From Cyclobacterium sp. SYSU L10401 (lineage in GTDB: Bacteria; Bacteroidota; Bacteroidia; Cytophagales; Cyclobacteriaceae), in the NCBI RefSeq assembly GCF_010993705.1, contig NZ_WOFO01000002.1:62001-126000 (forward strand): a DNA stretch of 64,000 bases, written 5' to 3'. Of the stretch, positions 1-64,000 are shown one piece after another. The notes under the pieces were generated by a model. The model ran no database searches, was not told the origin of the DNA, and saw nothing but the letters and a program-made list of their open reading frames with translations. A program made the position numbers and the translations under genes. Positions within the stretch are counted from its first letter, which is position 1. Every line of letters starts with the position of its first letter.

Positions 1-692
1 AGATGCACTCGTATTTCGGAACTGTTATTACCTCCCAAAACCGGCCGGTTCTGGATCAACGCCACCTTCAATCCCATGCGCGCTCCGGAGATGGCTGCAC
101 AGGTGCCTGCCATACCTCCACCGACAACAACCAGATCAAATTGCCCCACATCTTTGGCTTTTTCGGTCAGATTCAACATCTCTTTCCGGAAAGCCAGTAG
201 TGCTTCGTTGTCGTTGGTGGGCACATCCCCCTCCTCCGTAGAAAAATAAATGGCATCAAAACGACCATTGAAGCCCGTCAGATCCTTGGCTTCAAGGGTG
301 TTTTCGCCCTTCTTCATGTCAACTTGCCCACCGTAGTACCAATCCCAGTCGGCAGAACCGCTTACTCCAAAAGAATCATCCAGCGGCTCCTCATTAATCG
401 CGAGTTGAAATTCGCCCGGCCCGGTAGGAAAAGGTGCCCAATCTTTGGTCCTCACCCATACGTGGTACTTTCCCCCCTCTGAAAAATGGACCGTAGTCCG
501 GGCATCTTCCACAGGTCTGCCCATTCCATGGGCCATGAGGTAAGAGGAATAGAGTACGTCAAAGGACTGTTGGTCGATTACCCAGCCTCCGATGTCTTTA
601 AATGATTCGGCTTCTACCAATACCCTATTTTGGGCGAAGGACACCAGGGATATGCCTAGCAACAGGCTACAGGTTATAATGATTCGTTTCAT
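1..692 (-). CDS. Secreted FAD-dependent oxidoreductase, partial (C-terminus outside window)
   Basis: Reading begins at the ATG at 690-692 and runs off the left edge after 230 residues without a stop. Residues 1-21 form a signal peptide ending in SFAQ. Residues 22-180 are a beta-rich module that looks like a carbohydrate-binding or decoration domain. A Rossmann dinucleotide fold follows, with LVVVGGGMAGTCAA near residue 188 and RPVLGGNNSSEIR further on. The same two motifs occur in the oxidoreductase at 26601-28886, so both belong to the FAD_oxidored family (PF12831-like). It lies 22 nt downstream of the FMN_bind-like gene and is probably the last visible gene of the susC operon. Inference: extracytoplasmic oxidation of a sugar or glycan. 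The electron acceptor is not evident. Confidence 0.85.
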   Translation of the reverse strand, partial: MKRIIITCSLLLGISLVSFAQNRVLVEAESFKDIGGWVIDQQSFDVLYSSYLMAHGMGRPVEDARTTVHFSEGGKYHVWVRTKDWAPFPTGPGEFQLAINEEPLDDSFGVSGSADWDWYYGGQVDMKKGENTLEAKDLTGFNGRFDAIYFSTEEGDVPTNDNEALLAFRKEMLNLTEKAKDVGQFDLVVVGGGMAGTCAAISGARMGLKVALIQNRPVLGGNNSSEIRVH

Positions 693-714
693 GTTTTGGG
701 TTCGTTTATAGTAA

Positions 715-1818
715 TTATCGATTATTTTTCAATGCTTTTTTTACCTCCTTCTCAGGTTTGTGCTGGATCTCCAATACCGCGAGCAATTCCTGCTCCCACA
801 AGCCTTTATCCAGATAGGTCAATATCATTTCTTGCTGCGCCTTTCCCAGATTTTGCTGTTTTCGCAACACCTCAAATAACTTATTTCGCTGGGCAGGATT
901 GCTCTCTTCTAATTGGGCCAGTAGCTGCATTTGGCTTTCCGGCTTTAATTCCAGCGAAGCCATCTTTTCCAAAATATCCGTTTGAAGGCGGTATGGAGCT
1001 TGTTCGAAGGTTTCCCAGAGCCAGGTCTGCCGTTCCTGAGACTGAAACATCTCCGTCGGTAATTCTTCCAGTAGATGGGTAGCCAGGAAAATATTCTTTC
1101 CCCTGATCATTTGCAGCAAGGGGCCCGCAAAGCGGGGATCATTTTCAGCACCCTTTTCCTGAATTTTTTCCAGCGCCCAGTATTGGTAAGGATGATGGCC
1201 GCTCTCTAAAAACCGGACTAAGGTCTTATCGGTATGTTGATCTTCCGTATGTGCTCTTGTCCTTTCAGCAAGATTGCCATGGGCCAGGTGCCAAAGGGTG
1301 TAACAGGAATAAACGGCTCCCGATATCACTTCATTCTGAATGGTTTTGGAGGTCGCACCCGTTACGGCATCTACCCCATTGGATTCTGCCGTGTTGGTGC
1401 TCCCTACCAAATCCGTGATGGAATAATCCCCTAGAATGGAATTTTCATTGCTGAGTATGGCTTCCAATTGGTCATAATCCTCCTCTTCAAAGGGAATATG
1501 ATCCAGCTTGGTCAGGATCTCGCCTTCGGGCATCTCAAATTGCTGAAAATTACCCAACAGGTCCCAGTAAAAATTAATATACACCGGATAGCACTTATCG
1601 GTATGACATACCGGCGTAAAAATCTCCGCCATGTATTGCCTGGCAAGACCTTCAGCATCTTCTATGACAAACAGCTCGTAGCGGATGGAATCGGTTTCAA
1701 CCACCTCAATCAAGCGCTTGTTTTCCACCTGATCCTCCTGCGGGTCTTGTAAGCTCGCAGCCAAACCGATCAACAGGGTTAGACTATAGGTCAATATTTT
1801 TAAACCAGGTTCAACCAT
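715..1818 (-). CDS. Exported FMN_bind-like redox protein with HEAT-like C-terminus
   Basis: A 367-residue protein with a hydrophobic N-terminal export segment (about residues 7-22). Around residues 150-157 it carries DAVTGATS. This fits the D-x-x-[TS]-G-A-[TS] signature at which ApbE attaches FMN covalently through phosphoester linkage; Thr156 would be the acceptor. A C-x4-C pair (Cys71, Cys76) lies upstream in the FMN_bind-like domain. Residues 200-350 are helical and Glu/Leu-rich, resembling HEAT-type repeats. The gene sits 26 nt after the 848-residue lipoprotein and 22 nt before the FAD oxidoreductase, so an electron-transfer role between them is plausible. No apbE gene is visible here. 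The FMN assignment rests on the motif and on context; a non-flavinylated relative is possible. Confidence 0.65.
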   Translation of the reverse strand: MVEPGLKILTYSLTLLIGLAASLQDPQEDQVENKRLIEVVETDSIRYELFVIEDAEGLARQYMAEIFTPVCHTDKCYPVYINFYWDLLGNFQQFEMPEGEILTKLDHIPFEEEDYDQLEAILSNENSILGDYSITDLVGSTNTAESNGVDAVTGATSKTIQNEVISGAVYSCYTLWHLAHGNLAERTRAHTEDQHTDKTLVRFLESGHHPYQYWALEKIQEKGAENDPRFAGPLLQMIRGKNIFLATHLLEELPTEMFQSQERQTWLWETFEQAPYRLQTDILEKMASLELKPESQMQLLAQLEESNPAQRNKLFEVLRKQQNLGKAQQEMILTYLDKGLWEQELLAVLEIQHKPEKEVKKALKNNR

Positions 1819-1844
1819 TATTATTCAATAACAAATCAGTGCCT

Positions 1845-4391
1845 TTATTCATAGGTAAATAGGGCTGTAGCAGTACATTTATTGTTCGCCGCCAAGCGAA
1901 CCCACCTGGCCTCCAGCTCCTCTGGAAAGGTCTCCATATGTGTTTGACCCGGTGCTACCGTAACTTCTTTCCAATCCATCCAGGGACCATGGCCTATGGG
2001 TTCAAATTGGATGGTAAAGGTAACTTCCTCCGAAGCGTCATGCTGAAGCTCCAATTTCCGCTGATCATAAAAGGCAAACAAATACGGGTCGGATGGAACT
2101 CCGGCTTCTACTGCCGTACCGGCCCAGGGGCCTCCCTTTCCAACCGGCTTGCCCAGTTTCCACAGGTCATCGATCACCCCGGCCCAAACCGCCAGTTCGC
2201 CATCTTCCGAAAGAATAATGTGCTCATTGGTAGCGGCTGCCTCAGGGTCCACCCCTGTCAGCAGCAACATGCCCCTGTAGGAGGCATAATCATTGATACG
2301 CAATGTATGGGAGGCGACGGGCCTGATCTTGGCAAATCCGTCGGCATTTTCTGCCGGCAATTCATAGAAGGTACCGTGACAATTGAATAAATCCCTTTCG
2401 GTGGCTACCTCTCGGGCAATGCGCAGCTTTCCTTTCAGCGATGGATCCGTAAAGGCTGCCTCTCCTTTGGGGAGTCGCCACCTCCTGCCCTGATCGTCTT
2501 TTATCAACACGGATGCTTCATCCACCTCGAATACGTTTTCGGGAATGGCAAAACCTTCATTGATAAATGCCTCGGTTTCGGAATCGTTCACTTTGACCAA
2601 TTGAAGCTTCTCGTCCATTTCATAATAACCGGCATTTTCAGTGCTTTCTCCCTGATAACGCCTCGCAGCAATGCCCAGTTTCCTTCGGTTATCTCCTAAT
2701 CCGTACAACAATCCACCCGTAAATTCATCTTCCTCAATGGAATGAATCCCCTGAAAAATATCCTTTTGATAAGCAGATCGGCTTTCCGGATTGGAAAAAG
2801 CCAAATGCACGGTGGCCCGGGTAGCGGCATCGCTTTGGACCCGGATCCACTCTCCAGCCGTTTCCTGATCGAAGGAAAGCCAGCTACTTTCAGCACCGTC
2901 CAGAGAAACTTGTTCCAGTTCTTCCCATTCTCCATTACCCGACCGATCAATTTCAAGGGTGAAATTTACTGCCTTATCACCCTGGTTTTGCAGCCATACA
3001 TTTTTCTCTTGCCATCCGGAAAACAGCATGGGTTCGGAGGGTTCATTGGCTCTTACCTGCTCCTCCAGCCATAGGGCACCGTTGGCGGTGGCCGGTCCCA
3101 ATTTATCCGGCATATCCATATCGGTAAACCAGAGGTTGGAGTTGGATTGCCCTGGTCCTTCTATATTTCCTTTGGCGCTTCGCTTGTTGAGGAATTCCCG
3201 CTGGGCAGAATCATCGCAACCGAAAACCAATCCGTCCTGCCAGCGGGTAAAATCGCCGATGACCTTCAAGTAGGCCGATCGGGGCCGGAGACCGGCAGTC
3301 TGGCCCTTTTGGAAGGTCTCCGGAAATTTCCAAAACATGCCGTGCATGGTCATCAGGTAATCCGGCGCTTCTTCCGTGCCCACATCCCGGATGCGGGGCC
3401 ATTCGGTGTTCCAGCCATGTGCCCCATCGTAACTGTGACTTGCTTTGGGAATTCGAAAAAACTCCCAACCTTCATCTGCGTCCCGTACCCCAAGGATTAC
3501 GGATTTGTGATCCCATCCGGTGGCCCATATCGGGTCGGTTTCGGGATTTGGGTTACCATAAATTCCCCCCGGGCCCGTCACTTCCACAAATTGATTTCTT
3601 CTGATCAGGTGCCAATCGGCTCCATCCCACTCATACAGGGCTCCGGCTTCTATAGAAAAATCTTCAAGGGCTTCCTGACCTGTCTCTCCGTTGTTTGAGT
3701 AGACCATAACCCCCTGTCCGGAATACAGCCCTTTCCCATGGGCTCCCAGCAGCAATTCCGCTTCCTGCGCCATTTCCCCTTCTTTCCGGGTTACATTCCC
3801 GTCTACATGCAAGGTTTTGGTTTCCAGGTTATCCACATCTACTTCGTAAAAACCTTCCTCCATGGTTCCATAATAGATCTTATTTGCCGGATCGGTCAGG
3901 TGCCTGGCATTGCCAGTATGCCTTCCCGGCATGGTTTCATAGGAAATCGTCCGAACCTCCCCTGCCTTGTCGATGGCATAAGGTCCGATAAAAAGTTGCT
4001 CGCTTTCCTTATGGATCATCCGGTTGGCAGGGGTACCTCCAATGCTTTCCTCCCGGGTGGTAAAACTCAGATCGGGGTTGATCTCATAGAGTTTATCGGA
4101 GGAGCCGAACGGGAAATGAGGACCATAGGTCACCACCCAAAGCTTATCCGCCCAGGGCACTACGGCACCTGTGCCACATTCGCCTTCCTCGTTATAATAG
4201 GCCAGGTGGGGATAGATGCCGCTGATGGAGGGGTGGGAGTTAGAAACCAACGAAGCATTGCTTCCGGAATCACAACCAAACCCGATAACGACACAGACAA
4301 TGCCCACTATAAAAACATCCTTTATAGCGACCGACCCTAACACGACTTTTTTTATCTTAAACATAAGGTGAATAACAAATAATTTATTCAT
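1845..4391 (-). CDS. Large secreted lipoprotein, probable beta-propeller, function unknown
   Basis: An 848-residue protein. The N-terminus has a hydrophobic stretch ending IGFGC (Cys40), a weak lipobox, which suggests a surface or periplasmic lipoprotein. An alternative ATG lies at 4364. Residues 50-400 contain repeated beta-rich segments with W/Y-rich turns (for example PHLAYYNEEGECGTGAVVPW and IYYGTMEEGFYEVD), as in propeller proteins. The second half carries two beta-sandwich-like segments with related motifs near 'LWLEEQVRANEPSEPMLFSG' and 'VPSDPYLFAFYDQRKLELQ'. These look like an internal duplication of an accessory module. No catalytic signature was recognised. It lies between the PhyH-type dioxygenase (30 nt) and the FMN_bind-like gene (26 nt). 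A role in substrate binding or an unclassified glycan enzyme is possible. Confidence 0.75.
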   Translation of the reverse strand: MNKLFVIHLMFKIKKVVLGSVAIKDVFIVGIVCVVIGFGCDSGSNASLVSNSHPSISGIYPHLAYYNEEGECGTGAVVPWADKLWVVTYGPHFPFGSSDKLYEINPDLSFTTREESIGGTPANRMIHKESEQLFIGPYAIDKAGEVRTISYETMPGRHTGNARHLTDPANKIYYGTMEEGFYEVDVDNLETKTLHVDGNVTRKEGEMAQEAELLLGAHGKGLYSGQGVMVYSNNGETGQEALEDFSIEAGALYEWDGADWHLIRRNQFVEVTGPGGIYGNPNPETDPIWATGWDHKSVILGVRDADEGWEFFRIPKASHSYDGAHGWNTEWPRIRDVGTEEAPDYLMTMHGMFWKFPETFQKGQTAGLRPRSAYLKVIGDFTRWQDGLVFGCDDSAQREFLNKRSAKGNIEGPGQSNSNLWFTDMDMPDKLGPATANGALWLEEQVRANEPSEPMLFSGWQEKNVWLQNQGDKAVNFTLEIDRSGNGEWEELEQVSLDGAESSWLSFDQETAGEWIRVQSDAATRATVHLAFSNPESRSAYQKDIFQGIHSIEEDEFTGGLLYGLGDNRRKLGIAARRYQGESTENAGYYEMDEKLQLVKVNDSETEAFINEGFAIPENVFEVDEASVLIKDDQGRRWRLPKGEAAFTDPSLKGKLRIAREVATERDLFNCHGTFYELPAENADGFAKIRPVASHTLRINDYASYRGMLLLTGVDPEAAATNEHIILSEDGELAVWAGVIDDLWKLGKPVGKGGPWAGTAVEAGVPSDPYLFAFYDQRKLELQHDASEEVTFTIQFEPIGHGPWMDWKEVTVAPGQTHMETFPEELEARWVRLAANNKCTATALFTYE

Positions 4392-4421
4392 TTACACAAG
4401 CGTAAGCAACCCACGCTTCCA

Positions 4422-5231
4422 TCATCGCAACGAAATATCACTTTTTTTCTTGTTAAAAGAGGTCTTTTCAAATCCCTGTTCAGAGGCAGTTAAAATCGAT
4501 CCGGCAGGAACTGTTTTGATCTCATTAAAACAGGAAGATGGTTCGTTGATGGGTACATTGTTTAGGGTGTTGTAACAGGAAATAATGGACCATCTCGGGT
4601 TTTCCGATGTATTTGGATTGGAAGCATGAAGAAGATTGCTGTGAAAGAACAATGCATCCCCCGGTTTCAATTCACAATATACCCGATCAACCCGTTCTTC
4701 GTATCGGTTGACTCTGTCCAGGGCAGCACCTACTTGCTCCCCCACTTTCCCATGCTCAATCCAACCCATTCTATGGGATTTTGGAAGAACCATCAGGCAG
4801 CCATTCTCTTTAGTAGCTGGCGTTAGCGCAAACATGACACTAAGCATTTCATCCGGGAATAAAAAACCGTTTTTGTACCAGTAACCGTAATCCTGATGCC
4901 ACTCCCATGCGCCGCCAACTTTTGGCACTTTCTGCATTACCTTTGAATGAAAATGAGCAACCGGTCCTCCAATCAATTGCCGAATAATGGCAACCAGTTT
5001 CTCATCTCTCGAGAGCATACCAAAAGGATCGTTTCCGGGTTCGTTCCATAAGGCCAATCTGGATTCATTTCCATTGGCATCCAACACCGCATACGTGTGC
5101 TTGGTCAAGCCCGTACTTTGCGTAGAAGCCTTAAATAGAAAACGAACTTCATCTGAGGAAAGAAACTGTTCGACAATCAGAAAACCATCCTCCTTGTAGG
5201 CATGCAATTGTTCTGGGGATAAAACGTCCAT
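4422..5231 (-). CDS. Phytanoyl-CoA dioxygenase (PhyH) family protein
   Basis: A 269-residue protein without a signal peptide, so probably cytoplasmic. It has the non-heme Fe(II)/2-oxoglutarate facial triad: H112-x-D114 in WEWHQDYGYWY, and the distal His202 in HSNLLHASNPN. Arg213 in NPRW follows, as expected for 2-oxoglutarate binding. Family members hydroxylate small molecules and are frequent in marine PULs and in Planctomycetes with no assigned substrate. It is 12 nt downstream of the 956-residue protein and 30 nt upstream of the 848-residue lipoprotein, clearly within the susC operon. The substrate is probably a released monosaccharide or modified sugar; this is inference from position only. 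Confidence 0.9.
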   Translation of the reverse strand: MDVLSPEQLHAYKEDGFLIVEQFLSSDEVRFLFKASTQSTGLTKHTYAVLDANGNESRLALWNEPGNDPFGMLSRDEKLVAIIRQLIGGPVAHFHSKVMQKVPKVGGAWEWHQDYGYWYKNGFLFPDEMLSVMFALTPATKENGCLMVLPKSHRMGWIEHGKVGEQVGAALDRVNRYEERVDRVYCELKPGDALFFHSNLLHASNPNTSENPRWSIISCYNTLNNVPINEPSSCFNEIKTVPAGSILTASEQGFEKTSFNKKKSDISLR

Positions 5232-5243
5232 AAGTTTATCGGT

Positions 5244-8114
5244 TTAGTATATTTTCATTAATTCTGTTTCGTGATTACTACCTTCGTGGTCCGTCGCTTT
5301 CCACTTCCATCGAACCGGTAATGTAGCATCCCTCACGCGAATACTGAATTCAAAGGGATACATCCGATCCGTTTCTTCCACCCAATCTCCGTCTCCAACT
5401 TGGTAATGTAGCTGGACATGGTTTACTTCATTCTCGAGGGAAGAACTGTAAAGAAAGATATCTTTGAATTCATCATTTGCCTTCAGACTCATCCCGGTGA
5501 TTGTACCCAGTGCAGCTTGCCCGAACTCATTTCTGTAGTAACCCGGAATGGAGGAAACGGTGGCAGCGGTAGTTACTGGAGGGAACGAGGGTTTCTGATT
5601 CAGGCCAGAAATCTTGATAACCTTCACGCCGTGCGGAGCTAGTTGAATGGGTAGCATCCCCTCTGAAAACAGGTTTTCGGCTTGATAATCAGGCTCGTTT
5701 ACAATATCATAGCGGTAGTCTTTATGATGATCCCATTTGAATACCTCCTGACTGAGGTGTAAGGTATCTGAGATCAATCTGGATGTTGTGTTCATCAAGA
5801 CGATGTAAGTATTCGATCCATCCCTGCCCAATACGTAATTGAACCCGATATCCTTTGTCTTGAACGGGTTCTTGGGCAACCAGAGATTCACGTTCTCGTG
5901 TCCATAAATCGTTCCCGGGGCATGCCCGTAAACCTTATTCGATAAAAAAGCATACCCTGGAGAAAAAAGACCGGGAAAGTCAACGTTCCCGTCGGATCTG
6001 AAATAGGCATCGCTGACGAGGAAATCTTGAATTAGCGCAATATGGGGCCAAATGTGGTTGTAGAATACCGCATTGTAGTTGATTTCCAGGTATGGGTGCA
6101 ACGGATAGTTTGTCTGTTGGTATACATTGGTGTAAAGCGAGGTGAAATAGTAGCCCGGAAAGTTCGCATACCGACCCAAAACCCCGTTGTAGGCTATTTT
6201 CTGTAGGATCTCATCCTTTTTTAAGTGGGCTATTCTTAGCAGGGCACCTGCCTGGTGAAACAGCATTATGGGCCCATACACATACGTTCCCGGTTGTTCT
6301 GGCAATAATCCTACCAGCGAGGTATGCCAAGCCGGGACGACTTGCTCCTGAATTTGAGTAGTCATGTCAAATTCCTGCCATTCGTAGCTATCGGACTTAA
6401 ACCTCCTCCCGGGAAATACTCCATCCACTTTACCTCCTTCGTTTACAGTGATGGTTTCTTTTGGAGCGAATGGAGTGGACCTTGTCCAAAGCGAAAGCTG
6501 TTTCGCTCCTTCATAGGCAGCATCCAGGTATTTTTCATCCTTGGTTAATTCGTATAATTCCAGTAATTCCTGCCAGGTAGTCGAATAGTCGTTGACGAAC
6601 GTAGCTTGTGAATCCCTGAGTCCCGCATTTGTAGAATAATCGGTAGGATACTGATAAAAAGTTAATTCCAAATAAGCATCGGCTAAGCGGATCGCTGAAT
6701 CCAAATACTCCTGACCTTGGTCTACCAAGTATCTTGCGAGGTAATCTTTCCAGCTTGCCCCACTTACTTCCGTCTGAAGATTCAATTGCCTACTTTTCCC
6801 AAATAGCCGCTCCATTTCTTTTGGTAGGGCCGGGTTGGATCTCCCAAGAAGTTGGTGGATGCTGGCCATTTCCCAGAGCTCCATCGCGGGACCATTGAGA
6901 AAATGAGAAGGATTTTGGTTTTGCTTTTCTGGAAAGGCATTGATCGCATACAGGTATTTTTCTCTTGACATCAGGTATTCCAACATTGGTAATGCCCTCC
7001 GATCATAGATTTGCCGGTTATCGGTAGTTAAGGCAATACTTAGGGGGTGTAAAGCGGAAACATTTTTTACCGTGTTAGGGACATCAAACTTGTAATCGTA
7101 CCCTTTGTACTCAGACACCCAACCTGAGTAATAATCATCCATCGCAAAGTCAATCATATTATGAAAGGTATCATTGAGTGACACCATGGCATTTTGCCGT
7201 TCAAGTGGGTAGTCCATTACGTTTTTATAGAGGTAATTTACTCCCTCTATCCAGGTCCCAGCATTCAAAAAGTACTGAACGGAGAACCGACGTGTCTCGC
7301 CCTTTTTCAAATAAGACCCCTGCCCCCCGTACAGCGGGGCCATTACCATGGGTTTGGCCGCTCCAGTATTCGTGCGTAACATCAAACCAAATCTGGAGTT
7401 AGTTGCCGTTGCGAACCGGTAGGGAATCTCAACCGATGCTATGGAAAGCCCCTCTGTGATCCCTTCTTTTGCCGTAAACACCGAAGGGGTAGTTGCATAC
7501 GACTCGGGCGTGACAACGACCTGATCCGGAAACCGCTTCCATGACCAAATCAAGGGTTGGTACAAAAAGTCTAATTTTTCAGAATCGCTCTCGGCCAACC
7601 CCGTAAAGGCTACGGCGAAATACCCATCTGCCTTAGAAACGATATTCCAGGAAATAATCGGTTCGCTTTCACCTTCAGGTAAGGATAGGGCGGCAGAAAA
7701 TGAAAATAATTCATTCTCTTCGTATTTCCATCGAATGGCATTTCCCTCCGCTGCAATTTCTATGGCTGACACGTCGATTTGCATTGCTTGATTCCAGATA
7801 TCGGCATCCTTCGCCTCTCCCCAATTTGCCACAGGAGACCCACCTGTAGCTCGCTTCCCAAATCCGAATACAGGGTCGTCAGTGGAATAGAAAATTGTGA
7901 ATCGGCCTAGAATCGTCCGGGAAACCACTTGATCGCCCTTCCTTTGAACAAGCAACTGTCCAGGGTTTTCGTCGTCTCCACGCATTAAGATGGCGTAGGA
8001 TTGATTCTCGGCCATAACAACCGTTTTCTCCATTTCCCCGCTTTTTCCGTGAAAAGAAAGACCTTGTGTTGAAATTGAAAGTAGAAAGACAAATATATAT
8101 ACTAAATAATGCAT
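5244..8114 (-). CDS. Large secreted protein with helical-toroid-like core (paralogue of 15358-18186), candidate glycan-active enzyme
   Basis: A 956-residue protein with a signal peptide (residues 1-20, cleavage near STQG). It shares architecture and motifs with the 942-residue lipoprotein at 15358-18186: DVPNTVKNVSALHPLSIA against DVPGAVKNVSSLNPLELA, RALPMLEYLMSREKYLYA against RAYPTLEYMLSREKFLFS, and a C-terminal block with YNHI, LVSDA, RSDG, GYAFL and LWLPKN. A beta-rich N-terminal third is followed by a long helical central part. This resembles the (alpha/alpha)-barrel plus beta-sandwich layout of several lyases and hydrolases. No known CAZy family motif was recognised. It lies between the sulfatase (48 nt) and the dioxygenase (12 nt). 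Its product is likely surface or periplasmic and acts on the polysaccharide imported by SusCD; this is inference. Confidence 0.8.
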   Translation of the reverse strand: MHYLVYIFVFLLSISTQGLSFHGKSGEMEKTVVMAENQSYAILMRGDDENPGQLLVQRKGDQVVSRTILGRFTIFYSTDDPVFGFGKRATGGSPVANWGEAKDADIWNQAMQIDVSAIEIAAEGNAIRWKYEENELFSFSAALSLPEGESEPIISWNIVSKADGYFAVAFTGLAESDSEKLDFLYQPLIWSWKRFPDQVVVTPESYATTPSVFTAKEGITEGLSIASVEIPYRFATATNSRFGLMLRTNTGAAKPMVMAPLYGGQGSYLKKGETRRFSVQYFLNAGTWIEGVNYLYKNVMDYPLERQNAMVSLNDTFHNMIDFAMDDYYSGWVSEYKGYDYKFDVPNTVKNVSALHPLSIALTTDNRQIYDRRALPMLEYLMSREKYLYAINAFPEKQNQNPSHFLNGPAMELWEMASIHQLLGRSNPALPKEMERLFGKSRQLNLQTEVSGASWKDYLARYLVDQGQEYLDSAIRLADAYLELTFYQYPTDYSTNAGLRDSQATFVNDYSTTWQELLELYELTKDEKYLDAAYEGAKQLSLWTRSTPFAPKETITVNEGGKVDGVFPGRRFKSDSYEWQEFDMTTQIQEQVVPAWHTSLVGLLPEQPGTYVYGPIMLFHQAGALLRIAHLKKDEILQKIAYNGVLGRYANFPGYYFTSLYTNVYQQTNYPLHPYLEINYNAVFYNHIWPHIALIQDFLVSDAYFRSDGNVDFPGLFSPGYAFLSNKVYGHAPGTIYGHENVNLWLPKNPFKTKDIGFNYVLGRDGSNTYIVLMNTTSRLISDTLHLSQEVFKWDHHKDYRYDIVNEPDYQAENLFSEGMLPIQLAPHGVKVIKISGLNQKPSFPPVTTAATVSSIPGYYRNEFGQAALGTITGMSLKANDEFKDIFLYSSSLENEVNHVQLHYQVGDGDWVEETDRMYPFEFSIRVRDATLPVRWKWKATDHEGSNHETELMKIY

Positions 8115-8162
8115 AGCTTACAAGGATAGAATACTGTTATGAGCGGTAATAAACGAACCATA

Positions 8163-9710
8163 CTATCTGGGTTTTGGTATTGGCCAGCTTTCCACTCCTG
8201 ATTCGTATGCCCACTGATTCCACCTATTTTTCAGGCTATCTTTTAGGGTCGATGTCGATTCTTCTGTTTCATAGGGATCTCTCGTTAGGTTATACAACTC
8301 CCAGTCTTTTTCATGCATCTGAACGAGTTTAAATCCATTATTCCAAACGGCTTTATTGCCCTGATGCTCCCAAAAAAGAGCCTGATGGTGGTTATCCTTG
8401 GTACCCGCTATCAATCCCAAAAAACTCTTGCCGTCAAAATCCCCCTCTTCCAACGAAATACCCGTTATATCCAATAGAGTAGGCATAATATCAATGATAT
8501 GGATTGGTTCCTCGATTACTTTTCCATTGGAGTTGGGGTCGCATGGCAAGGAAAATAGCAAAGGGGTCCGAATTCCACCCTCGTAGGTTTCGCTTTTATA
8601 CGATCTGAAGGGTGTATTGCTGACGTTTGCCCAATGCATTCCATAAGACACGAATGAATCTGCGCCTCCAATCGGCGCATTCCCAGACCTATTTACCGCT
8701 TCCCTACTCGCACCATTATCGGACAGAAAGATGATTACCGTATTCTCATATACTCCTAAATTTTTTAACTGATCGATTAGGATTCCGATATTTTGATCCA
8801 ACCGATCCACCTGCGCCGCATATACTTGCATTTTTTTAATCTCTTCTGCTTTGTTTTCCACCGTTTCCCACGACGGAAACTCGGGCAAACTTATTTCAAT
8901 ATCATCCGACACGATGCCCAGTTTTTTTTGCTTTTCAAACCGCCTGGATCGTATGTATTCATATCCCTGATCGTAGACGCCATTGTATTTTTTAATGTCC
9001 TCAGGTAGCGCCTGTAAGGGAAAATGGGGGGCAATATAGGCCAGGTAGGCAAAAAAAGGTTTTTGATCCAACACCGCCTCTTCGATAAAGCCAATGGCTT
9101 CCGTTGTAAAATTATTCGTTGAGTAAAATGACGCAGAGTCAGGGAAAACCTGTTCTTGATTTCTGTAAATGGGTCGATCTAAATAGTTTGAAGGGTAAAA
9201 ATACAAGCCTCCGCCAGCAGGTATTCCGTAAAATCGGTCGAAGCCTCTCCTATCGGGCCAATGGATTCTTTCATTTCCAACGTGCCATTTTCCGGTCATG
9301 ATGGTTCTGTAGTCTTGATCGCGAAAGGCTTCGGCTATAGTAGTAACATTTTCATCGAGAAAGCCTTGATACGAGAACAGTCCCAGATCGCTGTCCATGT
9401 GACCGATCCCGGCTTTATGAGAATACAAGCCTGTCAGCAGGCTTGCTCTGGAAGGGCAGCACCTGGAAGCATTATAACAGGCGGTAAACAAGACCCCGTT
9501 TCTGGCCAGTTTGTCCAGATTAGACGTAAGAATTTCGGAACCGGTAATTCCAAGATCGGAATAGCCCATGTCGTCCGCTAGAACGATGATTACATTCGGT
9601 GAAGTCTTGACTTCTTCCTTTTTCACACAGGAAAATAAAACCAAAAACACCAGAAAATCAGCGAAATTTCGCTTGCTTACTTTCCATATTGTATAGACGT
9701 TTTTCCGCAT
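8163..9710 (-). CDS. Formylglycine-dependent sulfatase (arylsulfatase family S1), lipoprotein
   Basis: A 515-residue type-I sulfatase. The signature C-x-P-S-R is present as Cys84-Cys85-Pro-Ser-Arg in RCCPSRASLLTGLYSHK, with Cys84 the residue converted to formylglycine. The N-terminal metal site PNVIIVLADDMGYSDLG (Asp46, Asp47) and the later metal-binding IIFLSDNGA are present. The N-terminus carries a hydrophobic stretch ending LFSC (Cys28), a lipobox. The protein should hydrolyse sulfate esters of a glycan outside the cytoplasm. It is the first enzyme gene after susCD, separated by a 165-nt gap with a strong inverted repeat. A formylglycine-generating enzyme or anSME must be encoded elsewhere. 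The sulfatase subfamily, and so the sulfate position attacked, cannot be assigned by eye. Confidence 0.95.
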   Translation of the reverse strand: MRKNVYTIWKVSKRNFADFLVFLVLFSCVKKEEVKTSPNVIIVLADDMGYSDLGITGSEILTSNLDKLARNGVLFTACYNASRCCPSRASLLTGLYSHKAGIGHMDSDLGLFSYQGFLDENVTTIAEAFRDQDYRTIMTGKWHVGNERIHWPDRRGFDRFYGIPAGGGLYFYPSNYLDRPIYRNQEQVFPDSASFYSTNNFTTEAIGFIEEAVLDQKPFFAYLAYIAPHFPLQALPEDIKKYNGVYDQGYEYIRSRRFEKQKKLGIVSDDIEISLPEFPSWETVENKAEEIKKMQVYAAQVDRLDQNIGILIDQLKNLGVYENTVIIFLSDNGASREAVNRSGNAPIGGADSFVSYGMHWANVSNTPFRSYKSETYEGGIRTPLLFSLPCDPNSNGKVIEEPIHIIDIMPTLLDITGISLEEGDFDGKSFLGLIAGTKDNHHQALFWEHQGNKAVWNNGFKLVQMHEKDWELYNLTRDPYETEESTSTLKDSLKNRWNQWAYESGVESWPIPKPR

Positions 9711-9769
9711 AAACTAAACAATCAGAATTTACTGAAGGTATATCCAAGCAGCTCATTGATGGTGAAATT

Positions 9770-9823
9770 ACGCATCATAACCCTATTTTTGCTACCGGGA
9801 AAACCAATAAGGTTATGATGCGT
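9770..9823. repeat. Perfect 13-bp inverted repeat between susD and sulfatase
   Basis: ACGCATCATAACC at 9770-9782 is exactly reverse-complementary to 9811-9823, with 28 nt between. A second, smaller hairpin (GGCAA/TTGCC) sits at 9835-9852. No clear T-run follows on the minus strand, so this is not a standard intrinsic terminator. In PUL operons, stem-loops after susD are commonly thought to protect the susCD mRNA or reduce downstream expression. That role is inferred here. Confidence 0.7.
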
Positions 9824-9875
9824 ACGCTAAAATCGGCAAGCTCAATTTTGCCTTTTAAAGAATCATTGAGGCGAT

Positions 9876-11600
9876 TTAATACCCTCCGGGATTTTGGTTA
9901 ATGGTAGCACCATTGGCCCTATAGGTATCAATTTCGGCCTGTGGAATGGGAAGCAAGTAATCTCTGGGATTGGCGAATACACGAATAGCATTGGGAAAAC
10001 GGGCATCCGTATTGAGATCGTATTGAGATTCGATTCCTGCGTAGGATACAAAACCATCTTCATCAATTTCCGGTACATGTTCGGCGTTTGCTTCATCTAA
10101 AATTCTTCCATACAAGACCACTGGCATCACCTTGTCGGCAATATTCCAGCGGCGAATATCAAACAGCCGAAATCCTTCGTTAGCAAATTCCACCTTTCGT
10201 TCCCTTTTGATCAAGGTTCGGAGAAACGACTGGTCCATGGAAGTAACGGCTGGATAGCTGTCTGAAGCTTCAACTGGAACTCCGTATGCTCTTGCCCTTA
10301 CCCGATTCAGTGCCTCGTGTACAGAGGCATCTATTTCATTGAGTTCTATCTTGGCTTCGGCATAGTTTAACAACGCCTCTGCATACCGTATTAACGTGAA
10401 GTCTGTATCACTCCAAAATCTATTTTGAAGTTGGGATTCCACGTTGGTATATTTTTTCCAAAGATATCCGCAAAAAGCAGCTGGCCAGATCACCGTCCTG
10501 GAATCGTTGTTCCTACCCCTGATCGTTCCATCCACATTTCGTACTTCCAGGCTATCCGGATGGCTTTCGAAAATGATTCCTCCCCATTCACTCTGTGGTG
10601 TAATGATCGAGGCCTTCAACCTAGGATCACGATTTTCGAATGGATTTTTTGGGTCGTATACAGCTGACTCATCTATCGGTAACCCATCGGTAGCTTCGTA
10701 ACTATCGATCATGGATTGCGTGGGCACTACTGTACTGTAGGCTCCAAAATTCCTGGAACCTTGAGCGACTGAAAAGTTTGGGACGGTTCCAAAACCATCC
10801 CTGAATGGCATTACCAAAATAGCCTCCGTAGAACCCTCTCCTTGCGGAGTGAAAAGCTCTTCGTAATCCGGGTGTAGATTTAGGTTTCCACCATTAATCA
10901 CTGCTTGCGAGGAGGTAGCCGCTTCTTCATACCTTCCTGAATAAAGCGCAATCCTTGAGTGCAATGTCAGTGCGACGTCTCTGAATATCCGGTTACCTTC
11001 TTGCACGGTTGCTGGCAAATTCTGTGAAGCTTCTTGAAGATCGGCTAATAGGTTATCAATAATTTCTTCTTTGTCTACCCGTGGCAATAGTGCATCCAAT
11101 GGGTTTTCGATCACTGTTTCCGTGTAGGGTACATCCCCAAATAGAAAGACAAGGTAATGGTAAAAATAAGCCCGTAATACCATAGCCTCATACTTAATTT
11201 GATTTAACCGCTCAGCGGGTACTATATCGGCGGCCCGATCCAAATTGTTAATCAGGTTATTGGCTCGGGCGATACCCCGGTACATATGGGTGTAAATATT
11301 TAAAAAACCTCCACTATTTGCACTGTGGGATCCGGCTCCCAATTCGTCAAAGCTGCTAAAACCTCCCCTCACAAGCCCAATATCTGTGGCTCCGTTGTCC
11401 ATATTTACTTGTACCGGCAGGTTGTATCCACCTAGCCAAATCAATGAGTTATAAACTCCTGTAAGTGCCAGGTCTAATTCCTCCTCATTGGAAAAAAAGG
11501 TGGCATCCGTTGGTTCTGTAAGCGATTCCAAATCCAACAAGTCGGAATCACATGCTGAGATCATAAACAATACTAATATAGAATAGATGAATTTTTTCAT
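9876..11600 (-). CDS. susD: SusD/RagB-family glycan-binding outer-membrane lipoprotein
   Basis: A 574-residue lipoprotein with signal peptide and lipobox (ISAC, Cys17). The following residues, DSDLLDLESLTEPTDATFFSNEEELDLALTGVYN, are typical of SusD N-termini. The helical TPR-like regions include LRAYFYHYLVFLFGDVPYTE, and the C-terminus has RKVEFANEGFRLFDIRRWN and PRDYLLPIPQAEIDTN-type motifs common to the RagB/SusD fold. It forms the lid of the SusC transporter and binds the oligosaccharide. It lies 12 nt downstream of susC, an obligatory pair. The length is usual for the family. The ligand cannot be predicted from sequence. Confidence 0.97.
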   Translation of the reverse strand: MKKFIYSILVLFMISACDSDLLDLESLTEPTDATFFSNEEELDLALTGVYNSLIWLGGYNLPVQVNMDNGATDIGLVRGGFSSFDELGAGSHSANSGGFLNIYTHMYRGIARANNLINNLDRAADIVPAERLNQIKYEAMVLRAYFYHYLVFLFGDVPYTETVIENPLDALLPRVDKEEIIDNLLADLQEASQNLPATVQEGNRIFRDVALTLHSRIALYSGRYEEAATSSQAVINGGNLNLHPDYEELFTPQGEGSTEAILVMPFRDGFGTVPNFSVAQGSRNFGAYSTVVPTQSMIDSYEATDGLPIDESAVYDPKNPFENRDPRLKASIITPQSEWGGIIFESHPDSLEVRNVDGTIRGRNNDSRTVIWPAAFCGYLWKKYTNVESQLQNRFWSDTDFTLIRYAEALLNYAEAKIELNEIDASVHEALNRVRARAYGVPVEASDSYPAVTSMDQSFLRTLIKRERKVEFANEGFRLFDIRRWNIADKVMPVVLYGRILDEANAEHVPEIDEDGFVSYAGIESQYDLNTDARFPNAIRVFANPRDYLLPIPQAEIDTYRANGATINQNPGGY

Positions 11601-11612
11601 GGTGTTTTCTGG

Positions 11613-14600
11613 TTAAAAGGTTAGACTGGCTCCGAAAGTATAGGCTCTGGCAATTGGGAAAAATGCCCCGGAACTACCGTTAGGAGTTAGTGGGTTGGTC
11701 CCTTTCGGGAGCCTGTTAAAATTGGCCAGATTTTGGATCGAGGTGTACACCCGTAAACTCCTTGCTTTTAATCTATCCTTTAAGGTGGGGAAGTTATACC
11801 CCAAACTTAAATTTCGAATGGCCAGGTAGGATGCGTCAAATACCCACACATCGGAAGCTCTCGCATCATTGCTACCTGAGCTTGTAGGCGCAAGTACTGG
11901 AATCCTGGCATTTTGCCTCTCAGGAGTCCAGGATTCTTCCACATGCCATTCTTGCACCTTCCCCGCATTCCACAAGGGCATAATGGCATCACCTTGCAAT
12001 AACAAATCCCTTTTTCCTACCCCTTGAAACATCAACGCAAAATCAAAGCCTTTGTAATCCGCCGTCAGGTTTAATGCATAACTATACCGGGGAAATGGAT
12101 CTCCGATAATAACCCGATCATCGGGGTTAATGACCTCGTCTGAGGAATCATTCATCCCGTCGCCGTTAGTATCCAAGGTAGGTTGATCCACATACCTGAT
12201 GTTTCCTGGAATAAGCCCCCCAAATTGATTGGGAGCATTGTCGATTTCTTCCTGATTCTGAAAATACCCCATGGATTGGTACCCAAATATAGAACCAATA
12301 GGACTTCCTGTGGTGGTAATCGAGTTTCCACTTATTATCTGTCCCAAGCCACCCAAATTGGTCACCTCATTTTTCACGTCGGAAAAATTGAAGTTCGCAC
12401 TGTAATTAAACTGTCCGATCGCATCCCTCCAATTGATATTGAAATCAACCCCTCTATTTTCGACAGAACCTACGTTTTGAAGGGGAGCACTCAATCCCAC
12501 TACTCTGGGGACAGGCAAGGCCAATAAAATATCATTGGTAGTCCGGACATAATATTCAACCGAAAAGGTTAACTGGTTATTAATCAAGCCCGCATCCAAT
12601 CCGATATTTGCAGTTTCCGCTGACTCCCATCGAATTCCTCGGTTGGCCAATACATTTTGTGCAGCACCTGTAGCTACGTTATCGCCGAAAATAAAATTCG
12701 ATGCCCCCAAAAGAATGTTGGCGGTATACGGGAAATCATTACCAATAGTCCGGATATTCTGGCTACCAATCTGTTGATTACCCAATCGACCCCAGGAAGC
12801 TCGCAATTTAAATTCCGAAAAGAAATCTAAGGGACTGAAAAATGCTTCTTCAGTCAAACGCCAGCCTGCAGAAAATGAAGGGAATATGGATACCCGATTT
12901 TCCGGTGCAAATCTTGAGGAAGCATCTCTTCGTACGTTAGCCTCAAAAAGGTATTTGTCCAAATAGGAATAGTTAAATCGGGAAAAATAGGAAACCAAAC
13001 TGGAATGCGTAGCACTTCCATTATTTCTCATGTTGGTCTCTGCACCCGCATTCAACTGTTCGAAACGATCGATGATAAAATCAGTCCTGGAAGCACCAAA
13101 TTGCATCCAATTGGTCTTAATCATTTCGTAACCGCCAAGTATCGTAAATTGGTGGTCTGTGATGGATTTGCTGTAGGTAATTAGACCGATGAGGTTGTTC
13201 TCGAATATTCTGGTATTGGTATTGCTGAGTGAATTTCTATCGGGTACATTTCTGGTTGACTTTGAGTCCCAATCCAGAATTGTTGTATACATCTTATTGA
13301 AGTTACGATCGAAAAGATCTCTATACTCTGGAGAATAAGTAAGACTTACATTTAGGTCTTTCACCGGCGAATAATTTACCCGCATCAGCCCTCTAAAATA
13401 ATTGTTTTCATTTCGGTTTAGTCCCCCGTCTGTGGCGTGCGCAATGGGATTTTGACCACTCCAACCATCACCCCAAGACCCATCAGTATGTATGGCAACT
13501 TGTGTAGGGTCAATTCTAAAGGCATCCAGAAAAACCCTGTCCAAACCCGAATTGGGCTGGGAAGTCAACTCCTGACTAAAATTCAAATCAAATGTCAGGT
13601 CGAATTTATCGTTAATCTTGATATCCGAATTGAATCGGCCATTATATCGCTTGAAATTGTAATTCTTTACATTGGCCCCCTGATCCGTATAGGAGATAGA
13701 TCCCATTAGCTGAACGTTTTCTGTTCCACCATTTACGGTGAGGTTATGGTATTGCTGGAATCCATTTTCTGAAAACAGCAAATCCATCCAATCGGTATCC
13801 GGATAAATGTCGGGGTTTGTCGCCATGTTCTGCTCGTAATTGGCAATGGCGGCTTCGTCCGTATTAGTCACTCTTAAAAAATCAATCGCGCCCAAATAAG
13901 ACGGTAACGTTTGAGGTTCCTGCCAACCGGCATAGGTATTGTAGGAAACCGTCATCGCTCCCACTTTCCCGCGCTTCGTGGTCACAAGTATGACTCCGTT
14001 GGATCCCCTCGACCCATAAATTGCAGATGCCGCTGCATCCTTCAGGACCGAAATACTTTCAATATCAGCTGGGTCAATGTTATTTATATCCCCTTGAATC
14101 CCGTCTACAAGTACTAAAGGATCATTAGACGCACCGAGAGACCCAATACCCCTTACCCGTAAGGTAGCACCATCCGCTCCCGGACGGCTGCTGGACTGGA
14201 TAGCAGTCAATCCTGGTGTCATACCAACCAAAGCCTGAGAAGCCTGGAATACCGGTTGTCGCGAAATAGCAGCTCCATCTATGGATTCTACCGAGCCTGT
14301 TAAATTGATTCTCCGCTGGTCTCCGTATCCGACTACCACCACTTCACTAAGATCACTCATATCTGGATCTAAATTGACATCAATGGAACGTTGGTTACCA
14401 ACGGTAATCTCTTGTTTAAAATACCCCAAAAAGGAATATACTAATACCGAATTACTGCTCGGCACCTCGATTTGATACCTTCCATCCAAATCTGTCACCG
14501 TACCTGAACTGGAATTCTTTATCAAAATACTGACCCCTGGCAAGGGAGACTCATTTTCGTCGAAGACAGTACCGCTGACCGTGATAGATTGGGCCATGGA

Positions 14601-14657
14601 ACTGGTCGCAACGACCATTAGGACCAATACAAATAAACTTGGTAAGATTTTTTTCAT
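11613..14657 (-). CDS. susC: SusC/RagA-family TonB-dependent outer-membrane transporter
   Basis: A 1014-residue protein. It has a signal peptide (residues 1-22, TSSMAQ), then a carboxypeptidase-regulatory-like domain (SGTVFDENESPLPGVSILIK). A TonB-box/plug region follows, with SEVVVVGYGDQRR, GATLRVRGIGSL, PLVLVDGI and SAIYGSRGSNGVILVTTKRG. The rest is a 22-strand-type beta-barrel ending in an aromatic C-terminus (FGASLTF). It imports oligosaccharides with SusD using TonB energy. It is the first gene of the operon running to the left edge. About 125 nt upstream lies a palindrome matching one upstream of the lacI-type gene at 25550, so LacI-type control is likely. There is no N-terminal STN domain, arguing against anti-sigma/ECF signalling through this receptor. 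Confidence 0.97.
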   Translation of the reverse strand: MKKILPSLFVLVLMVVATSSMAQSITVSGTVFDENESPLPGVSILIKNSSSGTVTDLDGRYQIEVPSSNSVLVYSFLGYFKQEITVGNQRSIDVNLDPDMSDLSEVVVVGYGDQRRINLTGSVESIDGAAISRQPVFQASQALVGMTPGLTAIQSSSRPGADGATLRVRGIGSLGASNDPLVLVDGIQGDINNIDPADIESISVLKDAAASAIYGSRGSNGVILVTTKRGKVGAMTVSYNTYAGWQEPQTLPSYLGAIDFLRVTNTDEAAIANYEQNMATNPDIYPDTDWMDLLFSENGFQQYHNLTVNGGTENVQLMGSISYTDQGANVKNYNFKRYNGRFNSDIKINDKFDLTFDLNFSQELTSQPNSGLDRVFLDAFRIDPTQVAIHTDGSWGDGWSGQNPIAHATDGGLNRNENNYFRGLMRVNYSPVKDLNVSLTYSPEYRDLFDRNFNKMYTTILDWDSKSTRNVPDRNSLSNTNTRIFENNLIGLITYSKSITDHQFTILGGYEMIKTNWMQFGASRTDFIIDRFEQLNAGAETNMRNNGSATHSSLVSYFSRFNYSYLDKYLFEANVRRDASSRFAPENRVSIFPSFSAGWRLTEEAFFSPLDFFSEFKLRASWGRLGNQQIGSQNIRTIGNDFPYTANILLGASNFIFGDNVATGAAQNVLANRGIRWESAETANIGLDAGLINNQLTFSVEYYVRTTNDILLALPVPRVVGLSAPLQNVGSVENRGVDFNINWRDAIGQFNYSANFNFSDVKNEVTNLGGLGQIISGNSITTTGSPIGSIFGYQSMGYFQNQEEIDNAPNQFGGLIPGNIRYVDQPTLDTNGDGMNDSSDEVINPDDRVIIGDPFPRYSYALNLTADYKGFDFALMFQGVGKRDLLLQGDAIMPLWNAGKVQEWHVEESWTPERQNARIPVLAPTSSGSNDARASDVWVFDASYLAIRNLSLGYNFPTLKDRLKARSLRVYTSIQNLANFNRLPKGTNPLTPNGSSGAFFPIARAYTFGASLTF

Positions 14658-14783
14658 TGTTACGGTTATTTTGGCGAAACATTGTTAATCTTTCTGCATA
14701 CACAGAATATCTATCAATACTATATATAAAAACCGTAATAAAAAAGGCATTATTTATAAAATTAAGGAATTTTATTCCGTAAT

Positions 14784-14799
14784 CGTTACCGATAACGTT
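14784..14799 (-). promoter_or_regulatory. Putative LacI-family operator upstream of susC
   Basis: On the minus strand this reads AACGTTATCGGTAACG. It matches plus-strand 25379-25394 upstream of the lacI-type gene at 15 of 16 positions. The core CGTTATCGGTAACG is a near-palindrome with a central CG, typical of LacI-family operators. A second copy of the half motif CGATAACGT is at 14845-14853 on the plus strand. The site lies 127-142 nt before the susC start. A -7-like element (TAGTATTG, minus strand, 14715-14722) lies between; its assignment is weak. Confidence 0.6.
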
Positions 14800-14886
14800 T
14801 ACATATAAAAATTTAATAAAAAATCAGCGTTATTTTTAATAATTCGATAACGTGAGCTGGTAATCCAGGCAAAAGAAAAAACGCAT

Positions 14887-15359
14887 TCAGGAAGTAGCTA
14901 CTAGGCCTGATGAACTGTACCAAAGAGGTGGTCCCGCAAACCAGGTAACAGGATAATGTACCAAACGACCATTCCAATAATGCTTAATTTTATTCCAACA
15001 ATGGCAAATTGGGAGGGCTTTTTGAAAAAATGATGTTTTGAACGATAGCAAACTCCCGTTCTGCCAATTCCAGGAAAAAAAGCATTGGATGGGCCGAAAT
15101 TGTAATATAAGGAGGTGAGCCATGAAACCGGGGCTATGGATCGAATAGTTCACCATATTTTCGAAGGTCTGATTCAACGATACGGTTTCATTTTTTCGGT
15201 AATCTTTAAAGTCAAAGTCACTTCTTGCAATACTCTCGTAAGCCTCATGGATTTCTCCGGGTTCAATTACCAAAAAGGATTTAAACTGAAAGGCTTCCCC
15301 GGTTTTCACTAGCGATCCTACTCCTCCCGGCACCGGGGCAAATAACTGAGTCTGGGCTC
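14887..15359 (-). pseudogene. Decayed internal fragment of the 942-residue protein gene
   Basis: The stretch 15140-15357 aligns with 17180-17397 inside the neighbouring intact gene at a constant offset of 2040 nt, with most bases identical. Encoded residues include PGGVGSLVKTGEAFQFKSF, against PGGVGSQMKTGEAFEFKSF in the intact copy. Near 15140 the match jumps to about 16860-16940, so some 240 nt have been deleted. A reading frame of 148 codons remains but becomes unrelated after the jump. The similarity stops within a few bases of the stop codon of the intact gene (15358-15360). It has no signal peptide and no start region of its own. This is a relic of a partial or tandem duplication, not a functional gene. 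Confidence 0.85.
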
Positions 15360-18186
15360 AAAGGCGATATTCTTCACTTGTCTCTATACCACCTTGTTGA
15401 TTTTTAGCTGAAAACCAAAATGAAACGCCCCCTTCCATTCCTTTTAAAGGAATAGTAAACTCAAAGGGATAGTGTTCATCCAACAAACGGTTGACTTTGC
15501 CATCCTTATCAGTATAAAACAGCGTAACACTCGAAAAATGGGAATCATCCTCCTGAAGGTAAATGTAACCCCTCCGGTCATATTCCCCCAAATTAATCAC
15601 CATGGCCCGTGCTTGACCAAAGTCAATTTCCTGAAGGCTGCTGAAGGGAGGTGTACTTTTGGACAAAAATCGCTGTTGAAAATCAACCTTTGCCAAAAGT
15701 CCTCCCACCTGGATCGCTGTGATACCATTGCCAGCCACCTCTACCTCAAAGGAAGTGGTATTTATTGTAGAAGCATTTCCCTCGTCTGAAAAAACATTTA
15801 TTTCTCCAATTGAGCTAGTTGTCCATTCAGGATTGATATTGACTGTGGCTTTCACAGCATCTTCTGATTGATTTGTAAAAGCCAAGAAAAGTCCGGTGTC
15901 ATTATATCCTGATATATAATTCAATTCCGGGTGGGAAACTGTCAACAAATTTTTTGGCATCCACAGGTGTACTCCATCTTCGCCATAAAATTTCCCGGGT
16001 TGACTGCCATAAAATTTATTTTGCAGATAGGCATATCCCTCAATATACTCCGACGGAAAATCGATCTTTCCCTCCGACCTGACAAACGCATCTGTGACTA
16101 AATAATCCAACAACATACTGGCCATGGGCAGTATGTGATTATAATGGAAGGAATTTACGCTTAACGCTTTATGTTCCCGCAAGGGATAATCAGGCTTTTC
16201 ATAGGCCGTAGTGCGTGCGGTATTAATATGGTATCCAGGAAAGTTTTGATAACGACCTATAATTGCTGATTTGGCAACTTCCTTTAAGAGTGAATCATCG
16301 GCGTAGTATCCCAAACGCAACATCCACGGAGCATAATTAGCCATAAAAATAGCCCGGTGACCTTGGCTGGTACCGGAAGACTCAGGAGTTAGTCCAATTT
16401 CAGAAAGTCTCCATGCTTCCACTTCTTCCTCCGGAAAATACATCTGCTCATGGCCTTTGGATTTCAGGTACCAATAAAGCGGAGCTTTACCGCCCTCGTT
16501 TACTAAAATTTGGGTATTCGGTATTTCAGGTGACATCCAGGTAAACATGGTATATCGCCTGGCACCATCTTGGGCTGCATCTAGGTACTTTTTGTTTTGC
16601 GTGATTTCATATAATTCGGTCAAATCCACCCATCTGTGGGTAAAAGCATTCCAAAAGAATGATCCCGGCGAATATGGGTCCGCAAAATCCTCTTGTTTGA
16701 TTTCAACCCTATTTCTGAGGTATTCGTCCGCACCTGAAATGGCCAGGTCAAGGTATTTTTTATCCCCGGAGGCCTTGTACAAATGCATGGCATTGACCCA
16801 GGAATCTCCCTTTTCGGCGACATCCAGGTTCCGGATTCGGCTCCCCGTAAACTCCTTTTTAGCCAATTCCAAGAAAAACCCATTGGAATGGCCAAGAATA
16901 TTATACAATGAAGTAAGTTCAGACACAGGGGCTATAGGTCCCGTCATGCTTCTGGATGGATGCTGGATTTTTTGTTCGGGGTCAAGCGAAAAAAGAAATT
17001 TCTCCCTAGACAACATATACTCCAAGGTAGGGTAAGCTCTTTGTTCAAACATCACCGAGTCATCCATCACAATAGCTAATTCCAAGGGATTCAAACTGGA
17101 AACATTCTTTACGGCGCCGGGAACATCTGTGGAATAAGCAAAGCCCTTTAATGAATCTACAAACCAGGCATAATCCGACATGGAATAGTCCACCATATTT
17201 TCAAACGTCCGGTTCAATGATACCGTCTCATTTTTTCGGTAATTTTTAAAGCCGAAGTCATTCCTCGCAATGGTTTCATAGGCTTCATGGATTTTTCCCG
17301 GTTCAATTACCAAAAAGGATTTAAACTCAAAGGCTTCCCCGGTTTTCATTTGGGATCCTACTCCTCCCGGCACCGGGGCAAATAACTGAGGCTGGGCTTT
17401 TCCATTTTCATTCCTGACCATTACACCAAATCGACTGTTCGTAGACAATGGCAAAGGATCAAAAGGAAATTCCTCAGAGGCGGCCATTACCCCAAGGGAA
17501 TGGGTGCCGTCATGGACTAAAGCCGTAGGAATTGGGCAGCGAAAAGCCAAGGTCATAATGGGGCTTTCCGGAAATCTTTTTTCCTGCCAAATCAGCGGCT
17601 GCCATATTTCTGCTACCTCAGAAAGCGAAAATTCGGGCGCACCGGTATATCCAACCGAGAAAAAACCGTCTTTTTTGGGCTTGAGTGTAAAGGTGATGGA
17701 GGGATTCCGGCCTTCCAAATCTGCTATTTGTCCCGAAAAATCAAACCACTCATGATCATCAAAAATAAGTTGAATTGTTCCTTCCGTCATTTCCATTTCT
17801 GAAGCACTGATGGAAAAGACAGTTCCTGCATTGAATGGATTGGAGCTTCTTTCGGCTGCCTCACCTTCTAGAATAGCATCATCAAACCCATCTCCTATCG
17901 AACTTTCACTTCTTTTTACTTCATCCAAGTCCGCATCCTTTCCCTGATAGGCTGTCCAAGTGATGATATTGTATGGTACTCCCTCGATGCCAGCTGGCCG
18001 CATTGCCATTTTCGGGTCTTCCTGACTATAAATAATGGAAAATTTCGGTTGAAAACGATACGGTATTCCGTTCTTCAACAGGACTATTTGGTCCGCTTCT
18101 ATAAAAACCTTATCTCGACTTCCGGAATTACATCCAACCAATGCATAAAGGCAAAGAAAAACACAAATTTTTGACAAACATTTCAT
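15358..18186 (-). CDS. Large lipoprotein with helical-toroid-like core (paralogue of 5244-8114), candidate glycan-active enzyme
   Basis: A 942-residue protein. The signal peptide ends in the lipobox LVGC (Cys19). Layout and motifs match the 956-residue protein at 5244-8114: QPLIWQEKRFPESP against QPLIWSWKRFPDQV, TNSRFGVMVR against TNSRFGLMLR, the TVSLNRTFENMVDYSM segment, and the C-terminal YNHILP, LVTDAFVRSEGKIDFP, GYAYLQNKFYG and LWMPKN block. The shared, widely spaced aromatic/His/Arg positions suggest a common enzymatic fold of unknown family. It lies 84 nt downstream of the 644-residue membrane-anchored protein. Part of its coding sequence is duplicated immediately downstream. It probably acts at the cell surface on the same or a related polysaccharide. 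Confidence 0.8.
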   Translation of the reverse strand: MKCLSKICVFLCLYALVGCNSGSRDKVFIEADQIVLLKNGIPYRFQPKFSIIYSQEDPKMAMRPAGIEGVPYNIITWTAYQGKDADLDEVKRSESSIGDGFDDAILEGEAAERSSNPFNAGTVFSISASEMEMTEGTIQLIFDDHEWFDFSGQIADLEGRNPSITFTLKPKKDGFFSVGYTGAPEFSLSEVAEIWQPLIWQEKRFPESPIMTLAFRCPIPTALVHDGTHSLGVMAASEEFPFDPLPLSTNSRFGVMVRNENGKAQPQLFAPVPGGVGSQMKTGEAFEFKSFLVIEPGKIHEAYETIARNDFGFKNYRKNETVSLNRTFENMVDYSMSDYAWFVDSLKGFAYSTDVPGAVKNVSSLNPLELAIVMDDSVMFEQRAYPTLEYMLSREKFLFSLDPEQKIQHPSRSMTGPIAPVSELTSLYNILGHSNGFFLELAKKEFTGSRIRNLDVAEKGDSWVNAMHLYKASGDKKYLDLAISGADEYLRNRVEIKQEDFADPYSPGSFFWNAFTHRWVDLTELYEITQNKKYLDAAQDGARRYTMFTWMSPEIPNTQILVNEGGKAPLYWYLKSKGHEQMYFPEEEVEAWRLSEIGLTPESSGTSQGHRAIFMANYAPWMLRLGYYADDSLLKEVAKSAIIGRYQNFPGYHINTARTTAYEKPDYPLREHKALSVNSFHYNHILPMASMLLDYLVTDAFVRSEGKIDFPSEYIEGYAYLQNKFYGSQPGKFYGEDGVHLWMPKNLLTVSHPELNYISGYNDTGLFLAFTNQSEDAVKATVNINPEWTTSSIGEINVFSDEGNASTINTTSFEVEVAGNGITAIQVGGLLAKVDFQQRFLSKSTPPFSSLQEIDFGQARAMVINLGEYDRRGYIYLQEDDSHFSSVTLFYTDKDGKVNRLLDEHYPFEFTIPLKGMEGGVSFWFSAKNQQGGIETSEEYRL

Positions 18187-18270
18187 AGGTAAAAGGAGCG
18201 AATTAATGAGAAATAAGGCAGAGTTGCTACCTCCATTAACAACGTGGTGAAACTGTACAGATTCGTATTT

Positions 18271-20205
18271 TTATCTTCTGATTAAATTCTCAAAATCCAA
18301 AAACAACGATTTTCCATTAAACTCAAAAGTCAATGTTTTATCTTTCTTTTTAGCTTTTGCATAGGGGGAATCGTAGCGGTTATAATTGGTGTCGATAACT
18401 TTCCCATCAATACTAAAGTCAGCCCCAAATTTCAAATCGTATGCTGCGTTATTCGATTGATAATTTAGTTCAAGCGTTTCAGCATTAAAACTCACTTTGT
18501 TATTTTGAATTCTTTGCATAAATGTTTCAAAAGAGCCATCCTCGGTAAGCGAGCCGGCCTCTGTTATCCAAAACGTTTGTTTCCCTTTTTGAATTATATC
18601 ATCGTTTGTTCCATCTCTATATTTAAAGTCGTTTGCTCCAATAAATGCACAATAGGTTTCGCCTTTTTTGCCAAATACATAATTCTGATCGATGTAAACC
18701 GAGTCAAATAGTTCTGAAGGAAAATACGCATGCGTATAATCAAGCAAGGCCACTTCCATCATGGCCTTTTTTTCAGGAATATTATAAATTGAGAGGTTCA
18801 CATTTTTATGCTGAGCGGAATGAGGGATATGCCCATACCCCCTCCAATAGCCTTGTTCTGATTGCTTTTCAAAAGCCGGATGATTATGGAAGATGCTAAA
18901 GTGGTTTTTAATATTCATTCCGGAAATGTGGTGTTGACCGCCATATGTACCGGGGTGGTAACTTTGTGCTGTGTATAAGGTGTAATCTTTGTTTTTGAGG
19001 GTGTAAGTATTGCCTTCCTGGATCGCTGCCCCGTTTGTCTGGGGATTGAGTGCTCGGAAAATAGCAGGCTCTAAATGTAGCCAATCGATTAAGGTATAAT
19101 CAACTGTTTTAAAACCTTTTAAGAAATCGTTTGAGAACATGTTGCATTTTCGAATCTGAGCCAGGGAGTTTCTCACTACCTCAGGATGTGTAAAAGCTCC
19201 CATTCCCCACTGCATCATCATACTCCGGTTGTCGGTTCCGTAGTATCCTTCCGATTTTAATTCAGATATATTTAAACCGTTACTTTGCTTAATAATCACT
19301 TCTGATGAATCTTTTGCAATTTCAATTAAAACAGGTGGAAGATTATAATTTTGTGTTGTCATCATACCATAGACTTTCCCTTCATTTAGCGCTTTACCAT
19401 CTCCCCAGTAGTATCTTGTAATTCCTCCTAGGGTTGAGCCAGGACCACCTTTTCGGCCTGCTGCATGGGCTCTGGCACTTGTAGACACAAACATGCCGTT
19501 AATGTTTTGTGTGGCTATATCATAAAAAAGCATATCCATAATCATACGGCTTTTTATCAATAATTCTTCGTCATCTGCAAAGTCAATTATATTTATTAGT
19601 GCAGCTACATCTTCATGGTAATAAGATGAATAAAACTCACTGAAACCATAATTCCATCTCATTTCCAACCAGTCAAGTGCCCTTTTTTTTGCTTTTGCCA
19701 TGTGTTGTTTTCCTGTTAATCCACTATTTGAGAAAACCGTGTTCGGATACATTTGGCCAACCAAATACTCGGCTGATGCAAAAAGAATTTGGTGGTTCTC
19801 GGTCCAGTAACACATTGAATTTTCACCCGGATCGTCCCACCACCAGCGGAAGTTAAAAAGAACTTGTTCAATTTCTTCTCTATAAGATTCAGGAATCTGG
19901 TCGCCTGCTTCGTATAAAATTCGTACCAAGTTTATCAGCCTAAAATCAGAGCAGTCATATTCATTTAGAATCCATTCAAGCGCCCCGTCTAACTGGGTCC
20001 AGTCAATTTCATCTACACCATTGGCTAAATCGTATTGTAACTGATTATTTTTTATACTTATCCCTTCCGAGGGCCTTGCAGGTATATCCTCATACTTCGA
20101 AATGCGGATTACATCAACAATAACCGTTGCTACAATTACCAATAGCAATAGTTGAAATAAGTGTTTAATCTTGAATTTTTTTATCATATCTAATTTATGT
20201 TTCAT
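18271..20205 (-). CDS. Membrane-anchored protein with alpha/alpha-toroid-like features, function unknown
   Basis: The ATG at 20203-20205 is preferred, giving 644 residues; a TTG at 20224-20226 would add seven residues but overlaps the GGAGG at 20220-20224. A single hydrophobic helix follows the basic N-terminus (HLFQLLLLVIVATVIVDVI), with the bulk outside the cytoplasm. Motifs such as MCYWTENHQILFASAEYLVG, SSYYHEDVAALINI and NFRWWWDD, with conserved-looking His/Glu/Trp/Tyr, recall helical-barrel polysaccharide lyases and heparinase-like proteins. A beta-rich C-terminal half contains HHISGMNIKNHFSIFHNHP. No family can be named firmly. Base composition looks more AT-rich than the flanking genes, suggesting separate acquisition. 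It lies 84 nt upstream of the 942-residue protein. Confidence 0.75.
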   Translation of the reverse strand: MKHKLDMIKKFKIKHLFQLLLLVIVATVIVDVIRISKYEDIPARPSEGISIKNNQLQYDLANGVDEIDWTQLDGALEWILNEYDCSDFRLINLVRILYEAGDQIPESYREEIEQVLFNFRWWWDDPGENSMCYWTENHQILFASAEYLVGQMYPNTVFSNSGLTGKQHMAKAKKRALDWLEMRWNYGFSEFYSSYYHEDVAALINIIDFADDEELLIKSRMIMDMLFYDIATQNINGMFVSTSARAHAAGRKGGPGSTLGGITRYYWGDGKALNEGKVYGMMTTQNYNLPPVLIEIAKDSSEVIIKQSNGLNISELKSEGYYGTDNRSMMMQWGMGAFTHPEVVRNSLAQIRKCNMFSNDFLKGFKTVDYTLIDWLHLEPAIFRALNPQTNGAAIQEGNTYTLKNKDYTLYTAQSYHPGTYGGQHHISGMNIKNHFSIFHNHPAFEKQSEQGYWRGYGHIPHSAQHKNVNLSIYNIPEKKAMMEVALLDYTHAYFPSELFDSVYIDQNYVFGKKGETYCAFIGANDFKYRDGTNDDIIQKGKQTFWITEAGSLTEDGSFETFMQRIQNNKVSFNAETLELNYQSNNAAYDLKFGADFSIDGKVIDTNYNRYDSPYAKAKKKDKTLTFEFNGKSLFLDFENLIRR

Positions 20206-20250
20206 CCGAACAAAAGCTACCTCCAATAAAATAATATCAGTAAAATCACT

Positions 20251-20382
20251 TTATCCATTTTTAGCCCTAACGAATTCGTTGTGTACGACCAGGCGTACCG
20301 GCCCTAAAAGTCCGGATTTTTGCAAAGGGGATAATGTTCCATTTCCTTCCCTGATTCTCCTGCGTAACATAAATTTTTTCAT
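20251..20382 (-). CDS. Possible small protein of 43 residues
   Basis: An ATG at 20380-20382 preceded by AGGAG opens a frame of 43 codons ending in TAA at 20251-20253. The product is basic (it begins MKKFMLRRRIREGNG) and resembles nothing recognised. It fills most of the 252-nt gap between the DUF1501 gene and the 644-residue protein. It could be a leader peptide, the start of a lost gene, or chance. The Shine-Dalgarno-like sequence is the only positive sign. Confidence 0.25.
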   Translation of the reverse strand: MKKFMLRRRIREGNGTLSPLQKSGLLGPVRLVVHNEFVRAKNG

Positions 20383-20457
20383 ACTAATTAACTCCTGTTT
20401 ATTTTATTATTCACGTAAAGGTATATAAGGTAAGAAAATGCAAGCTTTCAGTGAATT

Positions 20458-21897
20458 TTAGATCAAAAGCGATTTTACAACCTCCCCATGAACATCCGTC
20501 AGGCGATACCTCCTACCCTGGTGTTTAAAATTTAGTCGTTCGTGATCCACACCCATCAAATGCAAAAGGGTGGCCTGAAAATCATGCACATGTACGGGAT
20601 TCTCCGTGATATTGTATCCCAAATCGTCGGTTTGCCCAAAAGAAAAGCCTTTTTTCACACCAGCACCGGCCATCCACATGGAGAAACATTTCGGATGGTG
20701 ATCCCGACCGTACGTAATCTTGGTTATCTGACCCTGAGAATAACTGGTTCTCCCAAATTCACCTCCCCATATAACCAGCGTATCGTCCAAAAGGCCCCGT
20801 TGTTTCAGATCCCGAATCAGTCCTGCTGTGGGTTGGTCCGTACTTCTGGCCATGGTTTGGATATCGTTCGGAAGGTTTCCATGTTGATCCCATCCCTTGT
20901 GGTACAATTGAATAAATTTTACATCTTTTTCTGCCAACCTTCTGGCCAGAAGGCAATTGGCAGCATAGGTACCCGGAATATGCACGTCGGGCCCGTATAG
21001 ATCCAGCACATGGTCTGGTTCTCCGGAAATATCCATGGTTTCCGGAACCGATGTTTGCATGCGGTAAGCCATTTCGTATTGAGCTATTTTGGAATTGATT
21101 TCCTCGTCGGGATTGGATTGAAATGCGTGTTCATAAAGGGCTTTCAAATGACCCATGTACCTGGAACGTTGATCCCTTCCCACACCCGATGGATCATTCA
21201 GGTAAAGCACCGGGTCTTTACCCGAACGGAACTGCACCCCTTGATACTGAGAAGGCAAAAAGCCATTGCCCCACAGCCTTCCGTAGACAGGTTGCGCACC
21301 CGATCGTCCCTTGGAGACCAGGACACAAAAAGCCGGTAAATTTTCATTTTCACTTCCCAGGCCATAACTCACCCAGGACCCTATGGAGGGTCGTCCTGCT
21401 TGCTGAGACCCCGTCTGGAAAAAGGTAATCGCCGGGTCGTGGTTGATCGCCTCAGTATGGAGTGATTTGATGACACAAATTTCGTCCGATATAGATGCGA
21501 TATGCGGCAAAAGTTCACTGATGTACAAGCCGGATTCCCCCCGTCTTTCGAAGCCAAATCTCGATCCGATCATCGGAAGCGACTGCTGCCCTGCCGACAT
21601 GCCTGTTAATCGTTGTCCTTGTCGAACCGAGTCTGGAAGCTGCTCGCCGGTTCGCTTGATCAACTCGGGTTTAAAGTCAAATAATTCAAACTGTGAAGGA
21701 CCACCGCTCTGAAATAAATAGATGACCCGCTTCGCCCTGGGAGGAAAATGAGTTCCACCCATACCCGGGTCCGGCAAGGCCTGAGAAGAAAGGGGGTTCA
21801 CCAAACTGGCTAAGGCCATTCCTCCTATTCCCAAACCGGCTTTGGTAAGAAACTCTCTTCTGGAATAGTGGTTCACCTGGGAACACAAATCTACCAT
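20458..21897 (-). CDS. DUF1501 family protein, Tat-exported
   Basis: A 479-residue protein with a twin-arginine signal (YSRREFLTKAGLGIGGMALASL, Arg13-Arg14). Then come DUF1501 hallmarks: KRVIYLFQSGGPSQFELFDFKP, LPHIASISDEICVIKSLHTEAINHDPA, VIWGGEFGRTSYSQG and GRDHHPKCFSMWMAGAGVKKG. The fold belongs to the alkaline-phosphatase/sulfatase superfamily, with the metal-binding D/H residues conserved, but activity is unproven in the family. It begins 5 nt after the DUF1549/DUF1553 gene, the classic planctomycete-type pairing. Its partner would be secreted too. Inference: a two-component extracytoplasmic enzyme system for sugar or sulfated-glycan breakdown. Confidence 0.93.
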   Translation of the reverse strand: MVDLCSQVNHYSRREFLTKAGLGIGGMALASLVNPLSSQALPDPGMGGTHFPPRAKRVIYLFQSGGPSQFELFDFKPELIKRTGEQLPDSVRQGQRLTGMSAGQQSLPMIGSRFGFERRGESGLYISELLPHIASISDEICVIKSLHTEAINHDPAITFFQTGSQQAGRPSIGSWVSYGLGSENENLPAFCVLVSKGRSGAQPVYGRLWGNGFLPSQYQGVQFRSGKDPVLYLNDPSGVGRDQRSRYMGHLKALYEHAFQSNPDEEINSKIAQYEMAYRMQTSVPETMDISGEPDHVLDLYGPDVHIPGTYAANCLLARRLAEKDVKFIQLYHKGWDQHGNLPNDIQTMARSTDQPTAGLIRDLKQRGLLDDTLVIWGGEFGRTSYSQGQITKITYGRDHHPKCFSMWMAGAGVKKGFSFGQTDDLGYNITENPVHVHDFQATLLHLMGVDHERLNFKHQGRRYRLTDVHGEVVKSLLI

Positions 21898-21902
21898 ATC
21901 GG

Positions 21903-24900
21903 TTACTGTTTCGTGTAAAAATCGAAATGATTAAACATTAAATTCGCCACCATCGTTAAGGCCGCTGTTTTTTCTCCGGAAAGGCTCCGATCTACCGTCG
22001 AGGAGCCAACTGTCAATAATGCTTCTCTTTCTCGTATATTCTGGTTGAAATGACGTAGTTCTTCCGAATACATTTTTTGGAAAATCTTGAGTTCTTCCGG
22101 CTCTGGCATCCTCCCAACAACCCTTCGGTATCCATAGCTTAATTGATCTTCCAGACTATTTCCACCTTCTTTTTGCATTTTCTCAGCAAGTACACGGGAA
22201 GCCTCGACGATCTGTGGGTCGTTCATCAAAACCAGTGACTGCAATGGAGTATTCGTTTCTTGTCTCTCCACCATGCAATCCTCCCTGCCCGGGACATCGA
22301 AGGCAGTCATGGCCGGAGGCGGTGAGGTTCTCCGAATAAAGGTATACATGCTTCTACGGTACAGGTCTTTCCCTCTGTCGGGAATATAGGTGAGTAAAAA
22401 ATTCGAAAACTCTCCTTTTTCCTTCCATAATCCTTCCGGCTGATAGGGCTTCACACTCGGTCCGCCTACCTCATCCACCAAAAGACCGCTCGCATGTAAG
22501 TAACTGTCACGAATAAACTCTCCCATCAGCCGATGCCGTGGACCCCTTGCTAAATAGACGTTTTCCGGATCTAACTCCTCCAATTCCTCGCTTGCCAGGG
22601 ATCGTTGCTTGTACGTGGACGACAGTACCATTTTCTTCACCAGGGCTTTTACATCCCAGCCCGATTCTATAAAATCCACCGCTAACCAATCCAGTAATAA
22701 AGGATGAGAAGGCAGTTCACCCTGACTACCAAAATCACCAACGGAAGCGACGATGCCTCTGCCGAAAAATTGATTCCAATACCTGTTTACCGCTACTCGG
22801 CTTACCAGTGGATGATCGGCATGAGTGAGCCACTTTGCCAATCCCAGTCGATTTCGAGGCCATTCGTTCGCCAAAGCTGGCAACACACCCGGAACTGCTG
22901 CAGTTACTTCCTTCGTAGGCAAGTTGTACTCTCCTCGGTCTAGTATGTACGTTTTACGGGGTTGGTCTCTTTCCTTCATGACCATCACCTCTGTCTTATT
23001 CTCCAGCATCTCAAGCTGCTCACTCCTTGCCGCGTGCAAAAATTCACGAATTTCCCTGGCCTCCCTATTTGTATGAAAGTCCAGGTGCTCCAACATAACA
23101 GGACGCTTATGTTTCCTCACCGGAGAAAAATCCTTATCATAAAATAGCTGGGTAATTTCAAGCTCGGTCAATGCCCTGTTATAGATGTACAATTCGTCCA
23201 ATGCACCCGTAAAAATACCGTTGTCTCCACCGAATGCACGATAACTTCTTGCAAGTCGTAAGGGCCTTATTACCGAAATTCCCCGACTATCTCCCACCGG
23301 TAAGATACTCTTGTAAAGGTTATCCACGAGAACATCGGAAGCGGATGGTTTTCCATTGATGTATAGCCGAGTACCGGAGGCCGAAGCAGAACCGTTGTAG
23401 GTAAGGGCAATGTGACTCCAATCGTTCCCAACAATCGGATCCCTGGAAGCTATGTGGATACAATTATGGGGTAAGGCATGGATAAGGCGCACATGCAGCC
23501 GATTGATGCTATCCAGGTACACCTCATATCCTCTGAAAAAATTATTTTTATTGCCCGAATTAGCCAGCAGCGAACGATACGGTTCCTGACTTTCCGGCTT
23601 CGCCCAAAACGAAAAGGAAAACGACGAAGTCATTTCAAAAAGTCCCTGCCCGGGAATTTCCAGAAAGTCCGACTCGTTCTTAAAAAGCATCCCGGTGCCC
23701 GCAGGAGAAGGAATAAATTCCGGACTCCCTTTCACCTTTGCCAGAATCTTTCCAGATTTGTCAGGAGTAACGCCCTGGTCAACGGTATCGAAACCGAAAT
23801 GCGCAACCAAGCCCATTTTCAACGTTTTTTCGGATGACCATTGTTCGGGCAGGCTACGGATCTCCTGCTGTTGCCTAAAACTTTGATGTGCCTTTTCCTT
23901 TTTGTTTTCTAATGCGAGGATTTTAGCTTTCAACCTTTCCAGTTCCCTTTCCTCCGCGTCTTCCAGGTACAGCATCAGAGGTCCTGAATTTCCATCATTC
24001 CCAGTCATGCCCAACTCGTCCATGTTGTTGAAAAAAGCTGCCATGCTGAAGTAGTCCTTTTGCGACAGTGGGTCAAATTTATGGTCATGGCATCGGGCAC
24101 AATCCAACGTCAAGCCCAAAAATGCTTTTCCTATTGTCTCCGAACGGTCGAATACGTATTCCAAACGGTACTCTTCATCAATTATTCCAGCTTCCGAATT
24201 CGTCTGGTTATTCCGATTGAAAGCTGTAGCCAAAATCTGCTTTTTGGAGGGATTTGGCATCAAGTCGCCCGCTACCTGCCACTCAATAAAGCGATCGTAG
24301 GGCATGTTTTCGTTAAAGGCCTCAATGACCCAATCTCTCCAGGGCCACATCAGCCGGTAGCCATCCGCATGCAAGCCATTGGAATCTGCATACCTCGCGA
24401 CATCGAGCCATTCCAGTGCCATTCTCTCTGCGTAGGCAACTGTTGCCAACAAACTGTCTACCACCTTTTCATATGCATTGGAAGATGTATCCGCTAAAAA
24501 ACGATCAACCAGCTCCAAATCCGGTGGCAATCCTGTTAGATCCAGGCTAACCCTTCGGACTAACCTTTCTTTCTCCGCAAGTGGGCTGGGCTTTAATCCC
24601 TTTTGATCCAATTTTGCCATTACAAAATAGTCTATTTCATTGGTGGGCCAGGTGGCATCAGAAACGGGAGGTAGCATTCCTTTTTCCGGTTTGGTATACG
24701 CCCAATGCGGCTTGTACTTCGCCCCCTGCTCTATCCATCGAATGATGATGGCCTTTTCTCTTGGAGTAAGGCTTAAATTCGACTGAGGAGGGGGCATCAT
24801 TCGTTCCGGATCTTCCGAAATCAATCGTTCGTAAACTTCGCTGCGGCGAAGATTCCCGGGTGAAATAGCTTGTTTATTTGGATCATTTGCCAAATGCCCA

Positions 24901-25184
24901 TGGGCCGCCTCCGCTTGATCTAGCCGTAAACCCGCTTCTCTGGTATTGGGGTCCGGACCATGACAAGAAAAACACCGATCGGATAAGATTGGCTTTACGT
25001 GGATGTTGTAATCAATTTCTTCCGATAAAGAAATCTCCGCTTCTAGTATTTCGGAAGACTTTTCAACACCGCAGGAACCTACCGCCCAGGAAATTATCCA
25101 AAACACAATAAAAAGCGAATTTGGGAGAAACTTGGATACACTTATTTTTTTCATAAACCCATACGTGGTTATTCGGGAATTCAT
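21903..25184 (-). CDS. PSCyt1 / DUF1549 / LamG / DUF1553 exported cytochrome-type protein
   Basis: A 1093-residue protein (1083 if the ATG at 25154 is used). The N-terminal hydrophobic segment ends GSC (Cys38), a possible lipobox. A planctomycete-type cytochrome c domain has the heme motif CFSCH (71-75) with PDPNTREAGLRLD. DUF1549 follows, containing WLDVARYADSNGLHADGYR and a second CxxCH (DCARCHDHKFDPLSQKDYF). A LamG-like jellyroll lies at about residues 475-670 (FSFSFWAKPES, ALDELYIYNRALTELEI). DUF1553 is C-terminal (RNRLGLAKWLTHADHPLVSRVAVNRYWNQFFGRG and the RRTSPPPAMTAFDVPGRE region). It is the first gene of the unit 25184-15358, divergent from lacI. Heme-linked electron transfer with the DUF1501 partner is inferred. 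Confidence 0.92.
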   Translation of the reverse strand: MNSRITTYGFMKKISVSKFLPNSLFIVFWIISWAVGSCGVEKSSEILEAEISLSEEIDYNIHVKPILSDRCFSCHGPDPNTREAGLRLDQAEAAHGHLANDPNKQAISPGNLRRSEVYERLISEDPERMMPPPQSNLSLTPREKAIIIRWIEQGAKYKPHWAYTKPEKGMLPPVSDATWPTNEIDYFVMAKLDQKGLKPSPLAEKERLVRRVSLDLTGLPPDLELVDRFLADTSSNAYEKVVDSLLATVAYAERMALEWLDVARYADSNGLHADGYRLMWPWRDWVIEAFNENMPYDRFIEWQVAGDLMPNPSKKQILATAFNRNNQTNSEAGIIDEEYRLEYVFDRSETIGKAFLGLTLDCARCHDHKFDPLSQKDYFSMAAFFNNMDELGMTGNDGNSGPLMLYLEDAEERELERLKAKILALENKKEKAHQSFRQQQEIRSLPEQWSSEKTLKMGLVAHFGFDTVDQGVTPDKSGKILAKVKGSPEFIPSPAGTGMLFKNESDFLEIPGQGLFEMTSSFSFSFWAKPESQEPYRSLLANSGNKNNFFRGYEVYLDSINRLHVRLIHALPHNCIHIASRDPIVGNDWSHIALTYNGSASASGTRLYINGKPSASDVLVDNLYKSILPVGDSRGISVIRPLRLARSYRAFGGDNGIFTGALDELYIYNRALTELEITQLFYDKDFSPVRKHKRPVMLEHLDFHTNREAREIREFLHAARSEQLEMLENKTEVMVMKERDQPRKTYILDRGEYNLPTKEVTAAVPGVLPALANEWPRNRLGLAKWLTHADHPLVSRVAVNRYWNQFFGRGIVASVGDFGSQGELPSHPLLLDWLAVDFIESGWDVKALVKKMVLSSTYKQRSLASEELEELDPENVYLARGPRHRLMGEFIRDSYLHASGLLVDEVGGPSVKPYQPEGLWKEKGEFSNFLLTYIPDRGKDLYRRSMYTFIRRTSPPPAMTAFDVPGREDCMVERQETNTPLQSLVLMNDPQIVEASRVLAEKMQKEGGNSLEDQLSYGYRRVVGRMPEPEELKIFQKMYSEELRHFNQNIREREALLTVGSSTVDRSLSGEKTAALTMVANLMFNHFDFYTKQ

Positions 25185-25549
25185 GACCCTATTTATGTCA
25201 ATTTTTTACCGCCAAACCCCAAGCAATATTATTGGCAGATAATAGAGAATACGCTCAAAGTAATACTTCTTCACGAGCGTATGGTTATTAATATAATACA
25301 AAAACTATATTCTAATTTAATGGTAAATTACAACACAAAAAATGATCTATGTAATTATTTTTGATCTTTTATATCGATAACGTTATCGGAAACGTTTTCA
25401 TTTAATAATATTACAAAGAAGCTCGGTTGTATTTAAAAATAAGCAAAGCCAACGCTTGATTTTTACAACTAGATTACAAAAGAAATTAATAACAAATGCT
25501 TTAATTTACAATCAATACCAGCCATTGCTCAAAAAAACCAACCATTGAT
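25185..25549. other. Divergent intergenic region between DUF1549 gene and lacI-type gene
   Basis: 365 AT-rich nucleotides separating divergent genes, presumably holding both promoters. The only strong structure is the palindrome cluster at 25375-25402. No further gene-sized frame was seen. Confidence 0.7.
25375..25402 (+). promoter_or_regulatory. Cluster of CG-centred palindromes, putative LacI-family operators
   Basis: 25375-25388 is the perfect 14-bp palindrome CGATAACGTTATCG. Overlapping it, 25381-25394 reads CGTTATCGGAAACG, and GGAAACGTTTTC follows at 25388-25399. All have the central CG typical of LacI-family sites. 25379-25394 matches the site upstream of susC (15 of 16). It lies about 150 nt before the regulator gene, so autoregulation plus control of the divergent DUF1549 gene is likely. 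Confidence 0.65.
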
Positions 25550-26563
25550 GTGAAAAAACCCACCACCATAAAAGACATTGCCGAAAAGCTTCAGGTTTCC
25601 ATTGCAACCGTATCCCGTGCACTGCGGAATTCCTCGGAAATCAAAAAGGAAACCAAAGAGGCTGTGCTGAAAATGGCCAAATCCATGGATTACCATCCCA
25701 ACCTGCTGGCCAGCAGTCTGAGCAGTAAAAAATCCAAAATAATCGGTGTGGTCGTGCCTACCATCAACCGCTACTTCTGGTCTAATTCCATCGCCGGAAT
25801 TGAAAATATGGCCTATCAGGAAGGCTATAAAGTGATGATTTTCCAATCCGGTGAATCCTTTAAAAAGGAGGTGGAAATTGTGGAAACACTGGCCAATAGT
25901 AAGGTAGATGGCATTATCATCTCTTTTTCAAAGGAGACCTGGACTTTTGATCATGTGCAACATGTAATCGATAGAGAGGTGCCAGTGGTACTCTATGAAC
26001 GAGCCTGTGCCAACCTGGGAACCTCAAAAATCAAAACGGACGATAAAAACGGAGCTTTTATTTTAACCAACCATTTGATAGAAAGGGGAAGAAAAAACAT
26101 TGCCTATATCGGGGGGCCACTTGCCCTGGGGGTATGCAAGGACAGACTGGAAGGCTACCAAAAGGCTTTAATTGCAGCTGGATTACAGGTGAAACAACAT
26201 CTGATCATTACCCTGGAAGATTTTACCTTTGACCTTGCCGGTGATGCCTTGCAACAGTTATGGGCCCATGCGGACAAACCGGATGGACTCGTTTGTTTTG
26301 CGGATATTCTGGCTATTGGGGCCATGCATGCCGCCCACCAACTAGGCATTCGCGTTCCGGAGCAGTTGTCCATTGCCGGGTTCGGAAACGACGAAACCAG
26401 TCGATTCATCAGTCCGGCCATTACCACCATGGCCCAACCCTCTTTTGAAATGGGGGAAATGGCCGCCCGGGTACTGCTGGAGGAAATCGCCTGCTCCGGG
26501 GAGGCCCATGAGAAAAGGCACGAGGTCATCAAGTCCAGGCTGATCGTCCGGGAAAGTACCTGA
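25550..26563 (+). CDS. LacI-family transcriptional regulator
   Basis: A 337-residue protein, starting at a GTG (25550-25552); the nearby ATG is immediately followed by an in-frame stop. The N-terminal helix-turn-helix TIKDIAEKLQVSIATVSRALRN and the hinge region (YHPNLLASSLSSKKSKIIGVVVP) are classic. A periplasmic-binding-protein-like effector domain follows, with YIGGPLALGVCKDRLEGYQKAL, DGLVCFADILAIGAMHAAHQLGIRVPEQLSIAGFGND and ITTMAQPSFEMGEMAARVLLEE. It probably senses a sugar derived from the locus substrate. CG-centred palindromes lie upstream of its own gene and of susC. It is convergent with the FAD oxidoreductase (37-nt gap). Confidence 0.96.
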   Translation: MKKPTTIKDIAEKLQVSIATVSRALRNSSEIKKETKEAVLKMAKSMDYHPNLLASSLSSKKSKIIGVVVPTINRYFWSNSIAGIENMAYQEGYKVMIFQSGESFKKEVEIVETLANSKVDGIIISFSKETWTFDHVQHVIDREVPVVLYERACANLGTSKIKTDDKNGAFILTNHLIERGRKNIAYIGGPLALGVCKDRLEGYQKALIAAGLQVKQHLIITLEDFTFDLAGDALQQLWAHADKPDGLVCFADILAIGAMHAAHQLGIRVPEQLSIAGFGNDETSRFISPAITTMAQPSFEMGEMAARVLLEEIACSGEAHEKRHEVIKSRLIVREST

Positions 26564-26600
26564 AGCCAATCCCCCGAAAACACCTGGATCCTAAAGGGTC

Positions 26601-28886
26601 TCAGCTTTCGTAGACTCCAATGCCAAACAAACCAGCGGGTACCTTCTTCTCGGGGTGTTTGAGCTGAAGCACAATTTTTTTAGCCCTGATAGCGGGGGCA
26701 AGGACAATCTCATACCTGCTTTGGTGATTATTTTTTTCCTCATAAAGCAGGTTGCCCCGCTCATCGAGCAACCGAAACTCCCGCACACAAAAAGGCATCA
26801 CCCGCTCGTCATGGCCCCTTAGGGTCGACTCCAGGGGGTGATCATAGTCCGTATCAAACCAAAGCAAAATTTTCCTGATTTCCTGCTGCACGGGCCAGGA
26901 AAAAGTAAGGGTAGGTTCGGGGTCCTTTGGATCAGCCACCCAGGCATTGCTTTGGAAGGTGGGACGGAAGCTGCCATTGAGCAGGTTTTCAGGACGGTAT
27001 AATCGCAGCGCTGGTTCGCAGCTGATGGCCAGGTTATGCCCTCCCGGCCTCCGTTCCGGCAACCAAAAATCAAAGGCATCCACGCCCAGGCCTTCAGGCG
27101 GTTCCTGTCGGCTGCCTTTGGCAACATCCAAATTGACCCGGTTAAAAACCGTCAGCAAGCCGGTGAGCCTTAGCTGGCTAATGCCAACCTGAACAAGTGG
27201 ATTGGCTTCAAAAGCTATAAAGTAGTACGCTGACGCATCTAGCAGCCTATCAAAATCTACGGTCAGTTTATGTATCCCTCTTGATACTGCAATCTCCTTT
27301 TCCGCCAATTGCCTGTCCGGGGTAAAGTTACCCGGTAGGCTACTGCCCATTAAGCGGAGCACCAGATGGGTTGCTTTCTTTGCCTTCACCTCAAAGGTAA
27401 AAACCGGAATCCTACCTGCTTCCAGTGGAAGCATTTGCGCCATGCTGCTGTCCAGGTCTTTCCATCCGGCATCTGCCGGCAACTGCTGCAAACTAAACGT
27501 AGAAGAAACAGATACCGAAGCCGTTTTGACCCGATTGTCGGTATCCGCCAAATGCATGCCCGGCAGGTATTGGCCCATGCCCATCAGGCGCTGCTGCAGC
27601 TTATCCATCAGCTCTTCGTCCATCAGCTCCCGGGGCAAAAGGTGCTGTTCTCTGCAAAGGGCGGCCGCCATTCCCACCGCCTGGGCGTTATGGGCGCAAG
27701 TGGCCATCACCCTGGAGGAACCGAAAGCCACATGGCTGGCGCTGATGATCCTGCCGGCCAAAAACAGGTTTTCGATATTTCTGCTGTACAGGCAACGGTA
27801 GGGAATGCCGTACACCCCTTTGGCATGCCACTGGGTGCAGCCGGGAAGCTCCCCGTAAATGCCATCTGCCGGATGCAGGTCCAGGGCCCAGCCTCCGTAG
27901 GAAACCATATCTGTAGGCCTACGCTGCTCCACTACATCCCGCTGGGAAAGCATGTAATCCCCTTCAAAACGCCGGCTCTCCCGCTTACCGGGGATCATGC
28001 CCACCCATTCCAGGGTATGCGTTTCCATCTCGGGGTAGTCTCCGGAATTTTTGATATGGTCCCAGATGCCATAGATGATGCGCCAAAGCTCCCATTTGAT
28101 GGTTTCGGTGGCGTGAATGGTATCCAATCGCCCCCCATATTCCACCCACCATAAGCGGCAACCCCTGTCGTACAGGTTAAAGGTATGGAAACGGGGCAGG
28201 CTGGCCAGGTCGGTGTTGGCAAATGCCGGAGGAAAAAACCGCACCGGCTTTCCCGTATCCTTGCTGTGGAAATACAGGGAATGTCCCAACAGCTCCCCAT
28301 AGGCCTTTTCCGGCGCAAAGGCTTCGCCAAACTCCTCCCTGGATTCCGCGCCAATGCGAAAGGCCGCACCGGACAAAAATCCGAGGATGCCATCTCCGGA
28401 AGCGTCCACAAACAAGGGGGCCTCCAGCCGGTACTGGGTGCTATTTTGGCTGCAAAAAGCCAGCACTTTGGCGATTCGGCTGCTGCCTGCTTTTTCACAG
28501 GCATGGACGGCCGTGTTTAGCAAAAGGGTAATGTTTGGCTCTTGGGTTACTTTTTCCAGCAGCACCGTATCCAGAATCAGGGCATTTCCCTCGGGATTGC
28601 GGTATTGGTTTTCCAAGAGGATTTCATCGATAATGCCCCCCTCCCTGGCCCAGCGGTTGTTATTGCCCATGCTGGAAGTGGCTCCCAGGATCCAAAGCCG
28701 GATCTCGGAAGAGGCGTTTCCCCCCAGCACCGGGCGGTCCTGTACCAGGACCACTTCCATACTTTGCCGAGCGGCCGTGATGGCGGCACAAATACCGGCC
28801 ATCCCGCCACCAACGACAACCAGGTCGGCAGAAAGGGTTTGGGAAGTAAGGGAACGGTTTCCGGAAAAGGGTGCCTCAACGAGCAT
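26601..28886 (-). CDS. FAD-dependent oxidoreductase (FAD_oxidored family), cytoplasmic
   Basis: A 761-residue protein without a signal peptide. The dinucleotide-binding motif DLVVVGGGMAGICAAITAA is at about residues 21-40. RPVLGGNASSEIRLWILGA and WAREGGIIDEILLE follow, then the C-terminal flavin motif NLFLAGRIISASHVAFGSSRVMATCAHNAQAVGMAAALC. The last 280 residues form beta-rich accessory domains. It is related to the truncated exported protein at 1-692, but lacks that protein's signal peptide and N-terminal module. It is convergent with lacI and divergent from the TIM-barrel gene at 29012. Family members sit in glycan loci and probably oxidise sugars or sugar acids. The substrate is unknown. 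Confidence 0.92.
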   Translation of the reverse strand: MLVEAPFSGNRSLTSQTLSADLVVVGGGMAGICAAITAARQSMEVVLVQDRPVLGGNASSEIRLWILGATSSMGNNNRWAREGGIIDEILLENQYRNPEGNALILDTVLLEKVTQEPNITLLLNTAVHACEKAGSSRIAKVLAFCSQNSTQYRLEAPLFVDASGDGILGFLSGAAFRIGAESREEFGEAFAPEKAYGELLGHSLYFHSKDTGKPVRFFPPAFANTDLASLPRFHTFNLYDRGCRLWWVEYGGRLDTIHATETIKWELWRIIYGIWDHIKNSGDYPEMETHTLEWVGMIPGKRESRRFEGDYMLSQRDVVEQRRPTDMVSYGGWALDLHPADGIYGELPGCTQWHAKGVYGIPYRCLYSRNIENLFLAGRIISASHVAFGSSRVMATCAHNAQAVGMAAALCREQHLLPRELMDEELMDKLQQRLMGMGQYLPGMHLADTDNRVKTASVSVSSTFSLQQLPADAGWKDLDSSMAQMLPLEAGRIPVFTFEVKAKKATHLVLRLMGSSLPGNFTPDRQLAEKEIAVSRGIHKLTVDFDRLLDASAYYFIAFEANPLVQVGISQLRLTGLLTVFNRVNLDVAKGSRQEPPEGLGVDAFDFWLPERRPGGHNLAISCEPALRLYRPENLLNGSFRPTFQSNAWVADPKDPEPTLTFSWPVQQEIRKILLWFDTDYDHPLESTLRGHDERVMPFCVREFRLLDERGNLLYEEKNNHQSRYEIVLAPAIRAKKIVLQLKHPEKKVPAGLFGIGVYES

Positions 28887-29011
28887 GGCGAAAGGGTTTA
28901 AGTGTGATACGACTTATTCGCAAGGTACATAACCCGATGCAATTCGAATTTTAGAATTCAATAAAAATAAGTAGTTTTAACAAAAAGTTATTTCCCAAAA
29001 ACCTGATCTCT

Positions 29012-29848
29012 ATGAAAACCTTATTCCTTCGCTCCCTTATCCTAGCATTGACCGCCTTCCTTACCCTTTCTGCCCAGGCGCAGCAGGAAATACCCTCCGG
29101 ATGGAAAGTAGGCAGCCAGGCCTATACCTTTCGCCTGTTTTCCCTGGAAGAAACCCTTGAAAAGCTGAACAGTATCGGCGTACGCTATGTGGAGCTGTAC
29201 CCGGGACAAAAAATCACCAAAACAGGTGATGCCACCACGCATTTTTCCGCTTCCCAGGCAGATAAAGACAAAATAAAATCCTTACTGCAACAGTACGATA
29301 TCGAAGCTGTAGCCTATGGGGTAGCCAGTCCCAGTGATGAGGAATGGCCGGACTTGTTCGCTTTTGCCAAAGAAATGAGCATTGGCATCCTGACAACAGA
29401 ACCCAGGCCCAATCAGTTTGACCTGATAGAAGAACTTGCTGAGGAGCATCAAATCAAGATCGCCCTGCACAATCACCCCCTGCCTTCCCTATACTGGCAT
29501 CCGGAAGTACCCCTTCGCTTTCTGGAAGGTCGATCGGAACTGATGGGGGTCTGTGCGGATATCGGCCACTGGGTGCGCTCCGGTCTGGATCCGGTAGCAA
29601 GCCTTCGCAAACTGGAAGGAAGAATCATCAGCCTGCACATGAAAGACCTGAACAAAGCCGGCGTCCGGGATGCGCACGATATCCCCTGGGGCACAGGCAA
29701 CTGCGATGTGGCCGGGGTCCTGCACGAATTAAACCGGCAAGGGTTTGAAGGCGTCTTTTCTGCCGAATACGAACACAACTGGGAAAACAACCTGCCGGAA
29801 GTCAAAGAAAGCATGGATTATTTCAAGCGGGTAGCGGCGCAGTTTTAG
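29012..29848 (+). CDS. Exported sugar phosphate isomerase/epimerase-like TIM-barrel protein
   Basis: A 278-residue protein. Residues 1-23 are a signal peptide (TLSAQA). The rest is an AP-endonuclease-2/xylose-isomerase-like barrel: GVRYVELYPGQKI, IKIALHNHPL, LMGVCADIGHWVRSGLDP, RIISLHMKDLNK and GVFSAEYEHNWENNLPEV. The Glu/Asp/His metal ligands expected for the family (YVELY, HNHP, DIGHW, HMKD, EYEH) are all in place. Exported members occur widely in Bacteroidota sugar loci, often next to Gfo/Idh/MocA oxidoreductases. Divergent from the FAD oxidoreductase with a 125-nt gap. Confidence 0.92.
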   Translation: MKTLFLRSLILALTAFLTLSAQAQQEIPSGWKVGSQAYTFRLFSLEETLEKLNSIGVRYVELYPGQKITKTGDATTHFSASQADKDKIKSLLQQYDIEAVAYGVASPSDEEWPDLFAFAKEMSIGILTTEPRPNQFDLIEELAEEHQIKIALHNHPLPSLYWHPEVPLRFLEGRSELMGVCADIGHWVRSGLDPVASLRKLEGRIISLHMKDLNKAGVRDAHDIPWGTGNCDVAGVLHELNRQGFEGVFSAEYEHNWENNLPEVKESMDYFKRVAAQF

Positions 29849-29968
29849 GTTTGAAAGTAGGATTTGGACTTGTACGGATTACTGGTCACGGTATTATCTG
29901 GAAGTTATGGCGCTTGTCCAAGGTGAACACAAATCAAAAAATTCGTATATTTAAGAAAGTCAAAGAAA

Positions 29969-30184
29969 ATGGAAACTATAAGAATCGACATATTGAACCC
30001 CAAGGCTAAAGCTCTTTTAAAAGATTTGGCAAATCTAGAGTTGATAAGGATCAGGAAAGAAAAACCAACTACAGATTTTTTTGAATTACTTAAAAAATTC
30101 CGAAGTAAAGCAGATAAAGTTCCTAGTCTGGAAGAAATCACATTAGAGGTTGAGGCAGTTCGCAAAGCCCGTTATGAAAAATAA
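29969..30184 (+). CDS. Putative antitoxin of a PIN toxin-antitoxin pair
   Basis: A 71-residue acidic/basic protein starting METIRIDILNPKAKALLKDLANL. The C-terminal half (FRSKADKVPSLEEITLEVEAVRKARYEK) fits the wrapping tail of small antitoxins. The gene ends inside the start of the PIN-domain gene (11-nt overlap), the usual translationally coupled antitoxin-toxin order. No ribbon-helix-helix motif is obvious, so DNA binding is uncertain. Confidence 0.8.
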   Translation: METIRIDILNPKAKALLKDLANLELIRIRKEKPTTDFFELLKKFRSKADKVPSLEEITLEVEAVRKARYEK

Positions 30185-30581
30185 AAGGGTTATTTTAGAT
30201 ACAAACCTTTGGATTAGTTTTTTAATTTCTAAAAGACAGCAGGAGTTGGATTTACTTCTTGAATCTGGTACTATAATCCTTATTTTTTCTGCTGAATTGC
30301 TTGAAGAATTTCTAGAAGTTTCAAATCGACCCAAATTCAAGAAATTCTTTAAAAAATCCGATATTGAAGACTTACTACGTCAAATTGACAGCGTCGGAGA
30401 ATTTGTAAAAGTGAAGACCAAAGTGGATAAATGCAGAGACCAAAAGGATAATTTTTTATTAAGTCTATCTATAGATGGCAAGGCAGATTTCTTAATAACA
30501 GGTGACACAGATTTATTAGTGTTGGGTAAATTAAAGCAAACCCAAATAGTTTCATGGTCTGAATTTATTTCAAAAGTATGA
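30174..30581 (+). CDS. PIN-domain toxin (VapC-like putative RNase)
   Basis: The ATG at 30174 overlaps the antitoxin gene and gives 135 residues. The alternative frame start at 30150 would deepen the overlap. The four PIN acidic positions are visible: Asp in ILDTNLWISFLIS, Glu in AELLEEFLEV, Asp in CRDQKDNFLLSL, and Asp in FLITGDTDLLVLG. The domain matches COG1569-type PIN toxins, Mg-dependent endoribonucleases. Composition of the pair is AT-rich against its neighbours. It forms an accessory module between the glycan locus and the peptide/propeller locus. Confidence 0.9.
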   Translation: MKNKRVILDTNLWISFLISKRQQELDLLLESGTIILIFSAELLEEFLEVSNRPKFKKFFKKSDIEDLLRQIDSVGEFVKVKTKVDKCRDQKDNFLLSLSIDGKADFLITGDTDLLVLGKLKQTQIVSWSEFISKV

Positions 30582-30989
30582 GAGACACGACACCATAACA
30601 TTAGCTGGGGAGCAGCAGGTCGGTTCCGGGAAAAAATAAAACTTTGCTACCTTAAAGGACGTTTTTGAACGGGATGAAAAAAGGGCTCTGAAAATGCTTT
30701 CCTATAATCCGCCCAGGATTTCCTTGATGAACTATGGAGTCTTAACCACGGCGGGTTAAAGAGTGTCGATTTGGCATTACATCTGGTTTTCAGCAAATCT
30801 CTCACTTTGTGGAATTTAATGAGCGGAGTTTACCTTCCCAATACCCCTTAATTACTTAGGTTAAATTTATACATTTTCAGGTTGTTTGTTGATGGTCTGC
30901 TAACAAATATTATTTTTGATATTATTTTTGATATTATTTTTTTAATAATTATTTTTAATTGTTATATTTTTAATATGAAATTCATTTTT
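30582..30989. other. Intergenic stretch with gene remnants
   Basis: About 400 nt. A short frame at 30767-30859 encodes FGITSGFQQISHFVEFNERS and ends PSQYPLIT, resembling the C-terminal helix-turn-helix end of AraC-family regulators (GF..QSHF....K...SP..YR). No start or N-terminal part is present. From 30905 to 30970 there is a T-rich imperfect repeat of TTTTTGATATTA. No promoter could be placed. Confidence 0.4.
30767..30859 (+). pseudogene. Possible AraC-family HTH remnant
   Basis: Thirty codons in one frame, beginning FGITSGFQQISHF and ending SQYPLIT before a TAG. They fit the last helix pair of an AraC-type DNA-binding domain. The remainder of a regulator is absent upstream. Short length makes this tentative. 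Confidence 0.3.
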
Positions 30990-31160
30990 ATGAGTAATAA
31001 AGTCAAAACTAGACAAGAAATAGCCGATGAATATGGCGTTTCTACAAAAACTCTTTCTCGTTGGCTTAAAAAGAAAAACCTTGACATTTCAAGTGGGTTT
31101 GTAACACCAAAAGAACAAAATCAAATCTACGAAGTATTTGGGGAACCCCCAAAAAAGTAA
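30990..31160 (+). CDS. Small helix-turn-helix protein
   Basis: From the ATG at 30990 the frame encodes 56 residues. It contains KTRQEIADEYGVSTKTLSRW, a Fis/transposase-type helix-turn-helix, and ends in GEPPKK. An earlier ATG at 30975 would add five residues. The upstream in-frame sequence is low-complexity (Ile/Phe) and unlikely to be coding. Similar stand-alone HTH proteins accompany mobile or accessory DNA in Bacteroidota. It might be an orphan repressor or a fragment of a transposase-like protein. No partner gene is adjacent. Confidence 0.6.
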   Translation: MSNKVKTRQEIADEYGVSTKTLSRWLKKKNLDISSGFVTPKEQNQIYEVFGEPPKK

Positions 31161-31177
31161 TAGTCAATGAAATAGAC

Positions 31178-32836
31178 CTAACCTTTTTCACAAAAAAACT
31201 TAATGATGGAACCTACAGCATGCTCCGTATTTTCGGATTTAATAAACCAATGCCCTTCATTGGGATAACTTATCCAATTCACATTTTTATTTCCCGAATA
31301 TTCTATTCTTTTTACGCTTTCTGAAAAACTCACTATAGGATCATTTTCTCCCAATATATGAATTTGGGGTACCCGACCGATATACCGTTCTGAAGCAGGC
31401 ATACCAAACAGGGAAGCAGTGGCTTTCACAATTCCAAAATTCTCTTCCACTACGTGTTCCATTAGTATATTCCCTGAACTTGCCGCAAGGGTATATATGG
31501 GAATTCCTTTATTTTCTTTCGAAAGATGGTGTAACCATTGGATCATATCCTCCTTTCCTTCCGAGAAATCAGCTTTGTTAAATTTCTTTCCGAATCCAAA
31601 AGACATGGGGTAATTGGGCGCAATAATTCGATATCCATTATTGGTGAGATTAGCTAAAACAGGGTCCCACCTGGGGGAAAAGTCACTGTGCAAGCCGGGA
31701 TGGAAATAAAGAATCACTCCCTGAAGGCTGGAAGCATCAGGAGGTTGAAATTCGTATGCCGAGGAAAGCTCCTCTGAAGCCGGTAAATATCGATAATCAA
31801 TCGTTAAGTCCAGCATATTATCGGCAACACTGTAAATAGACCTATTTGCCAAATCGTAAATATAAAGAGATTTGGGAACCCAAAAATCAGTATATACCAT
31901 GATCAATTGGTTATTTCCGGAAAAGGAATAATCATACACTACTCCTCTTTTAGTAATTGATTCAATTTCTCCGGTTTTCAGATTTTTTCTTTTCAAAAAA
32001 TACTCTCCGGCAGCTACTTCCATATAGAATAGGTCATCCCCCTTTCTTTTTGGTAACTTAACATCAAGCCCGGCATCAAGGATTAGAATAGGATCTGCCT
32101 CAGGAAGTTTCAAATTAATGGCATAAATTTTAAAAAATTCCCCTCCTTCATTGCTAGCAAAGTAAACCAAATCATTAAACAGGAAGGGATTGAGTTTATG
32201 ACCATCACTGTTCCGGAACAATGATCGAAAAATATCTCCCTCCTTTTCTATAAAAAGAAGTTGATCATCAGCATTAATAACAAAATAATTTCCTTCTTCT
32301 GAGAATTCCACGTGGTGAAGTTGATTTACCCTTGGAAGTAGAATGCTCCTTTCTTCATTTTGAAGGTCCAATAGATACAAGGTAGGGTCATCCCGCATTT
32401 GCACTACTACTAAATTACCATTTCGAAAAGAGAAAACTGATCGAACCTTATTTGATTCGGGAAAAAAATTTTCAAAAAGCTCATCTGAAGCCCTCCACTT
32501 TTCATTCCCATCTTTATCCTGAAGTGCCGTTATTTTTCCATCAAACAGAAAGGGAAAACGCTGATATTTAAACGAATCAAGCTTATGGGTATGCTCCCCG
32601 TCAAAACGATGTAAAGAAAAGGATTGACCACTATTGGCTGAAAAAATAACATCTCCGTCATCAAGGACCAGAAATCGGGTGTCTGTTTCCATTGCAACAG
32701 CAATAAAAGGTCGAATTTCAATATTGCACTCCACTGCCGTTCTACTGCACCCAAAAAATAAAAAACCTATCGCTAACCATATTACCATGGAAGCCAAATT
32801 CCCTTTTAGAAATTGAATTCTGTTGATATTTCTCAA
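31178..32836 (-). CDS. S9-like alpha/beta-hydrolase lipoprotein with propeller-like N-terminus
   Basis: A 552-residue protein. The first codon is TTG (32834-32836), preceded by GGAGAG. It yields a signal peptide with lipobox FFGC (Cys30); the next ATG at 32788 would give an unusually short signal. Residues 40-350 are beta-rich like the propeller of S9 peptidases. The C-terminal alpha/beta hydrolase has VILYFHPGLHSDFSPRWDP, a nucleophile elbow TLAASSGNILMEH, a charge-relay Asp in ILGENDPIV and His in NEGHWFIK. The elbow reads A-x-S-x-G rather than G-x-S-x-G, so the catalytic Ser assignment is less certain. It is the last gene of the peptide/propeller unit. It may process the exported peptide; this is inference. 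Confidence 0.75.
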   Translation of the reverse strand: MRNINRIQFLKGNLASMVIWLAIGFLFFGCSRTAVECNIEIRPFIAVAMETDTRFLVLDDGDVIFSANSGQSFSLHRFDGEHTHKLDSFKYQRFPFLFDGKITALQDKDGNEKWRASDELFENFFPESNKVRSVFSFRNGNLVVVQMRDDPTLYLLDLQNEERSILLPRVNQLHHVEFSEEGNYFVINADDQLLFIEKEGDIFRSLFRNSDGHKLNPFLFNDLVYFASNEGGEFFKIYAINLKLPEADPILILDAGLDVKLPKRKGDDLFYMEVAAGEYFLKRKNLKTGEIESITKRGVVYDYSFSGNNQLIMVYTDFWVPKSLYIYDLANRSIYSVADNMLDLTIDYRYLPASEELSSAYEFQPPDASSLQGVILYFHPGLHSDFSPRWDPVLANLTNNGYRIIAPNYPMSFGFGKKFNKADFSEGKEDMIQWLHHLSKENKGIPIYTLAASSGNILMEHVVEENFGIVKATASLFGMPASERYIGRVPQIHILGENDPIVSFSESVKRIEYSGNKNVNWISYPNEGHWFIKSENTEHAVGSIIKFFCEKG

Positions 32837-32848
32837 TTTAGTTTGTTT

Positions 32849-33862
32849 TTACTCTCTCCAATACCTTTTAAAATCCCTCCACTCATTTTCGTCAGTTGCC
32901 CAGTCACTATAAATCGAGATTCCGTCAACCAGTCGATTTATAGTATCTACTTGAATTACGCTTTGTTTGATGGTCTTTAGGGTATTAGGAATACTTTCTA
33001 TCTTAAGGTTGCGGTATTCCTGGATCTCTGGTACATTCAAGAAGGTTCCCACCGCTATAAGATATTGTATATCCCTGCTATTTTTCAGTGTCTGAATATC
33101 ACGGATTAGCGCTTCACAGTTGTCCTCGAAAAGCCTTTGGTCGTGAAGGTGTGTATCGAAATACAAAAAAGAAAGCTGGTCTACATATTTGATCAGGGTG
33201 TGAAGTTCATCCATGCTGGTTTTTCTTTTCCAGGGCCGGGTTTCCGGGGAAGTAGCTACAACAACAGAGGAAACAAATGCCTTTGGCAATCGCCCCCGAA
33301 GTTTTCTGTGAAATTCATTTACATTATGTCCATAGGTTTCCAAATCCCCTGGCTTTTCCGGATTAACTGTATTTTCCAAATAGGGATTGCCTGATAAAAT
33401 AAACTCAAAGTCCACATGGATTCCGGGAACTTCCAATACCTCTATTAATCTTTCCGTATCCTCCAGGGCATTCGCAACCCATAGGGAATCCCCCAGGTAA
33501 ACAGACTTGTTTTGCAAGCCTCCGATCCAGGGCAAAATTATCAATTCCGGATATAGCTTTTGAATTAAATTTACAGAGTTGATAGCCGTCTCTGAGAAAG
33601 CATATTCAGGAAGTCGACCATCCATACCAAAAGGGCCTGAGAAAATATAGGCATACTTTATATCATTTTCCTCCATAGTCCGAGCATAGTCATGAATATG
33701 CTCTTGGGTAAGTTTCTCCCCTGTAGAAGGCTTGTGACCACGAAAATAGATACTCTCCGTCCAAATTGCATTTTCCTGGCCAAATAAACCGTCAGGATAT
33801 CTTTCCTCAGGTTTACACCCAATTATTACAATTAAAATGGTAAAAATAAAAAAACGATTCAT
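32849..33862 (-). CDS. TIM-barrel-like lipoprotein, possibly glycoside-hydrolase-18-related
   Basis: A 337-residue lipoprotein (MNRFFIFTILIVIIGC, Cys16). Segments such as ILPWIGGLQNKSVYLGD, EVPGIHVDFEFILSG and YVDQLSFLYFDTHLHD follow the beta-strand order of GH18-type barrels. The HVDFEF position corresponds to the DxxDxDxE strand of chitinases, but only part of that motif is present (VDFE). It may therefore be an inactive or divergent glycan-binding barrel. It lies 5 nt from the O-antigen-ligase-like gene and 12 nt from the S9-like gene, so all three are almost surely co-transcribed. The exact function was not recognised. Confidence 0.65.
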   Translation of the reverse strand: MNRFFIFTILIVIIGCKPEERYPDGLFGQENAIWTESIYFRGHKPSTGEKLTQEHIHDYARTMEENDIKYAYIFSGPFGMDGRLPEYAFSETAINSVNLIQKLYPELIILPWIGGLQNKSVYLGDSLWVANALEDTERLIEVLEVPGIHVDFEFILSGNPYLENTVNPEKPGDLETYGHNVNEFHRKLRGRLPKAFVSSVVVATSPETRPWKRKTSMDELHTLIKYVDQLSFLYFDTHLHDQRLFEDNCEALIRDIQTLKNSRDIQYLIAVGTFLNVPEIQEYRNLKIESIPNTLKTIKQSVIQVDTINRLVDGISIYSDWATDENEWRDFKRYWRE

Positions 33863-33867
33863 GGCAA

Positions 33868-35739
33868 TTATAAATTATCAGGCTCAAATTTGGTCCATCT
33901 CCCCGGTATTCGTTCCAGTAAATCTTGTATCTCTGTTTTTATTTCCTCTACTGCACGGGAGGGTATTTTTGGTTCTTTTTCTAACAATCGGTGGGCAAGT
34001 GGCTCCATCTTATCCCAGGCTCCGGTGGACGCATATAATTTTACCAACAAGTATCGGGGATAAAAACGGTCCGGAAGCATCTCTGCAGCTAATTGATAGG
34101 CAGTTTCTGCCTGTTCATTCTTTCCTAAAGCCATATAACTATCTCCCAAAGTAGTTTGTATTACTGTATTACCCAGGTATTTCTTTGCTGACTCCAGTAT
34201 AAAAATGGCCTCTTTATGTTTTCCAGCCATTGAAAGTGCCTTTCCATAATTGGTGAGAAATTCCCCGTTATGGTCAAACATGGGTAAAGCCTTTTCATAA
34301 CCATCAACTGCCGGTGCAAATGCCCCCCCGTGATATAAACTATAGGCATAATTCCACTCCTTTACAGCCTTATAAAGGCTATTTGATGTCACAAACGCTA
34401 TCATCGCAACGAAAAAAGCCAATAAAACAAAAATACCTTTGACTGTTTTCCCATATTGATCTACCTTCCAATCAACTAAAATCTGACTTCTGCCAGCCAA
34501 AATAGCCAGATAGAAAATGCCACAAATTTTTATAGACAATATATGGGAGGGGTAAGAAAACATACCAAAAACCAATATGGATACCAGGCCTGCCTGCGCT
34601 ATCAAGATTTCCGGATTTTCCAATGACCCCCGTATTTTAAAAACAGCAAAAAGCAATATTAGAACCAATCCTAATCCAAAAAGCCCTTGTTCCACCATAA
34701 GCTGGACCCCCTCATTAAAAGCATAGACCACGTCATCAGCCAGGGAAGCCGCCGGATCATTCGGATTGCCGCGAAACCAGGCCGCCTGTGATTCCATATA
34801 GCCAGCCTGAAAACGATCAAATCCCAACCCGGTCAATGGGTTTTCCCGGATCATTTCCCAGGATGCTTTCCAGATTAATGTTCTCCCATCGGCAGAGTCC
34901 TTTTTCAAATAATAAAGACCTGTTCCCACTCCAACTACTATGGCCAGGCCAAGCAAAATCCCAATTGTTCTTTTAATTGGAGTATCTAAAGCCTCTAGAA
35001 ATCTCCTATTCCAGCGAAATCGGAAAAACATTAAAAAACCTCCAGAGATAACTAAAGCTATCCAGGCAGCCCTTGATGCGCTTACCGAAAGTACCAATAT
35101 CACACCCAGCGCAGTTACGATAGCAGTAATTTTAATCAAATCCCGGAAAGGAGTAATATCATCACGTTTCCACTGATCAATAAAAAAATAGAGCCCAAGA
35201 GCAATTGGAAATACAGCAGTAAGATAACCTGAATAAGGTCCGGGATTAAAAAAACTACCTGTGATAGGGAAATTTATATTCAATGAGGGATAGAAATTGT
35301 AAAGCTGAAGCTCTCCATATATAATCTGAATCAATCCTCCAATAACTAAAAAAGCAGAAAATAAAATCAGACTTTTTGAGTCAATCAGTCTTACAGCTAA
35401 ATAAAGGAAGATTAGTGCACCAAAATCATATAAGCGATAGTTTACGGATAGGTGTTGTTGAAATATGGTGCTGTTTATTAAAACAAATAAAACTAAAATC
35501 GCAATAACACCATCACTTAGAGATAGTTTAAACAAAAAATTCGAATCCTTCTTAAAAAGAAAAATAACTAAATAAAGAACTGCTATTATGGATATTGAAA
35601 ATAGCAGAAAAAGAGTTTTTCCCAAAGATTTACTCCCGACAGGTATGTCAATACCAAAAGTAAAACTTGGAAGTATCATAAAAATAATACAGAATACAAT
35701 ATAAATACTCCATAGGGAATACTTAACGGGCATATTCAT
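33868..35739 (-). CDS. O-antigen-ligase-like (Wzy_C) polytopic membrane protein with C-terminal TPRs
   Basis: A 623-residue protein. About ten or eleven hydrophobic segments cover residues 8-440. The Wzy_C/WaaL signature region is present: DGRTLIWKASWEMIRENPLTGLGFDRFQAGYMESQAAW, followed by an EGVQLMVEQGLFGLGLVL segment. Residues 450-610 have TPR-like helices (WNYAYSLYHGGAFAPAVDGYEKAL, GEFLTNYGKALSMAGKHKEAIF, GDSYMALGKNEQAETAYQLA). Family members transfer lipid-linked glycans to acceptors such as lipid A or, in oligosaccharyltransferases, proteins. Standing between the thioredoxin-like lipoprotein (5 nt) and the TIM-barrel lipoprotein (5 nt), it is not in a capsule cluster. This suggests a dedicated acceptor, possibly the neighbouring peptide (inference). 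Confidence 0.85.
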   Translation of the reverse strand: MNMPVKYSLWSIYIVFCIIFMILPSFTFGIDIPVGSKSLGKTLFLLFSISIIAVLYLVIFLFKKDSNFLFKLSLSDGVIAILVLFVLINSTIFQQHLSVNYRLYDFGALIFLYLAVRLIDSKSLILFSAFLVIGGLIQIIYGELQLYNFYPSLNINFPITGSFFNPGPYSGYLTAVFPIALGLYFFIDQWKRDDITPFRDLIKITAIVTALGVILVLSVSASRAAWIALVISGGFLMFFRFRWNRRFLEALDTPIKRTIGILLGLAIVVGVGTGLYYLKKDSADGRTLIWKASWEMIRENPLTGLGFDRFQAGYMESQAAWFRGNPNDPAASLADDVVYAFNEGVQLMVEQGLFGLGLVLILLFAVFKIRGSLENPEILIAQAGLVSILVFGMFSYPSHILSIKICGIFYLAILAGRSQILVDWKVDQYGKTVKGIFVLLAFFVAMIAFVTSNSLYKAVKEWNYAYSLYHGGAFAPAVDGYEKALPMFDHNGEFLTNYGKALSMAGKHKEAIFILESAKKYLGNTVIQTTLGDSYMALGKNEQAETAYQLAAEMLPDRFYPRYLLVKLYASTGAWDKMEPLAHRLLEKEPKIPSRAVEEIKTEIQDLLERIPGRWTKFEPDNL

Positions 35740-35744
35740 TCTGA

Positions 35745-36221
35745 TTAAATTTCCAAATGGTTCAATAATTTTTCAACAAAATCAGGCACCTCTTGTACTG
35801 CTACATTTCCATCCTCAATTATCGTGTTACCCTTTATCAGATAAAATGAAGGGCTATTCATCACCATTTGATGTTTCCAAAATGAATAATTCCCATCCCT
35901 ATGGAGAAAAAAGCCTGAAAGGTCTAAATCAGTTGCGACTTGATCAATTAGTTTAAAGGACTTTGCCGTAAGGACTAACTGAACTCTGGATTTATGTCTT
36001 TTTTCTATTCGAGAAAGCTGCTGTAAGGCTGATATGGAGCAAGAAGAACAGGCATTTTCCAAAGGAACAATTATCACTGCACCAACCTCGCCTAAATCCC
36101 TATCCGGAAGTAATGATTCCAATTTGGAAAATATTTCGCTATCGCCATCCTTTTTTTGACAGGATGAAACGATAACAAAAAAACATATAGCGTATAAAAC
36201 AAAATTTCTTTGAGTTTTCAT
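35745..36221 (-). CDS. Thioredoxin-like lipoprotein with CxxC motif
   Basis: A 158-residue lipoprotein (lipobox IVSSC, Cys21). The body has a thioredoxin-like strand/helix layout, with VGAVIIVPLENACSSCSISALQQL carrying Cys58-Ser-Ser-Cys61 at the active-site position. A cis-Pro-type segment is present in MNSPSFYLIKGNTIIEDG. The start codon overlaps the stop of the upstream DUF4221-like gene (ATGA, 4 nt), so the two are translationally coupled. It could form or isomerise disulfides in the four-cysteine peptides encoded upstream. It is related in spirit to TlpA proteins but shorter and divergent. Confidence 0.78.
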   Translation of the reverse strand: MKTQRNFVLYAICFFVIVSSCQKKDGDSEIFSKLESLLPDRDLGEVGAVIIVPLENACSSCSISALQQLSRIEKRHKSRVQLVLTAKSFKLIDQVATDLDLSGFFLHRDGNYSFWKHQMVMNSPSFYLIKGNTIIEDGNVAVQEVPDFVEKLLNHLEI

Positions 36222-37411
36222 AACTCCTCCGGTTTAAACCCTACAAACACCATCTGGTCCTCTGAGGGATTGTTATCAGGGTGGTTTAGGGAGAGGTACA
36301 GCTTGCCATCATGGGTGAAGTTCATCCGGGTATAAATCGTATTGATGGGGAGATCTACCTCTCCTACTTTCTCAAAGTCGCTATTTATCATGATAACAGA
36401 AGGCTGTTTATTGTCCCAATTTCGCCGTTGTCCATCAGGTCCAATATAGTCCACACCACGGTAAGCCAGTCGGTAGAGCATCTGGTTAAAGTCGTCAGAT
36501 ACTACTTCCCGATACGAATTGGATGTAATGTAGAATTTTTCATGTAAATCCGAAGTTGATTTTGGTTCATCCATTGGAAATACGTCACCAAAATACTTAC
36601 TTCCGGCTTTCCTTTCCATCATATCCTCTTTTTCCAAGTCGTATATTAATATATTGTTGTAAAAAGTTATTCCAAGAACGAGGTAACGATCATCCATCAA
36701 CACGTGGGAGCCATGACAGAAATGAGAACCATGGATATAACTGTCAAAATGAGAAGGTAACTTAAATATATGGTTATTTGATCCGTCTTTTTTTGTTGAT
36801 GTCTGTAAAAACATCGTTCCTGACCATATACCAGGTCCATTGTAATCCGTGTCTACCCTGGTAAATACGTAGGCATCCTGTTTATCCTTGTCAATTACCA
36901 GAGGTTGGTTTGAATAGTAAATCTGTACATAAGGTTTATCAATTCTCTCAGGATTATCTGTTTTTATCGTCCGTTTGAGGTTTCCATCAAAATCTGTTAC
37001 ATAGAGTCGAATCCTATAGGTACTTGCTATAAGTAGGGTAGAGTCTGAAATAACTTCAAAGGCCTTAAGCTGTCCTACAGCATTTGGTCCATCAAGTTGG
37101 AATCGAACGTTGAAGTCATCTTCCTTTTCAGAAAGTGCATAAAACTCCAGTTCATTGGTGTTTTCATTGACTACTCCAAGATAAGGAGTGCTGTTGATCT
37201 CCACTTTTTTAATATACTTGCTATACACATTTGACCTATATCCTATAGGTATGGTCAAGGTATCTGCAGGAACTAACGTCATTTTTGAACTAAAATCCCT
37301 TGGATTGGGATCCAAGTCATGCTTTTTTTGGCAGGAAATCAAAATAGAAAACAAAACCGAATAATATATTATTCTTTCAATCATAATAAAAGCTAATATA
37401 TCCGTAAACAT
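36218..37411 (-). CDS. DUF4221-like beta-propeller lipoprotein, copy 1
   Basis: A 397-residue protein (388 if the ATG at 37384 is used) with lipobox SILISC (Cys27). DPNPRDFSSKMTLVPADT and YRSNVYSKYIKKVEI follow. Blade-like repeats run through the body. The C-terminus GKLYLSLNHPDNNPSEDQMV, ending GFKPEEL, is almost identical in all three copies. The family matches DUF4221 proteins abundant in Cyclobacteriaceae (recognised by eye, not by search). It lies 39 nt downstream of peptide gene 1 and overlaps the thioredoxin-like gene. It is probably a surface or periplasmic binding partner of the peptide. Confidence 0.85.
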   Translation of the reverse strand: MFTDILAFIMIERIIYYSVLFSILISCQKKHDLDPNPRDFSSKMTLVPADTLTIPIGYRSNVYSKYIKKVEINSTPYLGVVNENTNELEFYALSEKEDDFNVRFQLDGPNAVGQLKAFEVISDSTLLIASTYRIRLYVTDFDGNLKRTIKTDNPERIDKPYVQIYYSNQPLVIDKDKQDAYVFTRVDTDYNGPGIWSGTMFLQTSTKKDGSNNHIFKLPSHFDSYIHGSHFCHGSHVLMDDRYLVLGITFYNNILIYDLEKEDMMERKAGSKYFGDVFPMDEPKSTSDLHEKFYITSNSYREVVSDDFNQMLYRLAYRGVDYIGPDGQRRNWDNKQPSVIMINSDFEKVGEVDLPINTIYTRMNFTHDGKLYLSLNHPDNNPSEDQMVFVGFKPEEL

Positions 37412-37450
37412 GGCTCAGCATGTTTACGGATATTTGTTGAAAAATTTTTA

Positions 37451-37705
37451 TTAACAAATTTTCGGATCTGAGACCATACAATTACCCGATCCACTACAGC
37501 AATCACTACCATTATCCCAGTTCCAATTATGCCCGGTTTCACTTTGGGCATTGGCGGTGTTGCTCAAATTTGATAAGGTAAGGGAGGGCAATACATTTCC
37601 CTTCTCAAAATCCAAACCAACCATTACATTCAGCGTCAGCATCAGCCCGAACGCTCCGGCAGCAGTCCATCGCAGCCATTTGCTTGTTTTTACTACATTT
37701 TTCAT
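37451..37705 (-). CDS. NVEALA-like cysteine-rich exported peptide, copy 1
   Basis: An 84-residue protein. The basic N-terminus (MKNVVKTSKWLRW) is followed by a hydrophobic segment (residues 13-31), then TLSNLSNTANAQ at the position where NVEALA-family peptides carry their signature. The tail DNGSDCCSGSGNCMVSDPKI ends in Cys84; the cysteines are at 69, 70, 76 and 84. Cleavage after ANA would release a roughly 30-residue peptide with four cysteines. The first 64 residues are nearly identical to copy 2; differences concentrate just before the cysteines. The conserved direct repeats lie upstream at 37787-37821. Confidence 0.85.
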   Translation of the reverse strand: MKNVVKTSKWLRWTAAGAFGLMLTLNVMVGLDFEKGNVLPSLTLSNLSNTANAQSETGHNWNWDNGSDCCSGSGNCMVSDPKIC

Positions 37706-37786
37706 AATAATACCTGTTTAAAATGTTAGAAATTTAATAATAATTAAAAGTATAGCTATTATTCCGTAAAAAATAGGTCAAAAAAA

Positions 37787-37821
37787 GACAGTTTCGGACA
37801 TTTATAGACAAAACCGGACAT
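37787..37821 (-). promoter_or_regulatory. Pair of 15-bp direct repeats upstream of peptide gene 1
   Basis: On the plus strand GACAGTTTCGGACAT (37787-37801) and GACAAAACCGGACAT (37807-37821) are spaced exactly 20 bp, about two helical turns. The same pair precedes peptide gene 2. They sit about 85-115 nt before the start codon, suitable for an activator. A weak -33/-7 pair (TTTTTTTGACC, TATACTTTT on the minus strand) lies between. The regulator is unknown. Confidence 0.55.
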
Positions 37822-37858
37822 TATCTTTAAATGGCCTTTATTCATCTTATTTATTTAT

Positions 37859-37941
37859 GGGTGTAGTTTGCAACTACATCCCAGGTATCTCATTGGTTTT
37901 GTAAACGAGGCATTTATAATGCCGGATACCAAAGATCAACC
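37859..37941. repeat. Extragenic double-hairpin repeat, copy A
   Basis: It contains the palindromes TGTAGTTTGCAACTACA and GGCATTTATAATGCC, the latter enclosed by GGTATC/GGATACC arms. Related copies lie at 39603-39678 and 46126-46208. It sits just downstream of DUF4221 copy 2 and may end its transcript. Confidence 0.7.
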
Positions 37942-37960
37942 TTATATAAAATCATCATTT

Positions 37961-39148
37961 TCACAACTCCTCCGGTTTAAATCCTACAAACACCATCTGG
38001 TCTTCTGAGGGATTGTTATCAGGGTGGTTTAGGGAAAGGTACAGCTTGCCATCATGGGTGAAGTACATGCGGGTATAGATCGTATTAAGGGGCAGGTCTA
38101 CCTCTCCTACTTTCTCAAAGTCACGATTGATCATGATCACGGAAGGTGGTTTATTGTCCCAATTTCTCCGTTGTCCATCCGGTCCGATATAGTCCACTCC
38201 TTGATATGCCAAGCGATAGAGCATTTGATTTTCCTCATCAAAGGCCAGCTCACGATAAGAATTGGAAGGAACATAAAAACTTTCGCTGAAGCCACTTTCG
38301 GCATCATCCCATGGCAGTGCATCCCCAAAGTGCTTGCTTCCTGCCTCCTTTTCCATCAGTTCCTCCTTTTCCAGGTCGTAAACCAATATGTTATTGTAAA
38401 ATGGAATTCCAAACACTATAAAACGATCTTCCATAAGCAGATGGGAACTGTGACTAAAATAGGCACCATGCACATACCCAAAGAAATGGTCTGGAAGCTC
38501 GAACACATGGCTGGCCGCTTCATCCTCCAAATCCGGTATCTTTAAAAACATGGTACCAGACCATATGCCTGGACCATTGTAATCAGTGTCTACTCCAGTA
38601 TATATATATAGGTCTTTCTTGCTTTGATTATTTACTAATGGCTGATTGGTATAATAATTCTGAACAAAGGGATACCCTTTCCTTTCTACAATATCTGTTT
38701 TTAATATTTTAACAATGTCCCCCTCAAAATTTGTAACATATAAACGAATCCGGTAGGTACTTCCTATCAGGAGGGTATCATCAGAAATCAATTCAAATGC
38801 CATCAATTTACCTACTCCATTCGGACCATCTGTTTTGAATTGGACTTTAAAATCTTCGACCTCATTAGAAAGTGAATAAAACTCCAATTCATTCGTATTT
38901 CCATTGACTACACCCAAGTAGGGAACTCCGCTAATCACTACCTTTTTAATGTATCTACTGTAAACATTGGATTGGTTGCCTATGGAAAAAATTAATGTAT
39001 CTGTTGGAATTAATGTCATCGACGGGTTAAAGTCTCTAGGCAAAGGATCTAAATTGTTTGCTTCTTTACAGGAAATTATAAAAATTAACAAAATAGAAAA
39101 TAATAAAAGTATTCTAATCATAGTGAAACTGATTAAACCCTTAACCAT
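37961..39148 (-). CDS. DUF4221-like beta-propeller lipoprotein, copy 2
   Basis: A 395-residue lipoprotein (IFIISC, Cys27; alternative ATG near residue 10). The sequence follows copies 1 and 3 throughout: DPLPRDFNPSMTLIPTDT, GNQSNVYSRYIKKVVI, YNGPGIWSGTMF, a HSSHLLMEDR segment, and the shared C-terminal 80 residues. It is preceded 46 nt upstream by peptide gene 2 and followed by a double-hairpin repeat. Divergence from its sisters is greatest in the N-terminal half, as expected if each copy pairs with a different ligand. Confidence 0.85.
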   Translation of the reverse strand: MVKGLISFTMIRILLLFSILLIFIISCKEANNLDPLPRDFNPSMTLIPTDTLIFSIGNQSNVYSRYIKKVVISGVPYLGVVNGNTNELEFYSLSNEVEDFKVQFKTDGPNGVGKLMAFELISDDTLLIGSTYRIRLYVTNFEGDIVKILKTDIVERKGYPFVQNYYTNQPLVNNQSKKDLYIYTGVDTDYNGPGIWSGTMFLKIPDLEDEAASHVFELPDHFFGYVHGAYFSHSSHLLMEDRFIVFGIPFYNNILVYDLEKEELMEKEAGSKHFGDALPWDDAESGFSESFYVPSNSYRELAFDEENQMLYRLAYQGVDYIGPDGQRRNWDNKPPSVIMINRDFEKVGEVDLPLNTIYTRMYFTHDGKLYLSLNHPDNNPSEDQMVFVGFKPEEL

Positions 39149-39194
39149 GGATAATCATAGTTAAGGGAGTTGGATGACAAATTTCATTAATTTT

Positions 39195-39449
39195 TTAGCA
39201 AATTTTCGGATCAGAAACCATACAATTACCTGATCCGTAGCAGCAGTTAATACCATTGTCCTCATTCCAATTGTGACCGGTTTCACTTTGGGCATTGGCG
39301 GTGTTGCTCAAGCTTGATAAGGTTATGGAGGGCAATACATTTCCCTTCTCAAAATCCAAACCAACCATTACATTCAGCGTCAGCATCAGCCCGAACGCTC
39401 CGGCAGCAGTCCATCGCAGCCATTTGCTTGTTTTTACTACATTTTTCAT
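39195..39449 (-). CDS. NVEALA-like cysteine-rich exported peptide, copy 2
   Basis: 84 residues. Compared with copy 1 it differs at only a handful of positions: SITLSSLSN for SLTLSNLSN, and NWNEDNGINCCYGSGNC for NWNWDNGSDCCSGSGNC. The four cysteines (69, 70, 76, 84) and the final MVSDPKIC are conserved. Upstream it has the same direct-repeat pair (39531-39565). Downstream, after 46 nt, lies DUF4221 copy 2. The product should be exported across the inner membrane and trimmed at ANAQ. Confidence 0.85.
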   Translation of the reverse strand: MKNVVKTSKWLRWTAAGAFGLMLTLNVMVGLDFEKGNVLPSITLSSLSNTANAQSETGHNWNEDNGINCCYGSGNCMVSDPKIC

Positions 39450-39530
39450 AATAATACCTGTTTAAAATGTTATAAAATTTATGATATTTAAAAGTATAGC
39501 TATTATTCCGTAAAAAATAGGTCAAAAAAA

Positions 39531-39565
39531 GACAGTTTCGGACATCTATAGACAAAACCGGACAT
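39531..39565 (-). promoter_or_regulatory. Pair of 15-bp direct repeats upstream of peptide gene 2
   Basis: GACAGTTTCGGACAT (39531-39545) and GACAAAACCGGACAT (39551-39565) are identical to the pair upstream of peptide gene 1 and have the same 20-bp period. No such pair precedes DUF4221 copy 3. Confidence 0.55.
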
Positions 39566-39602
39566 TATCTTTAAATGGCCTTTTTTCATCTTATTTATTT
39601 AT

Positions 39603-39678
39603 GGGTGAAACTACATCCCAGGTATCTCATTGGTTTCGTATACGAGGCATTTATAATGCCGGATACCAATGATCAACC
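39603..39678. repeat. Extragenic double-hairpin repeat, copy B
   Basis: A shortened relative of the repeat at 37859-37941. The first palindrome has lost its left arm; GGCATTTATAATGCC with GGTATC/GGATACC arms is retained. Downstream of DUF4221 copy 3. Confidence 0.65.
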
Positions 39679-39697
39679 GTATATAAAATCATTATTT

Positions 39698-40891
39698 TCA
39701 TAACTCCTCCGGTTTAAACCCTACAAACACCATCTGGTCTTCCGATGGATTGTTATCGGGATGGTTTAGGGAAAGGTACAGCTTACCGTCATGGGTAAAG
39801 TACATGCGGGTATAGATGGTATTGACTGGGAGATCTACCTCTCCTATCTTCTCAAAGTCGCTATTGATAATAATTACAGATGGGGGTTTATTGTCCCAGT
39901 TGCGCCTTTGTCCATCCGGTCCGATATAATCCACTCCTTGGTAAGCCAGCCGATAGAGGAGTTGGTTTTCTTTATCATAGGCAATCTCTCTGTAGGAGTT
40001 GGAAGGAACGTAGAAGCTTTCGCTCATACCACTCACTGCATTATCCCAAGGAAGAGCGTCTCCAAAGTGTTTGCTTCCTGCTGGTTTTTCAATCAGTTCT
40101 TCCGTCTCTAGGTCATATATCAGGATATCATTGTAAAAGGGTATCGCCAAAACCAGATAACGGTCGTCCATCAACAGATGGGAACTGTGGGTAAAATAGG
40201 CGCCGTGCACATATTTGCCTAAATGGGAAGGCAGTTCGAATATGTGTCTGGCTGATTCATCATCCAGTTCGGGAATCTTCAGAAACACAGTTCCCGTCCA
40301 TTTCCCTGGAAAGTTAACATCGGTATCCGCCCGTGCAAGTACGAACAAATCATTTTTTTTCCTATTAAACATCAAAGGCTGGTAGGTATAGTATAGCTGA
40401 ACAAACGGAAGGCCTTTACGCTCTATAATATCTGTTTTTAAGGTTTTTTGTAGGTTACCCTCCAAATCAGTGACATATAAACGGATCCGTAGGGAGCTTC
40501 CGATAAGCAGCGTACTGTCTGAGATAAGTTCAAAACCCCTGATCGAGCCCACCCCGTTCGGTCCTTCCGCCTGAAATGGAATCTTGAAGTCTTCTTTTCT
40601 TTTGGTTAAGGAATAAAACTCCAGTTCATTGGTGTTTTCATTGACTACTCCCAGGAAAGGGACGCCATTAATCTCACATTTCTTGATGTACTTGCTGTAA
40701 ACATTCGAGCGGTACCCAATGGGGATTCTCAGGGTATCTGAGGGAAGCAGGGTCATGCGTGCTGTATAATCCCGGGGCAAGGGATTAAGGGACTGGTCCT
40801 TGGTGCAGGAGTTTCCCAATGCCATCAGAATTAACCCAAACAGCATTAAGGTTCTATTTTTATTTTCCAAATAGCCGGAGAAGCGTTCCAT
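39698..40891 (-). CDS. DUF4221-like beta-propeller lipoprotein, copy 3
   Basis: A 397-residue protein with a lipobox-like ALGNSC (Cys29). LNPLPRDYTARMTLLPSDT, YRSNVYSKYIKKCEI, LGKYVHGAYFTHSSHLLMDDRYLVLAI and the shared C-terminus ending GFKPEEL place it with copies 1 and 2. Unlike them it has no peptide gene or direct-repeat pair upstream; its 5' flank is the 740-nt intergenic region. Either its peptide gene was lost or it serves the same peptides. It is first in the array in the direction of transcription. Confidence 0.85.
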   Translation of the reverse strand: MERFSGYLENKNRTLMLFGLILMALGNSCTKDQSLNPLPRDYTARMTLLPSDTLRIPIGYRSNVYSKYIKKCEINGVPFLGVVNENTNELEFYSLTKRKEDFKIPFQAEGPNGVGSIRGFELISDSTLLIGSSLRIRLYVTDLEGNLQKTLKTDIIERKGLPFVQLYYTYQPLMFNRKKNDLFVLARADTDVNFPGKWTGTVFLKIPELDDESARHIFELPSHLGKYVHGAYFTHSSHLLMDDRYLVLAIPFYNDILIYDLETEELIEKPAGSKHFGDALPWDNAVSGMSESFYVPSNSYREIAYDKENQLLYRLAYQGVDYIGPDGQRRNWDNKPPSVIIINSDFEKIGEVDLPVNTIYTRMYFTHDGKLYLSLNHPDNNPSEDQMVFVGFKPEEL

Positions 40892-41631
40892 TGACCTGGT
40901 CGATTTTTTAACGTGGCTTACAAGGTGTTAAACCTAGTTATTTTTTAGTTGAAATGAAACTAATTTGTTAGAAATGTTGGGTGGAATGGAAAAAATCCAT
41001 TGAATTAGGTATTTATCAAATAATAAAAAACAGTAAATATTGTCAATAAAGACCTTAGCCTACCGGTGACGTAATTGCATCAGTTGTTTTTTTATTAAAA
41101 AGAAACCCTGAAAAATCTGTAAAATAAAGAAGGTATAAAATTTAATACAAAAAGAGCGCTGGCCCGACAAAAAACCCATTAACTCACAATTATCCATTAA
41201 CAATGAGATGTTTATTTTCCCATAAATTACAAAAAAATCGTCCTTCCGATTACTTTGTCTTATAAAAGGTTAGTTTTCGCAGTGACGATAAAGCCGTTTT
41301 TCAAAGACGTTCCTAAATAAAACTATCGTTGTTACTGTAATGCATATTTAATGCCTTGCAAACCTTAATGAAAGGACTGAAAAGGAATGATGCCTGCGTA
41401 AAAATCCCCCATTCCCCCTTGGTAAGGGGGATTAGGACTGGTATGGTTTACTACTAACGGTATTTCCCGGGAGTTTCCTCAGCCCGTCTAAATGGCACCA
41501 ATTCAGCTTTAAACAGGTAATTCAGCAATTTCCACTTTCTACCTTGGGTTTCGTCTTTGCCGCTCTGCTGTATTCGTTTAGAATTTACCATTTCAGGTTA
41601 ATATAAAACAAATAAAGTGTTCAGTTGCGGG
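40892..41631. other. 740-nt intergenic region
   Basis: AT-rich upstream flank of DUF4221 copy 3. 41151-41176 is one arm of a 26-bp inverted repeat whose other arm is at 42821-42846. 41414-41430 is a CCCCCTT/AAGGGGG hairpin. A minus-strand frame of 45 codons at 41454-41591 (start MVNSKRIQQSGKDETQ) matches nothing recognised and may be a remnant. Otherwise nothing was seen. Confidence 0.6.
41151..41176 (+). repeat. 26-bp dispersed repeat, copy 1
   Basis: It contains AAAGAGCGC and GGCCCGACAAAAAACC. The reverse complement occurs at 42821-42846 with one mismatch in 26, so two inverted copies bracket the alpha/beta-hydrolase gene. Confidence 0.7.
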
Positions 41632-42432
41632 TCATTGGCTCAATACTTCTTTCATTTTTAATTGATATTCAGGGTTAAACGTCATCCCATTGTGCTGCTG
41701 ACCGCTAAGCAGGATCAGAGAGTCCTGCTTTTTAAAATGTTCTTTTAATTTTAGGGAGGACCCTGGATAAATGACTTCGTCCTGATCACCATGAAAAATC
41801 ACCACCGGCATGTTGCAGTTTTGGATGTGCCGGAAATTTTCAAAAGGATATTTGTGCAAAAATGAGGGAAAAATAGGGAAATAATGATTCACCAGGTCGG
41901 ATAAGCTGTAATAAGGTGCCTGCAAAATCAAAAGCCTGGGTTGATTGACGGAAGCCAATTTTGAAGCCGGACCAGTGCCCATAGAATAGCCCAAAACGAT
42001 GATCTGCTGCTCAAGATACCCGTTTTTGAGCACATCATAAGCCCTTTGAACATCCTGATACATTTGTTTCTGCCCCTGAATCGTACCTTCACTTTTGCCA
42101 TAACCTCTATAATCCAGTATAAACAGGTCATAACCAAATTCGGTAAAAACCTCAGCTACCCCGCCCCAGGTCCTCAATGACCCTGCATTTCCATGCAGGT
42201 AAAAAATAAGGCCTTTTGGATGATCCGTTTTGAATAGCAATGCATTCAATGAAATGCCATCTTTCATCCGAATGTTCATTTCTTCAAATTTTTGGTCAAA
42301 TTGAAAGAGGAAATTGTTTTTCAGTTTTTCTGGGAAGAAAAGAAACTTTTCCTGAAAAGCATATAACAACCCGTAAGCCATCAAAATGATTACTGAAAAT
42401 AACATCATCGGGATCATAAACCTACTTTTCAT
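41632..42432 (-). CDS. Membrane-anchored alpha/beta hydrolase (S33-like)
   Basis: A 266-residue protein with an N-terminal transmembrane helix (residues 7-26). The alpha/beta-hydrolase core has GLIFYLHGNAGS (oxyanion), FILDYRGYGKSEG, nucleophile elbow VLGYSMGTGPASKLAS, acid Asp in FHGDQDEVIYPG and His in SGQQHNGMTF. This is the BEM46/serine-aminopeptidase S33-like group found widely in bacteria, with unknown physiological substrates. It stands alone between repeat-rich intergenic regions. The length is normal for the group. Confidence 0.88.
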   Translation of the reverse strand: MKSRFMIPMMLFSVIILMAYGLLYAFQEKFLFFPEKLKNNFLFQFDQKFEEMNIRMKDGISLNALLFKTDHPKGLIFYLHGNAGSLRTWGGVAEVFTEFGYDLFILDYRGYGKSEGTIQGQKQMYQDVQRAYDVLKNGYLEQQIIVLGYSMGTGPASKLASVNQPRLLILQAPYYSLSDLVNHYFPIFPSFLHKYPFENFRHIQNCNMPVVIFHGDQDEVIYPGSSLKLKEHFKKQDSLILLSGQQHNGMTFNPEYQLKMKEVLSQ

Positions 42433-42742
42433 AAAACAGCATCAATAAAGTTCCCAAATTAGCAATAACCTTTGAAGGCCGGAAAGGCCTGATTTAAAAT
42501 GCTGTCCTGGAGAACTTCGATTATCGATAAGAAAATTTCCAATCATATAAAGCTAGTAGCCTTTTCCTGTCATCTGTCCCTTTTTGGAATGGAATAGTGT
42601 CATTACGAGACCTAAAATTTTAAAAAACGAAGAAATCGGGATGACGTTAGTTTTTTTCATTTTATGGGATTATAAATTTATTAATTTTTATTGTATAATG
42701 GTGAGTTAAAGGGTATTTATAGTATTTTATATTATTTTTATT

Positions 42743-42768
42743 GTACTTTTGGCTTGATCCAAAAGTAC
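42743..42768. repeat. Perfect hairpin GTACTTTTGG-N6-CCAAAAGTAC
   Basis: The 10-bp arms are exact. It is followed by CCAAAAAATCAAGACAAAAAA, a combination met in many intergenic regions of this family and often mistaken for coding sequence. Confidence 0.7.
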
Positions 42769-42820
42769 CAAAAAATCAAGACAAAAAAATCCTTCTGCCC
42801 GCAAGCCTGCCGCACTCCCC

Positions 42821-42846
42821 GGTTTTTTGTCGGGCCTGCGCTCTTT
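42821..42846 (-). repeat. 26-bp dispersed repeat, copy 2 (inverted)
   Basis: Reverse complement of 41151-41176 with one mismatch. Confidence 0.7.
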
Positions 42847-43311
42847 GCGTTATTAAATATTGTTCTTCGTTTTTATTTAATTATTTCTTGAGTTCTAAGT
42901 TTAGAACGGTTTTGGATACGTCATCGGTACACCTACCGTCAATGGTAGCACAGCTGGCCCCTGAGCCTGTCGAAGGGAGCGATCTGATTCGGAGCGGCAA
43001 CATTAATCCATCGGGAAATGGGAGTAGGATCGAAAGCTCGTCTACATACCTCTTTAGACTGCCGCGGGTGGATGGCTATTTTCGATTCCTTTTTATTCCC
43101 GTCTTCACCCTCGCAGTGACGACCAAACCCGTCATCGGTATACGATCAGAAAATGCCAGCATCACACCAGTTGGCTTCTTACCGTTTTTTCCCGCCTTCT
43201 TAGAACCCGGGGCAAAAAAATAATACGAAGGTTAATGGGCTAAAAAACAGCTAACCTGACGGTTTAATTTTGAACATTTTTCCCAGGTGTACAATCGCTC
43301 ACAAACAAACC

Positions 43312-45951
43312 TCATTCCCCTACATTGATCTGAATGAAAGTAGCGATACCAAAGCGAATCCCGCCTCGTTTGTACTTGCTGTTTTCAAAACCAGCACCAA
43401 TCTCTACCCGAAAAATCCGATACAGGTTGTCCAATGAATAACCCAACTCCCAATAATGGGGCGCGTTTTGGGTTTTTAGATAATTGAAGAAAAGATTTTC
43501 CCGGATGCCTGAAAACCGGAGCACCGGCAATTGGGTAAAAAGAAATTTCCTGAATTGATAATGCATGATGCTACTGAAATAAGGACCTGCGGTGCTGTAT
43601 TGGTAGTAATCCAAAAATCGGAAATTGCTGGCCGCTCCCATATTGCTAAAGATGGTCCGGTTACCCCCAAAATGTTTGAAGTCCGTAAAATAGACCTGAG
43701 AATGATTCAGGAAAGTACCCGTTTGCACGTTTACATCCAATTTGCCACTTACTCCGAAATTAAGTGCATGCTCCACCCCTACTTCCAGGTGATCGAATTT
43801 GCCAGCTCCTGAAAAATTTTTGTTATAGTTAAATTTTACCAGGGGTGCCGTTTCCATAAGCGGGAATTTTCTTCCGTTTCTTATCCGGTATTTCAATCCA
43901 GGACGCCACTCAATGGAGCCGCTTACCAATACGGCCTCATTATTTGCAAAGGCCTCGTTCCCTGCTTCCTGGTTGATTGGTAGATTGGAACTATACATTC
44001 GTTCCGGCTTATTGTAAAAACTGTAATTGGAATTGTTCTCCAGATTCACCCGATCCTCGAATCGGAAATTCACCCTATAGGTGAAGGCATCCGTAATTCT
44101 ATGAGCCAGGTATAATCTGGTAAAGGTTTTCTCATACAATTTCATGTAATTTTGCCTGAAAAATAAGGAATAAAGGGCATTGACCTGCTCATTGATGGGG
44201 TCCTCTCCACTGTATTGGAAAATGTACTTCCCTCCTTCTATTCCCCAGGTATGGCCCGGCCTTCCTTTGGTCACGGAGCGCCTGATGTGCAGCATTCCGT
44301 AGGGCTTTCTACTTGCAAAACCATACCTGAATTCCGGTCTGAAATTCCAGGACCGCAAGTGGTTGGTTACACTGTCTGCCATTTTTGTGTTCTTCTCAGC
44401 CCGGTAGTATCCTGAAAATCCGATTTTAAACCCTTCTACTGTATTGAATGACATTTTGGTCCAATTGGAATGAAAACCTGCAGACCTGCCTTTCCCAAAA
44501 CTATAATCTCCTCCCGTTAGAAAATCAAGTGGTTGGAATTTTCTTTTGGCTTTTTGGGCCACGGAGTCAACATCACTTTCACGGGCCGCCTCCACCACAG
44601 CCAAACTATCGTCCCTGCGATAGCCTTGTATTTCTTTGGCTGTCAGCTGAACCGGCCGGATGCTATCCCAATATACAAGATCTCTTTTGGTGGCCATGGA
44701 ATCTACGGTATAGTTTCTTTCGGATAGGACTTCCGCCTGCTCTCTTTCCTTCAAGGATTCCTTTTCATAGGCATTGACCATTTTTCTGAAATCCTTTCTG
44801 CTCATCTGATCAGCGGCTGCCAACTGCGCTATGGGGTCTGCGCTTTTGGTAACTTCCGGAAGGTGATCGGGAATCTCTTCTACCTTTTCATCCAGAATTT
44901 TGGTAGCTACCAGAAGATCGGGATTCAGTGTGATTTGGTAATCCCTGGTTGATGCCAGGTACTGGTACTCCCCTGCAAAACCAAAAAACTTTCCCCCGAA
45001 AGTGTAGGTATGGGTCAGGGGCATCCAAATGTTTTCCTTCACCGGAGCATATTGTTGGGTTACTCCAATATCGAAACCCATGAGGGAAGTTTTCAAATTC
45101 AGGCTATGAATGGCCCATAAATCTTCAATGATATAAATATATCCATCAAATACCTTTTCTCCTTTTGAACGGGGCGTAACCCTTATTTTATTTACCAAAA
45201 TTCCGTTATCGAAAAAATTACCTTCTAACCGGAACCGATAATAAACAAAGGCGGACCTGGAGAGGGGAGAAACCACACCATTGATCTGGTCATCGTAGAA
45301 ACTGGCCCCGATATAGGGAGCAGGTGAAGTCTGGTTGTTTTCACCGCTGGACCGTATACTGATGACCGTCTCAGTAATTTCATCCGGCTGCTTAAAGTGA
45401 ATTTCAGAAACCGATTCTGAAGTATAGGCTTCATTGAGTCCAACTCCCTCCTCTTTCAGTTTCTTCTTCAGGAAAAAGGGGGCATTGGTCAGTTCTCCCG
45501 TTCCTTTAATATATACCATCATGCTGTATTCCTGAACCTGCAGGCGGTGAAATTTTGCTTTTGCTATGGCTTTACGCATGACGGTAAGTGCCGGATCTTC
45601 CTGATCCCCCTTTACCTCTACTTCCTGCAAGGCAAACGTTTGCATTTCCAGACTTACATCCAGATCTACCCAACTGTCCTTTACTTCCACTGTCTGTAAT
45701 TTGGACTGGTAGCCAAGGTATTGGACAATGATATCATAGTTTCCAGGTGGTAATTTCCATTCAAACCGCCCATCCTGGTTGGTGGGGATGCCATCATTCA
45801 GGTTCCGTGCAAAAACAGTAGCGTAAGCCAGGGGTTCGCCTTCTTCAGAAGTGACCAAACCTCTGATCCCCTGGGATGATCCACTGAAAATAAAAGCTTG
45901 AAAAAGCATAAAGCAAGACAACACTTTTAATTTCCTGGAAAAATCAGTCAT
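43312..45951 (-). CDS. DUF5686 / carboxypeptidase-regulatory-like outer-membrane protein
   Basis: An 879-residue protein. The signal peptide ends near SGSSQG. A CarboxypepD_reg-like domain follows (IRGLVTSEEGEPLAYATVFARNLNDGIPTNQDGRFEW). The remainder matches DUF5686: EVEVKGDQEDPALTVMRKAIAKAKFHRLQVQEYSMMVYIKGTG, IRVTPRSKGEKVFDGYIYIIED and LTHTYTFGGKFFGFAGEYQYLA. A C-terminal beta-barrel ends in an aromatic/acidic residue pattern (FIQINVGE). Such proteins are common in Bacteroidota outer membranes; their function is not established. The gene stands alone, flanked by repeat regions. Confidence 0.9.
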   Translation of the reverse strand: MTDFSRKLKVLSCFMLFQAFIFSGSSQGIRGLVTSEEGEPLAYATVFARNLNDGIPTNQDGRFEWKLPPGNYDIIVQYLGYQSKLQTVEVKDSWVDLDVSLEMQTFALQEVEVKGDQEDPALTVMRKAIAKAKFHRLQVQEYSMMVYIKGTGELTNAPFFLKKKLKEEGVGLNEAYTSESVSEIHFKQPDEITETVISIRSSGENNQTSPAPYIGASFYDDQINGVVSPLSRSAFVYYRFRLEGNFFDNGILVNKIRVTPRSKGEKVFDGYIYIIEDLWAIHSLNLKTSLMGFDIGVTQQYAPVKENIWMPLTHTYTFGGKFFGFAGEYQYLASTRDYQITLNPDLLVATKILDEKVEEIPDHLPEVTKSADPIAQLAAADQMSRKDFRKMVNAYEKESLKEREQAEVLSERNYTVDSMATKRDLVYWDSIRPVQLTAKEIQGYRRDDSLAVVEAARESDVDSVAQKAKRKFQPLDFLTGGDYSFGKGRSAGFHSNWTKMSFNTVEGFKIGFSGYYRAEKNTKMADSVTNHLRSWNFRPEFRYGFASRKPYGMLHIRRSVTKGRPGHTWGIEGGKYIFQYSGEDPINEQVNALYSLFFRQNYMKLYEKTFTRLYLAHRITDAFTYRVNFRFEDRVNLENNSNYSFYNKPERMYSSNLPINQEAGNEAFANNEAVLVSGSIEWRPGLKYRIRNGRKFPLMETAPLVKFNYNKNFSGAGKFDHLEVGVEHALNFGVSGKLDVNVQTGTFLNHSQVYFTDFKHFGGNRTIFSNMGAASNFRFLDYYQYSTAGPYFSSIMHYQFRKFLFTQLPVLRFSGIRENLFFNYLKTQNAPHYWELGYSLDNLYRIFRVEIGAGFENSKYKRGGIRFGIATFIQINVGE

Positions 45952-46658
45952 ATCGTGTACCTAGAGGTAATTTTACCTAAAAATACGGTATATAGATAAA
46001 TAAAAAATAGTTTTGACATTTTTTAACTCCGCTCCCCGGAATTTGTAATTCCGTGGTTAAGATATGGGGGATTTGTAATCCCCAAAACTATCCGACACCC
46101 GTTTACCATGGAACAGCCCCTTTCTGGGTGTAATTTTAAACTACATACCAGGTATCCGGTGCGTTACGCAAACGAGGCATTTGCAATGCCGGAAACCAAA
46201 GACCAACCGTAATTTAAAACGCATACGATAAGCCATTATAAATGGCTTTTTGGCAGGTTTTATCCGTTTATGATTCCGAAAATAGCAGGGTAATTCGCAT
46301 ACTTCATCAAATCCTGATCTTATTATCTGTGTTAATCTGAGCAAACTCCGGTAGCCACCCATTTATCAACGTTTATCTAAAGAATGTGCAGTAGATCCAA
46401 AGTTGGTCACGAAACCAGGATTGCAAATCCTGTTTATCTGAAGTTCGACATTACAAATGTCGAACAGCTCCGCTCCTCGGAATTTGTAATTCCGTGGTTC
46501 AGATAAAAAAGGGGATTTGTAATCCCCAAAACCCTCTCTGGGTGTGGGTTGCAATTGCACCCCCTGGGTGAAGTAGCATACTTCACCCAGAATTATTATC
46601 TGTGCAAATCTGTGTAATCTGTGGTGCACCCTGGCAAGGAGGATTGGGAATCGCAAGG
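45952..46658. other. 707-nt intergenic region packed with palindromes
   Basis: Contains GGAATTTGTAATTCC (46038-46052 and 46479-46493), GGGGATTTGTAATCCCC (46067-46083 and 46511-46527), TTCGACATTACAAATGTCGAA (46444-46464) and AGGATTGCAAATCCT near 46413. All share a TTGTAAT/TTGCAA-type centre with different arms. The double-hairpin repeat copy C is at 46126-46208. The minus-strand frames here have no family features and are rejected as genes. Confidence 0.7.
46126..46208. repeat. Extragenic double-hairpin repeat, copy C
   Basis: It matches 37859-37941 along its length. Arms have changed in step (GGCATTTGCAATGCC for GGCATTTATAATGCC), so base pairing is preserved. Confidence 0.7.
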
Positions 46659-48125
46659 CTATTCCTGCGCTATATCCGATAGCATTTGTTTGACTTTATC
46701 GGGTACCGTATCCCTTTCCAGAAAGCCGATTAGAATATAGGTAATAGCAGAAGAAAGTACCGGCAGGCTTACTTCCAGGGCCAGGCTGTTTAATTCCACA
46801 TTTTTGGTGATCACAAAGGCCAGCAGCCCCACCAGTATGGATCCAATGGCTGCCTTTGGGCCGCAGGATTTGAACCAGGGAATCAGGCCAAACAACATGG
46901 GAATAGCAATGGGTCCTACCAAAGCTCCAAACCAACTGATGATCAATCCAAGTACCCCACCAAACCGTTCAAACTGCAGTGCAATCACAATGGTCCCCAG
47001 GGTAAACAGAAAAGTGGTAATCCTGGCAGTGGTGAGGGAGGTGGCTTCCTTTCGGAATTTTTTATTGACCGCCGGCAAAATGTCCCGGGAGATCACAGCC
47101 GAAATGGTATTGATATCGGATGAAGTCATGGACATGGTGTTGGCAAATAAGGAAGCGATCACCAAACCAATCAGTCCAATGGGCAGCAGCTCCATGGTTA
47201 GGATACCGTAGGATTGGGTGGGGTCTTCCATGTCGGGCAGGAGAACCGGCGCAGCCCACATGGGAAAAAACAAAATCAATGGCCAAACCAGGTACAAGGC
47301 GCCGGAGAGCCAGGCGGCTTTTGATGCCTGTTGTTCCGTAGGAGAGGAAATGTAGCGGGTGGCCAGGTTCCACTGCCCGCCATTATAGGAAAGGAAATTG
47401 ATAAACAAAAAGGCCAGGGCAAAACCAACCGTATAGGGATCGTTAAAGGCCTGGCTATTGCCCTCGGGCAATTGCTCCCAAACCGTGAATATCGCATCCA
47501 CTCCACCCAATTTCTGAAGGACCACCACAAACATGACCAGTCCGGCGATTATTTGTACGACAAATTGGGCAAAATCGGTGATGATCACCGCCCATAGTCC
47601 TCCAAAGGTGATGTAGAGCAGGGAAATTCCTCCCGAAATCAAAATCCCCCATGTCAGGGAAATACCGGTAAAGACATTTAGCAGAATGGCTATGGCAGCC
47701 CATTTGGCGCCGATGTCAAACAATTTCAAAATAACTCCACTCCAGGCCATCAACTGCTGGGTCGCCAGGTTGTAACGTGTCTCCAAAAATTCCAAAGGAG
47801 ATTGGATTTTAAACCGCTTTCTAAGCCTGACCCAGAATACAGGAAATACCTTGGCCGAAATCATCACGGTCAATCCAATGGTCAAAGCCCACCAGATGTA
47901 CACTGAAAAGCCATGCGTATAGGCGAGGCCGGCATAGGCCACGAAAACTGCCCCACTGTACCCTGAAACATGGTGACTGATACCCGATAGCCACCAGGGC
48001 AGCTTACCTCCGGCCACAAAGTAATCTTCTGAATCTGTATTCCTGAAATAAGACCAGACGCCAATCAGCAGCATCAATAAAAAAAACAGACCAATCACAA
48101 TCAGGTCAAGGGTACTCAACTCCAT
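46659..48125 (-). CDS. Sodium:solute symporter (SSS family)
   Basis: The ATG at 48123-48125 gives 488 residues; a TTG at 48134 would add three. About 13 hydrophobic segments, beginning DLIVIGLFFLLMLLIGVWSYF. SSS features include YFVAGGKLPWWLSGISHHVSGYSGAVFVAYAGLAYTHG, ISLLYITFGGLWAVIITDFAQFVVQ and SLFANTMSMTSSDINTISAVISRDI. It imports a solute with Na+, probably a sugar, sugar acid or sialic-acid-like compound given the neighbouring Gfo/Idh genes. It lies downstream of the Gfo gene 48199-49545, with a terminator between them, so it may have its own promoter or be attenuated. Confidence 0.93.
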   Translation of the reverse strand: MELSTLDLIVIGLFFLLMLLIGVWSYFRNTDSEDYFVAGGKLPWWLSGISHHVSGYSGAVFVAYAGLAYTHGFSVYIWWALTIGLTVMISAKVFPVFWVRLRKRFKIQSPLEFLETRYNLATQQLMAWSGVILKLFDIGAKWAAIAILLNVFTGISLTWGILISGGISLLYITFGGLWAVIITDFAQFVVQIIAGLVMFVVVLQKLGGVDAIFTVWEQLPEGNSQAFNDPYTVGFALAFLFINFLSYNGGQWNLATRYISSPTEQQASKAAWLSGALYLVWPLILFFPMWAAPVLLPDMEDPTQSYGILTMELLPIGLIGLVIASLFANTMSMTSSDINTISAVISRDILPAVNKKFRKEATSLTTARITTFLFTLGTIVIALQFERFGGVLGLIISWFGALVGPIAIPMLFGLIPWFKSCGPKAAIGSILVGLLAFVITKNVELNSLALEVSLPVLSSAITYILIGFLERDTVPDKVKQMLSDIAQE

Positions 48126-48152
48126 AACAGACAATTAAGGTGGTGAAAGAAA

Positions 48153-48181
48153 AAAGGCCAAACCAGGTTTGTTTGGCCTTT
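48153..48181 (-). terminator. Intrinsic terminator between oxidoreductase and symporter genes
   Basis: The stem AAAGGCCAAAC/GTTTGGCCTTT with a short loop is followed on the minus strand by a T-rich run. It lies right after the stop of the 448-residue oxidoreductase. Confidence 0.8.
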
Positions 48182-48198
48182 TAAATAAGTAAGAAAAC

Positions 48199-49545
48199 TT
48201 AGACGCTTGGTTCCCAACCGGGTTCGTATTCCCTTTTCCAGAGTTCCATAGCGGTAGGATCGTATTGTATCTTTCCGGTTTTGGGATCAATATCCAGGGT
48301 CCTGCCCACCCGCTGGGCAATATTCCCCAATTGCACCAGTAGTGTACTTTTGTGGGCACCTACAATCTCTGAACGAACTTCTGTACCATTCGAAATGCCA
48401 TCAAAAAAGTTCTGGATGTGCAAGGCATCCAGGGCCTGCGCCGGATTGGTACGGTTGGTCGGGTCGATTACCTGATCGTTTTTCACATCCTTTACCAATT
48501 CATTTTTTAGGTTGAAAATTTTGTAGGAATTGCCTCCTTCAATCAACAGGCTTCCCTCTTCTCCATAGAATAAAGTGCCCACGCTGCCGCTCTCAATATG
48601 CTTGCCGTTACAGCTTCTGCCCTCCCAGGTGATTACAGAATTGTTGTCAAATTCCAGGTTGATGATTTGGGTATCGGGCGTTTCCCAGTCGTCATCGTAC
48701 CGGTACCTGCCACCGGAGGAATTGACCCGGTTAGGATAATCCACCTGAAGTCCCCATCGGGCCAGGTCCACCATGTGGGTACCATTGTTCAGGGCTTCCC
48801 CGGTGCCCCAGTTCCAGAACCAATGCCAGTTGTAATGCAAAATATTGTCTCTATAGGCTTCCCTGGGTGCGGGTCCCTGCCAGAGTTCGTAGTCCAGCCA
48901 TTCGGGCACCGGCACCTGTTTTCCTACCCCTATGGGGCCCCGGTTATTGGCATACCAGGTTTTGGCCATATAGGGCCTGCCGATCACGCCGTTGTGCAAT
49001 TCCTCAATCCCTTTCATCACATTGGGCCAGGAGCGGCGCTGATTGCCGACTTGAATGACCTTATTGTATTTCTTTTGGGCGTCCATCAGGAGTTCGCCTT
49101 CATGGGGATTGTGGCTACAGGGTTTTTCCAGGTACACGTGCTTTCCGGCCTTCAGGGCCATCAGGGCAGCCGGAGCATGCCAGTGGTCGGGAGCGGTGAC
49201 GATCAGTACGTCCACCTCTTTGTCTTCCAGTACTTTGCGCACATCTTTTTCGATTTTAGGTGCTCTCCCCTGAATCTCATTCACCGAACCCGCAAACTTT
49301 TCGGCGGCGCGACTATCCACATCGCAGCTATAGATTACCTCACATTGTTCCTGACTGGCAAAGTTGGTACCCACGGCATGGCCTCTGCTCACTACGCCCA
49401 TGCTGGCTGCCAGGATGCGCTCATTGGCTCCCATAATTTTTCCGTAACTTTTGGCGGACATGCCGGGTAGCATGCCTCCTACCGATGCCAGGGTTGCTCC
49501 TGCTACTGCTTTTTTTACAAACGTTCTTCTGCTATTTTTCATCAT
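48199..49545 (-). CDS. Gfo/Idh/MocA-family oxidoreductase, Tat-exported
   Basis: A 448-residue protein. The twin-arginine signal is SRRTFVKKAVAGATLASVGG. The Rossmann domain follows (RILAASMGVVSRGHAVGTNFA, VDVLIVTAPDHWHAPAALMALKAGKHVYLEKPCSHNP, with the family's E-K-P). The C-terminal domain contains NWHWFWNWGTGEALNNGTHMVDLARWGL with the His expected for catalysis. Periplasmic Gfo/Idh proteins of Bacteroidota usually act with tightly bound NAD on sugars, including glycoside-cleaving redox chemistry in some relatives. It lies 12 nt downstream of a second Gfo/Idh gene. Confidence 0.93.
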   Translation of the reverse strand: MMKNSRRTFVKKAVAGATLASVGGMLPGMSAKSYGKIMGANERILAASMGVVSRGHAVGTNFASQEQCEVIYSCDVDSRAAEKFAGSVNEIQGRAPKIEKDVRKVLEDKEVDVLIVTAPDHWHAPAALMALKAGKHVYLEKPCSHNPHEGELLMDAQKKYNKVIQVGNQRRSWPNVMKGIEELHNGVIGRPYMAKTWYANNRGPIGVGKQVPVPEWLDYELWQGPAPREAYRDNILHYNWHWFWNWGTGEALNNGTHMVDLARWGLQVDYPNRVNSSGGRYRYDDDWETPDTQIINLEFDNNSVITWEGRSCNGKHIESGSVGTLFYGEEGSLLIEGGNSYKIFNLKNELVKDVKNDQVIDPTNRTNPAQALDALHIQNFFDGISNGTEVRSEIVGAHKSTLLVQLGNIAQRVGRTLDIDPKTGKIQYDPTAMELWKREYEPGWEPSV

Positions 49546-49557
49546 GTTGGGTATAAA

Positions 49558-50598
49558 TTAAATGCTGATTTGAGCGGCTTCCCTCCTACCTTTGTCCAAA
49601 ACGGCCTGCAGGGAGACGGCCTGTCCATTGATTTTCTTGCTTTCGTCTGCAGCTTGCATAAAGGCAAAGATTTCAATGGTTTCTTCTTCAGATACCGGTG
49701 CTTTTCCGGAATCAAAAAACTTCGCGATTTCCACCAAAAGTGGTCGGTAGCCTCCGTAGGAGCCCATATCCATAATGCCTTCCTCACCAAAGGCCCTTCC
49801 GCCATAACCGCTTTTACCCGAACGGGTACCCCTGAAGGTGCCTATCCGGCCTCCATCCCAGGTGCCCACCACCACATCTGCGCCGGGCGTATGAGTCCGC
49901 TGAACGGTTTCACAACCGGTCCCCATTAGGGTATAAAGCGTTTCCACACCATGAATCCCATACCAAAACAAATCCGGATGAGTAGGTTCCAGGGTAGCTG
50001 GGCTAAAGGCATCTGCTCCCATCACCTTTCCTATTTTTCCGTTTCTGACCGCAATGGCATTCTCCATGTACCGTAGGGAGCTGCTGGAAAATACCGGTAC
50101 CTTGTATTTTTTTGCCGCCTCGAAAATGGCGATGGCATCTACCAGGGATGCCGAAACCGGCTTGTCTATAAAAACGGTTTTCCCGGATTGGAATACTTCC
50201 ATGGCCTGCTCCAGGTGAAGCCGCCCGTCGTTGGTCTCCAGAAGCACCACATCCACCTTGTCCAGCAGGGAGGCGATGGAGTCGACGATTTCCACGCCCA
50301 GGGTTTGAATTTCTTCTGTATATCCCGGAATTCGTTCTACTGAGGAGGGTATATCCTTGCTGCCATGTGGATAGGCCGCCACCACTTTATAGCCTCCCAG
50401 GTCCGCCGCCGCATCTGAAGCATTAAAGGCTTTGGTAAAGGCAATGCTGTGCGAGGTGTCCAGGCCGATAATGCCCACCCGCTTTTCGTTCCTGGGGCGA
50501 GCGGAAGCAAAGGTCATGGCCTGTGGTGCGAGGCTCAGGCCTACACCCGCCAAGGCTGCCTTTCCCATAAATTTTCTTCTGTTTAGTGCTGAGTCCAT
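49558..50598 (-). CDS. Gfo/Idh/MocA-family oxidoreductase, Tat-exported
   Basis: A 346-residue protein. The Tat signal is NRRKFMGKAALAGVGLSLAPQ. The NAD-binding fold reads RVGIIGLDTSHSIAFTKAFN and VDVVLLETNDGRLHLEQAMEVFQSGKTVFIDKPVSASL. D-K-P stands where most members have E-K-P, and the first glycine-rich turn is GLDTSH rather than GxGxxG, so it belongs to a divergent subgroup. It is the first gene of the pair with 48199-49545. Both are probably exported folded with cofactor. Confidence 0.9.
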   Translation of the reverse strand: MDSALNRRKFMGKAALAGVGLSLAPQAMTFASARPRNEKRVGIIGLDTSHSIAFTKAFNASDAAADLGGYKVVAAYPHGSKDIPSSVERIPGYTEEIQTLGVEIVDSIASLLDKVDVVLLETNDGRLHLEQAMEVFQSGKTVFIDKPVSASLVDAIAIFEAAKKYKVPVFSSSSLRYMENAIAVRNGKIGKVMGADAFSPATLEPTHPDLFWYGIHGVETLYTLMGTGCETVQRTHTPGADVVVGTWDGGRIGTFRGTRSGKSGYGGRAFGEEGIMDMGSYGGYRPLLVEIAKFFDSGKAPVSEEETIEIFAFMQAADESKKINGQAVSLQAVLDKGRREAAQISI

Positions 50599-50985
50599 AA
50601 ATGATATTGGAATGCGTTTACAAAATTATTGATTGATTTCTGGATTTTTATTTCGATTAATTGCTTGTTTAAGCGTCAATTTAATAAAAAAATCAAAAAA
50701 GTGCTCATGACAATTCCACGAAACACCAAATTTCCCAAATTCCAGGATTTATTCCCAAATACCAAAAGCATGCTGAGGAGGGTAAGGGCTTAGAAGTGAT
50801 GGCATTACCTTTGGGAACAACTTTCTCCTGTGCAGCCCCGGATTTTCATGAACGGAGAGGTCCTTTTATGAAAGCTTTAAAAAATGTATGGAATTATTTC
50901 CTGACTGCTGAGAAAACAGTTTGACAAGGGATTGATTTGGCCTAACAGGTCCTATCCCGTTGGGACCACCGGACATAGGGTCAAG
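50599..50985. other. 387-nt intergenic region
   Basis: Promoter region of the Gfo/Idh pair and downstream flank of the histidine kinase. An 18-codon plus-strand frame (MKALKNVWNYFLTAEKTV, about 50869-50925) follows GGAGAGG but is too short to accept. An imperfect hairpin near 50945-50980 (AACAGGTCC, GGGACCACC) could end the kinase transcript. Nothing else was seen. Confidence 0.5.
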
Positions 50986-53262
50986 TTAAACCTTAGATGG
51001 CATTTTTCTGCCAGACTTTTTCAATATTTCCTTTAACTTATCAATTTCAAGAGGCTTGGCAATATAGCCATCCATCCCAGCTGCAGCGCAGCGCTGCCTG
51101 TCTTCTTCCAGGACACCCGCTGTCATGGCGATAATCAGAGGTGTATTTTGATGCTTTTGATTCCGCATTTCCCTGGATGCCTGCAGTCCATCCATTTCCG
51201 GCATTTGAATATCCATTAAAATTAAATCGAATTTTTTTTCGGACACCCTCTCAACTGCCTCCAAACCATTATTGACAAATTCAGGCTGATATCCCAGGCG
51301 ATGAAGAATCATTAAAATCAATTTTTGATTAATGGGTGTATCCTCCGCCACAAGAATAGACAAGGGGTATTTTTCGGAAAAATCGAAGTCCAGCTTTTTT
51401 TCTGGTTTGTGTGAGGAAGGCGGCACTACTGCTTTACTGTTCAATCCTGCATGAAGTGCCTGAATGAGCTGGGTATATTTTACCGGTTTGGTCAGGACTG
51501 TGGTAAACAATCCCGGATGCGTTTTTTTGGATTGATCACCTATGGAGCTTAACAACAGGATGGCTTTGTTCCGGAAACCTTTTTGAATTTCCTTTGCCAG
51601 TTGCACCCCGTTTTTTTCCGGCATGTCCATATCGGTGATTATCAGTTCAATTTCATTTTCTTTTTCTAATATTTTCAAAGCCCTATCAGCCGAAGAAGCT
51701 GAAAAGGGCTTCATGCTCAGGTTTTCCAATTGCAGGCCAAGAATTTTCAAATTGGTAAGATTGTCGTCGACAATAAGCACCTTCCGACCTTTCAGCATAC
51801 GGTTATCCGGTTTTAGATTCTCAGAAATAGTTCCGCTCGTCGAAGCTTTCATGGGTAGGGTAAAATAGAATATGCTTCCTTTTTCCGCCTTACTTTCTAC
51901 CCCTATTTTACCTCCCATAAGTGTTACCAAATGATGGCAAATGGCCAATCCCAGGCCTGTTCCTCCATATTTCCTGGTAGTTGAAGCATCCACCTGAGAA
52001 AAGGATTTGAATAGCCGTGAGATTTTCTCAGGTGGAATGCCAATACCAGAATCCTTCACTTGAAAGGTAAGCCACCAGTCCGCTCCTTTGTGCTTCACCA
52101 CCTCCACTTCCACCAATACTTCTCCTGAAAAAGTAAATTTAATGGCATTATTCACCAGGTTCATCAACACCTGCTTCAACCTCATCCCATCCGCAAAAAG
52201 CTGACAAGGAATCCCTTCTGGTAAATGATAGAGCAGGTCTATTCCTTTTTTGGAGGCTTGTCTGGAAAATAAATCCAATACGTCTTCAATGCTGCTCCTC
52301 AGATTGAAATCATGGGGAGCAATTTCAACATCACCGGACTCCATCCGGGAAAAATCCAGTATATCGTTAATGACATTCAACAAGGATTCGCCACTGTTGC
52401 AGATGATATCAGTAAATTCCCGTTGCTCCTCGTCCAATGGGGTTTCTTTCAGCAACCCGGCCATGCCCAACACCCCGTTCAAAGGGGTTCTGATTTCGTG
52501 GCTCATGGTGGCAAGGAAGGTACTTTTCGCTTTGTTGGCCATTTCCGCAGCTTCACGGGCTTTTTGCTCTGCAAGCCGTTGGTTTTCCAAATCTCTGTTT
52601 GCTCTCTCCAATTCCTTGGATTGGAGCAATAGGTTGGACCTTTGCTTCATCAGTAAACTGGACAGATCGGATAGGTTGGAAATGGATTTCATCAGGGCAT
52701 TTTTAATCCACAACAAAGAAATAAAAGCCATAACAAAAAGATAGGCCAATACCGAGGCAAACACATAATCACCGGCCGCGTACCCGTAAAAAAGCTCATA
52801 AAATTGGTGGTTATTGTAAAAAAAATAACCCAAACAAACAGGAACTACACTGCATATAAAATAAAAAATGGTCCACCGCAGAGAAAGAATAATCAGGCTA
52901 AAAACCAATATGTTGAAAATCGAAGCAATATCCAGCATCAACAAGGCCCTGTCCTGCATTAAAAACAGGTTCAACAATATGGGTACCAGCAACATCATGA
53001 TCTTTACATGCGCCAGTGACACCAACCATTCCTTATAGATGAGTAGGAAAAAAAGCACAAGATGCAACAACATAAATGGGATAAAGGCCAATGAATTTGC
53101 CTGTATTTCTCCAAATATCCCTACCAAAATGACACACTGAATAAAACAAAGGGCGGTGGATAAGTAAGCCCATGAAAGTATGGTGATCCTGGTTCGGTAA
53201 ATGGGATCATCCGCCTCGTTCGCTCCCTTAAGAAACAATGTATTTATTATTCGATTCCGCAT
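50986..53262 (-). CDS. Membrane hybrid histidine kinase with two receiver domains
   Basis: A 758-residue protein. Five or six hydrophobic segments (residues 25-188) have only short loops. A coiled coil lies at 195-245. HisKA carries His255 in [15 protein letters not shown]. HATPase has N-box [11 protein letters not shown] (366-376), DSGIGIP (404-410) and GGTGLGLA (433-440). Receiver 1 carries Asp544 ([13 protein letters not shown]) and receiver 2 Asp684 ([13 protein letters not shown]), each with its Lys (TKPV, AKPL). No HPt or DNA-binding domain is fused, so an external HPt or response regulator is needed. The membrane region may itself sense the signal. It stands alone; its target is not evident. 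Confidence 0.95.
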
Positions 53263-53418
53263 CTCACTCCTCTCCCTAAAAAATGAAAACTAACCCGGAG
53301 GTATTTTTAAGTCTTTGAAAATCAATTTACTGTATATAAAAGATAAAAGCATCTTCTATTTGTAAATATGGCCGTTTTCATTGAAAATTTCAATTAAAAC
53401 CTTAATTTTTTAATCAAA

Positions 53419-53449
53419 AAAACCGGCAGCCTGAAATGGTCTGCCGGCA
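53419..53449 (-). terminator. Intrinsic terminator after the SDR gene
   Basis: The stem CCGGCAG (53423-53429)/CTGCCGG (53441-53447) is followed on the minus strand by eight T residues. Confidence 0.88.
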
Positions 53450-53479
53450 ATGGAGTGGATAGCAAACAGGCTAATGCCC

Positions 53480-54202
53480 TTATTTTTGAGGGGGCATGCT
53501 GGGCCTGACTTCAATTTTACTGGGAAGCGTACGGGGATCTAATTTGAACAGTCCCACAACCATTTCCCCAATATCTTCAATCTGGATTTTCCAGGCATCC
53601 TTATCATTTACCTCATGGTCGTTGAAGCCGGTAGCCACTGAGCCAGGCATGATGGTGCTTACCCGTACACCTTCCTGCCTTAAGTCCAACATAATGGCCT
53701 GAGAAAAGCCCGTCAAACCAAACTTGCTCGCATTATAGGCAGAACCTCCTGCGAAGAAGTTGGTTCCGGCCAGGCTGGAGATGGTCAGAAAAAAACCTTT
53801 GGTTGATTTAAGGGCATCCACAGATGCCTTGATTCCATAAAAAACACCTGTCAAATTGGTATCTATCGTTTCGTGCCATTTTTCTGGAGAAAGTTCCTGG
53901 ATGGGGGCAAAATGGCCTACACCTGCATTGGCTACAAAATAATCCAACTTCCCCCATTCCTTAAGTACGGCCTGTACGGCTCTTTTCTGGGCATCAAAAT
54001 CCCTTACATCAACCTCCAGGGGTAGTACCTCTCCTTTGGAAGTGGACATTTTTTTGATCTTTTCAGCGGCTTCACTGGCCCTTTCCATTGAACGACTGGT
54101 AATGGCCACATTTACGCCCTCCGCTACCAGGGCTGCGGCAATGCCAAACCCAATGCCTGTGTTACCTCCTGTAATGATGGCGGTAGTATTTACTAATGTC
54201 AT
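53480..54202 (-). CDS. Short-chain dehydrogenase/reductase
   Basis: The start at 54202 (MTLVNTTAIITGG) gives 240 residues. The ATG at 54229 lies in the terminator-containing gap and is less likely. The SDR signatures are complete: TGGNTGIG cofactor turn, NAG in YFVANAGVG, catalytic Ser (TISSLAG) and YxxxK (YNASK). GSVATGF follows. It is a cytoplasmic NAD(P)-dependent oxidoreductase of unknown substrate, near the 3-oxoacyl-ACP reductase group by length. It is flanked by its own terminator and by the terminator of the YtxH gene. Confidence 0.93.
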   Translation of the reverse strand: MTLVNTTAIITGGNTGIGFGIAAALVAEGVNVAITSRSMERASEAAEKIKKMSTSKGEVLPLEVDVRDFDAQKRAVQAVLKEWGKLDYFVANAGVGHFAPIQELSPEKWHETIDTNLTGVFYGIKASVDALKSTKGFFLTISSLAGTNFFAGGSAYNASKFGLTGFSQAIMLDLRQEGVRVSTIMPGSVATGFNDHEVNDKDAWKIQIEDIGEMVVGLFKLDPRTLPSKIEVRPSMPPQK

Positions 54203-54233
54203 AATTGTCTTAATTTTAGGTATAAACAAAAAA

Positions 54234-54257
54234 AGGCCAATGAATGCTCATTGACCT
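54234..54257 (-). terminator. Intrinsic terminator after the YtxH gene
   Basis: AGGCCAATGA (54234-54243) pairs with TCATTGACCT (54248-54257) around a 4-nt loop. A T-run follows on the minus strand. Confidence 0.85.
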
Positions 54258-54275
54258 CTAAAATAAGGGTACAAT

Positions 54276-54554
54276 TTACTTGGTTTTATCTTTAGCTTCT
54301 GCCAAAAGTTCCTTTCCCCTTGCTTTGGTCTCTTCCGCAACGGTAGCAATGTTCTTGTTCATTTTCTCCATTTTTTCGTTCATTCCTTTCAGAAGGCCAT
54401 CAATCTGCCCATTAATGTCTTTCAAATATTCTTCGCCTTTTTTGGTCAGTTTCTTGCGGGTATCAGTTCCCTTTTCAGGAGCAATCAATAATCCAATCTG
54501 AACTCCTACTGCTACTCCTGCTAATGCGCTTAAAATTATTTTCGCTGATTTCAT
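54276..54554 (-). CDS. YtxH-domain small membrane protein
   Basis: Starting at the ATG at 54554 gives 92 residues and the standard YtxH beginning MKSAKIILSALAGVAVGVQI; a longer start at 54599 is possible. One transmembrane helix is followed by GLLIAPEKGTDTRKKLTKKG and an amphipathic, Lys/Glu-rich coiled-coil tail. Such proteins are stress-associated and of unknown biochemical role. It is monocistronic, with a terminator directly after it. Confidence 0.85.
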   Translation of the reverse strand: MKSAKIILSALAGVAVGVQIGLLIAPEKGTDTRKKLTKKGEEYLKDINGQIDGLLKGMNEKMEKMNKNIATVAEETKARGKELLAEAKDKTK

Positions 54555-54797
54555 AATATCTGATATTAATGGTTTAAAATTTGAAAAACTCATCTCCATT
54601 TCAGAAGACTTTCTAATAATATTAAACTACAAGATTTATACCAAAGTTGCGATAAATTTATTTTTCTCATCATCCACTCCAAAATTTACCTGGATTATCC
54701 ATATCAATCTAAAAAATACTGAAAATTGACGATAATTTAACCAAAGCCCGTAAAGATAATCCTTCGCATTATGGTATTTTTACGAAAATAAACCTTC

Positions 54798-56642
54798 ATG
54801 AATTTCTTTCCACTTATGCGTCTCAAAACCTGCAGCTTTACCTGCTTATTGTTCTTTTTTCTGCTTTTCAGGCTGGTTGCCCAGCAAGCCAAAATCCACA
54901 GCCACAACGACTATTTACAAAATGTTCCTTTTTGGGAAGCCTATGCATCAGGAGCAGCTTCTATTGAAGCAGATGTCATTTTAATGAATGACACCTTGTT
55001 TGTAGCCCATGAAAAAGAAAGCATCAAAAAGGACCAGACCTTAACTTCCCTTTACCTGGATCCCATTTTGAAAGCCAAACAACTGGGTATTGGGAAGCAG
55101 GAACCGTTTATGCTTTTGGTAGATTTTAAAACCGAGGCCTATGCGACCATGGAACAACTGCTGAAAGATATCGCACCCTATGGAGCTTTATGGGAAGACC
55201 AAACCCAACCCTTTGTTAAAATCGTGGTTTCCGGAAACCGTCCTGCCAAAGAGGATTACCACAAATATCCCTTTCCGGTGTTTTTTGATTACCAGAGTAC
55301 GGAAGACACCCTGAACCTGCCGCTTGAAAAAATTGAGTTGTTCAGTTTGAGCTTTGGGAGATTTTCACGGTGGAACGGCAAGGGAAGGATAACCGACGAG
55401 GATGCTCAGAAATTAAAAGAGCCCATCCAAATCGCACATGGTTTTGGCAAGCCTTTTAGGTTTTGGGCAAGCCCGGACAGCAAAACGGCCTGGAAGGCAT
55501 TAAGCGAAATGGGCGTGGATTTTATCAATACCGATCAGCCATACGCAGCTGATTCTTATCTGAAAAGCCTGCCGGAGAGGCTGTATAAAAGCCCTAATGT
55601 CAGCGAAATATACCGACCCACTTTCGAAACGGATGGCATACCTTCAAAGGTTAAAAATATCATTTTGTTAATTGGTGACGGAAATGGGCTGGCCCAACTT
55701 TCTGCCACCATGTATGCCAATAACAATCAGCTTACCATCACCCAATTGAAAAATATGGGACTGATCAAAACCCAGGCTGCGGATGATTTCACCACAGATT
55801 CTGCTGCTGCAGGTACAGCCCTGGCTTCGGGCCAAAAGGTCAAAAACCGAAGTGTAGGCAGCCTTCCGGATGGATCGGCAGCCGAAAACTTACCGGAATA
55901 TTTAAAATCCCATGGCTTCCATTCGGGAATTGTAAGCAGCGATAATGTGACGGGAGCCACTCCTGCCGCTTTTTATGCCCACCAGACAGATCGGGACCTG
56001 ATCCGGGAAATTGCTGCCGAATTGTCCGAAAGCTCGCTCAACCTCTTTATTGGAGGCGGTAAAAATGATTTCATGAGGTTTGGTACTGACGAAACCAAAA
56101 CACTAGAAGCCCAGGGATTTTTTCTGGCTGGCTCCCTGGAGGAACTGGCTGCAAGCAATGCTTCCAGGGTGGGCTATTTTGCTTCCAACCAGGGACTCCC
56201 CAAAGTCATGCAGGGAAGAAAGCATTATCTGAAGAATGCCACTAAAGCCAGTCTTGACTATTTCCAATCCAAAAAGCAGCCTTTCTTTCTAATGGTGGAA
56301 GGAGCCTATATCGATTCCGGAGGACATGCCCATGAGGTCGGCACCGTTATAGAGGAAGGGATAGATTTTGACCAGGCTGTAGCCGAAGCCCTGCGCTTTG
56401 CCGATAAGGATGGGCAAACACTTGTCATCGTAACGGCTGATCATGAAACAGGTGGTATTAGTCTTCCCCAGGGTAATCTGGGCCGCCAGGAATTAGAACT
56501 GGAATTCTCGACTGAAGACCATACCGGGATCATGGTACCAGTATTTGCCTATGGTCCGCAGTCGGATACCTTCAGGGGAGTGTATGAAAATACGGCGATT
56601 TATGATAAAATCATAGCTGCCATTCAACGCTACCTCGAATAG
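54798..56642 (+). CDS. Alkaline phosphatase fused to N-terminal PI-PLC-like domain
   Basis: A 614-residue exported protein (signal to about residue 29). Residues 31-265 resemble phosphatidylinositol-phosphodiesterase-like TIM barrels: KIHSHNDYLQNVPFWEAYASGAASIEADVILMND, LFVAHEKES and LLVDFKTEA. From residue 285 a PhoA-type alkaline phosphatase follows: NIILLIGDGNG (Asp294), nucleophile Ser335 in TTDSAAAGTA, MVEGAYIDSGGHAH (Glu501, Asp506, His510), TADHETGG (Asp548, His549) and DHTG (His575). All metal ligands are present. The fusion could hydrolyse a phosphodiester and then remove the phosphate. It has no operon partner on the plus strand except the lactonase-like gene 66 nt downstream. Confidence 0.92.
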   Translation: MNFFPLMRLKTCSFTCLLFFFLLFRLVAQQAKIHSHNDYLQNVPFWEAYASGAASIEADVILMNDTLFVAHEKESIKKDQTLTSLYLDPILKAKQLGIGKQEPFMLLVDFKTEAYATMEQLLKDIAPYGALWEDQTQPFVKIVVSGNRPAKEDYHKYPFPVFFDYQSTEDTLNLPLEKIELFSLSFGRFSRWNGKGRITDEDAQKLKEPIQIAHGFGKPFRFWASPDSKTAWKALSEMGVDFINTDQPYAADSYLKSLPERLYKSPNVSEIYRPTFETDGIPSKVKNIILLIGDGNGLAQLSATMYANNNQLTITQLKNMGLIKTQAADDFTTDSAAAGTALASGQKVKNRSVGSLPDGSAAENLPEYLKSHGFHSGIVSSDNVTGATPAAFYAHQTDRDLIREIAAELSESSLNLFIGGGKNDFMRFGTDETKTLEAQGFFLAGSLEELAASNASRVGYFASNQGLPKVMQGRKHYLKNATKASLDYFQSKKQPFFLMVEGAYIDSGGHAHEVGTVIEEGIDFDQAVAEALRFADKDGQTLVIVTADHETGGISLPQGNLGRQELELEFSTEDHTGIMVPVFAYGPQSDTFRGVYENTAIYDKIIAAIQRYLE

Positions 56643-56707
56643 TCTGCTCGCCTGCTTCAAAATCATACAAAGCATCTGAAATTCACAAAAAAAGCGTACC
56701 TTAAGCC

Positions 56708-57889
56708 ATGGAACAAAATTTTACCAAGCAAGCTACCTACCCTCCTGGAATATTACGTATGCTGCTGGTCTTCCTATCCTTCATCTTTTACCCCCATTTA
56801 GCCATGCCGCAAAGCCCTACCGAGATTTTATATATTGGAACCTACAGTGAAAACAACAGTAAGGGATTGTATGTATTAAAATTCGATAGGGACAAGCTCA
56901 GTGCAGATACGGTCCAAACGGTCCATCACAAAAAGAACCCTACCTTTCTGGCCCTGCACCCTGAGAAAAAATATTTATATGCTGCCTACCGGGAAGGGAA
57001 AGATGAAAATGATCCCGCAGGTACCATTGGGGCTTATGCCATTGATGAAAAAACCGGGAAACTCAACCTGATCAACCAGGTCTCTTCCGTAGGTGCCAGC
57101 CCCTGCCACATCAGCGTAGATCCTACCGGTCAGGTAGTATTTGTTTCCCACTATCAGGGTGGCAACCTGTCTACTTTCAAAATTCTGGAATCAGGAGGTA
57201 TCAGTGAGGCCGTCTCCTTTATTCAACACGAAGGCAGCAGTGTTCATCCCAACCAAACCAAACCCCACATGCATGCCATGATTCCATCCCTGGATGGCAA
57301 ATGGGTTTACGCATCGGATTTGGGCATTGACCAGATTTTGAAATACGAAGTCAACCTCAAAAAAGGCAGCGTGAAAAAAGATCCCGAAGTTTTTCCTGTC
57401 AAACCTGGTTCAGGTCCACGGCATTTTGTCATCCATCCTGCCCTTCCCTTCGCTTATTCCGTGGAAGAACTGAGCAATACAGTGGGCATTTACACCATAG
57501 AGCCAAAAAACGGTGACCTTTTATTATTGGGCCGTGTCGAAATGCTTTCACCGAAGATCCAATCAGATTACAATGCCGCTGCAGATATCCATCTGTCAGT
57601 GGATGGCAGTTGGCTCTATGCCAGCAACCGGGGTCAGGATAACCTGGCCATCTACCAGGTGGACCAGGAAACCGGCCTGCTTAGCCTTCAGGGACATGTT
57701 CCCACCGGAGGTCAACATCCCCGAAATTTTAAGGTAGATGAAAAAGGAGAATTGATTTTGGTGGCGAATATGGAAACCGACAATGTCGTTTTTTTTCGAA
57801 TTAATGATCAGACCGGCATCCCTGAACCGACCGGAAAAAGCATCTCCATACCCAGGGCTGTTTTTATCGAACAGTTGTTTCTAAAATAA
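56708..57889 (+). CDS. Lactonase family seven-bladed propeller (6-phosphogluconolactonase-like), exported
   Basis: A 393-residue protein with an N-terminal signal (LRMLLVFLSFIFYPHLAMPQ). Motifs of the PF10282 family run through it: ILYIGTYSENNSKGLYVLKFD, NPTFLALHPEKKYLYA, VGASPCHISVDPTGQVVFVSHYQGG, GSGPRHFVIHPALPFAYSVEELSN, WLYASNRGQDNLAIY and GGQHPRNFKVDEKG. The exported location argues against a pentose-phosphate role and for hydrolysis of sugar lactones made by extracytoplasmic oxidoreductases. It is convergent with the beta-helix gene (4-nt gap). Confidence 0.93.
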   Translation: MEQNFTKQATYPPGILRMLLVFLSFIFYPHLAMPQSPTEILYIGTYSENNSKGLYVLKFDRDKLSADTVQTVHHKKNPTFLALHPEKKYLYAAYREGKDENDPAGTIGAYAIDEKTGKLNLINQVSSVGASPCHISVDPTGQVVFVSHYQGGNLSTFKILESGGISEAVSFIQHEGSSVHPNQTKPHMHAMIPSLDGKWVYASDLGIDQILKYEVNLKKGSVKKDPEVFPVKPGSGPRHFVIHPALPFAYSVEELSNTVGIYTIEPKNGDLLLLGRVEMLSPKIQSDYNAAADIHLSVDGSWLYASNRGQDNLAIYQVDQETGLLSLQGHVPTGGQHPRNFKVDEKGELILVANMETDNVVFFRINDQTGIPEPTGKSISIPRAVFIEQLFLK

Positions 57890-57893
57890 ATGG

Positions 57894-60134
57894 CTACTCA
57901 TCCATTCCAAAAATGATGGGCTGCTCCGTGGTAGGAGATACATATTGCCTTTCTTCGCCCACCACAAGCCAATAACCTTCCTTTTGGGTTTTATGGGGCT
58001 GCCGATAAGATTCAAGCAATAATTCGGACTGCCAGAAAGCCTCTTCGTTGAATTGCCCACGTAAGATGAGTTCGCCATGCGCTTCCTCCACCCGGATGGG
58101 AGGCATGGCTTTGGGATCACCCTTCCAAATTACCTTCAGGGGCATCTGCCGTTGATAGGAATGAGGCTGATCAGTACGGTCAATACCAAATTCCATTTGC
58201 CTATAGTTATTCCCAATAAAGATTACATCTTTGGCATAGCAGCTCTCGCAGGATTCCCAGCCCATCCGGTAAGGCACCATTTCCCGGCCACTGGTATTGA
58301 CAAAATGATTGTATGCCAGCCGGGTATTGACGGTTCCGCCATACCGACATCCTATCCAGGCTGCGGGAACGTTGGTGTAGACCGTATTGTCCCGAAACTC
58401 TCCTCCAAAACCTGTAAGCCCTCCCCCGATATAGAAAGCGGCCGCCTCGGAAGAAGGGCTGGGATCTGGATGATCCACCGTGATGTGGTTTCCAAAAACA
58501 ATATTGTCTCCTGCGCTGGCACTGTAAAAAATGGCCCAGGCCATAGGCGTATATTCCGGGTGCTCCGGAAAATTCCTTCCAAACACTTCGATGGTATTGT
58601 TGTAAACCTTATTTCCAAAAGCCCCGGTAGGAGATCCCGGAGTATCCCGGTAATCGGCAATTCTAATAGCAGCCGTGCTATACTCCTCTTTGCCATATTC
58701 TGTGGTCGGTGGGGAAGCTGCTATCCTAATTTTGTTGTTGAATATTTCTATGCCCTTGTGACGGAAAATCTCTATACCCGAACCGATCTCAGGAACGATA
58801 TTGTTTTCATAAATCAGGGAGCTGTCACCCATGGCCATGATGCTGTAATGGTTGGTTACCCTTTGTTGATTTACAAAAGTATTGTGGTGAATGGATGACT
58901 TTTTTCCCTTGAATACCAGGCATCCCTGCCCTCCGTAAAATGAAGAATAGGCTATTTCTGAGGCTCCAGTACCTCTCAGGTCCACGGCATAATGCTGCGA
59001 TCCATGCCGGTGAATCAATTGGGGATTGCTCACTTCAAACCTGCAATGGCTGATGCGGGCTTGCGGTACATCCACCGCAGTAGCATTGATCCCCTGATTG
59101 ATGACTGTCACCTGGTCCAAAATCAACTCCACGTCTTCAGCGGTAGATTGGATGCCCCATGTCATCACCCCCCGGGACCCTGCTTTTATGGTGCCATTTT
59201 TGATTGTGACTGTGCCCTTTCCGTTCACCTGGGCAATTTCCGGCAATGGCGTTCCTATTTGGAAATCTTCCGTATAATCATAAAAGGCAGCATGGTGGTT
59301 TTCATACAAGTGCTCGTATAGCCCTTTGGGATGTGTCTTCCCCACAATTCCAATGCCCACATCAAATGCCGGAAAAATACCAATTTCATCTACCAGGCAA
59401 TCTGTTTCTGCCCTTACCCGGATCCGGTACTTACCTGCAGGCAGACCTTGCAGGTGCGCTGCAATAAAACCGCCCCCCAGGCGAGGACTTTTATTAAAGG
59501 CAGGACTGCTGCTTACCGGGCCTGACCCATAATCCGTCATCACCTCTACTACCTTGCCTTGTTCATCTTCCACCATCAGGCTGATTTTCATCTCATTGGC
59601 CAGATCTCCTCCCATGTCTCTGAAAATTCTACCCGTAATGCCACAAATCGCATAATAGGACCTATTCGCATAAGGCAAATCAATATAGGAGGAAAGGATT
59701 TCGTCCCCTTTTTGCAGACTAAGTAATTTCTCACCCACAAATGGACGGGATTTTCTGGTATCCAACAGTACTGCTCCAGGTGCTTCCGACAGGTCCCAGC
59801 CTTGCAGCCCCCTTTCGAAGCCTCCGTTTTCAAGGGTATCGTATGCCCCTGCTGCAAAGGTAATGGTATGGCCATTCAGATCCAGTGTCAGGTCTTTGCC
59901 CAGAAAAAGGGCACTTTTTTCGGCATGTATGTCACGGGTCAATACATAGGTACTGCCTGCCTTTCCATAATAGCCCGGACCATTTATAGGTATCACAGGC
60001 TGAATGGAATCAGCGGAAGGGGTTTGCCCCATAAGCAGGCCTGCTGTAAAGGAGGAGATTAAAAAGATGAAACCCATCTTCCGCCAAGTTCCTGGTGCTG
60101 TAATATCAATAATCATCGCTTTTTTAACTTTCAA
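57894..60134 (-). CDS. Exported right-handed beta-helix protein
   Basis: A 746-residue protein. The first codon is TTG preceded by GGGAGATG; ATG alternatives are at 60116 and 60077. The export signal is around GFIFLISSFTAGLLMGQ. DLTLDLNGHTITF opens the fold. NGTIKAGSRGVMTWGIQSTAEDVELILDQVTVINQG, SSIHHNTFVNQQRV, SLIYENNIVPEIGSGIEIFRHKGIEIFNNKI and NKVYNNTIEVFG are parallel beta-helix (NosD/PbH1-like) repeats. The fold is shared by pectate-lyase-like and glycan-binding proteins. No catalytic residues can be assigned. It lies 21 nt downstream of the sialidase gene, so a shared transcript is likely. Confidence 0.85.
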   Translation of the reverse strand: MKVKKAMIIDITAPGTWRKMGFIFLISSFTAGLLMGQTPSADSIQPVIPINGPGYYGKAGSTYVLTRDIHAEKSALFLGKDLTLDLNGHTITFAAGAYDTLENGGFERGLQGWDLSEAPGAVLLDTRKSRPFVGEKLLSLQKGDEILSSYIDLPYANRSYYAICGITGRIFRDMGGDLANEMKISLMVEDEQGKVVEVMTDYGSGPVSSSPAFNKSPRLGGGFIAAHLQGLPAGKYRIRVRAETDCLVDEIGIFPAFDVGIGIVGKTHPKGLYEHLYENHHAAFYDYTEDFQIGTPLPEIAQVNGKGTVTIKNGTIKAGSRGVMTWGIQSTAEDVELILDQVTVINQGINATAVDVPQARISHCRFEVSNPQLIHRHGSQHYAVDLRGTGASEIAYSSFYGGQGCLVFKGKKSSIHHNTFVNQQRVTNHYSIMAMGDSSLIYENNIVPEIGSGIEIFRHKGIEIFNNKIRIAASPPTTEYGKEEYSTAAIRIADYRDTPGSPTGAFGNKVYNNTIEVFGRNFPEHPEYTPMAWAIFYSASAGDNIVFGNHITVDHPDPSPSSEAAAFYIGGGLTGFGGEFRDNTVYTNVPAAWIGCRYGGTVNTRLAYNHFVNTSGREMVPYRMGWESCESCYAKDVIFIGNNYRQMEFGIDRTDQPHSYQRQMPLKVIWKGDPKAMPPIRVEEAHGELILRGQFNEEAFWQSELLLESYRQPHKTQKEGYWLVVGEERQYVSPTTEQPIIFGMDE

Positions 60135-60155
60135 AATGGAATCATCTCCCTTTCT

Positions 60156-61307
60156 TTACTGAATGTCATCCAGGCTGAGCCGGAAAAGACTGATTTTCTC
60201 ATAGGGGCTTTCCTCACCCCTTTCGTAAAGACAAAGGATTTCTCCATTTGGTGAGACTGCCAGTGAGGAATAGGCAGCAGGGCCGGCATGAATGGTTTTG
60301 GAGGCGTCCCAGGTCCTGCCACTATCCCTGCTCAGTTTTAGGGTCATGTTTTCTCTTTTTGTACTTGCCGGGTTGGAAAACAACACCAGGTCACCTGAAA
60401 GATCCTCAGGCCAGGCATACCTCAAAAATGCCGCCTGACAGACCGGTTCTACCAGTGACACTGCTTCTACCGGATCCGTCCAGGATTGACCTCCATCCCT
60501 GCTTAGGGATAAAGCCCTTCTGTTTTTACCGAAATAAGAGCGCATATTCATCAGCAAGGTGCCTTTTCCGTCAGCCATCTCTATGAGTTGGCTTTCATTC
60601 ATTTTGGGTTTGATTACTCCGCCCAGCTGCCAGGATTGTCCCTGATCATCACTGTAAATCACATGGGCACCATATTCGTATTTCCCTCCCCTTACGTTTC
60701 CCTGCGGATCATCATAACTGTGATTGGCGGGAATAACCAACCTTCCCTTGTGGGGACCGTTTTTGATTTGAATACCGACTCCGGGACCGGTAGCATACCA
60801 GCCCCATTCGGGTTGCTTGACATCTTTAGTTATATCCTTTGGTTCAGACCAGGTTTCTCCATGGTCTGCTGAGCTCATGACAAAAGCCCGGCGGGTATCT
60901 TTACTCTTTTTTAAGATAATATCCCCTTCATGGTCCTCCCCAAGATTCCAGGTTAAAAGCAAATGAATTTCTCCGGTAGTTTCATCCAAAACCGGATTGG
61001 GATTACCGCAGACATTGTTACCATCATCCCACAATACCTCCTGCCCGGACCAGGTTCTCCCCCCATCTTTGGATCTTTTTACCAACAAGTCTATGTCTCC
61101 CGTATCTCCACTACCTGATTTTCTACCTTCCGCAAAAGCTAGCAAAGTACCATCCATTGCCCGTATGAGGGAGGGTATCCGGTAGGTATGGTAACCCCCT
61201 TCACCGCTGACAAAAAGATCCAGTTCTTCCTTTTCTGATGAGGCAGCAGGGGGTATGAAATTTAGGAAGATACTGAAATAAAAAAAGAATACTAAGCTCA
61301 TTACCAT
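60156..61307 (-). CDS. Exported sialidase-family (exo-alpha-sialidase-like) protein
   Basis: A 383-residue protein with a signal peptide (to about residue 22). The sialidase R-I-P motif is YRIPSL (42-47). Five Asp-box repeats follow: SKDGGRTWS, SSADHGETWS, SDDQGQSWQ, SRDGGQSWTD and SRDSGRTWDA. GTLLAFAEGRKSGSGDTGDIDL is the usual strand after RIP. Bacterial members include true sialidases and other exo-glycosidases of the same fold. Co-transcription with the beta-helix protein suggests glycan trimming. Sialic-acid specificity is not proven, and no nan catabolic genes are nearby. Confidence 0.9.
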   Translation of the reverse strand: MVMSLVFFFYFSIFLNFIPPAASSEKEELDLFVSGEGGYHTYRIPSLIRAMDGTLLAFAEGRKSGSGDTGDIDLLVKRSKDGGRTWSGQEVLWDDGNNVCGNPNPVLDETTGEIHLLLTWNLGEDHEGDIILKKSKDTRRAFVMSSADHGETWSEPKDITKDVKQPEWGWYATGPGVGIQIKNGPHKGRLVIPANHSYDDPQGNVRGGKYEYGAHVIYSDDQGQSWQLGGVIKPKMNESQLIEMADGKGTLLMNMRSYFGKNRRALSLSRDGGQSWTDPVEAVSLVEPVCQAAFLRYAWPEDLSGDLVLFSNPASTKRENMTLKLSRDSGRTWDASKTIHAGPAAYSSLAVSPNGEILCLYERGEESPYEKISLFRLSLDDIQ

Positions 61308-61365
61308 GGCGGATAAATTTCAAATTTCTTATAGGATGTCCCTGTGAACATTTAGCTCAACAGCA

Positions 61366-64000
61366 TTATTCTTCATAACCCTCCGGATACCTGATGATCT
61401 GCAGCAAATTGGGTTCCTTTAGGAACTCTTGTGCTACTTCCTGCACCTGTTTGCCAGTGACGCCCAAAACCCTTTCAGGGGCCCCCAGGACGGTATCTAA
61501 AGGCAGGTCTCCACTGATGGCTGCGTTGAGCTGTCCATGCCAGAACCCATTGCGCTTTAAGTTTTCTTCCAGGGATATGCGTTTGGTCTCCCTGACTTTT
61601 TCCAGATCTTCTGCTTCAGGGCCATGCTCTTGAATTTTCTTGATTTCTTCCCAAACGGCATCCGTCAATTTCTGAACAGCATCCGGTCCGCAAGGAAAGG
61701 TAATGGTAAAACTAAACCTTTCCTCCGGAACCCTGCTCAGGGCACCTCTCGCACTGACTCCATAGACGCCACCGATTTCTTCCCTCAGGGTTTCGATCAG
61801 TTTAATGGTCAATATTTCACCCAAATAGGAGAATTGCTGGGATTTTTCCAGGTCATAGGGTGTTTCACCGTTAAAATAAAGGATTACCTGGCTTTTATCA
61901 TCCACCCCTACCCTGACCAATTCCCTTTGGTCCCGGGGAGGCCTGATGCCCAAATCCTTGAATTCTTCCGCCTCTTCCAACAGGTTACCCGGCAAACTTC
62001 CCAAATAACGTTCTATCAGTGGGATGGTCGTTTCCAGGTCAATATTACCCGTGAAAAGGAATTCGAAATCAGCAATATTTCCAAATCGCTCCCGGTAGAT
62101 TTCCAGGCTGCGTGCTACATCAATGGCTTCCAGCTGTTCCGGAGAATAAACCCCCATACCTCTTGGATTACCATTGCTGATGATCTCATTTACTTTTTTA
62201 TTGAATTGGAAATCAGGATTGACAGCAGCACTTTCCAATTGGTTTTTTTGGTTGGTCAAAAAGACGTCCCAGAGATCTCTATCCATTCTGGGGCTGCTGA
62301 AATAGAGGTGCATCAGTTGCAGGGCCAATTCAAAATCCCTGGGCGAAGTGGTCCCGGAAATATTTTCGCTATATGTACCTATATTGGGAGTCACCTGCAC
62401 ATTTTTTCCGGCCAACACCTTTCTTAAATCGGAAGGAGAGAAATCCCCGATCCCCATGACATTGACTGCCGTACCTGCATAGGCCGCACTGTAGTGGTCT
62501 TCTTCAGGATAAAGTGAAGTTCCGCCTTCACTGGATCCGGTAAAAAGGATCTCATCATTTTTATAATCGGTAGGCTTGAAATGGACTTTCAGCCCATTTT
62601 CCAGAAGTACTGTGACCAGTTCCACAGATGCCAGGGTATCTATGGTCTCTAATTTTCCCGGCTCCGGCAGGCTAAGCAATAATTCCTCTCTCAATTCCTT
62701 TTCCTGATACGGCTCGGTTTTTATCTCCTGTGCTTTTTGCAATAAAGCCAGGAGTTCGGATTCTTCTGGCAGGGTATCCCTGTCCTTCTCAGGGGCGGTG
62801 ATGATCACCACGGTGTTGTCATGTCTTATCAGTTGCTGCGCCAATTCATTCACTTCTTGTATGGTGATTTGGGGAATCATTTCCTGATAAATCTCATGCC
62901 TTTGCTTAGGACCTTCTGTAAAACTCTGGTTCAGGAAATGTGAGACATACCTCCCCACCAGGGAGCGGGATTCTGCCTTATCCATTTCCTTGAAACTCCG
63001 TTCAGCACTGTTTAACAGCGAACGTTTCACCCGCTCCAATTCACTTTCCGTAAAACCGTGCTGGACAATGCGCTGGTTTTCTTCCAAAAAGGATTGCAAT
63101 CCGGCTTTGGCTTTGCCTGGGCCCACCACACCAGAGGTAGTGAAAAACTCCAATCCCTTCACCAGGCTGCCATACCTGGCTCCTGCAAAGATAAAGGGGG
63201 CATCTGCTTTTTGCCTGATCTCATCCAACCTTTGGGTGAGCATGCCCCCGAACATGGTTCTGAGGATCCGGTTTTTATAATCCCCGTAGGTACGGCTTGG
63301 TTCAGGTTGGTGTTTGTAATACAACTGAACCTGAATGCCAGGGGCCTCCTCATCGGTAATGATTTTAACAAAATTTTCCTCATGTACCGGTACCTCATGA
63401 TAGGTTCTTTCCGGAGCATTTAGCGGATTTTCCAACCCTTCGAAATAATCCCTGATCAATTGCTCTACCTTTTCCGGTGCTACATCCCCCACTGCCACGA
63501 TGGCCATTAAATCGGGACGGTACCAATCTTCATAAAATTCCCGGATCACACTTTCCTCCGCATTGCGGATAATGTCCATGTCTCCGATAGGCAGCCTTTC
63601 AGCATAGCGACTATCATGAAGCAATACAGGCAGGTAAGCGTCGCGCAGGCGCTGATCCACCCCCTGTCCGGTCCGCCATTCTTCTACCACTACCCCCCGC
63701 TCTGCATCAATGTCATCCGACTCCAGCAATAATCCCCCTGCCCAGTCCCGCATCACCTGAAAGCCGTTGTTCAATTTTGCTTCCTCATCCGTAGGAATGG
63801 GCAACATGTATACCGTTTCATCAAAGCTGGTATAAGCATTCAGGTCGCTGCCAAAAGCCACACCTATGGATTGCAGGTAACTGATCAATTCATTTTTTTC
63901 GAAATGCTCAGAACCATTGAAGGCCATGTGTTCCACAAAATGGGCCAGGCCAAGCTGGTTGTCCTTTTCCTGCATGGACCCCGCTTTAATGACCAGCCGA
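61366..64000 (-). CDS. M16-family zinc protease (insulinase-like), partial (N-terminus outside window)
   Basis: The frame continues beyond 64000: codons before the Met at 63975 read RLVIKAGS, so the true start lies outside. At least 878 residues are visible. The inverted zinc motif HFVEH is in LGLAHFVEHMAFNGSEHFEKNELISYLQSIG. The distal Glu lies in the RGVVVEEWRT region. The second, inactive half repeats the fold (AGTAVNVMGIGDFSPSDLRKVLAGKNVQVTPNIG and IGGVYGVSARGAL), ending KEPNLLQIIRYPEGYEE. Such periplasmic or outer-membrane proteins degrade peptides. The gene ends 59 nt upstream of the sialidase-family gene. Both are on the minus strand. Confidence 0.95.
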   Translation of the reverse strand, partial: RLVIKAGSMQEKDNQLGLAHFVEHMAFNGSEHFEKNELISYLQSIGVAFGSDLNAYTSFDETVYMLPIPTDEEAKLNNGFQVMRDWAGGLLLESDDIDAERGVVVEEWRTGQGVDQRLRDAYLPVLLHDSRYAERLPIGDMDIIRNAEESVIREFYEDWYRPDLMAIVAVGDVAPEKVEQLIRDYFEGLENPLNAPERTYHEVPVHEENFVKIITDEEAPGIQVQLYYKHQPEPSRTYGDYKNRILRTMFGGMLTQRLDEIRQKADAPFIFAGARYGSLVKGLEFFTTSGVVGPGKAKAGLQSFLEENQRIVQHGFTESELERVKRSLLNSAERSFKEMDKAESRSLVGRYVSHFLNQSFTEGPKQRHEIYQEMIPQITIQEVNELAQQLIRHDNTVVIITAPEKDRDTLPEESELLALLQKAQEIKTEPYQEKELREELLLSLPEPGKLETIDTLASVELVTVLLENGLKVHFKPTDYKNDEILFTGSSEGGTSLYPEEDHYSAAYAGTAVNVMGIGDFSPSDLRKVLAGKNVQVTPNIGTYSENISGTTSPRDFELALQLMHLYFSSPRMDRDLWDVFLTNQKNQLESAAVNPDFQFNKKVNEIISNGNPRGMGVYSPEQLEAIDVARSLEIYRERFGNIADFEFLFTGNIDLETTIPLIERYLGSLPGNLLEEAEEFKDLGIRPPRDQRELVRVGVDDKSQVILYFNGETPYDLEKSQQFSYLGEILTIKLIETLREEIGGVYGVSARGALSRVPEERFSFTITFPCGPDAVQKLTDAVWEEIKKIQEHGPEAEDLEKVRETKRISLEENLKRNGFWHGQLNAAISGDLPLDTVLGAPERVLGVTGKQVQEVAQEFLKEPNLLQIIRYPEGYEE

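Follow-up and report, generated by a model that had tools for sequence, protein, structure and literature searches.

A cassette of a cysteine-rich exported peptide and a propeller lipoprotein, to which an accessory envelope-modification block is attached, is the explanation that we moderately favour for a group of genes in Cyclobacterium sp. SYSU L10401. The window analysed is a stretch of 64,000 nt (assembly GCF_010993705.1, contig NZ_WOFO01000002.1, positions 62,001-126,000, forward strand). A sequence-only reading had placed nine open reading frames at 31178..40891 of this window: two 84-residue precursors interleaved with three DUF4221 lipoproteins, followed by a CxxC protein, a Wzy_C/TPR membrane protein, a TIM-barrel-like lipoprotein and an S9-like hydrolase. 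All nine are present at those positions and in that order, and the spacing is as tight as claimed, with the CxxC gene overlapping the third DUF4221 gene by 4 bp and the following gaps being 5, 5 and 12 bp. The features are listed below; the small HTH gene, the TGTC tandem repeats 5' of both peptides and the peptide-propeller hairpins are additional to the earlier list.

39698..40891, minus strand: DUF4221 propeller lipoprotein 1 (PF13970, E 1.2e-23; no peptide ORF seen upstream)
39531..39565, minus strand: TGTC tandem repeats, 10-bp period, upstream of peptide 1
39195..39449, minus strand: peptide precursor 1 (84 aa; leader nearly identical to that of precursor 2; Cys 69, 70, 76, 84)
39138..39167, minus strand: 12-bp hairpin between peptide 1 and DUF4221-2 (z -3.3)
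37961..39148, minus strand: DUF4221 propeller lipoprotein 2 (PF13970, E 1.7e-20; start probably ATG at 39121)
37787..37821, minus strand: TGTC tandem repeats, 10-bp period, upstream of peptide 2
37451..37705, minus strand: peptide precursor 2 (84 aa; predicted mature part Q54-C84 after ANA53)
37398..37433, minus strand: 15-bp hairpin between peptide 2 and DUF4221-3 (z -4.3)
36218..37411, minus strand: DUF4221 propeller lipoprotein 3 (PF13970, E 1.2e-14; start probably ATG at 37384)
35745..36221, minus strand: CxxC lipoprotein, possibly thioredoxin-like (CSSC at 58-61; no family match)
33868..35739, minus strand: Wzy_C membrane protein of WaaL fold, with TPRs at its C-terminus (R223 and R286 retained; F341 in place of the catalytic His)
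32849..33862, minus strand: GH18-like TIM-barrel lipoprotein (D151-x-E153 present; a 54% identical relative in locus L064 matches GH18)
31178..32836, minus strand: S9-like serine hydrolase, a lipoprotein (motifs point to S453, D499 and H529; translation may begin at an internal ATG near 32791)
30990..31157, plus strand: small DNA-binding protein, of HTH type as judged by eye (56 aa counted from the likely Met; gene convergent with that of the hydrolase)

The three DUF4221 proteins score 55.0, 74.3 and 84.6 bits, all above the PF13970 cut-off of 23.4. Across the fetched loci, 83 of 103 peptide genes are directly followed by a propeller gene, at a median gap of 79 bp, and a propeller adjoins an intact window-type peptide in 10 of 11 fetched stretches, the eleventh being cut by a contig end. 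The pairing is thus supported, and the core survives the check on whether homologues occur mostly apart. Peptide and propeller are the core unit, because a same-genus relative keeps both without the block that comprises the HTH, S9-like, GH18-like and Wzy_C genes. The genome of origin holds a second locus with peptide, DUF4221 and CxxC genes (L024), as well as a locus (L017) in which a DUF4221 gene accompanies double-glycine peptides and a C39-ABC exporter. Of the 21 DUF4221 genes of the genome, 16 are located away from the three peptide loci and have no adjacent peptide recognized by eye, so that DUF4221 serves as more than a peptide partner.

The co-occurrence of the gene set, which the earlier reading had proposed to examine, was assessed in 59 loci of at least 14 kb (out of 79) around relatives of the Wzy_C/TPR gene and in 40 control loci around PF04932 (other O-antigen-ligase-type) genes. 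Peptides were found in 48 of the 59 relative loci, propellers in 54, CxxC proteins in 45, transglutaminase-like proteins in 41, LepB in 35 and RND genes in 31, as compared with none of any of these in the controls. When each half of the loci was scored with models trained on the opposite half (for propellers two of the four models, for CxxC one of the three), the corresponding counts were 48, 52, 33, 41, 35 and 31, and the controls again gave 0, save for one propeller match with one of two splits. P values for these differences overstate the evidence, because the loci are related by descent and the initial training of the models used these very loci. The profile detects no peptide in 11 of the 59 loci, although in three of these (L058, L068, L076) an ORF of similar appearance can be made out by eye. 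Many relatives carry as extra genes a transglutaminase-like lipoprotein, a signal peptidase I and an RND pump; the transglutaminase-like assignment rests on Cys/His motifs recognized by eye and on weak matches below the cut-off (E 0.0055 in L129, none in L054). Loci laid out in this way occur throughout the phylum, human gut bacteria included, L129 being Phocaeicola vulgatus ATCC 8482. In an excerpt of a Bacteroides thetaiotaomicron expression table (PMC10434189), BT0662 is annotated as an O-antigen ligase family protein, BT0663 as a hypothetical protein and BT0664 as a 6-bladed beta-propeller, with BT0667 (signal peptidase I) and BT0669 (RND adaptor) close by; going by these annotations in the excerpt, BT0662-BT0669 may be such a locus in a tractable laboratory strain. 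Our literature search found no paper that describes the peptide-propeller layout as a system.

The C-C-x5-C-x7-C tail claimed for both precursors is confirmed. The two are 93% identical to each other and are the only ones found in the 5.9 Mb genome by a protein search at E <= 1. Both look truly coding, because the changes between their tails are mostly synonymous (9 synonymous and 4 non-synonymous codon differences over 31 codons, P about 0.001 if one quarter of changes are assumed to be synonymous) and because the leader-type profile recurs in 12 of 196 family genomes, this one among them, three of the 12 (G095, G138, G545) being matched by broken fragments only. Counting against the favoured reading, the tail compared with that of the same-genus relative shows 10 amino-acid-changing and 5 silent codon differences. 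As had been proposed, the leader looks exported, judging from an even number of Cys and from an ANA end followed by Q that is present in both window precursors; A51 and A53 are invariant in the seven window-type leaders. Among all precursors AxA occurs in 94 of 104, a count that is not independent of selection, as the profile seeds were chosen by an AxA-like motif, and the commonest next residue is Q (26 of 94). The number of Cys is even in 83 of 94 mature parts and, where there are at least two Cys, in 80 of 89, versus 224 of 358 control small ORFs.

The remaining genes are less uniform. The co-occurrence of CxxC lipoproteins with peptide loci is non-random; the window protein itself has no thioredoxin match in Pfam/NCBIfam family and profile comparisons, and hhalign relates it at no more than 9.8% to the CxxC families of the loci and weakly, at 31%, to the L024 protein. 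The Wzy_C/TPR, GH18-like and S9-like genes, which had been counted as parts of the system, are better described as accessory than as core: among the 11 window-type stretches four have a Wzy_C/TPR gene, five whole stretches lack it and two are cut by contig ends. The co-occurrence of Wzy_C/TPR proteins with peptide and propeller is nevertheless non-random. The window protein shows both the Wzy_C domain (E 8.8e-16, plus TPRs) and the WaaL fold that characterize O-antigen ligase/PglL enzymes. Its phosphate-binding R223 and R286 are kept in all 88 members, R286 lying inside the pattern by which most of these sequences were gathered, whereas the position of the acceptor-activating His (F341 in the window) is Phe in 85, His in 2 and Tyr in 1; in 30 controls it is His in all 12 that align, the other 18 having a gap. 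Of the proposal that the peptide is glycosylated or ligated by this enzyme, the fold and the two Arg thus stand, while the loss of the catalytic His weakens the suggested activity and makes plain O-antigen ligation or PglL-type glycosylation doubtful. Wzy_C/TPR is fused to an S9-like hydrolase in L055 and to a transglutaminase-like protein in L067.

The TIM-barrel label is suggested by the L064 relative, which matches PF00704 (E 3e-8, over the cut-off), and not by the window protein, which has no Pfam match of its own and whose low-confidence model (pLDDT 53.6) yields mostly GH18 among the top Foldseek rows, at TM of about 0.3-0.45. This gene is found in 1 of 148 family genomes (its own) and in 2 of 385 phylum genomes (its own and a weak 26% match). 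The hydrolase matches PF00326 (E 3.2e-5, barely over the cut-off) and PDB 5l8s (E 1e-4), its putative triad having been read by motif against the L055 and L064 relatives. The S9-like and GH18-like genes were found together at one other locus, L064, about 6 kb from its Wzy_C/TPR gene and on the opposite strand; that Wzy_C/TPR gene belongs to a peptide-propeller-CxxC locus. The window locus has no RiPP enzyme family among its Pfam and NCBIfam matches. Neither a LepB nor an RND gene turned up among the ORFs at 28-44 kb of the window, so that export at this locus would need general machinery.

The sequences show the gene content, the pairing, leaders that are conserved next to tails that change faster, and the fold and residues of the Wzy_C enzyme. 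In the mechanism that we infer from them, the hydrophobic leader would take the precursor across the inner membrane, where signal peptidase I is predicted to cut after ANA53. By analogy with the Bacteroidetes Q-rule the exposed Gln would become pyroglutamate, leaving a 31-residue peptide whose four Cys may form two disulfides with the assistance of the CxxC lipoprotein. In the least certain step, and in block-bearing species, the WaaL-fold enzyme with its TPR arm might handle the peptide together with a lipid-diphosphate-linked substrate, helped by a partner of acyl-transfer or peptidase type (transglutaminase-like in the majority of relatives; S9-like in the window, where it may trim the peptide as had been proposed) and at the window locus also by the GH18-like glycosidase. 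The peptide would then leave the cell or remain at the outer membrane, an RND-TolC pump adjoining the genes in many relatives, and the propeller encoded directly after each peptide would, as the pairing suggests, bind it as receptor, immunity protein or carrier. The hairpin 3' of the peptide, which reaches z < -2 in 41 of 56 pairs versus 13 of 80 control gaps, could raise peptide over propeller output. A bolder version, which we put forward only tentatively, is that the peptide class spans Bacteroidota, gut commensals included, and is secreted and disulfide-bonded, its maturation in the envelope being the work of a WaaL-fold enzyme that has been repurposed and lacks the acceptor-activating His; together with a partner for acyl transfer (either transglutaminase-like or S9-like, both of which also occur fused to it), this enzyme would join the peptide to a lipid-linked glycan or other acceptor by new chemistry, and each product would be recognized by its own propeller.

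Other roles have to be weighed. Immunity proteins are usually far smaller than propellers, which counts against regarding the peptides as narrow-spectrum bacteriocin-like toxins shaped by the modifying block, with the propellers as cognate immunity or trap. Such antagonism, which we consider possible but doubtful, would agree with single-genome arrays that have one leader and many different tails (eight precursors in G043, five in L081), and with a variable segment, flanked by conserved sequence, that covers the tail of the peptide and the body of the propeller. It would also agree with the order of precursor gene, hairpin and a single downstream partner, and with the presence of DUF4221 next to a C39-ABC peptide exporter and a LanC-like gene. 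The mostly silent differences between the two window tails speak against it, though relative to the same-genus relative amino-acid-changing codons outnumber silent ones by 10 to 5. A pheromone or surface signal, with the propeller as receptor or carrier and the HTH gene and TGTC repeats as response circuit, seems to us unlikely, as the window locus revealed neither a sensor kinase nor an uptake gene. In favour of it, every homologue of the HTH gene (single-copy in its genome) that occurs in the fetched loci adjoins a peptide of this kind (L054, L219, two in L221, L222; the short loci L176, L190, L201 and L205 overlap these). TGTC arrays of at least 4 precede window-type peptides in four genomes, and the roughly 3.04 Mb of fetched sequence, part of it overlapping, contains no others. 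The REG family, DNA-binding by eye, occurs in 15 of 59 relative loci versus 0 of 40 controls. HTH gene and array are however not always together, L219, L221 and L054 having the former without the latter, and L216 and L217 an array without a detected HTH gene.

A structural role, in which the Wzy_C/TPR enzyme attaches the peptide to a glycolipid or polysaccharide for surface display on a propeller scaffold, is suggested by the WaaL fold with its two Arg, and glycans are hinted at by the GH18-like protein and by an F5/8 type C match in the L129 partner, weak and below the cut-off (E 0.0035). We judge it improbable nonetheless: the activating His is replaced, the peptide persists in the same-genus relative although the enzyme is missing there, and the strict surface-export signal C-X-K-(D/E)2, as given in PMC5080379, is absent by eye from all six window lipoproteins. 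Lipoproteins and propellers are abundant in the genomes of Bacteroidota. Such abundance could by itself place unrelated lipoprotein genes side by side, an explanation to which we give very little credence, since the co-occurrence and pairing counts, those from split training included, disfavour it for peptide, propeller, CxxC and Wzy_C/TPR; for the S9-like and GH18-like genes, found side by side at one further locus, chance may still be the explanation. Were the preferred reading of a peptide-propeller cassette with an accessory block true, Bacteroidota such as P. vulgatus ATCC 8482 would use a dedicated pathway in the envelope to make a family of small, secreted, disulfide-bonded peptides, a pathway that no paper we found describes as such; families named by number or motif only (NVEALA, DUF4221, DUF5128-type propellers) would gain a function, and a WaaL-fold enzyme without its catalytic His would be open to test.

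Finally, these genes can be compared with known systems. With NVEALA (PF14055, no function assigned) the peptides share a short precursor, a hydrophobic leader, an AxA end, a Cys-rich tail and an adjacent propeller lipoprotein, and 14 of 30 peptides from window and relative loci match PF14055 at E <= 0.05. The label NVEALA-type given to them earlier holds as an analogy only, since the window peptides are picked up neither by the Pfam model nor by a held-out leader profile: neither these nor any place in the genome exceeds the PF14055 cut-off, and the profile-profile probability is 10% to NVEALA versus 93% to an intermediate leader group. Compared with WaaL O-antigen ligase and PglL (PF04932), the enzyme of these loci mostly has Phe in place of H338/H349, an added TPR arm and partner enzymes. 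Double-glycine leader clusters with C39-ABC exporters (TIGR04149-like), of which L017 is the example in the same genome, with peptides that score under the TIGR04149 cut-off, also combine Cys-rich exported peptides with a DUF4221 neighbour; the window system differs from them in leader type, protease and exporter. The Q-rule secreted proteins of Bacteroidetes (PMC10653852) share AxA cleavage before Q and the expected pyroglutamate, while the window peptides differ by the long stretch from hydrophobic core to cleavage site and by the small size of the mature peptide.

The locus lies in a genome of 5.9 Mb (G000, in which the window is C12:62001-126000), and its genes are as follows.

Genes of the locus in the window (coordinates, strand, description)
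40891-39698, minus strand: DUF4221-1
39449-39195, minus strand: peptide 1
39148-37961, minus strand: DUF4221-2; likelier start ATG 39121, just ahead of the lipoprotein signal
37705-37451, minus strand: peptide 2
37411-36218, minus strand: DUF4221-3; likelier start ATG 37384, just ahead of the lipoprotein signal
36221-35745, minus strand: CxxC lipoprotein
35739-33868, minus strand: Wzy_C/TPR membrane protein
33862-32849, minus strand: GH18-like lipoprotein
32836-31178, minus strand: S9-like hydrolase
30990-31157, plus strand: small HTH gene, convergent to the S9-like hydrolase gene

The gene content described in the sequence-only reading (peptides, DUF4221, CxxC, Wzy_C/TPR, TIM-barrel-like and S9-like genes) is confirmed. 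The internal ATGs are preferred for DUF4221-2 and DUF4221-3, whose annotated starts overlap hairpins. By eye, a PIN-domain-like ORF of 143 aa can also be recognized after a small ORF (29969-30581); the same-genus locus L216 lacks the stretch 30206-30526.

Relatives of the Wzy_C/TPR protein (E ≤ 1e-15) occur in 12 of 345 genomes of the phylum, its own genome included. In the top two outside matches, G409 and G220, inspection by eye places a Cys-rich precursor directly downstream, with propeller-like and CxxC proteins also nearby. A pattern scan of contigs yielded 287 relatives; the top-scoring 80 were retained, giving 79 loci (L053-L131). Judged by genus, nearly all of these bear names of Bacteroidota; L055 (Balneolaceae), L079 (Patescibacteria) and L126 (Rickettsiales) fall outside by their labels, and L079 and L126 may be misbinned. 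When 855 ORFs were clustered by blast, the recurrent neighbours were signal peptidase I (LepB, 43 of 79 loci), an RND adaptor (36), an RND pump (35), TolC-like proteins (28), CxxC proteins (largest cluster, 33) and propellers in three clusters (37, 35 and 15). A transglutaminase-like lipoprotein is present in 48 of the 79, under a label that is weak (PF01841 matches at E 0.0055 in L129, below the cut-off, and L054 has no match); a Cys motif and a His motif are visible by eye in the alignment of this partner.

As controls we used PF04932 places, which occur in 47 of 61 genomes; the 40 best-scoring were kept, at 13-20 kb each, after excluding four already met in the Wzy_C/TPR search, and were compared with the 59 of 79 test loci at least 14 kb long. 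Among these 59, a propeller was found in 54, CxxC in 45, the transglutaminase-like protein in 41, LepB in 35, RND adaptor in 32, RND in 31, TolC-like in 26 and REG (a family that looks DNA-binding by eye) in 15, while the peptide was found in 48, a count that, like that of 83 of 103 pairs given below, rests on an iterative leader model. Among the controls, a TolC-like protein was found in one (L140) and every other feature in none. The Wzy_C model matches 5 of the 40, as expected because the domain is shared, and none of those five has any other feature. Peptide, propeller and CxxC are all present in 39 of 59 loci vs 0 of 40 controls. Since the models had been trained on the test loci, the comparison was rerun with each half scored by the models of the other half, as a cross-check whose training members were themselves picked by the iterative model: the peptide was again found in 48 of the 59, the propeller in 52 (two of four models), CxxC in 33 (one of three models), and the transglutaminase-like protein, LepB and RND in 41, 35 and 31, with nothing in the controls except one propeller match with one split. 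Fisher P values overstate the evidence, because training members were chosen by model and the loci share ancestry; the contrast between loci and controls is itself plain.

Window-type peptides (profile A6, E ≤ 1e-4) are found in 12 of 196 family genomes. Of 14 stretches fetched, three (L224-L226) have no intact peptide and 11 have one, although these 11 are not independent: L214 and L215 lie on one contig, whose genome contributed to profile A6, and the pairs L221 and L227, and L222 and L223, each come from one genome. A propeller adjoins the peptide in 10 of the 11, and the eleventh stretch (L223) ends at a contig edge. The Wzy_C/TPR gene is present in four (L214, L215, L219, L221) and is absent from five whole stretches (L216, L217, L218, L220, L227); L222 and L223 lie on cut contigs. 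The match of the same-genus genome G067 to the window breaks off at 30834 and resumes at 35863. Missing in between are the HTH, S9-like, GH18-like and Wzy_C/TPR genes and the 3' part of the CxxC gene, whose protein is 124 aa long in G067 vs 158 aa in the window. Loss of this block in G067 is the simpler reading, and its absence there indicates that the peptide-propeller pair can be kept when the block is missing. By eye, the window-type peptide and propeller of L218 (genome G108; 10382-14836) stand next to TolC-, HlyD- and ABC-like genes, possibly another export route.

In the genome of the window no transglutaminase-like partner was found (11 of 148 family genomes have one), and the S9-like and GH18-like genes may take its place there. 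Such a replacement is supported by two fusions and one gene pair: in L055 (91-3618) a Wzy_C/TPR protein and an S9-like hydrolase are joined in one polypeptide of 1175 aa (22.7% over 462 residues, E 7e-15), in L067 (9752-13708) a Wzy_C/TPR protein is fused to a transglutaminase-like protein (1318 aa), and in L064 a GH18-like and S9-like pair lies near the system on the opposite strand. The S9-like hydrolase of the window has the motifs AASSG, GENDP and NEGHW, which give S453, D499 and H529; substrates of S9 oligopeptidases are short peptides. For the GH18-like protein, a relative matches PF00704 (E 3e-8); the window protein itself was modelled with low confidence (pLDDT 53.6, from two sequences), and the top Foldseek rows are mostly GH18 with low TM-scores. 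An ordinary O-antigen ligase is a weakened candidate for the Wzy_C/TPR protein, whose catalytic His is replaced by Phe (F341). The Wzy_C/TPR proteins of L044 and L045 retain the His; by eye, both loci show Cys-rich precursors in dense arrays, accompanied by propeller-, CxxC- and MauE/DoxX-like proteins. The CxxC protein of the window, a possible thioredoxin-like protein, has a CSSC motif only.

Window peptides 1 and 2, of 84 aa each, have Cys at positions 69, 70, 76 and 84, and their leaders end in ANA53|Q54; a mature peptide of 31 residues is predicted. Most signal peptidase I substrates of Bacteroidetes have an exposed Gln, which is cyclised to pyroglutamate (PMC10653852). In 94 of 104 precursors the leader terminates in AxA, a fraction partly built in because profile seeds were chosen by an AxA-like motif; the residue that follows is Q in 26 of the 94, N in 15, S in 11 and E in 11, and in seven window-type leaders A51 and A53 are invariant. 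The number of Cys is even in 83 of 94 mature parts, and in 80 of the 89 with at least two Cys vs 224 of 358 control small ORFs. The iterative leader model, whose training set could include the window, matched the window peptides at E 4e-5 and 1e-3; they were not reported at E ≤ 10 by a model from whose training the window, L053, L054, L044, L045, L024 and L017 had been left out. Membership of the NVEALA family was rejected for them on sequence.

The gene next downstream of the peptide is a propeller in 83 of 103 cases (window excluded), at a median gap of 79 bp; the others are CxxC (4), Wzy_C (2), transglutaminase-like (2), other genes (7) or an end (5). This gap (25-320 bp) usually holds a hairpin. 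A score of z < −2 is reached in 41 of the 56 pairs, whose median is −3.6, and in 13 of 80 control gaps sampled from 124, whose median is −0.2; within 100 bases after the stop, it is also reached in 8 of 13 further window-type peptides. Both gaps of the window have hairpins (12 and 15 bp) of different sequence, and the hairpin of G067 has the same shape in yet another sequence.

Between the two peptide copies, 2 of 53 codons differ in the leader and 13 of 31 in the tail, where 9 of the 13 differences are silent; nucleotide identity is 95% over 248 bp upstream, 97.5% in the leader and 82% in the tail. The DUF4221 copies are 65% identical over their first two thirds, 82% over the last third and 85-97% over the final 250 bp, a conserved 3' end also common to the third DUF4221. 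A diverged middle between conserved flanks suggests gene conversion or cassette exchange. The single peptide of G067 (L216) has a leader identical in protein to that of peptide 2, and a tail with 10 changing and 5 silent codon differences.

A TGTC-repeat pattern (up to 3 mismatches) has two sites in the genome, upstream of peptides 1 and 2. The fetched sequence amounts to about 3.04 Mb, with some overlap; its only arrays of at least 4 TGTC at 10-bp spacing are those upstream of the window-type peptides of four genomes (G000, G067, G031 and G018), and the HTH homologues found in it all lie beside the peptide-propeller system. Sigma-70-type promoters show no excess (31 found vs 33.7 expected).

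The genome has a second small locus of this kind, L024 (C12:185000-196000), with a 68-aa Cys-rich precursor, a DUF4221 and a CxxC lipoprotein at 4559-6356; this second CxxC lipoprotein matches one CxxC family of the loci (98%), and inspection of the 11 kb by eye showed no Wzy_C gene. In L017 (C17:145000-156000; 2508-10625), DUF4221, C39-VKOR, C39-ABC exporter, HlyD and LanC-like genes lie beside two double-glycine Cys-rich precursors, which score below the TIGR04149 cut-off. Together with the window, these loci indicate that DUF4221 adjoins exported peptides of two leader types; for the other 16 of 21 DUF4221 genes no peptide neighbour was seen by eye. L016 (C20:174000-193500) is, by eye, a DUF4221 cluster without peptide genes, one gene being broken by stops.

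Overall these results partly support the sequence-only interpretation: the peptide system is real and recurrent, its core is peptide plus propeller, and the enzymes are accessories; it may serve as antagonist, signal or surface factor. Literature searches on NVEALA, DUF4221, BF3164 and their combinations, in a scope mostly outside subscription papers and bioRxiv preprints, found no description of it, and matches to Pfam accessions and names concern, judged by listing, malaria or enzyme profiles. In expression tables for the laboratory strain B. thetaiotaomicron from PMC10434189, passages of which do not discuss these genes as one system, an O-antigen ligase family protein, a propeller, LepB and an RND adaptor lie close together (BT0662-BT0669); if the second row numbers for BT0662, 0664, 0667 and 0669 (0.11-0.35) are P values, as taken here, these tables indicate no clear effect of iron on their expression. 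In Phocaeicola vulgatus ATCC 8482 (L129, NC_009614.1:78920-100398), one strand carries peptide, CxxC, peptide, propeller, transglutaminase-like protein and LepB and, after 1.4 kb, Wzy_C/TPR, RND adaptor, RND, TolC and RND; both peptides of this locus are NVEALA-like.
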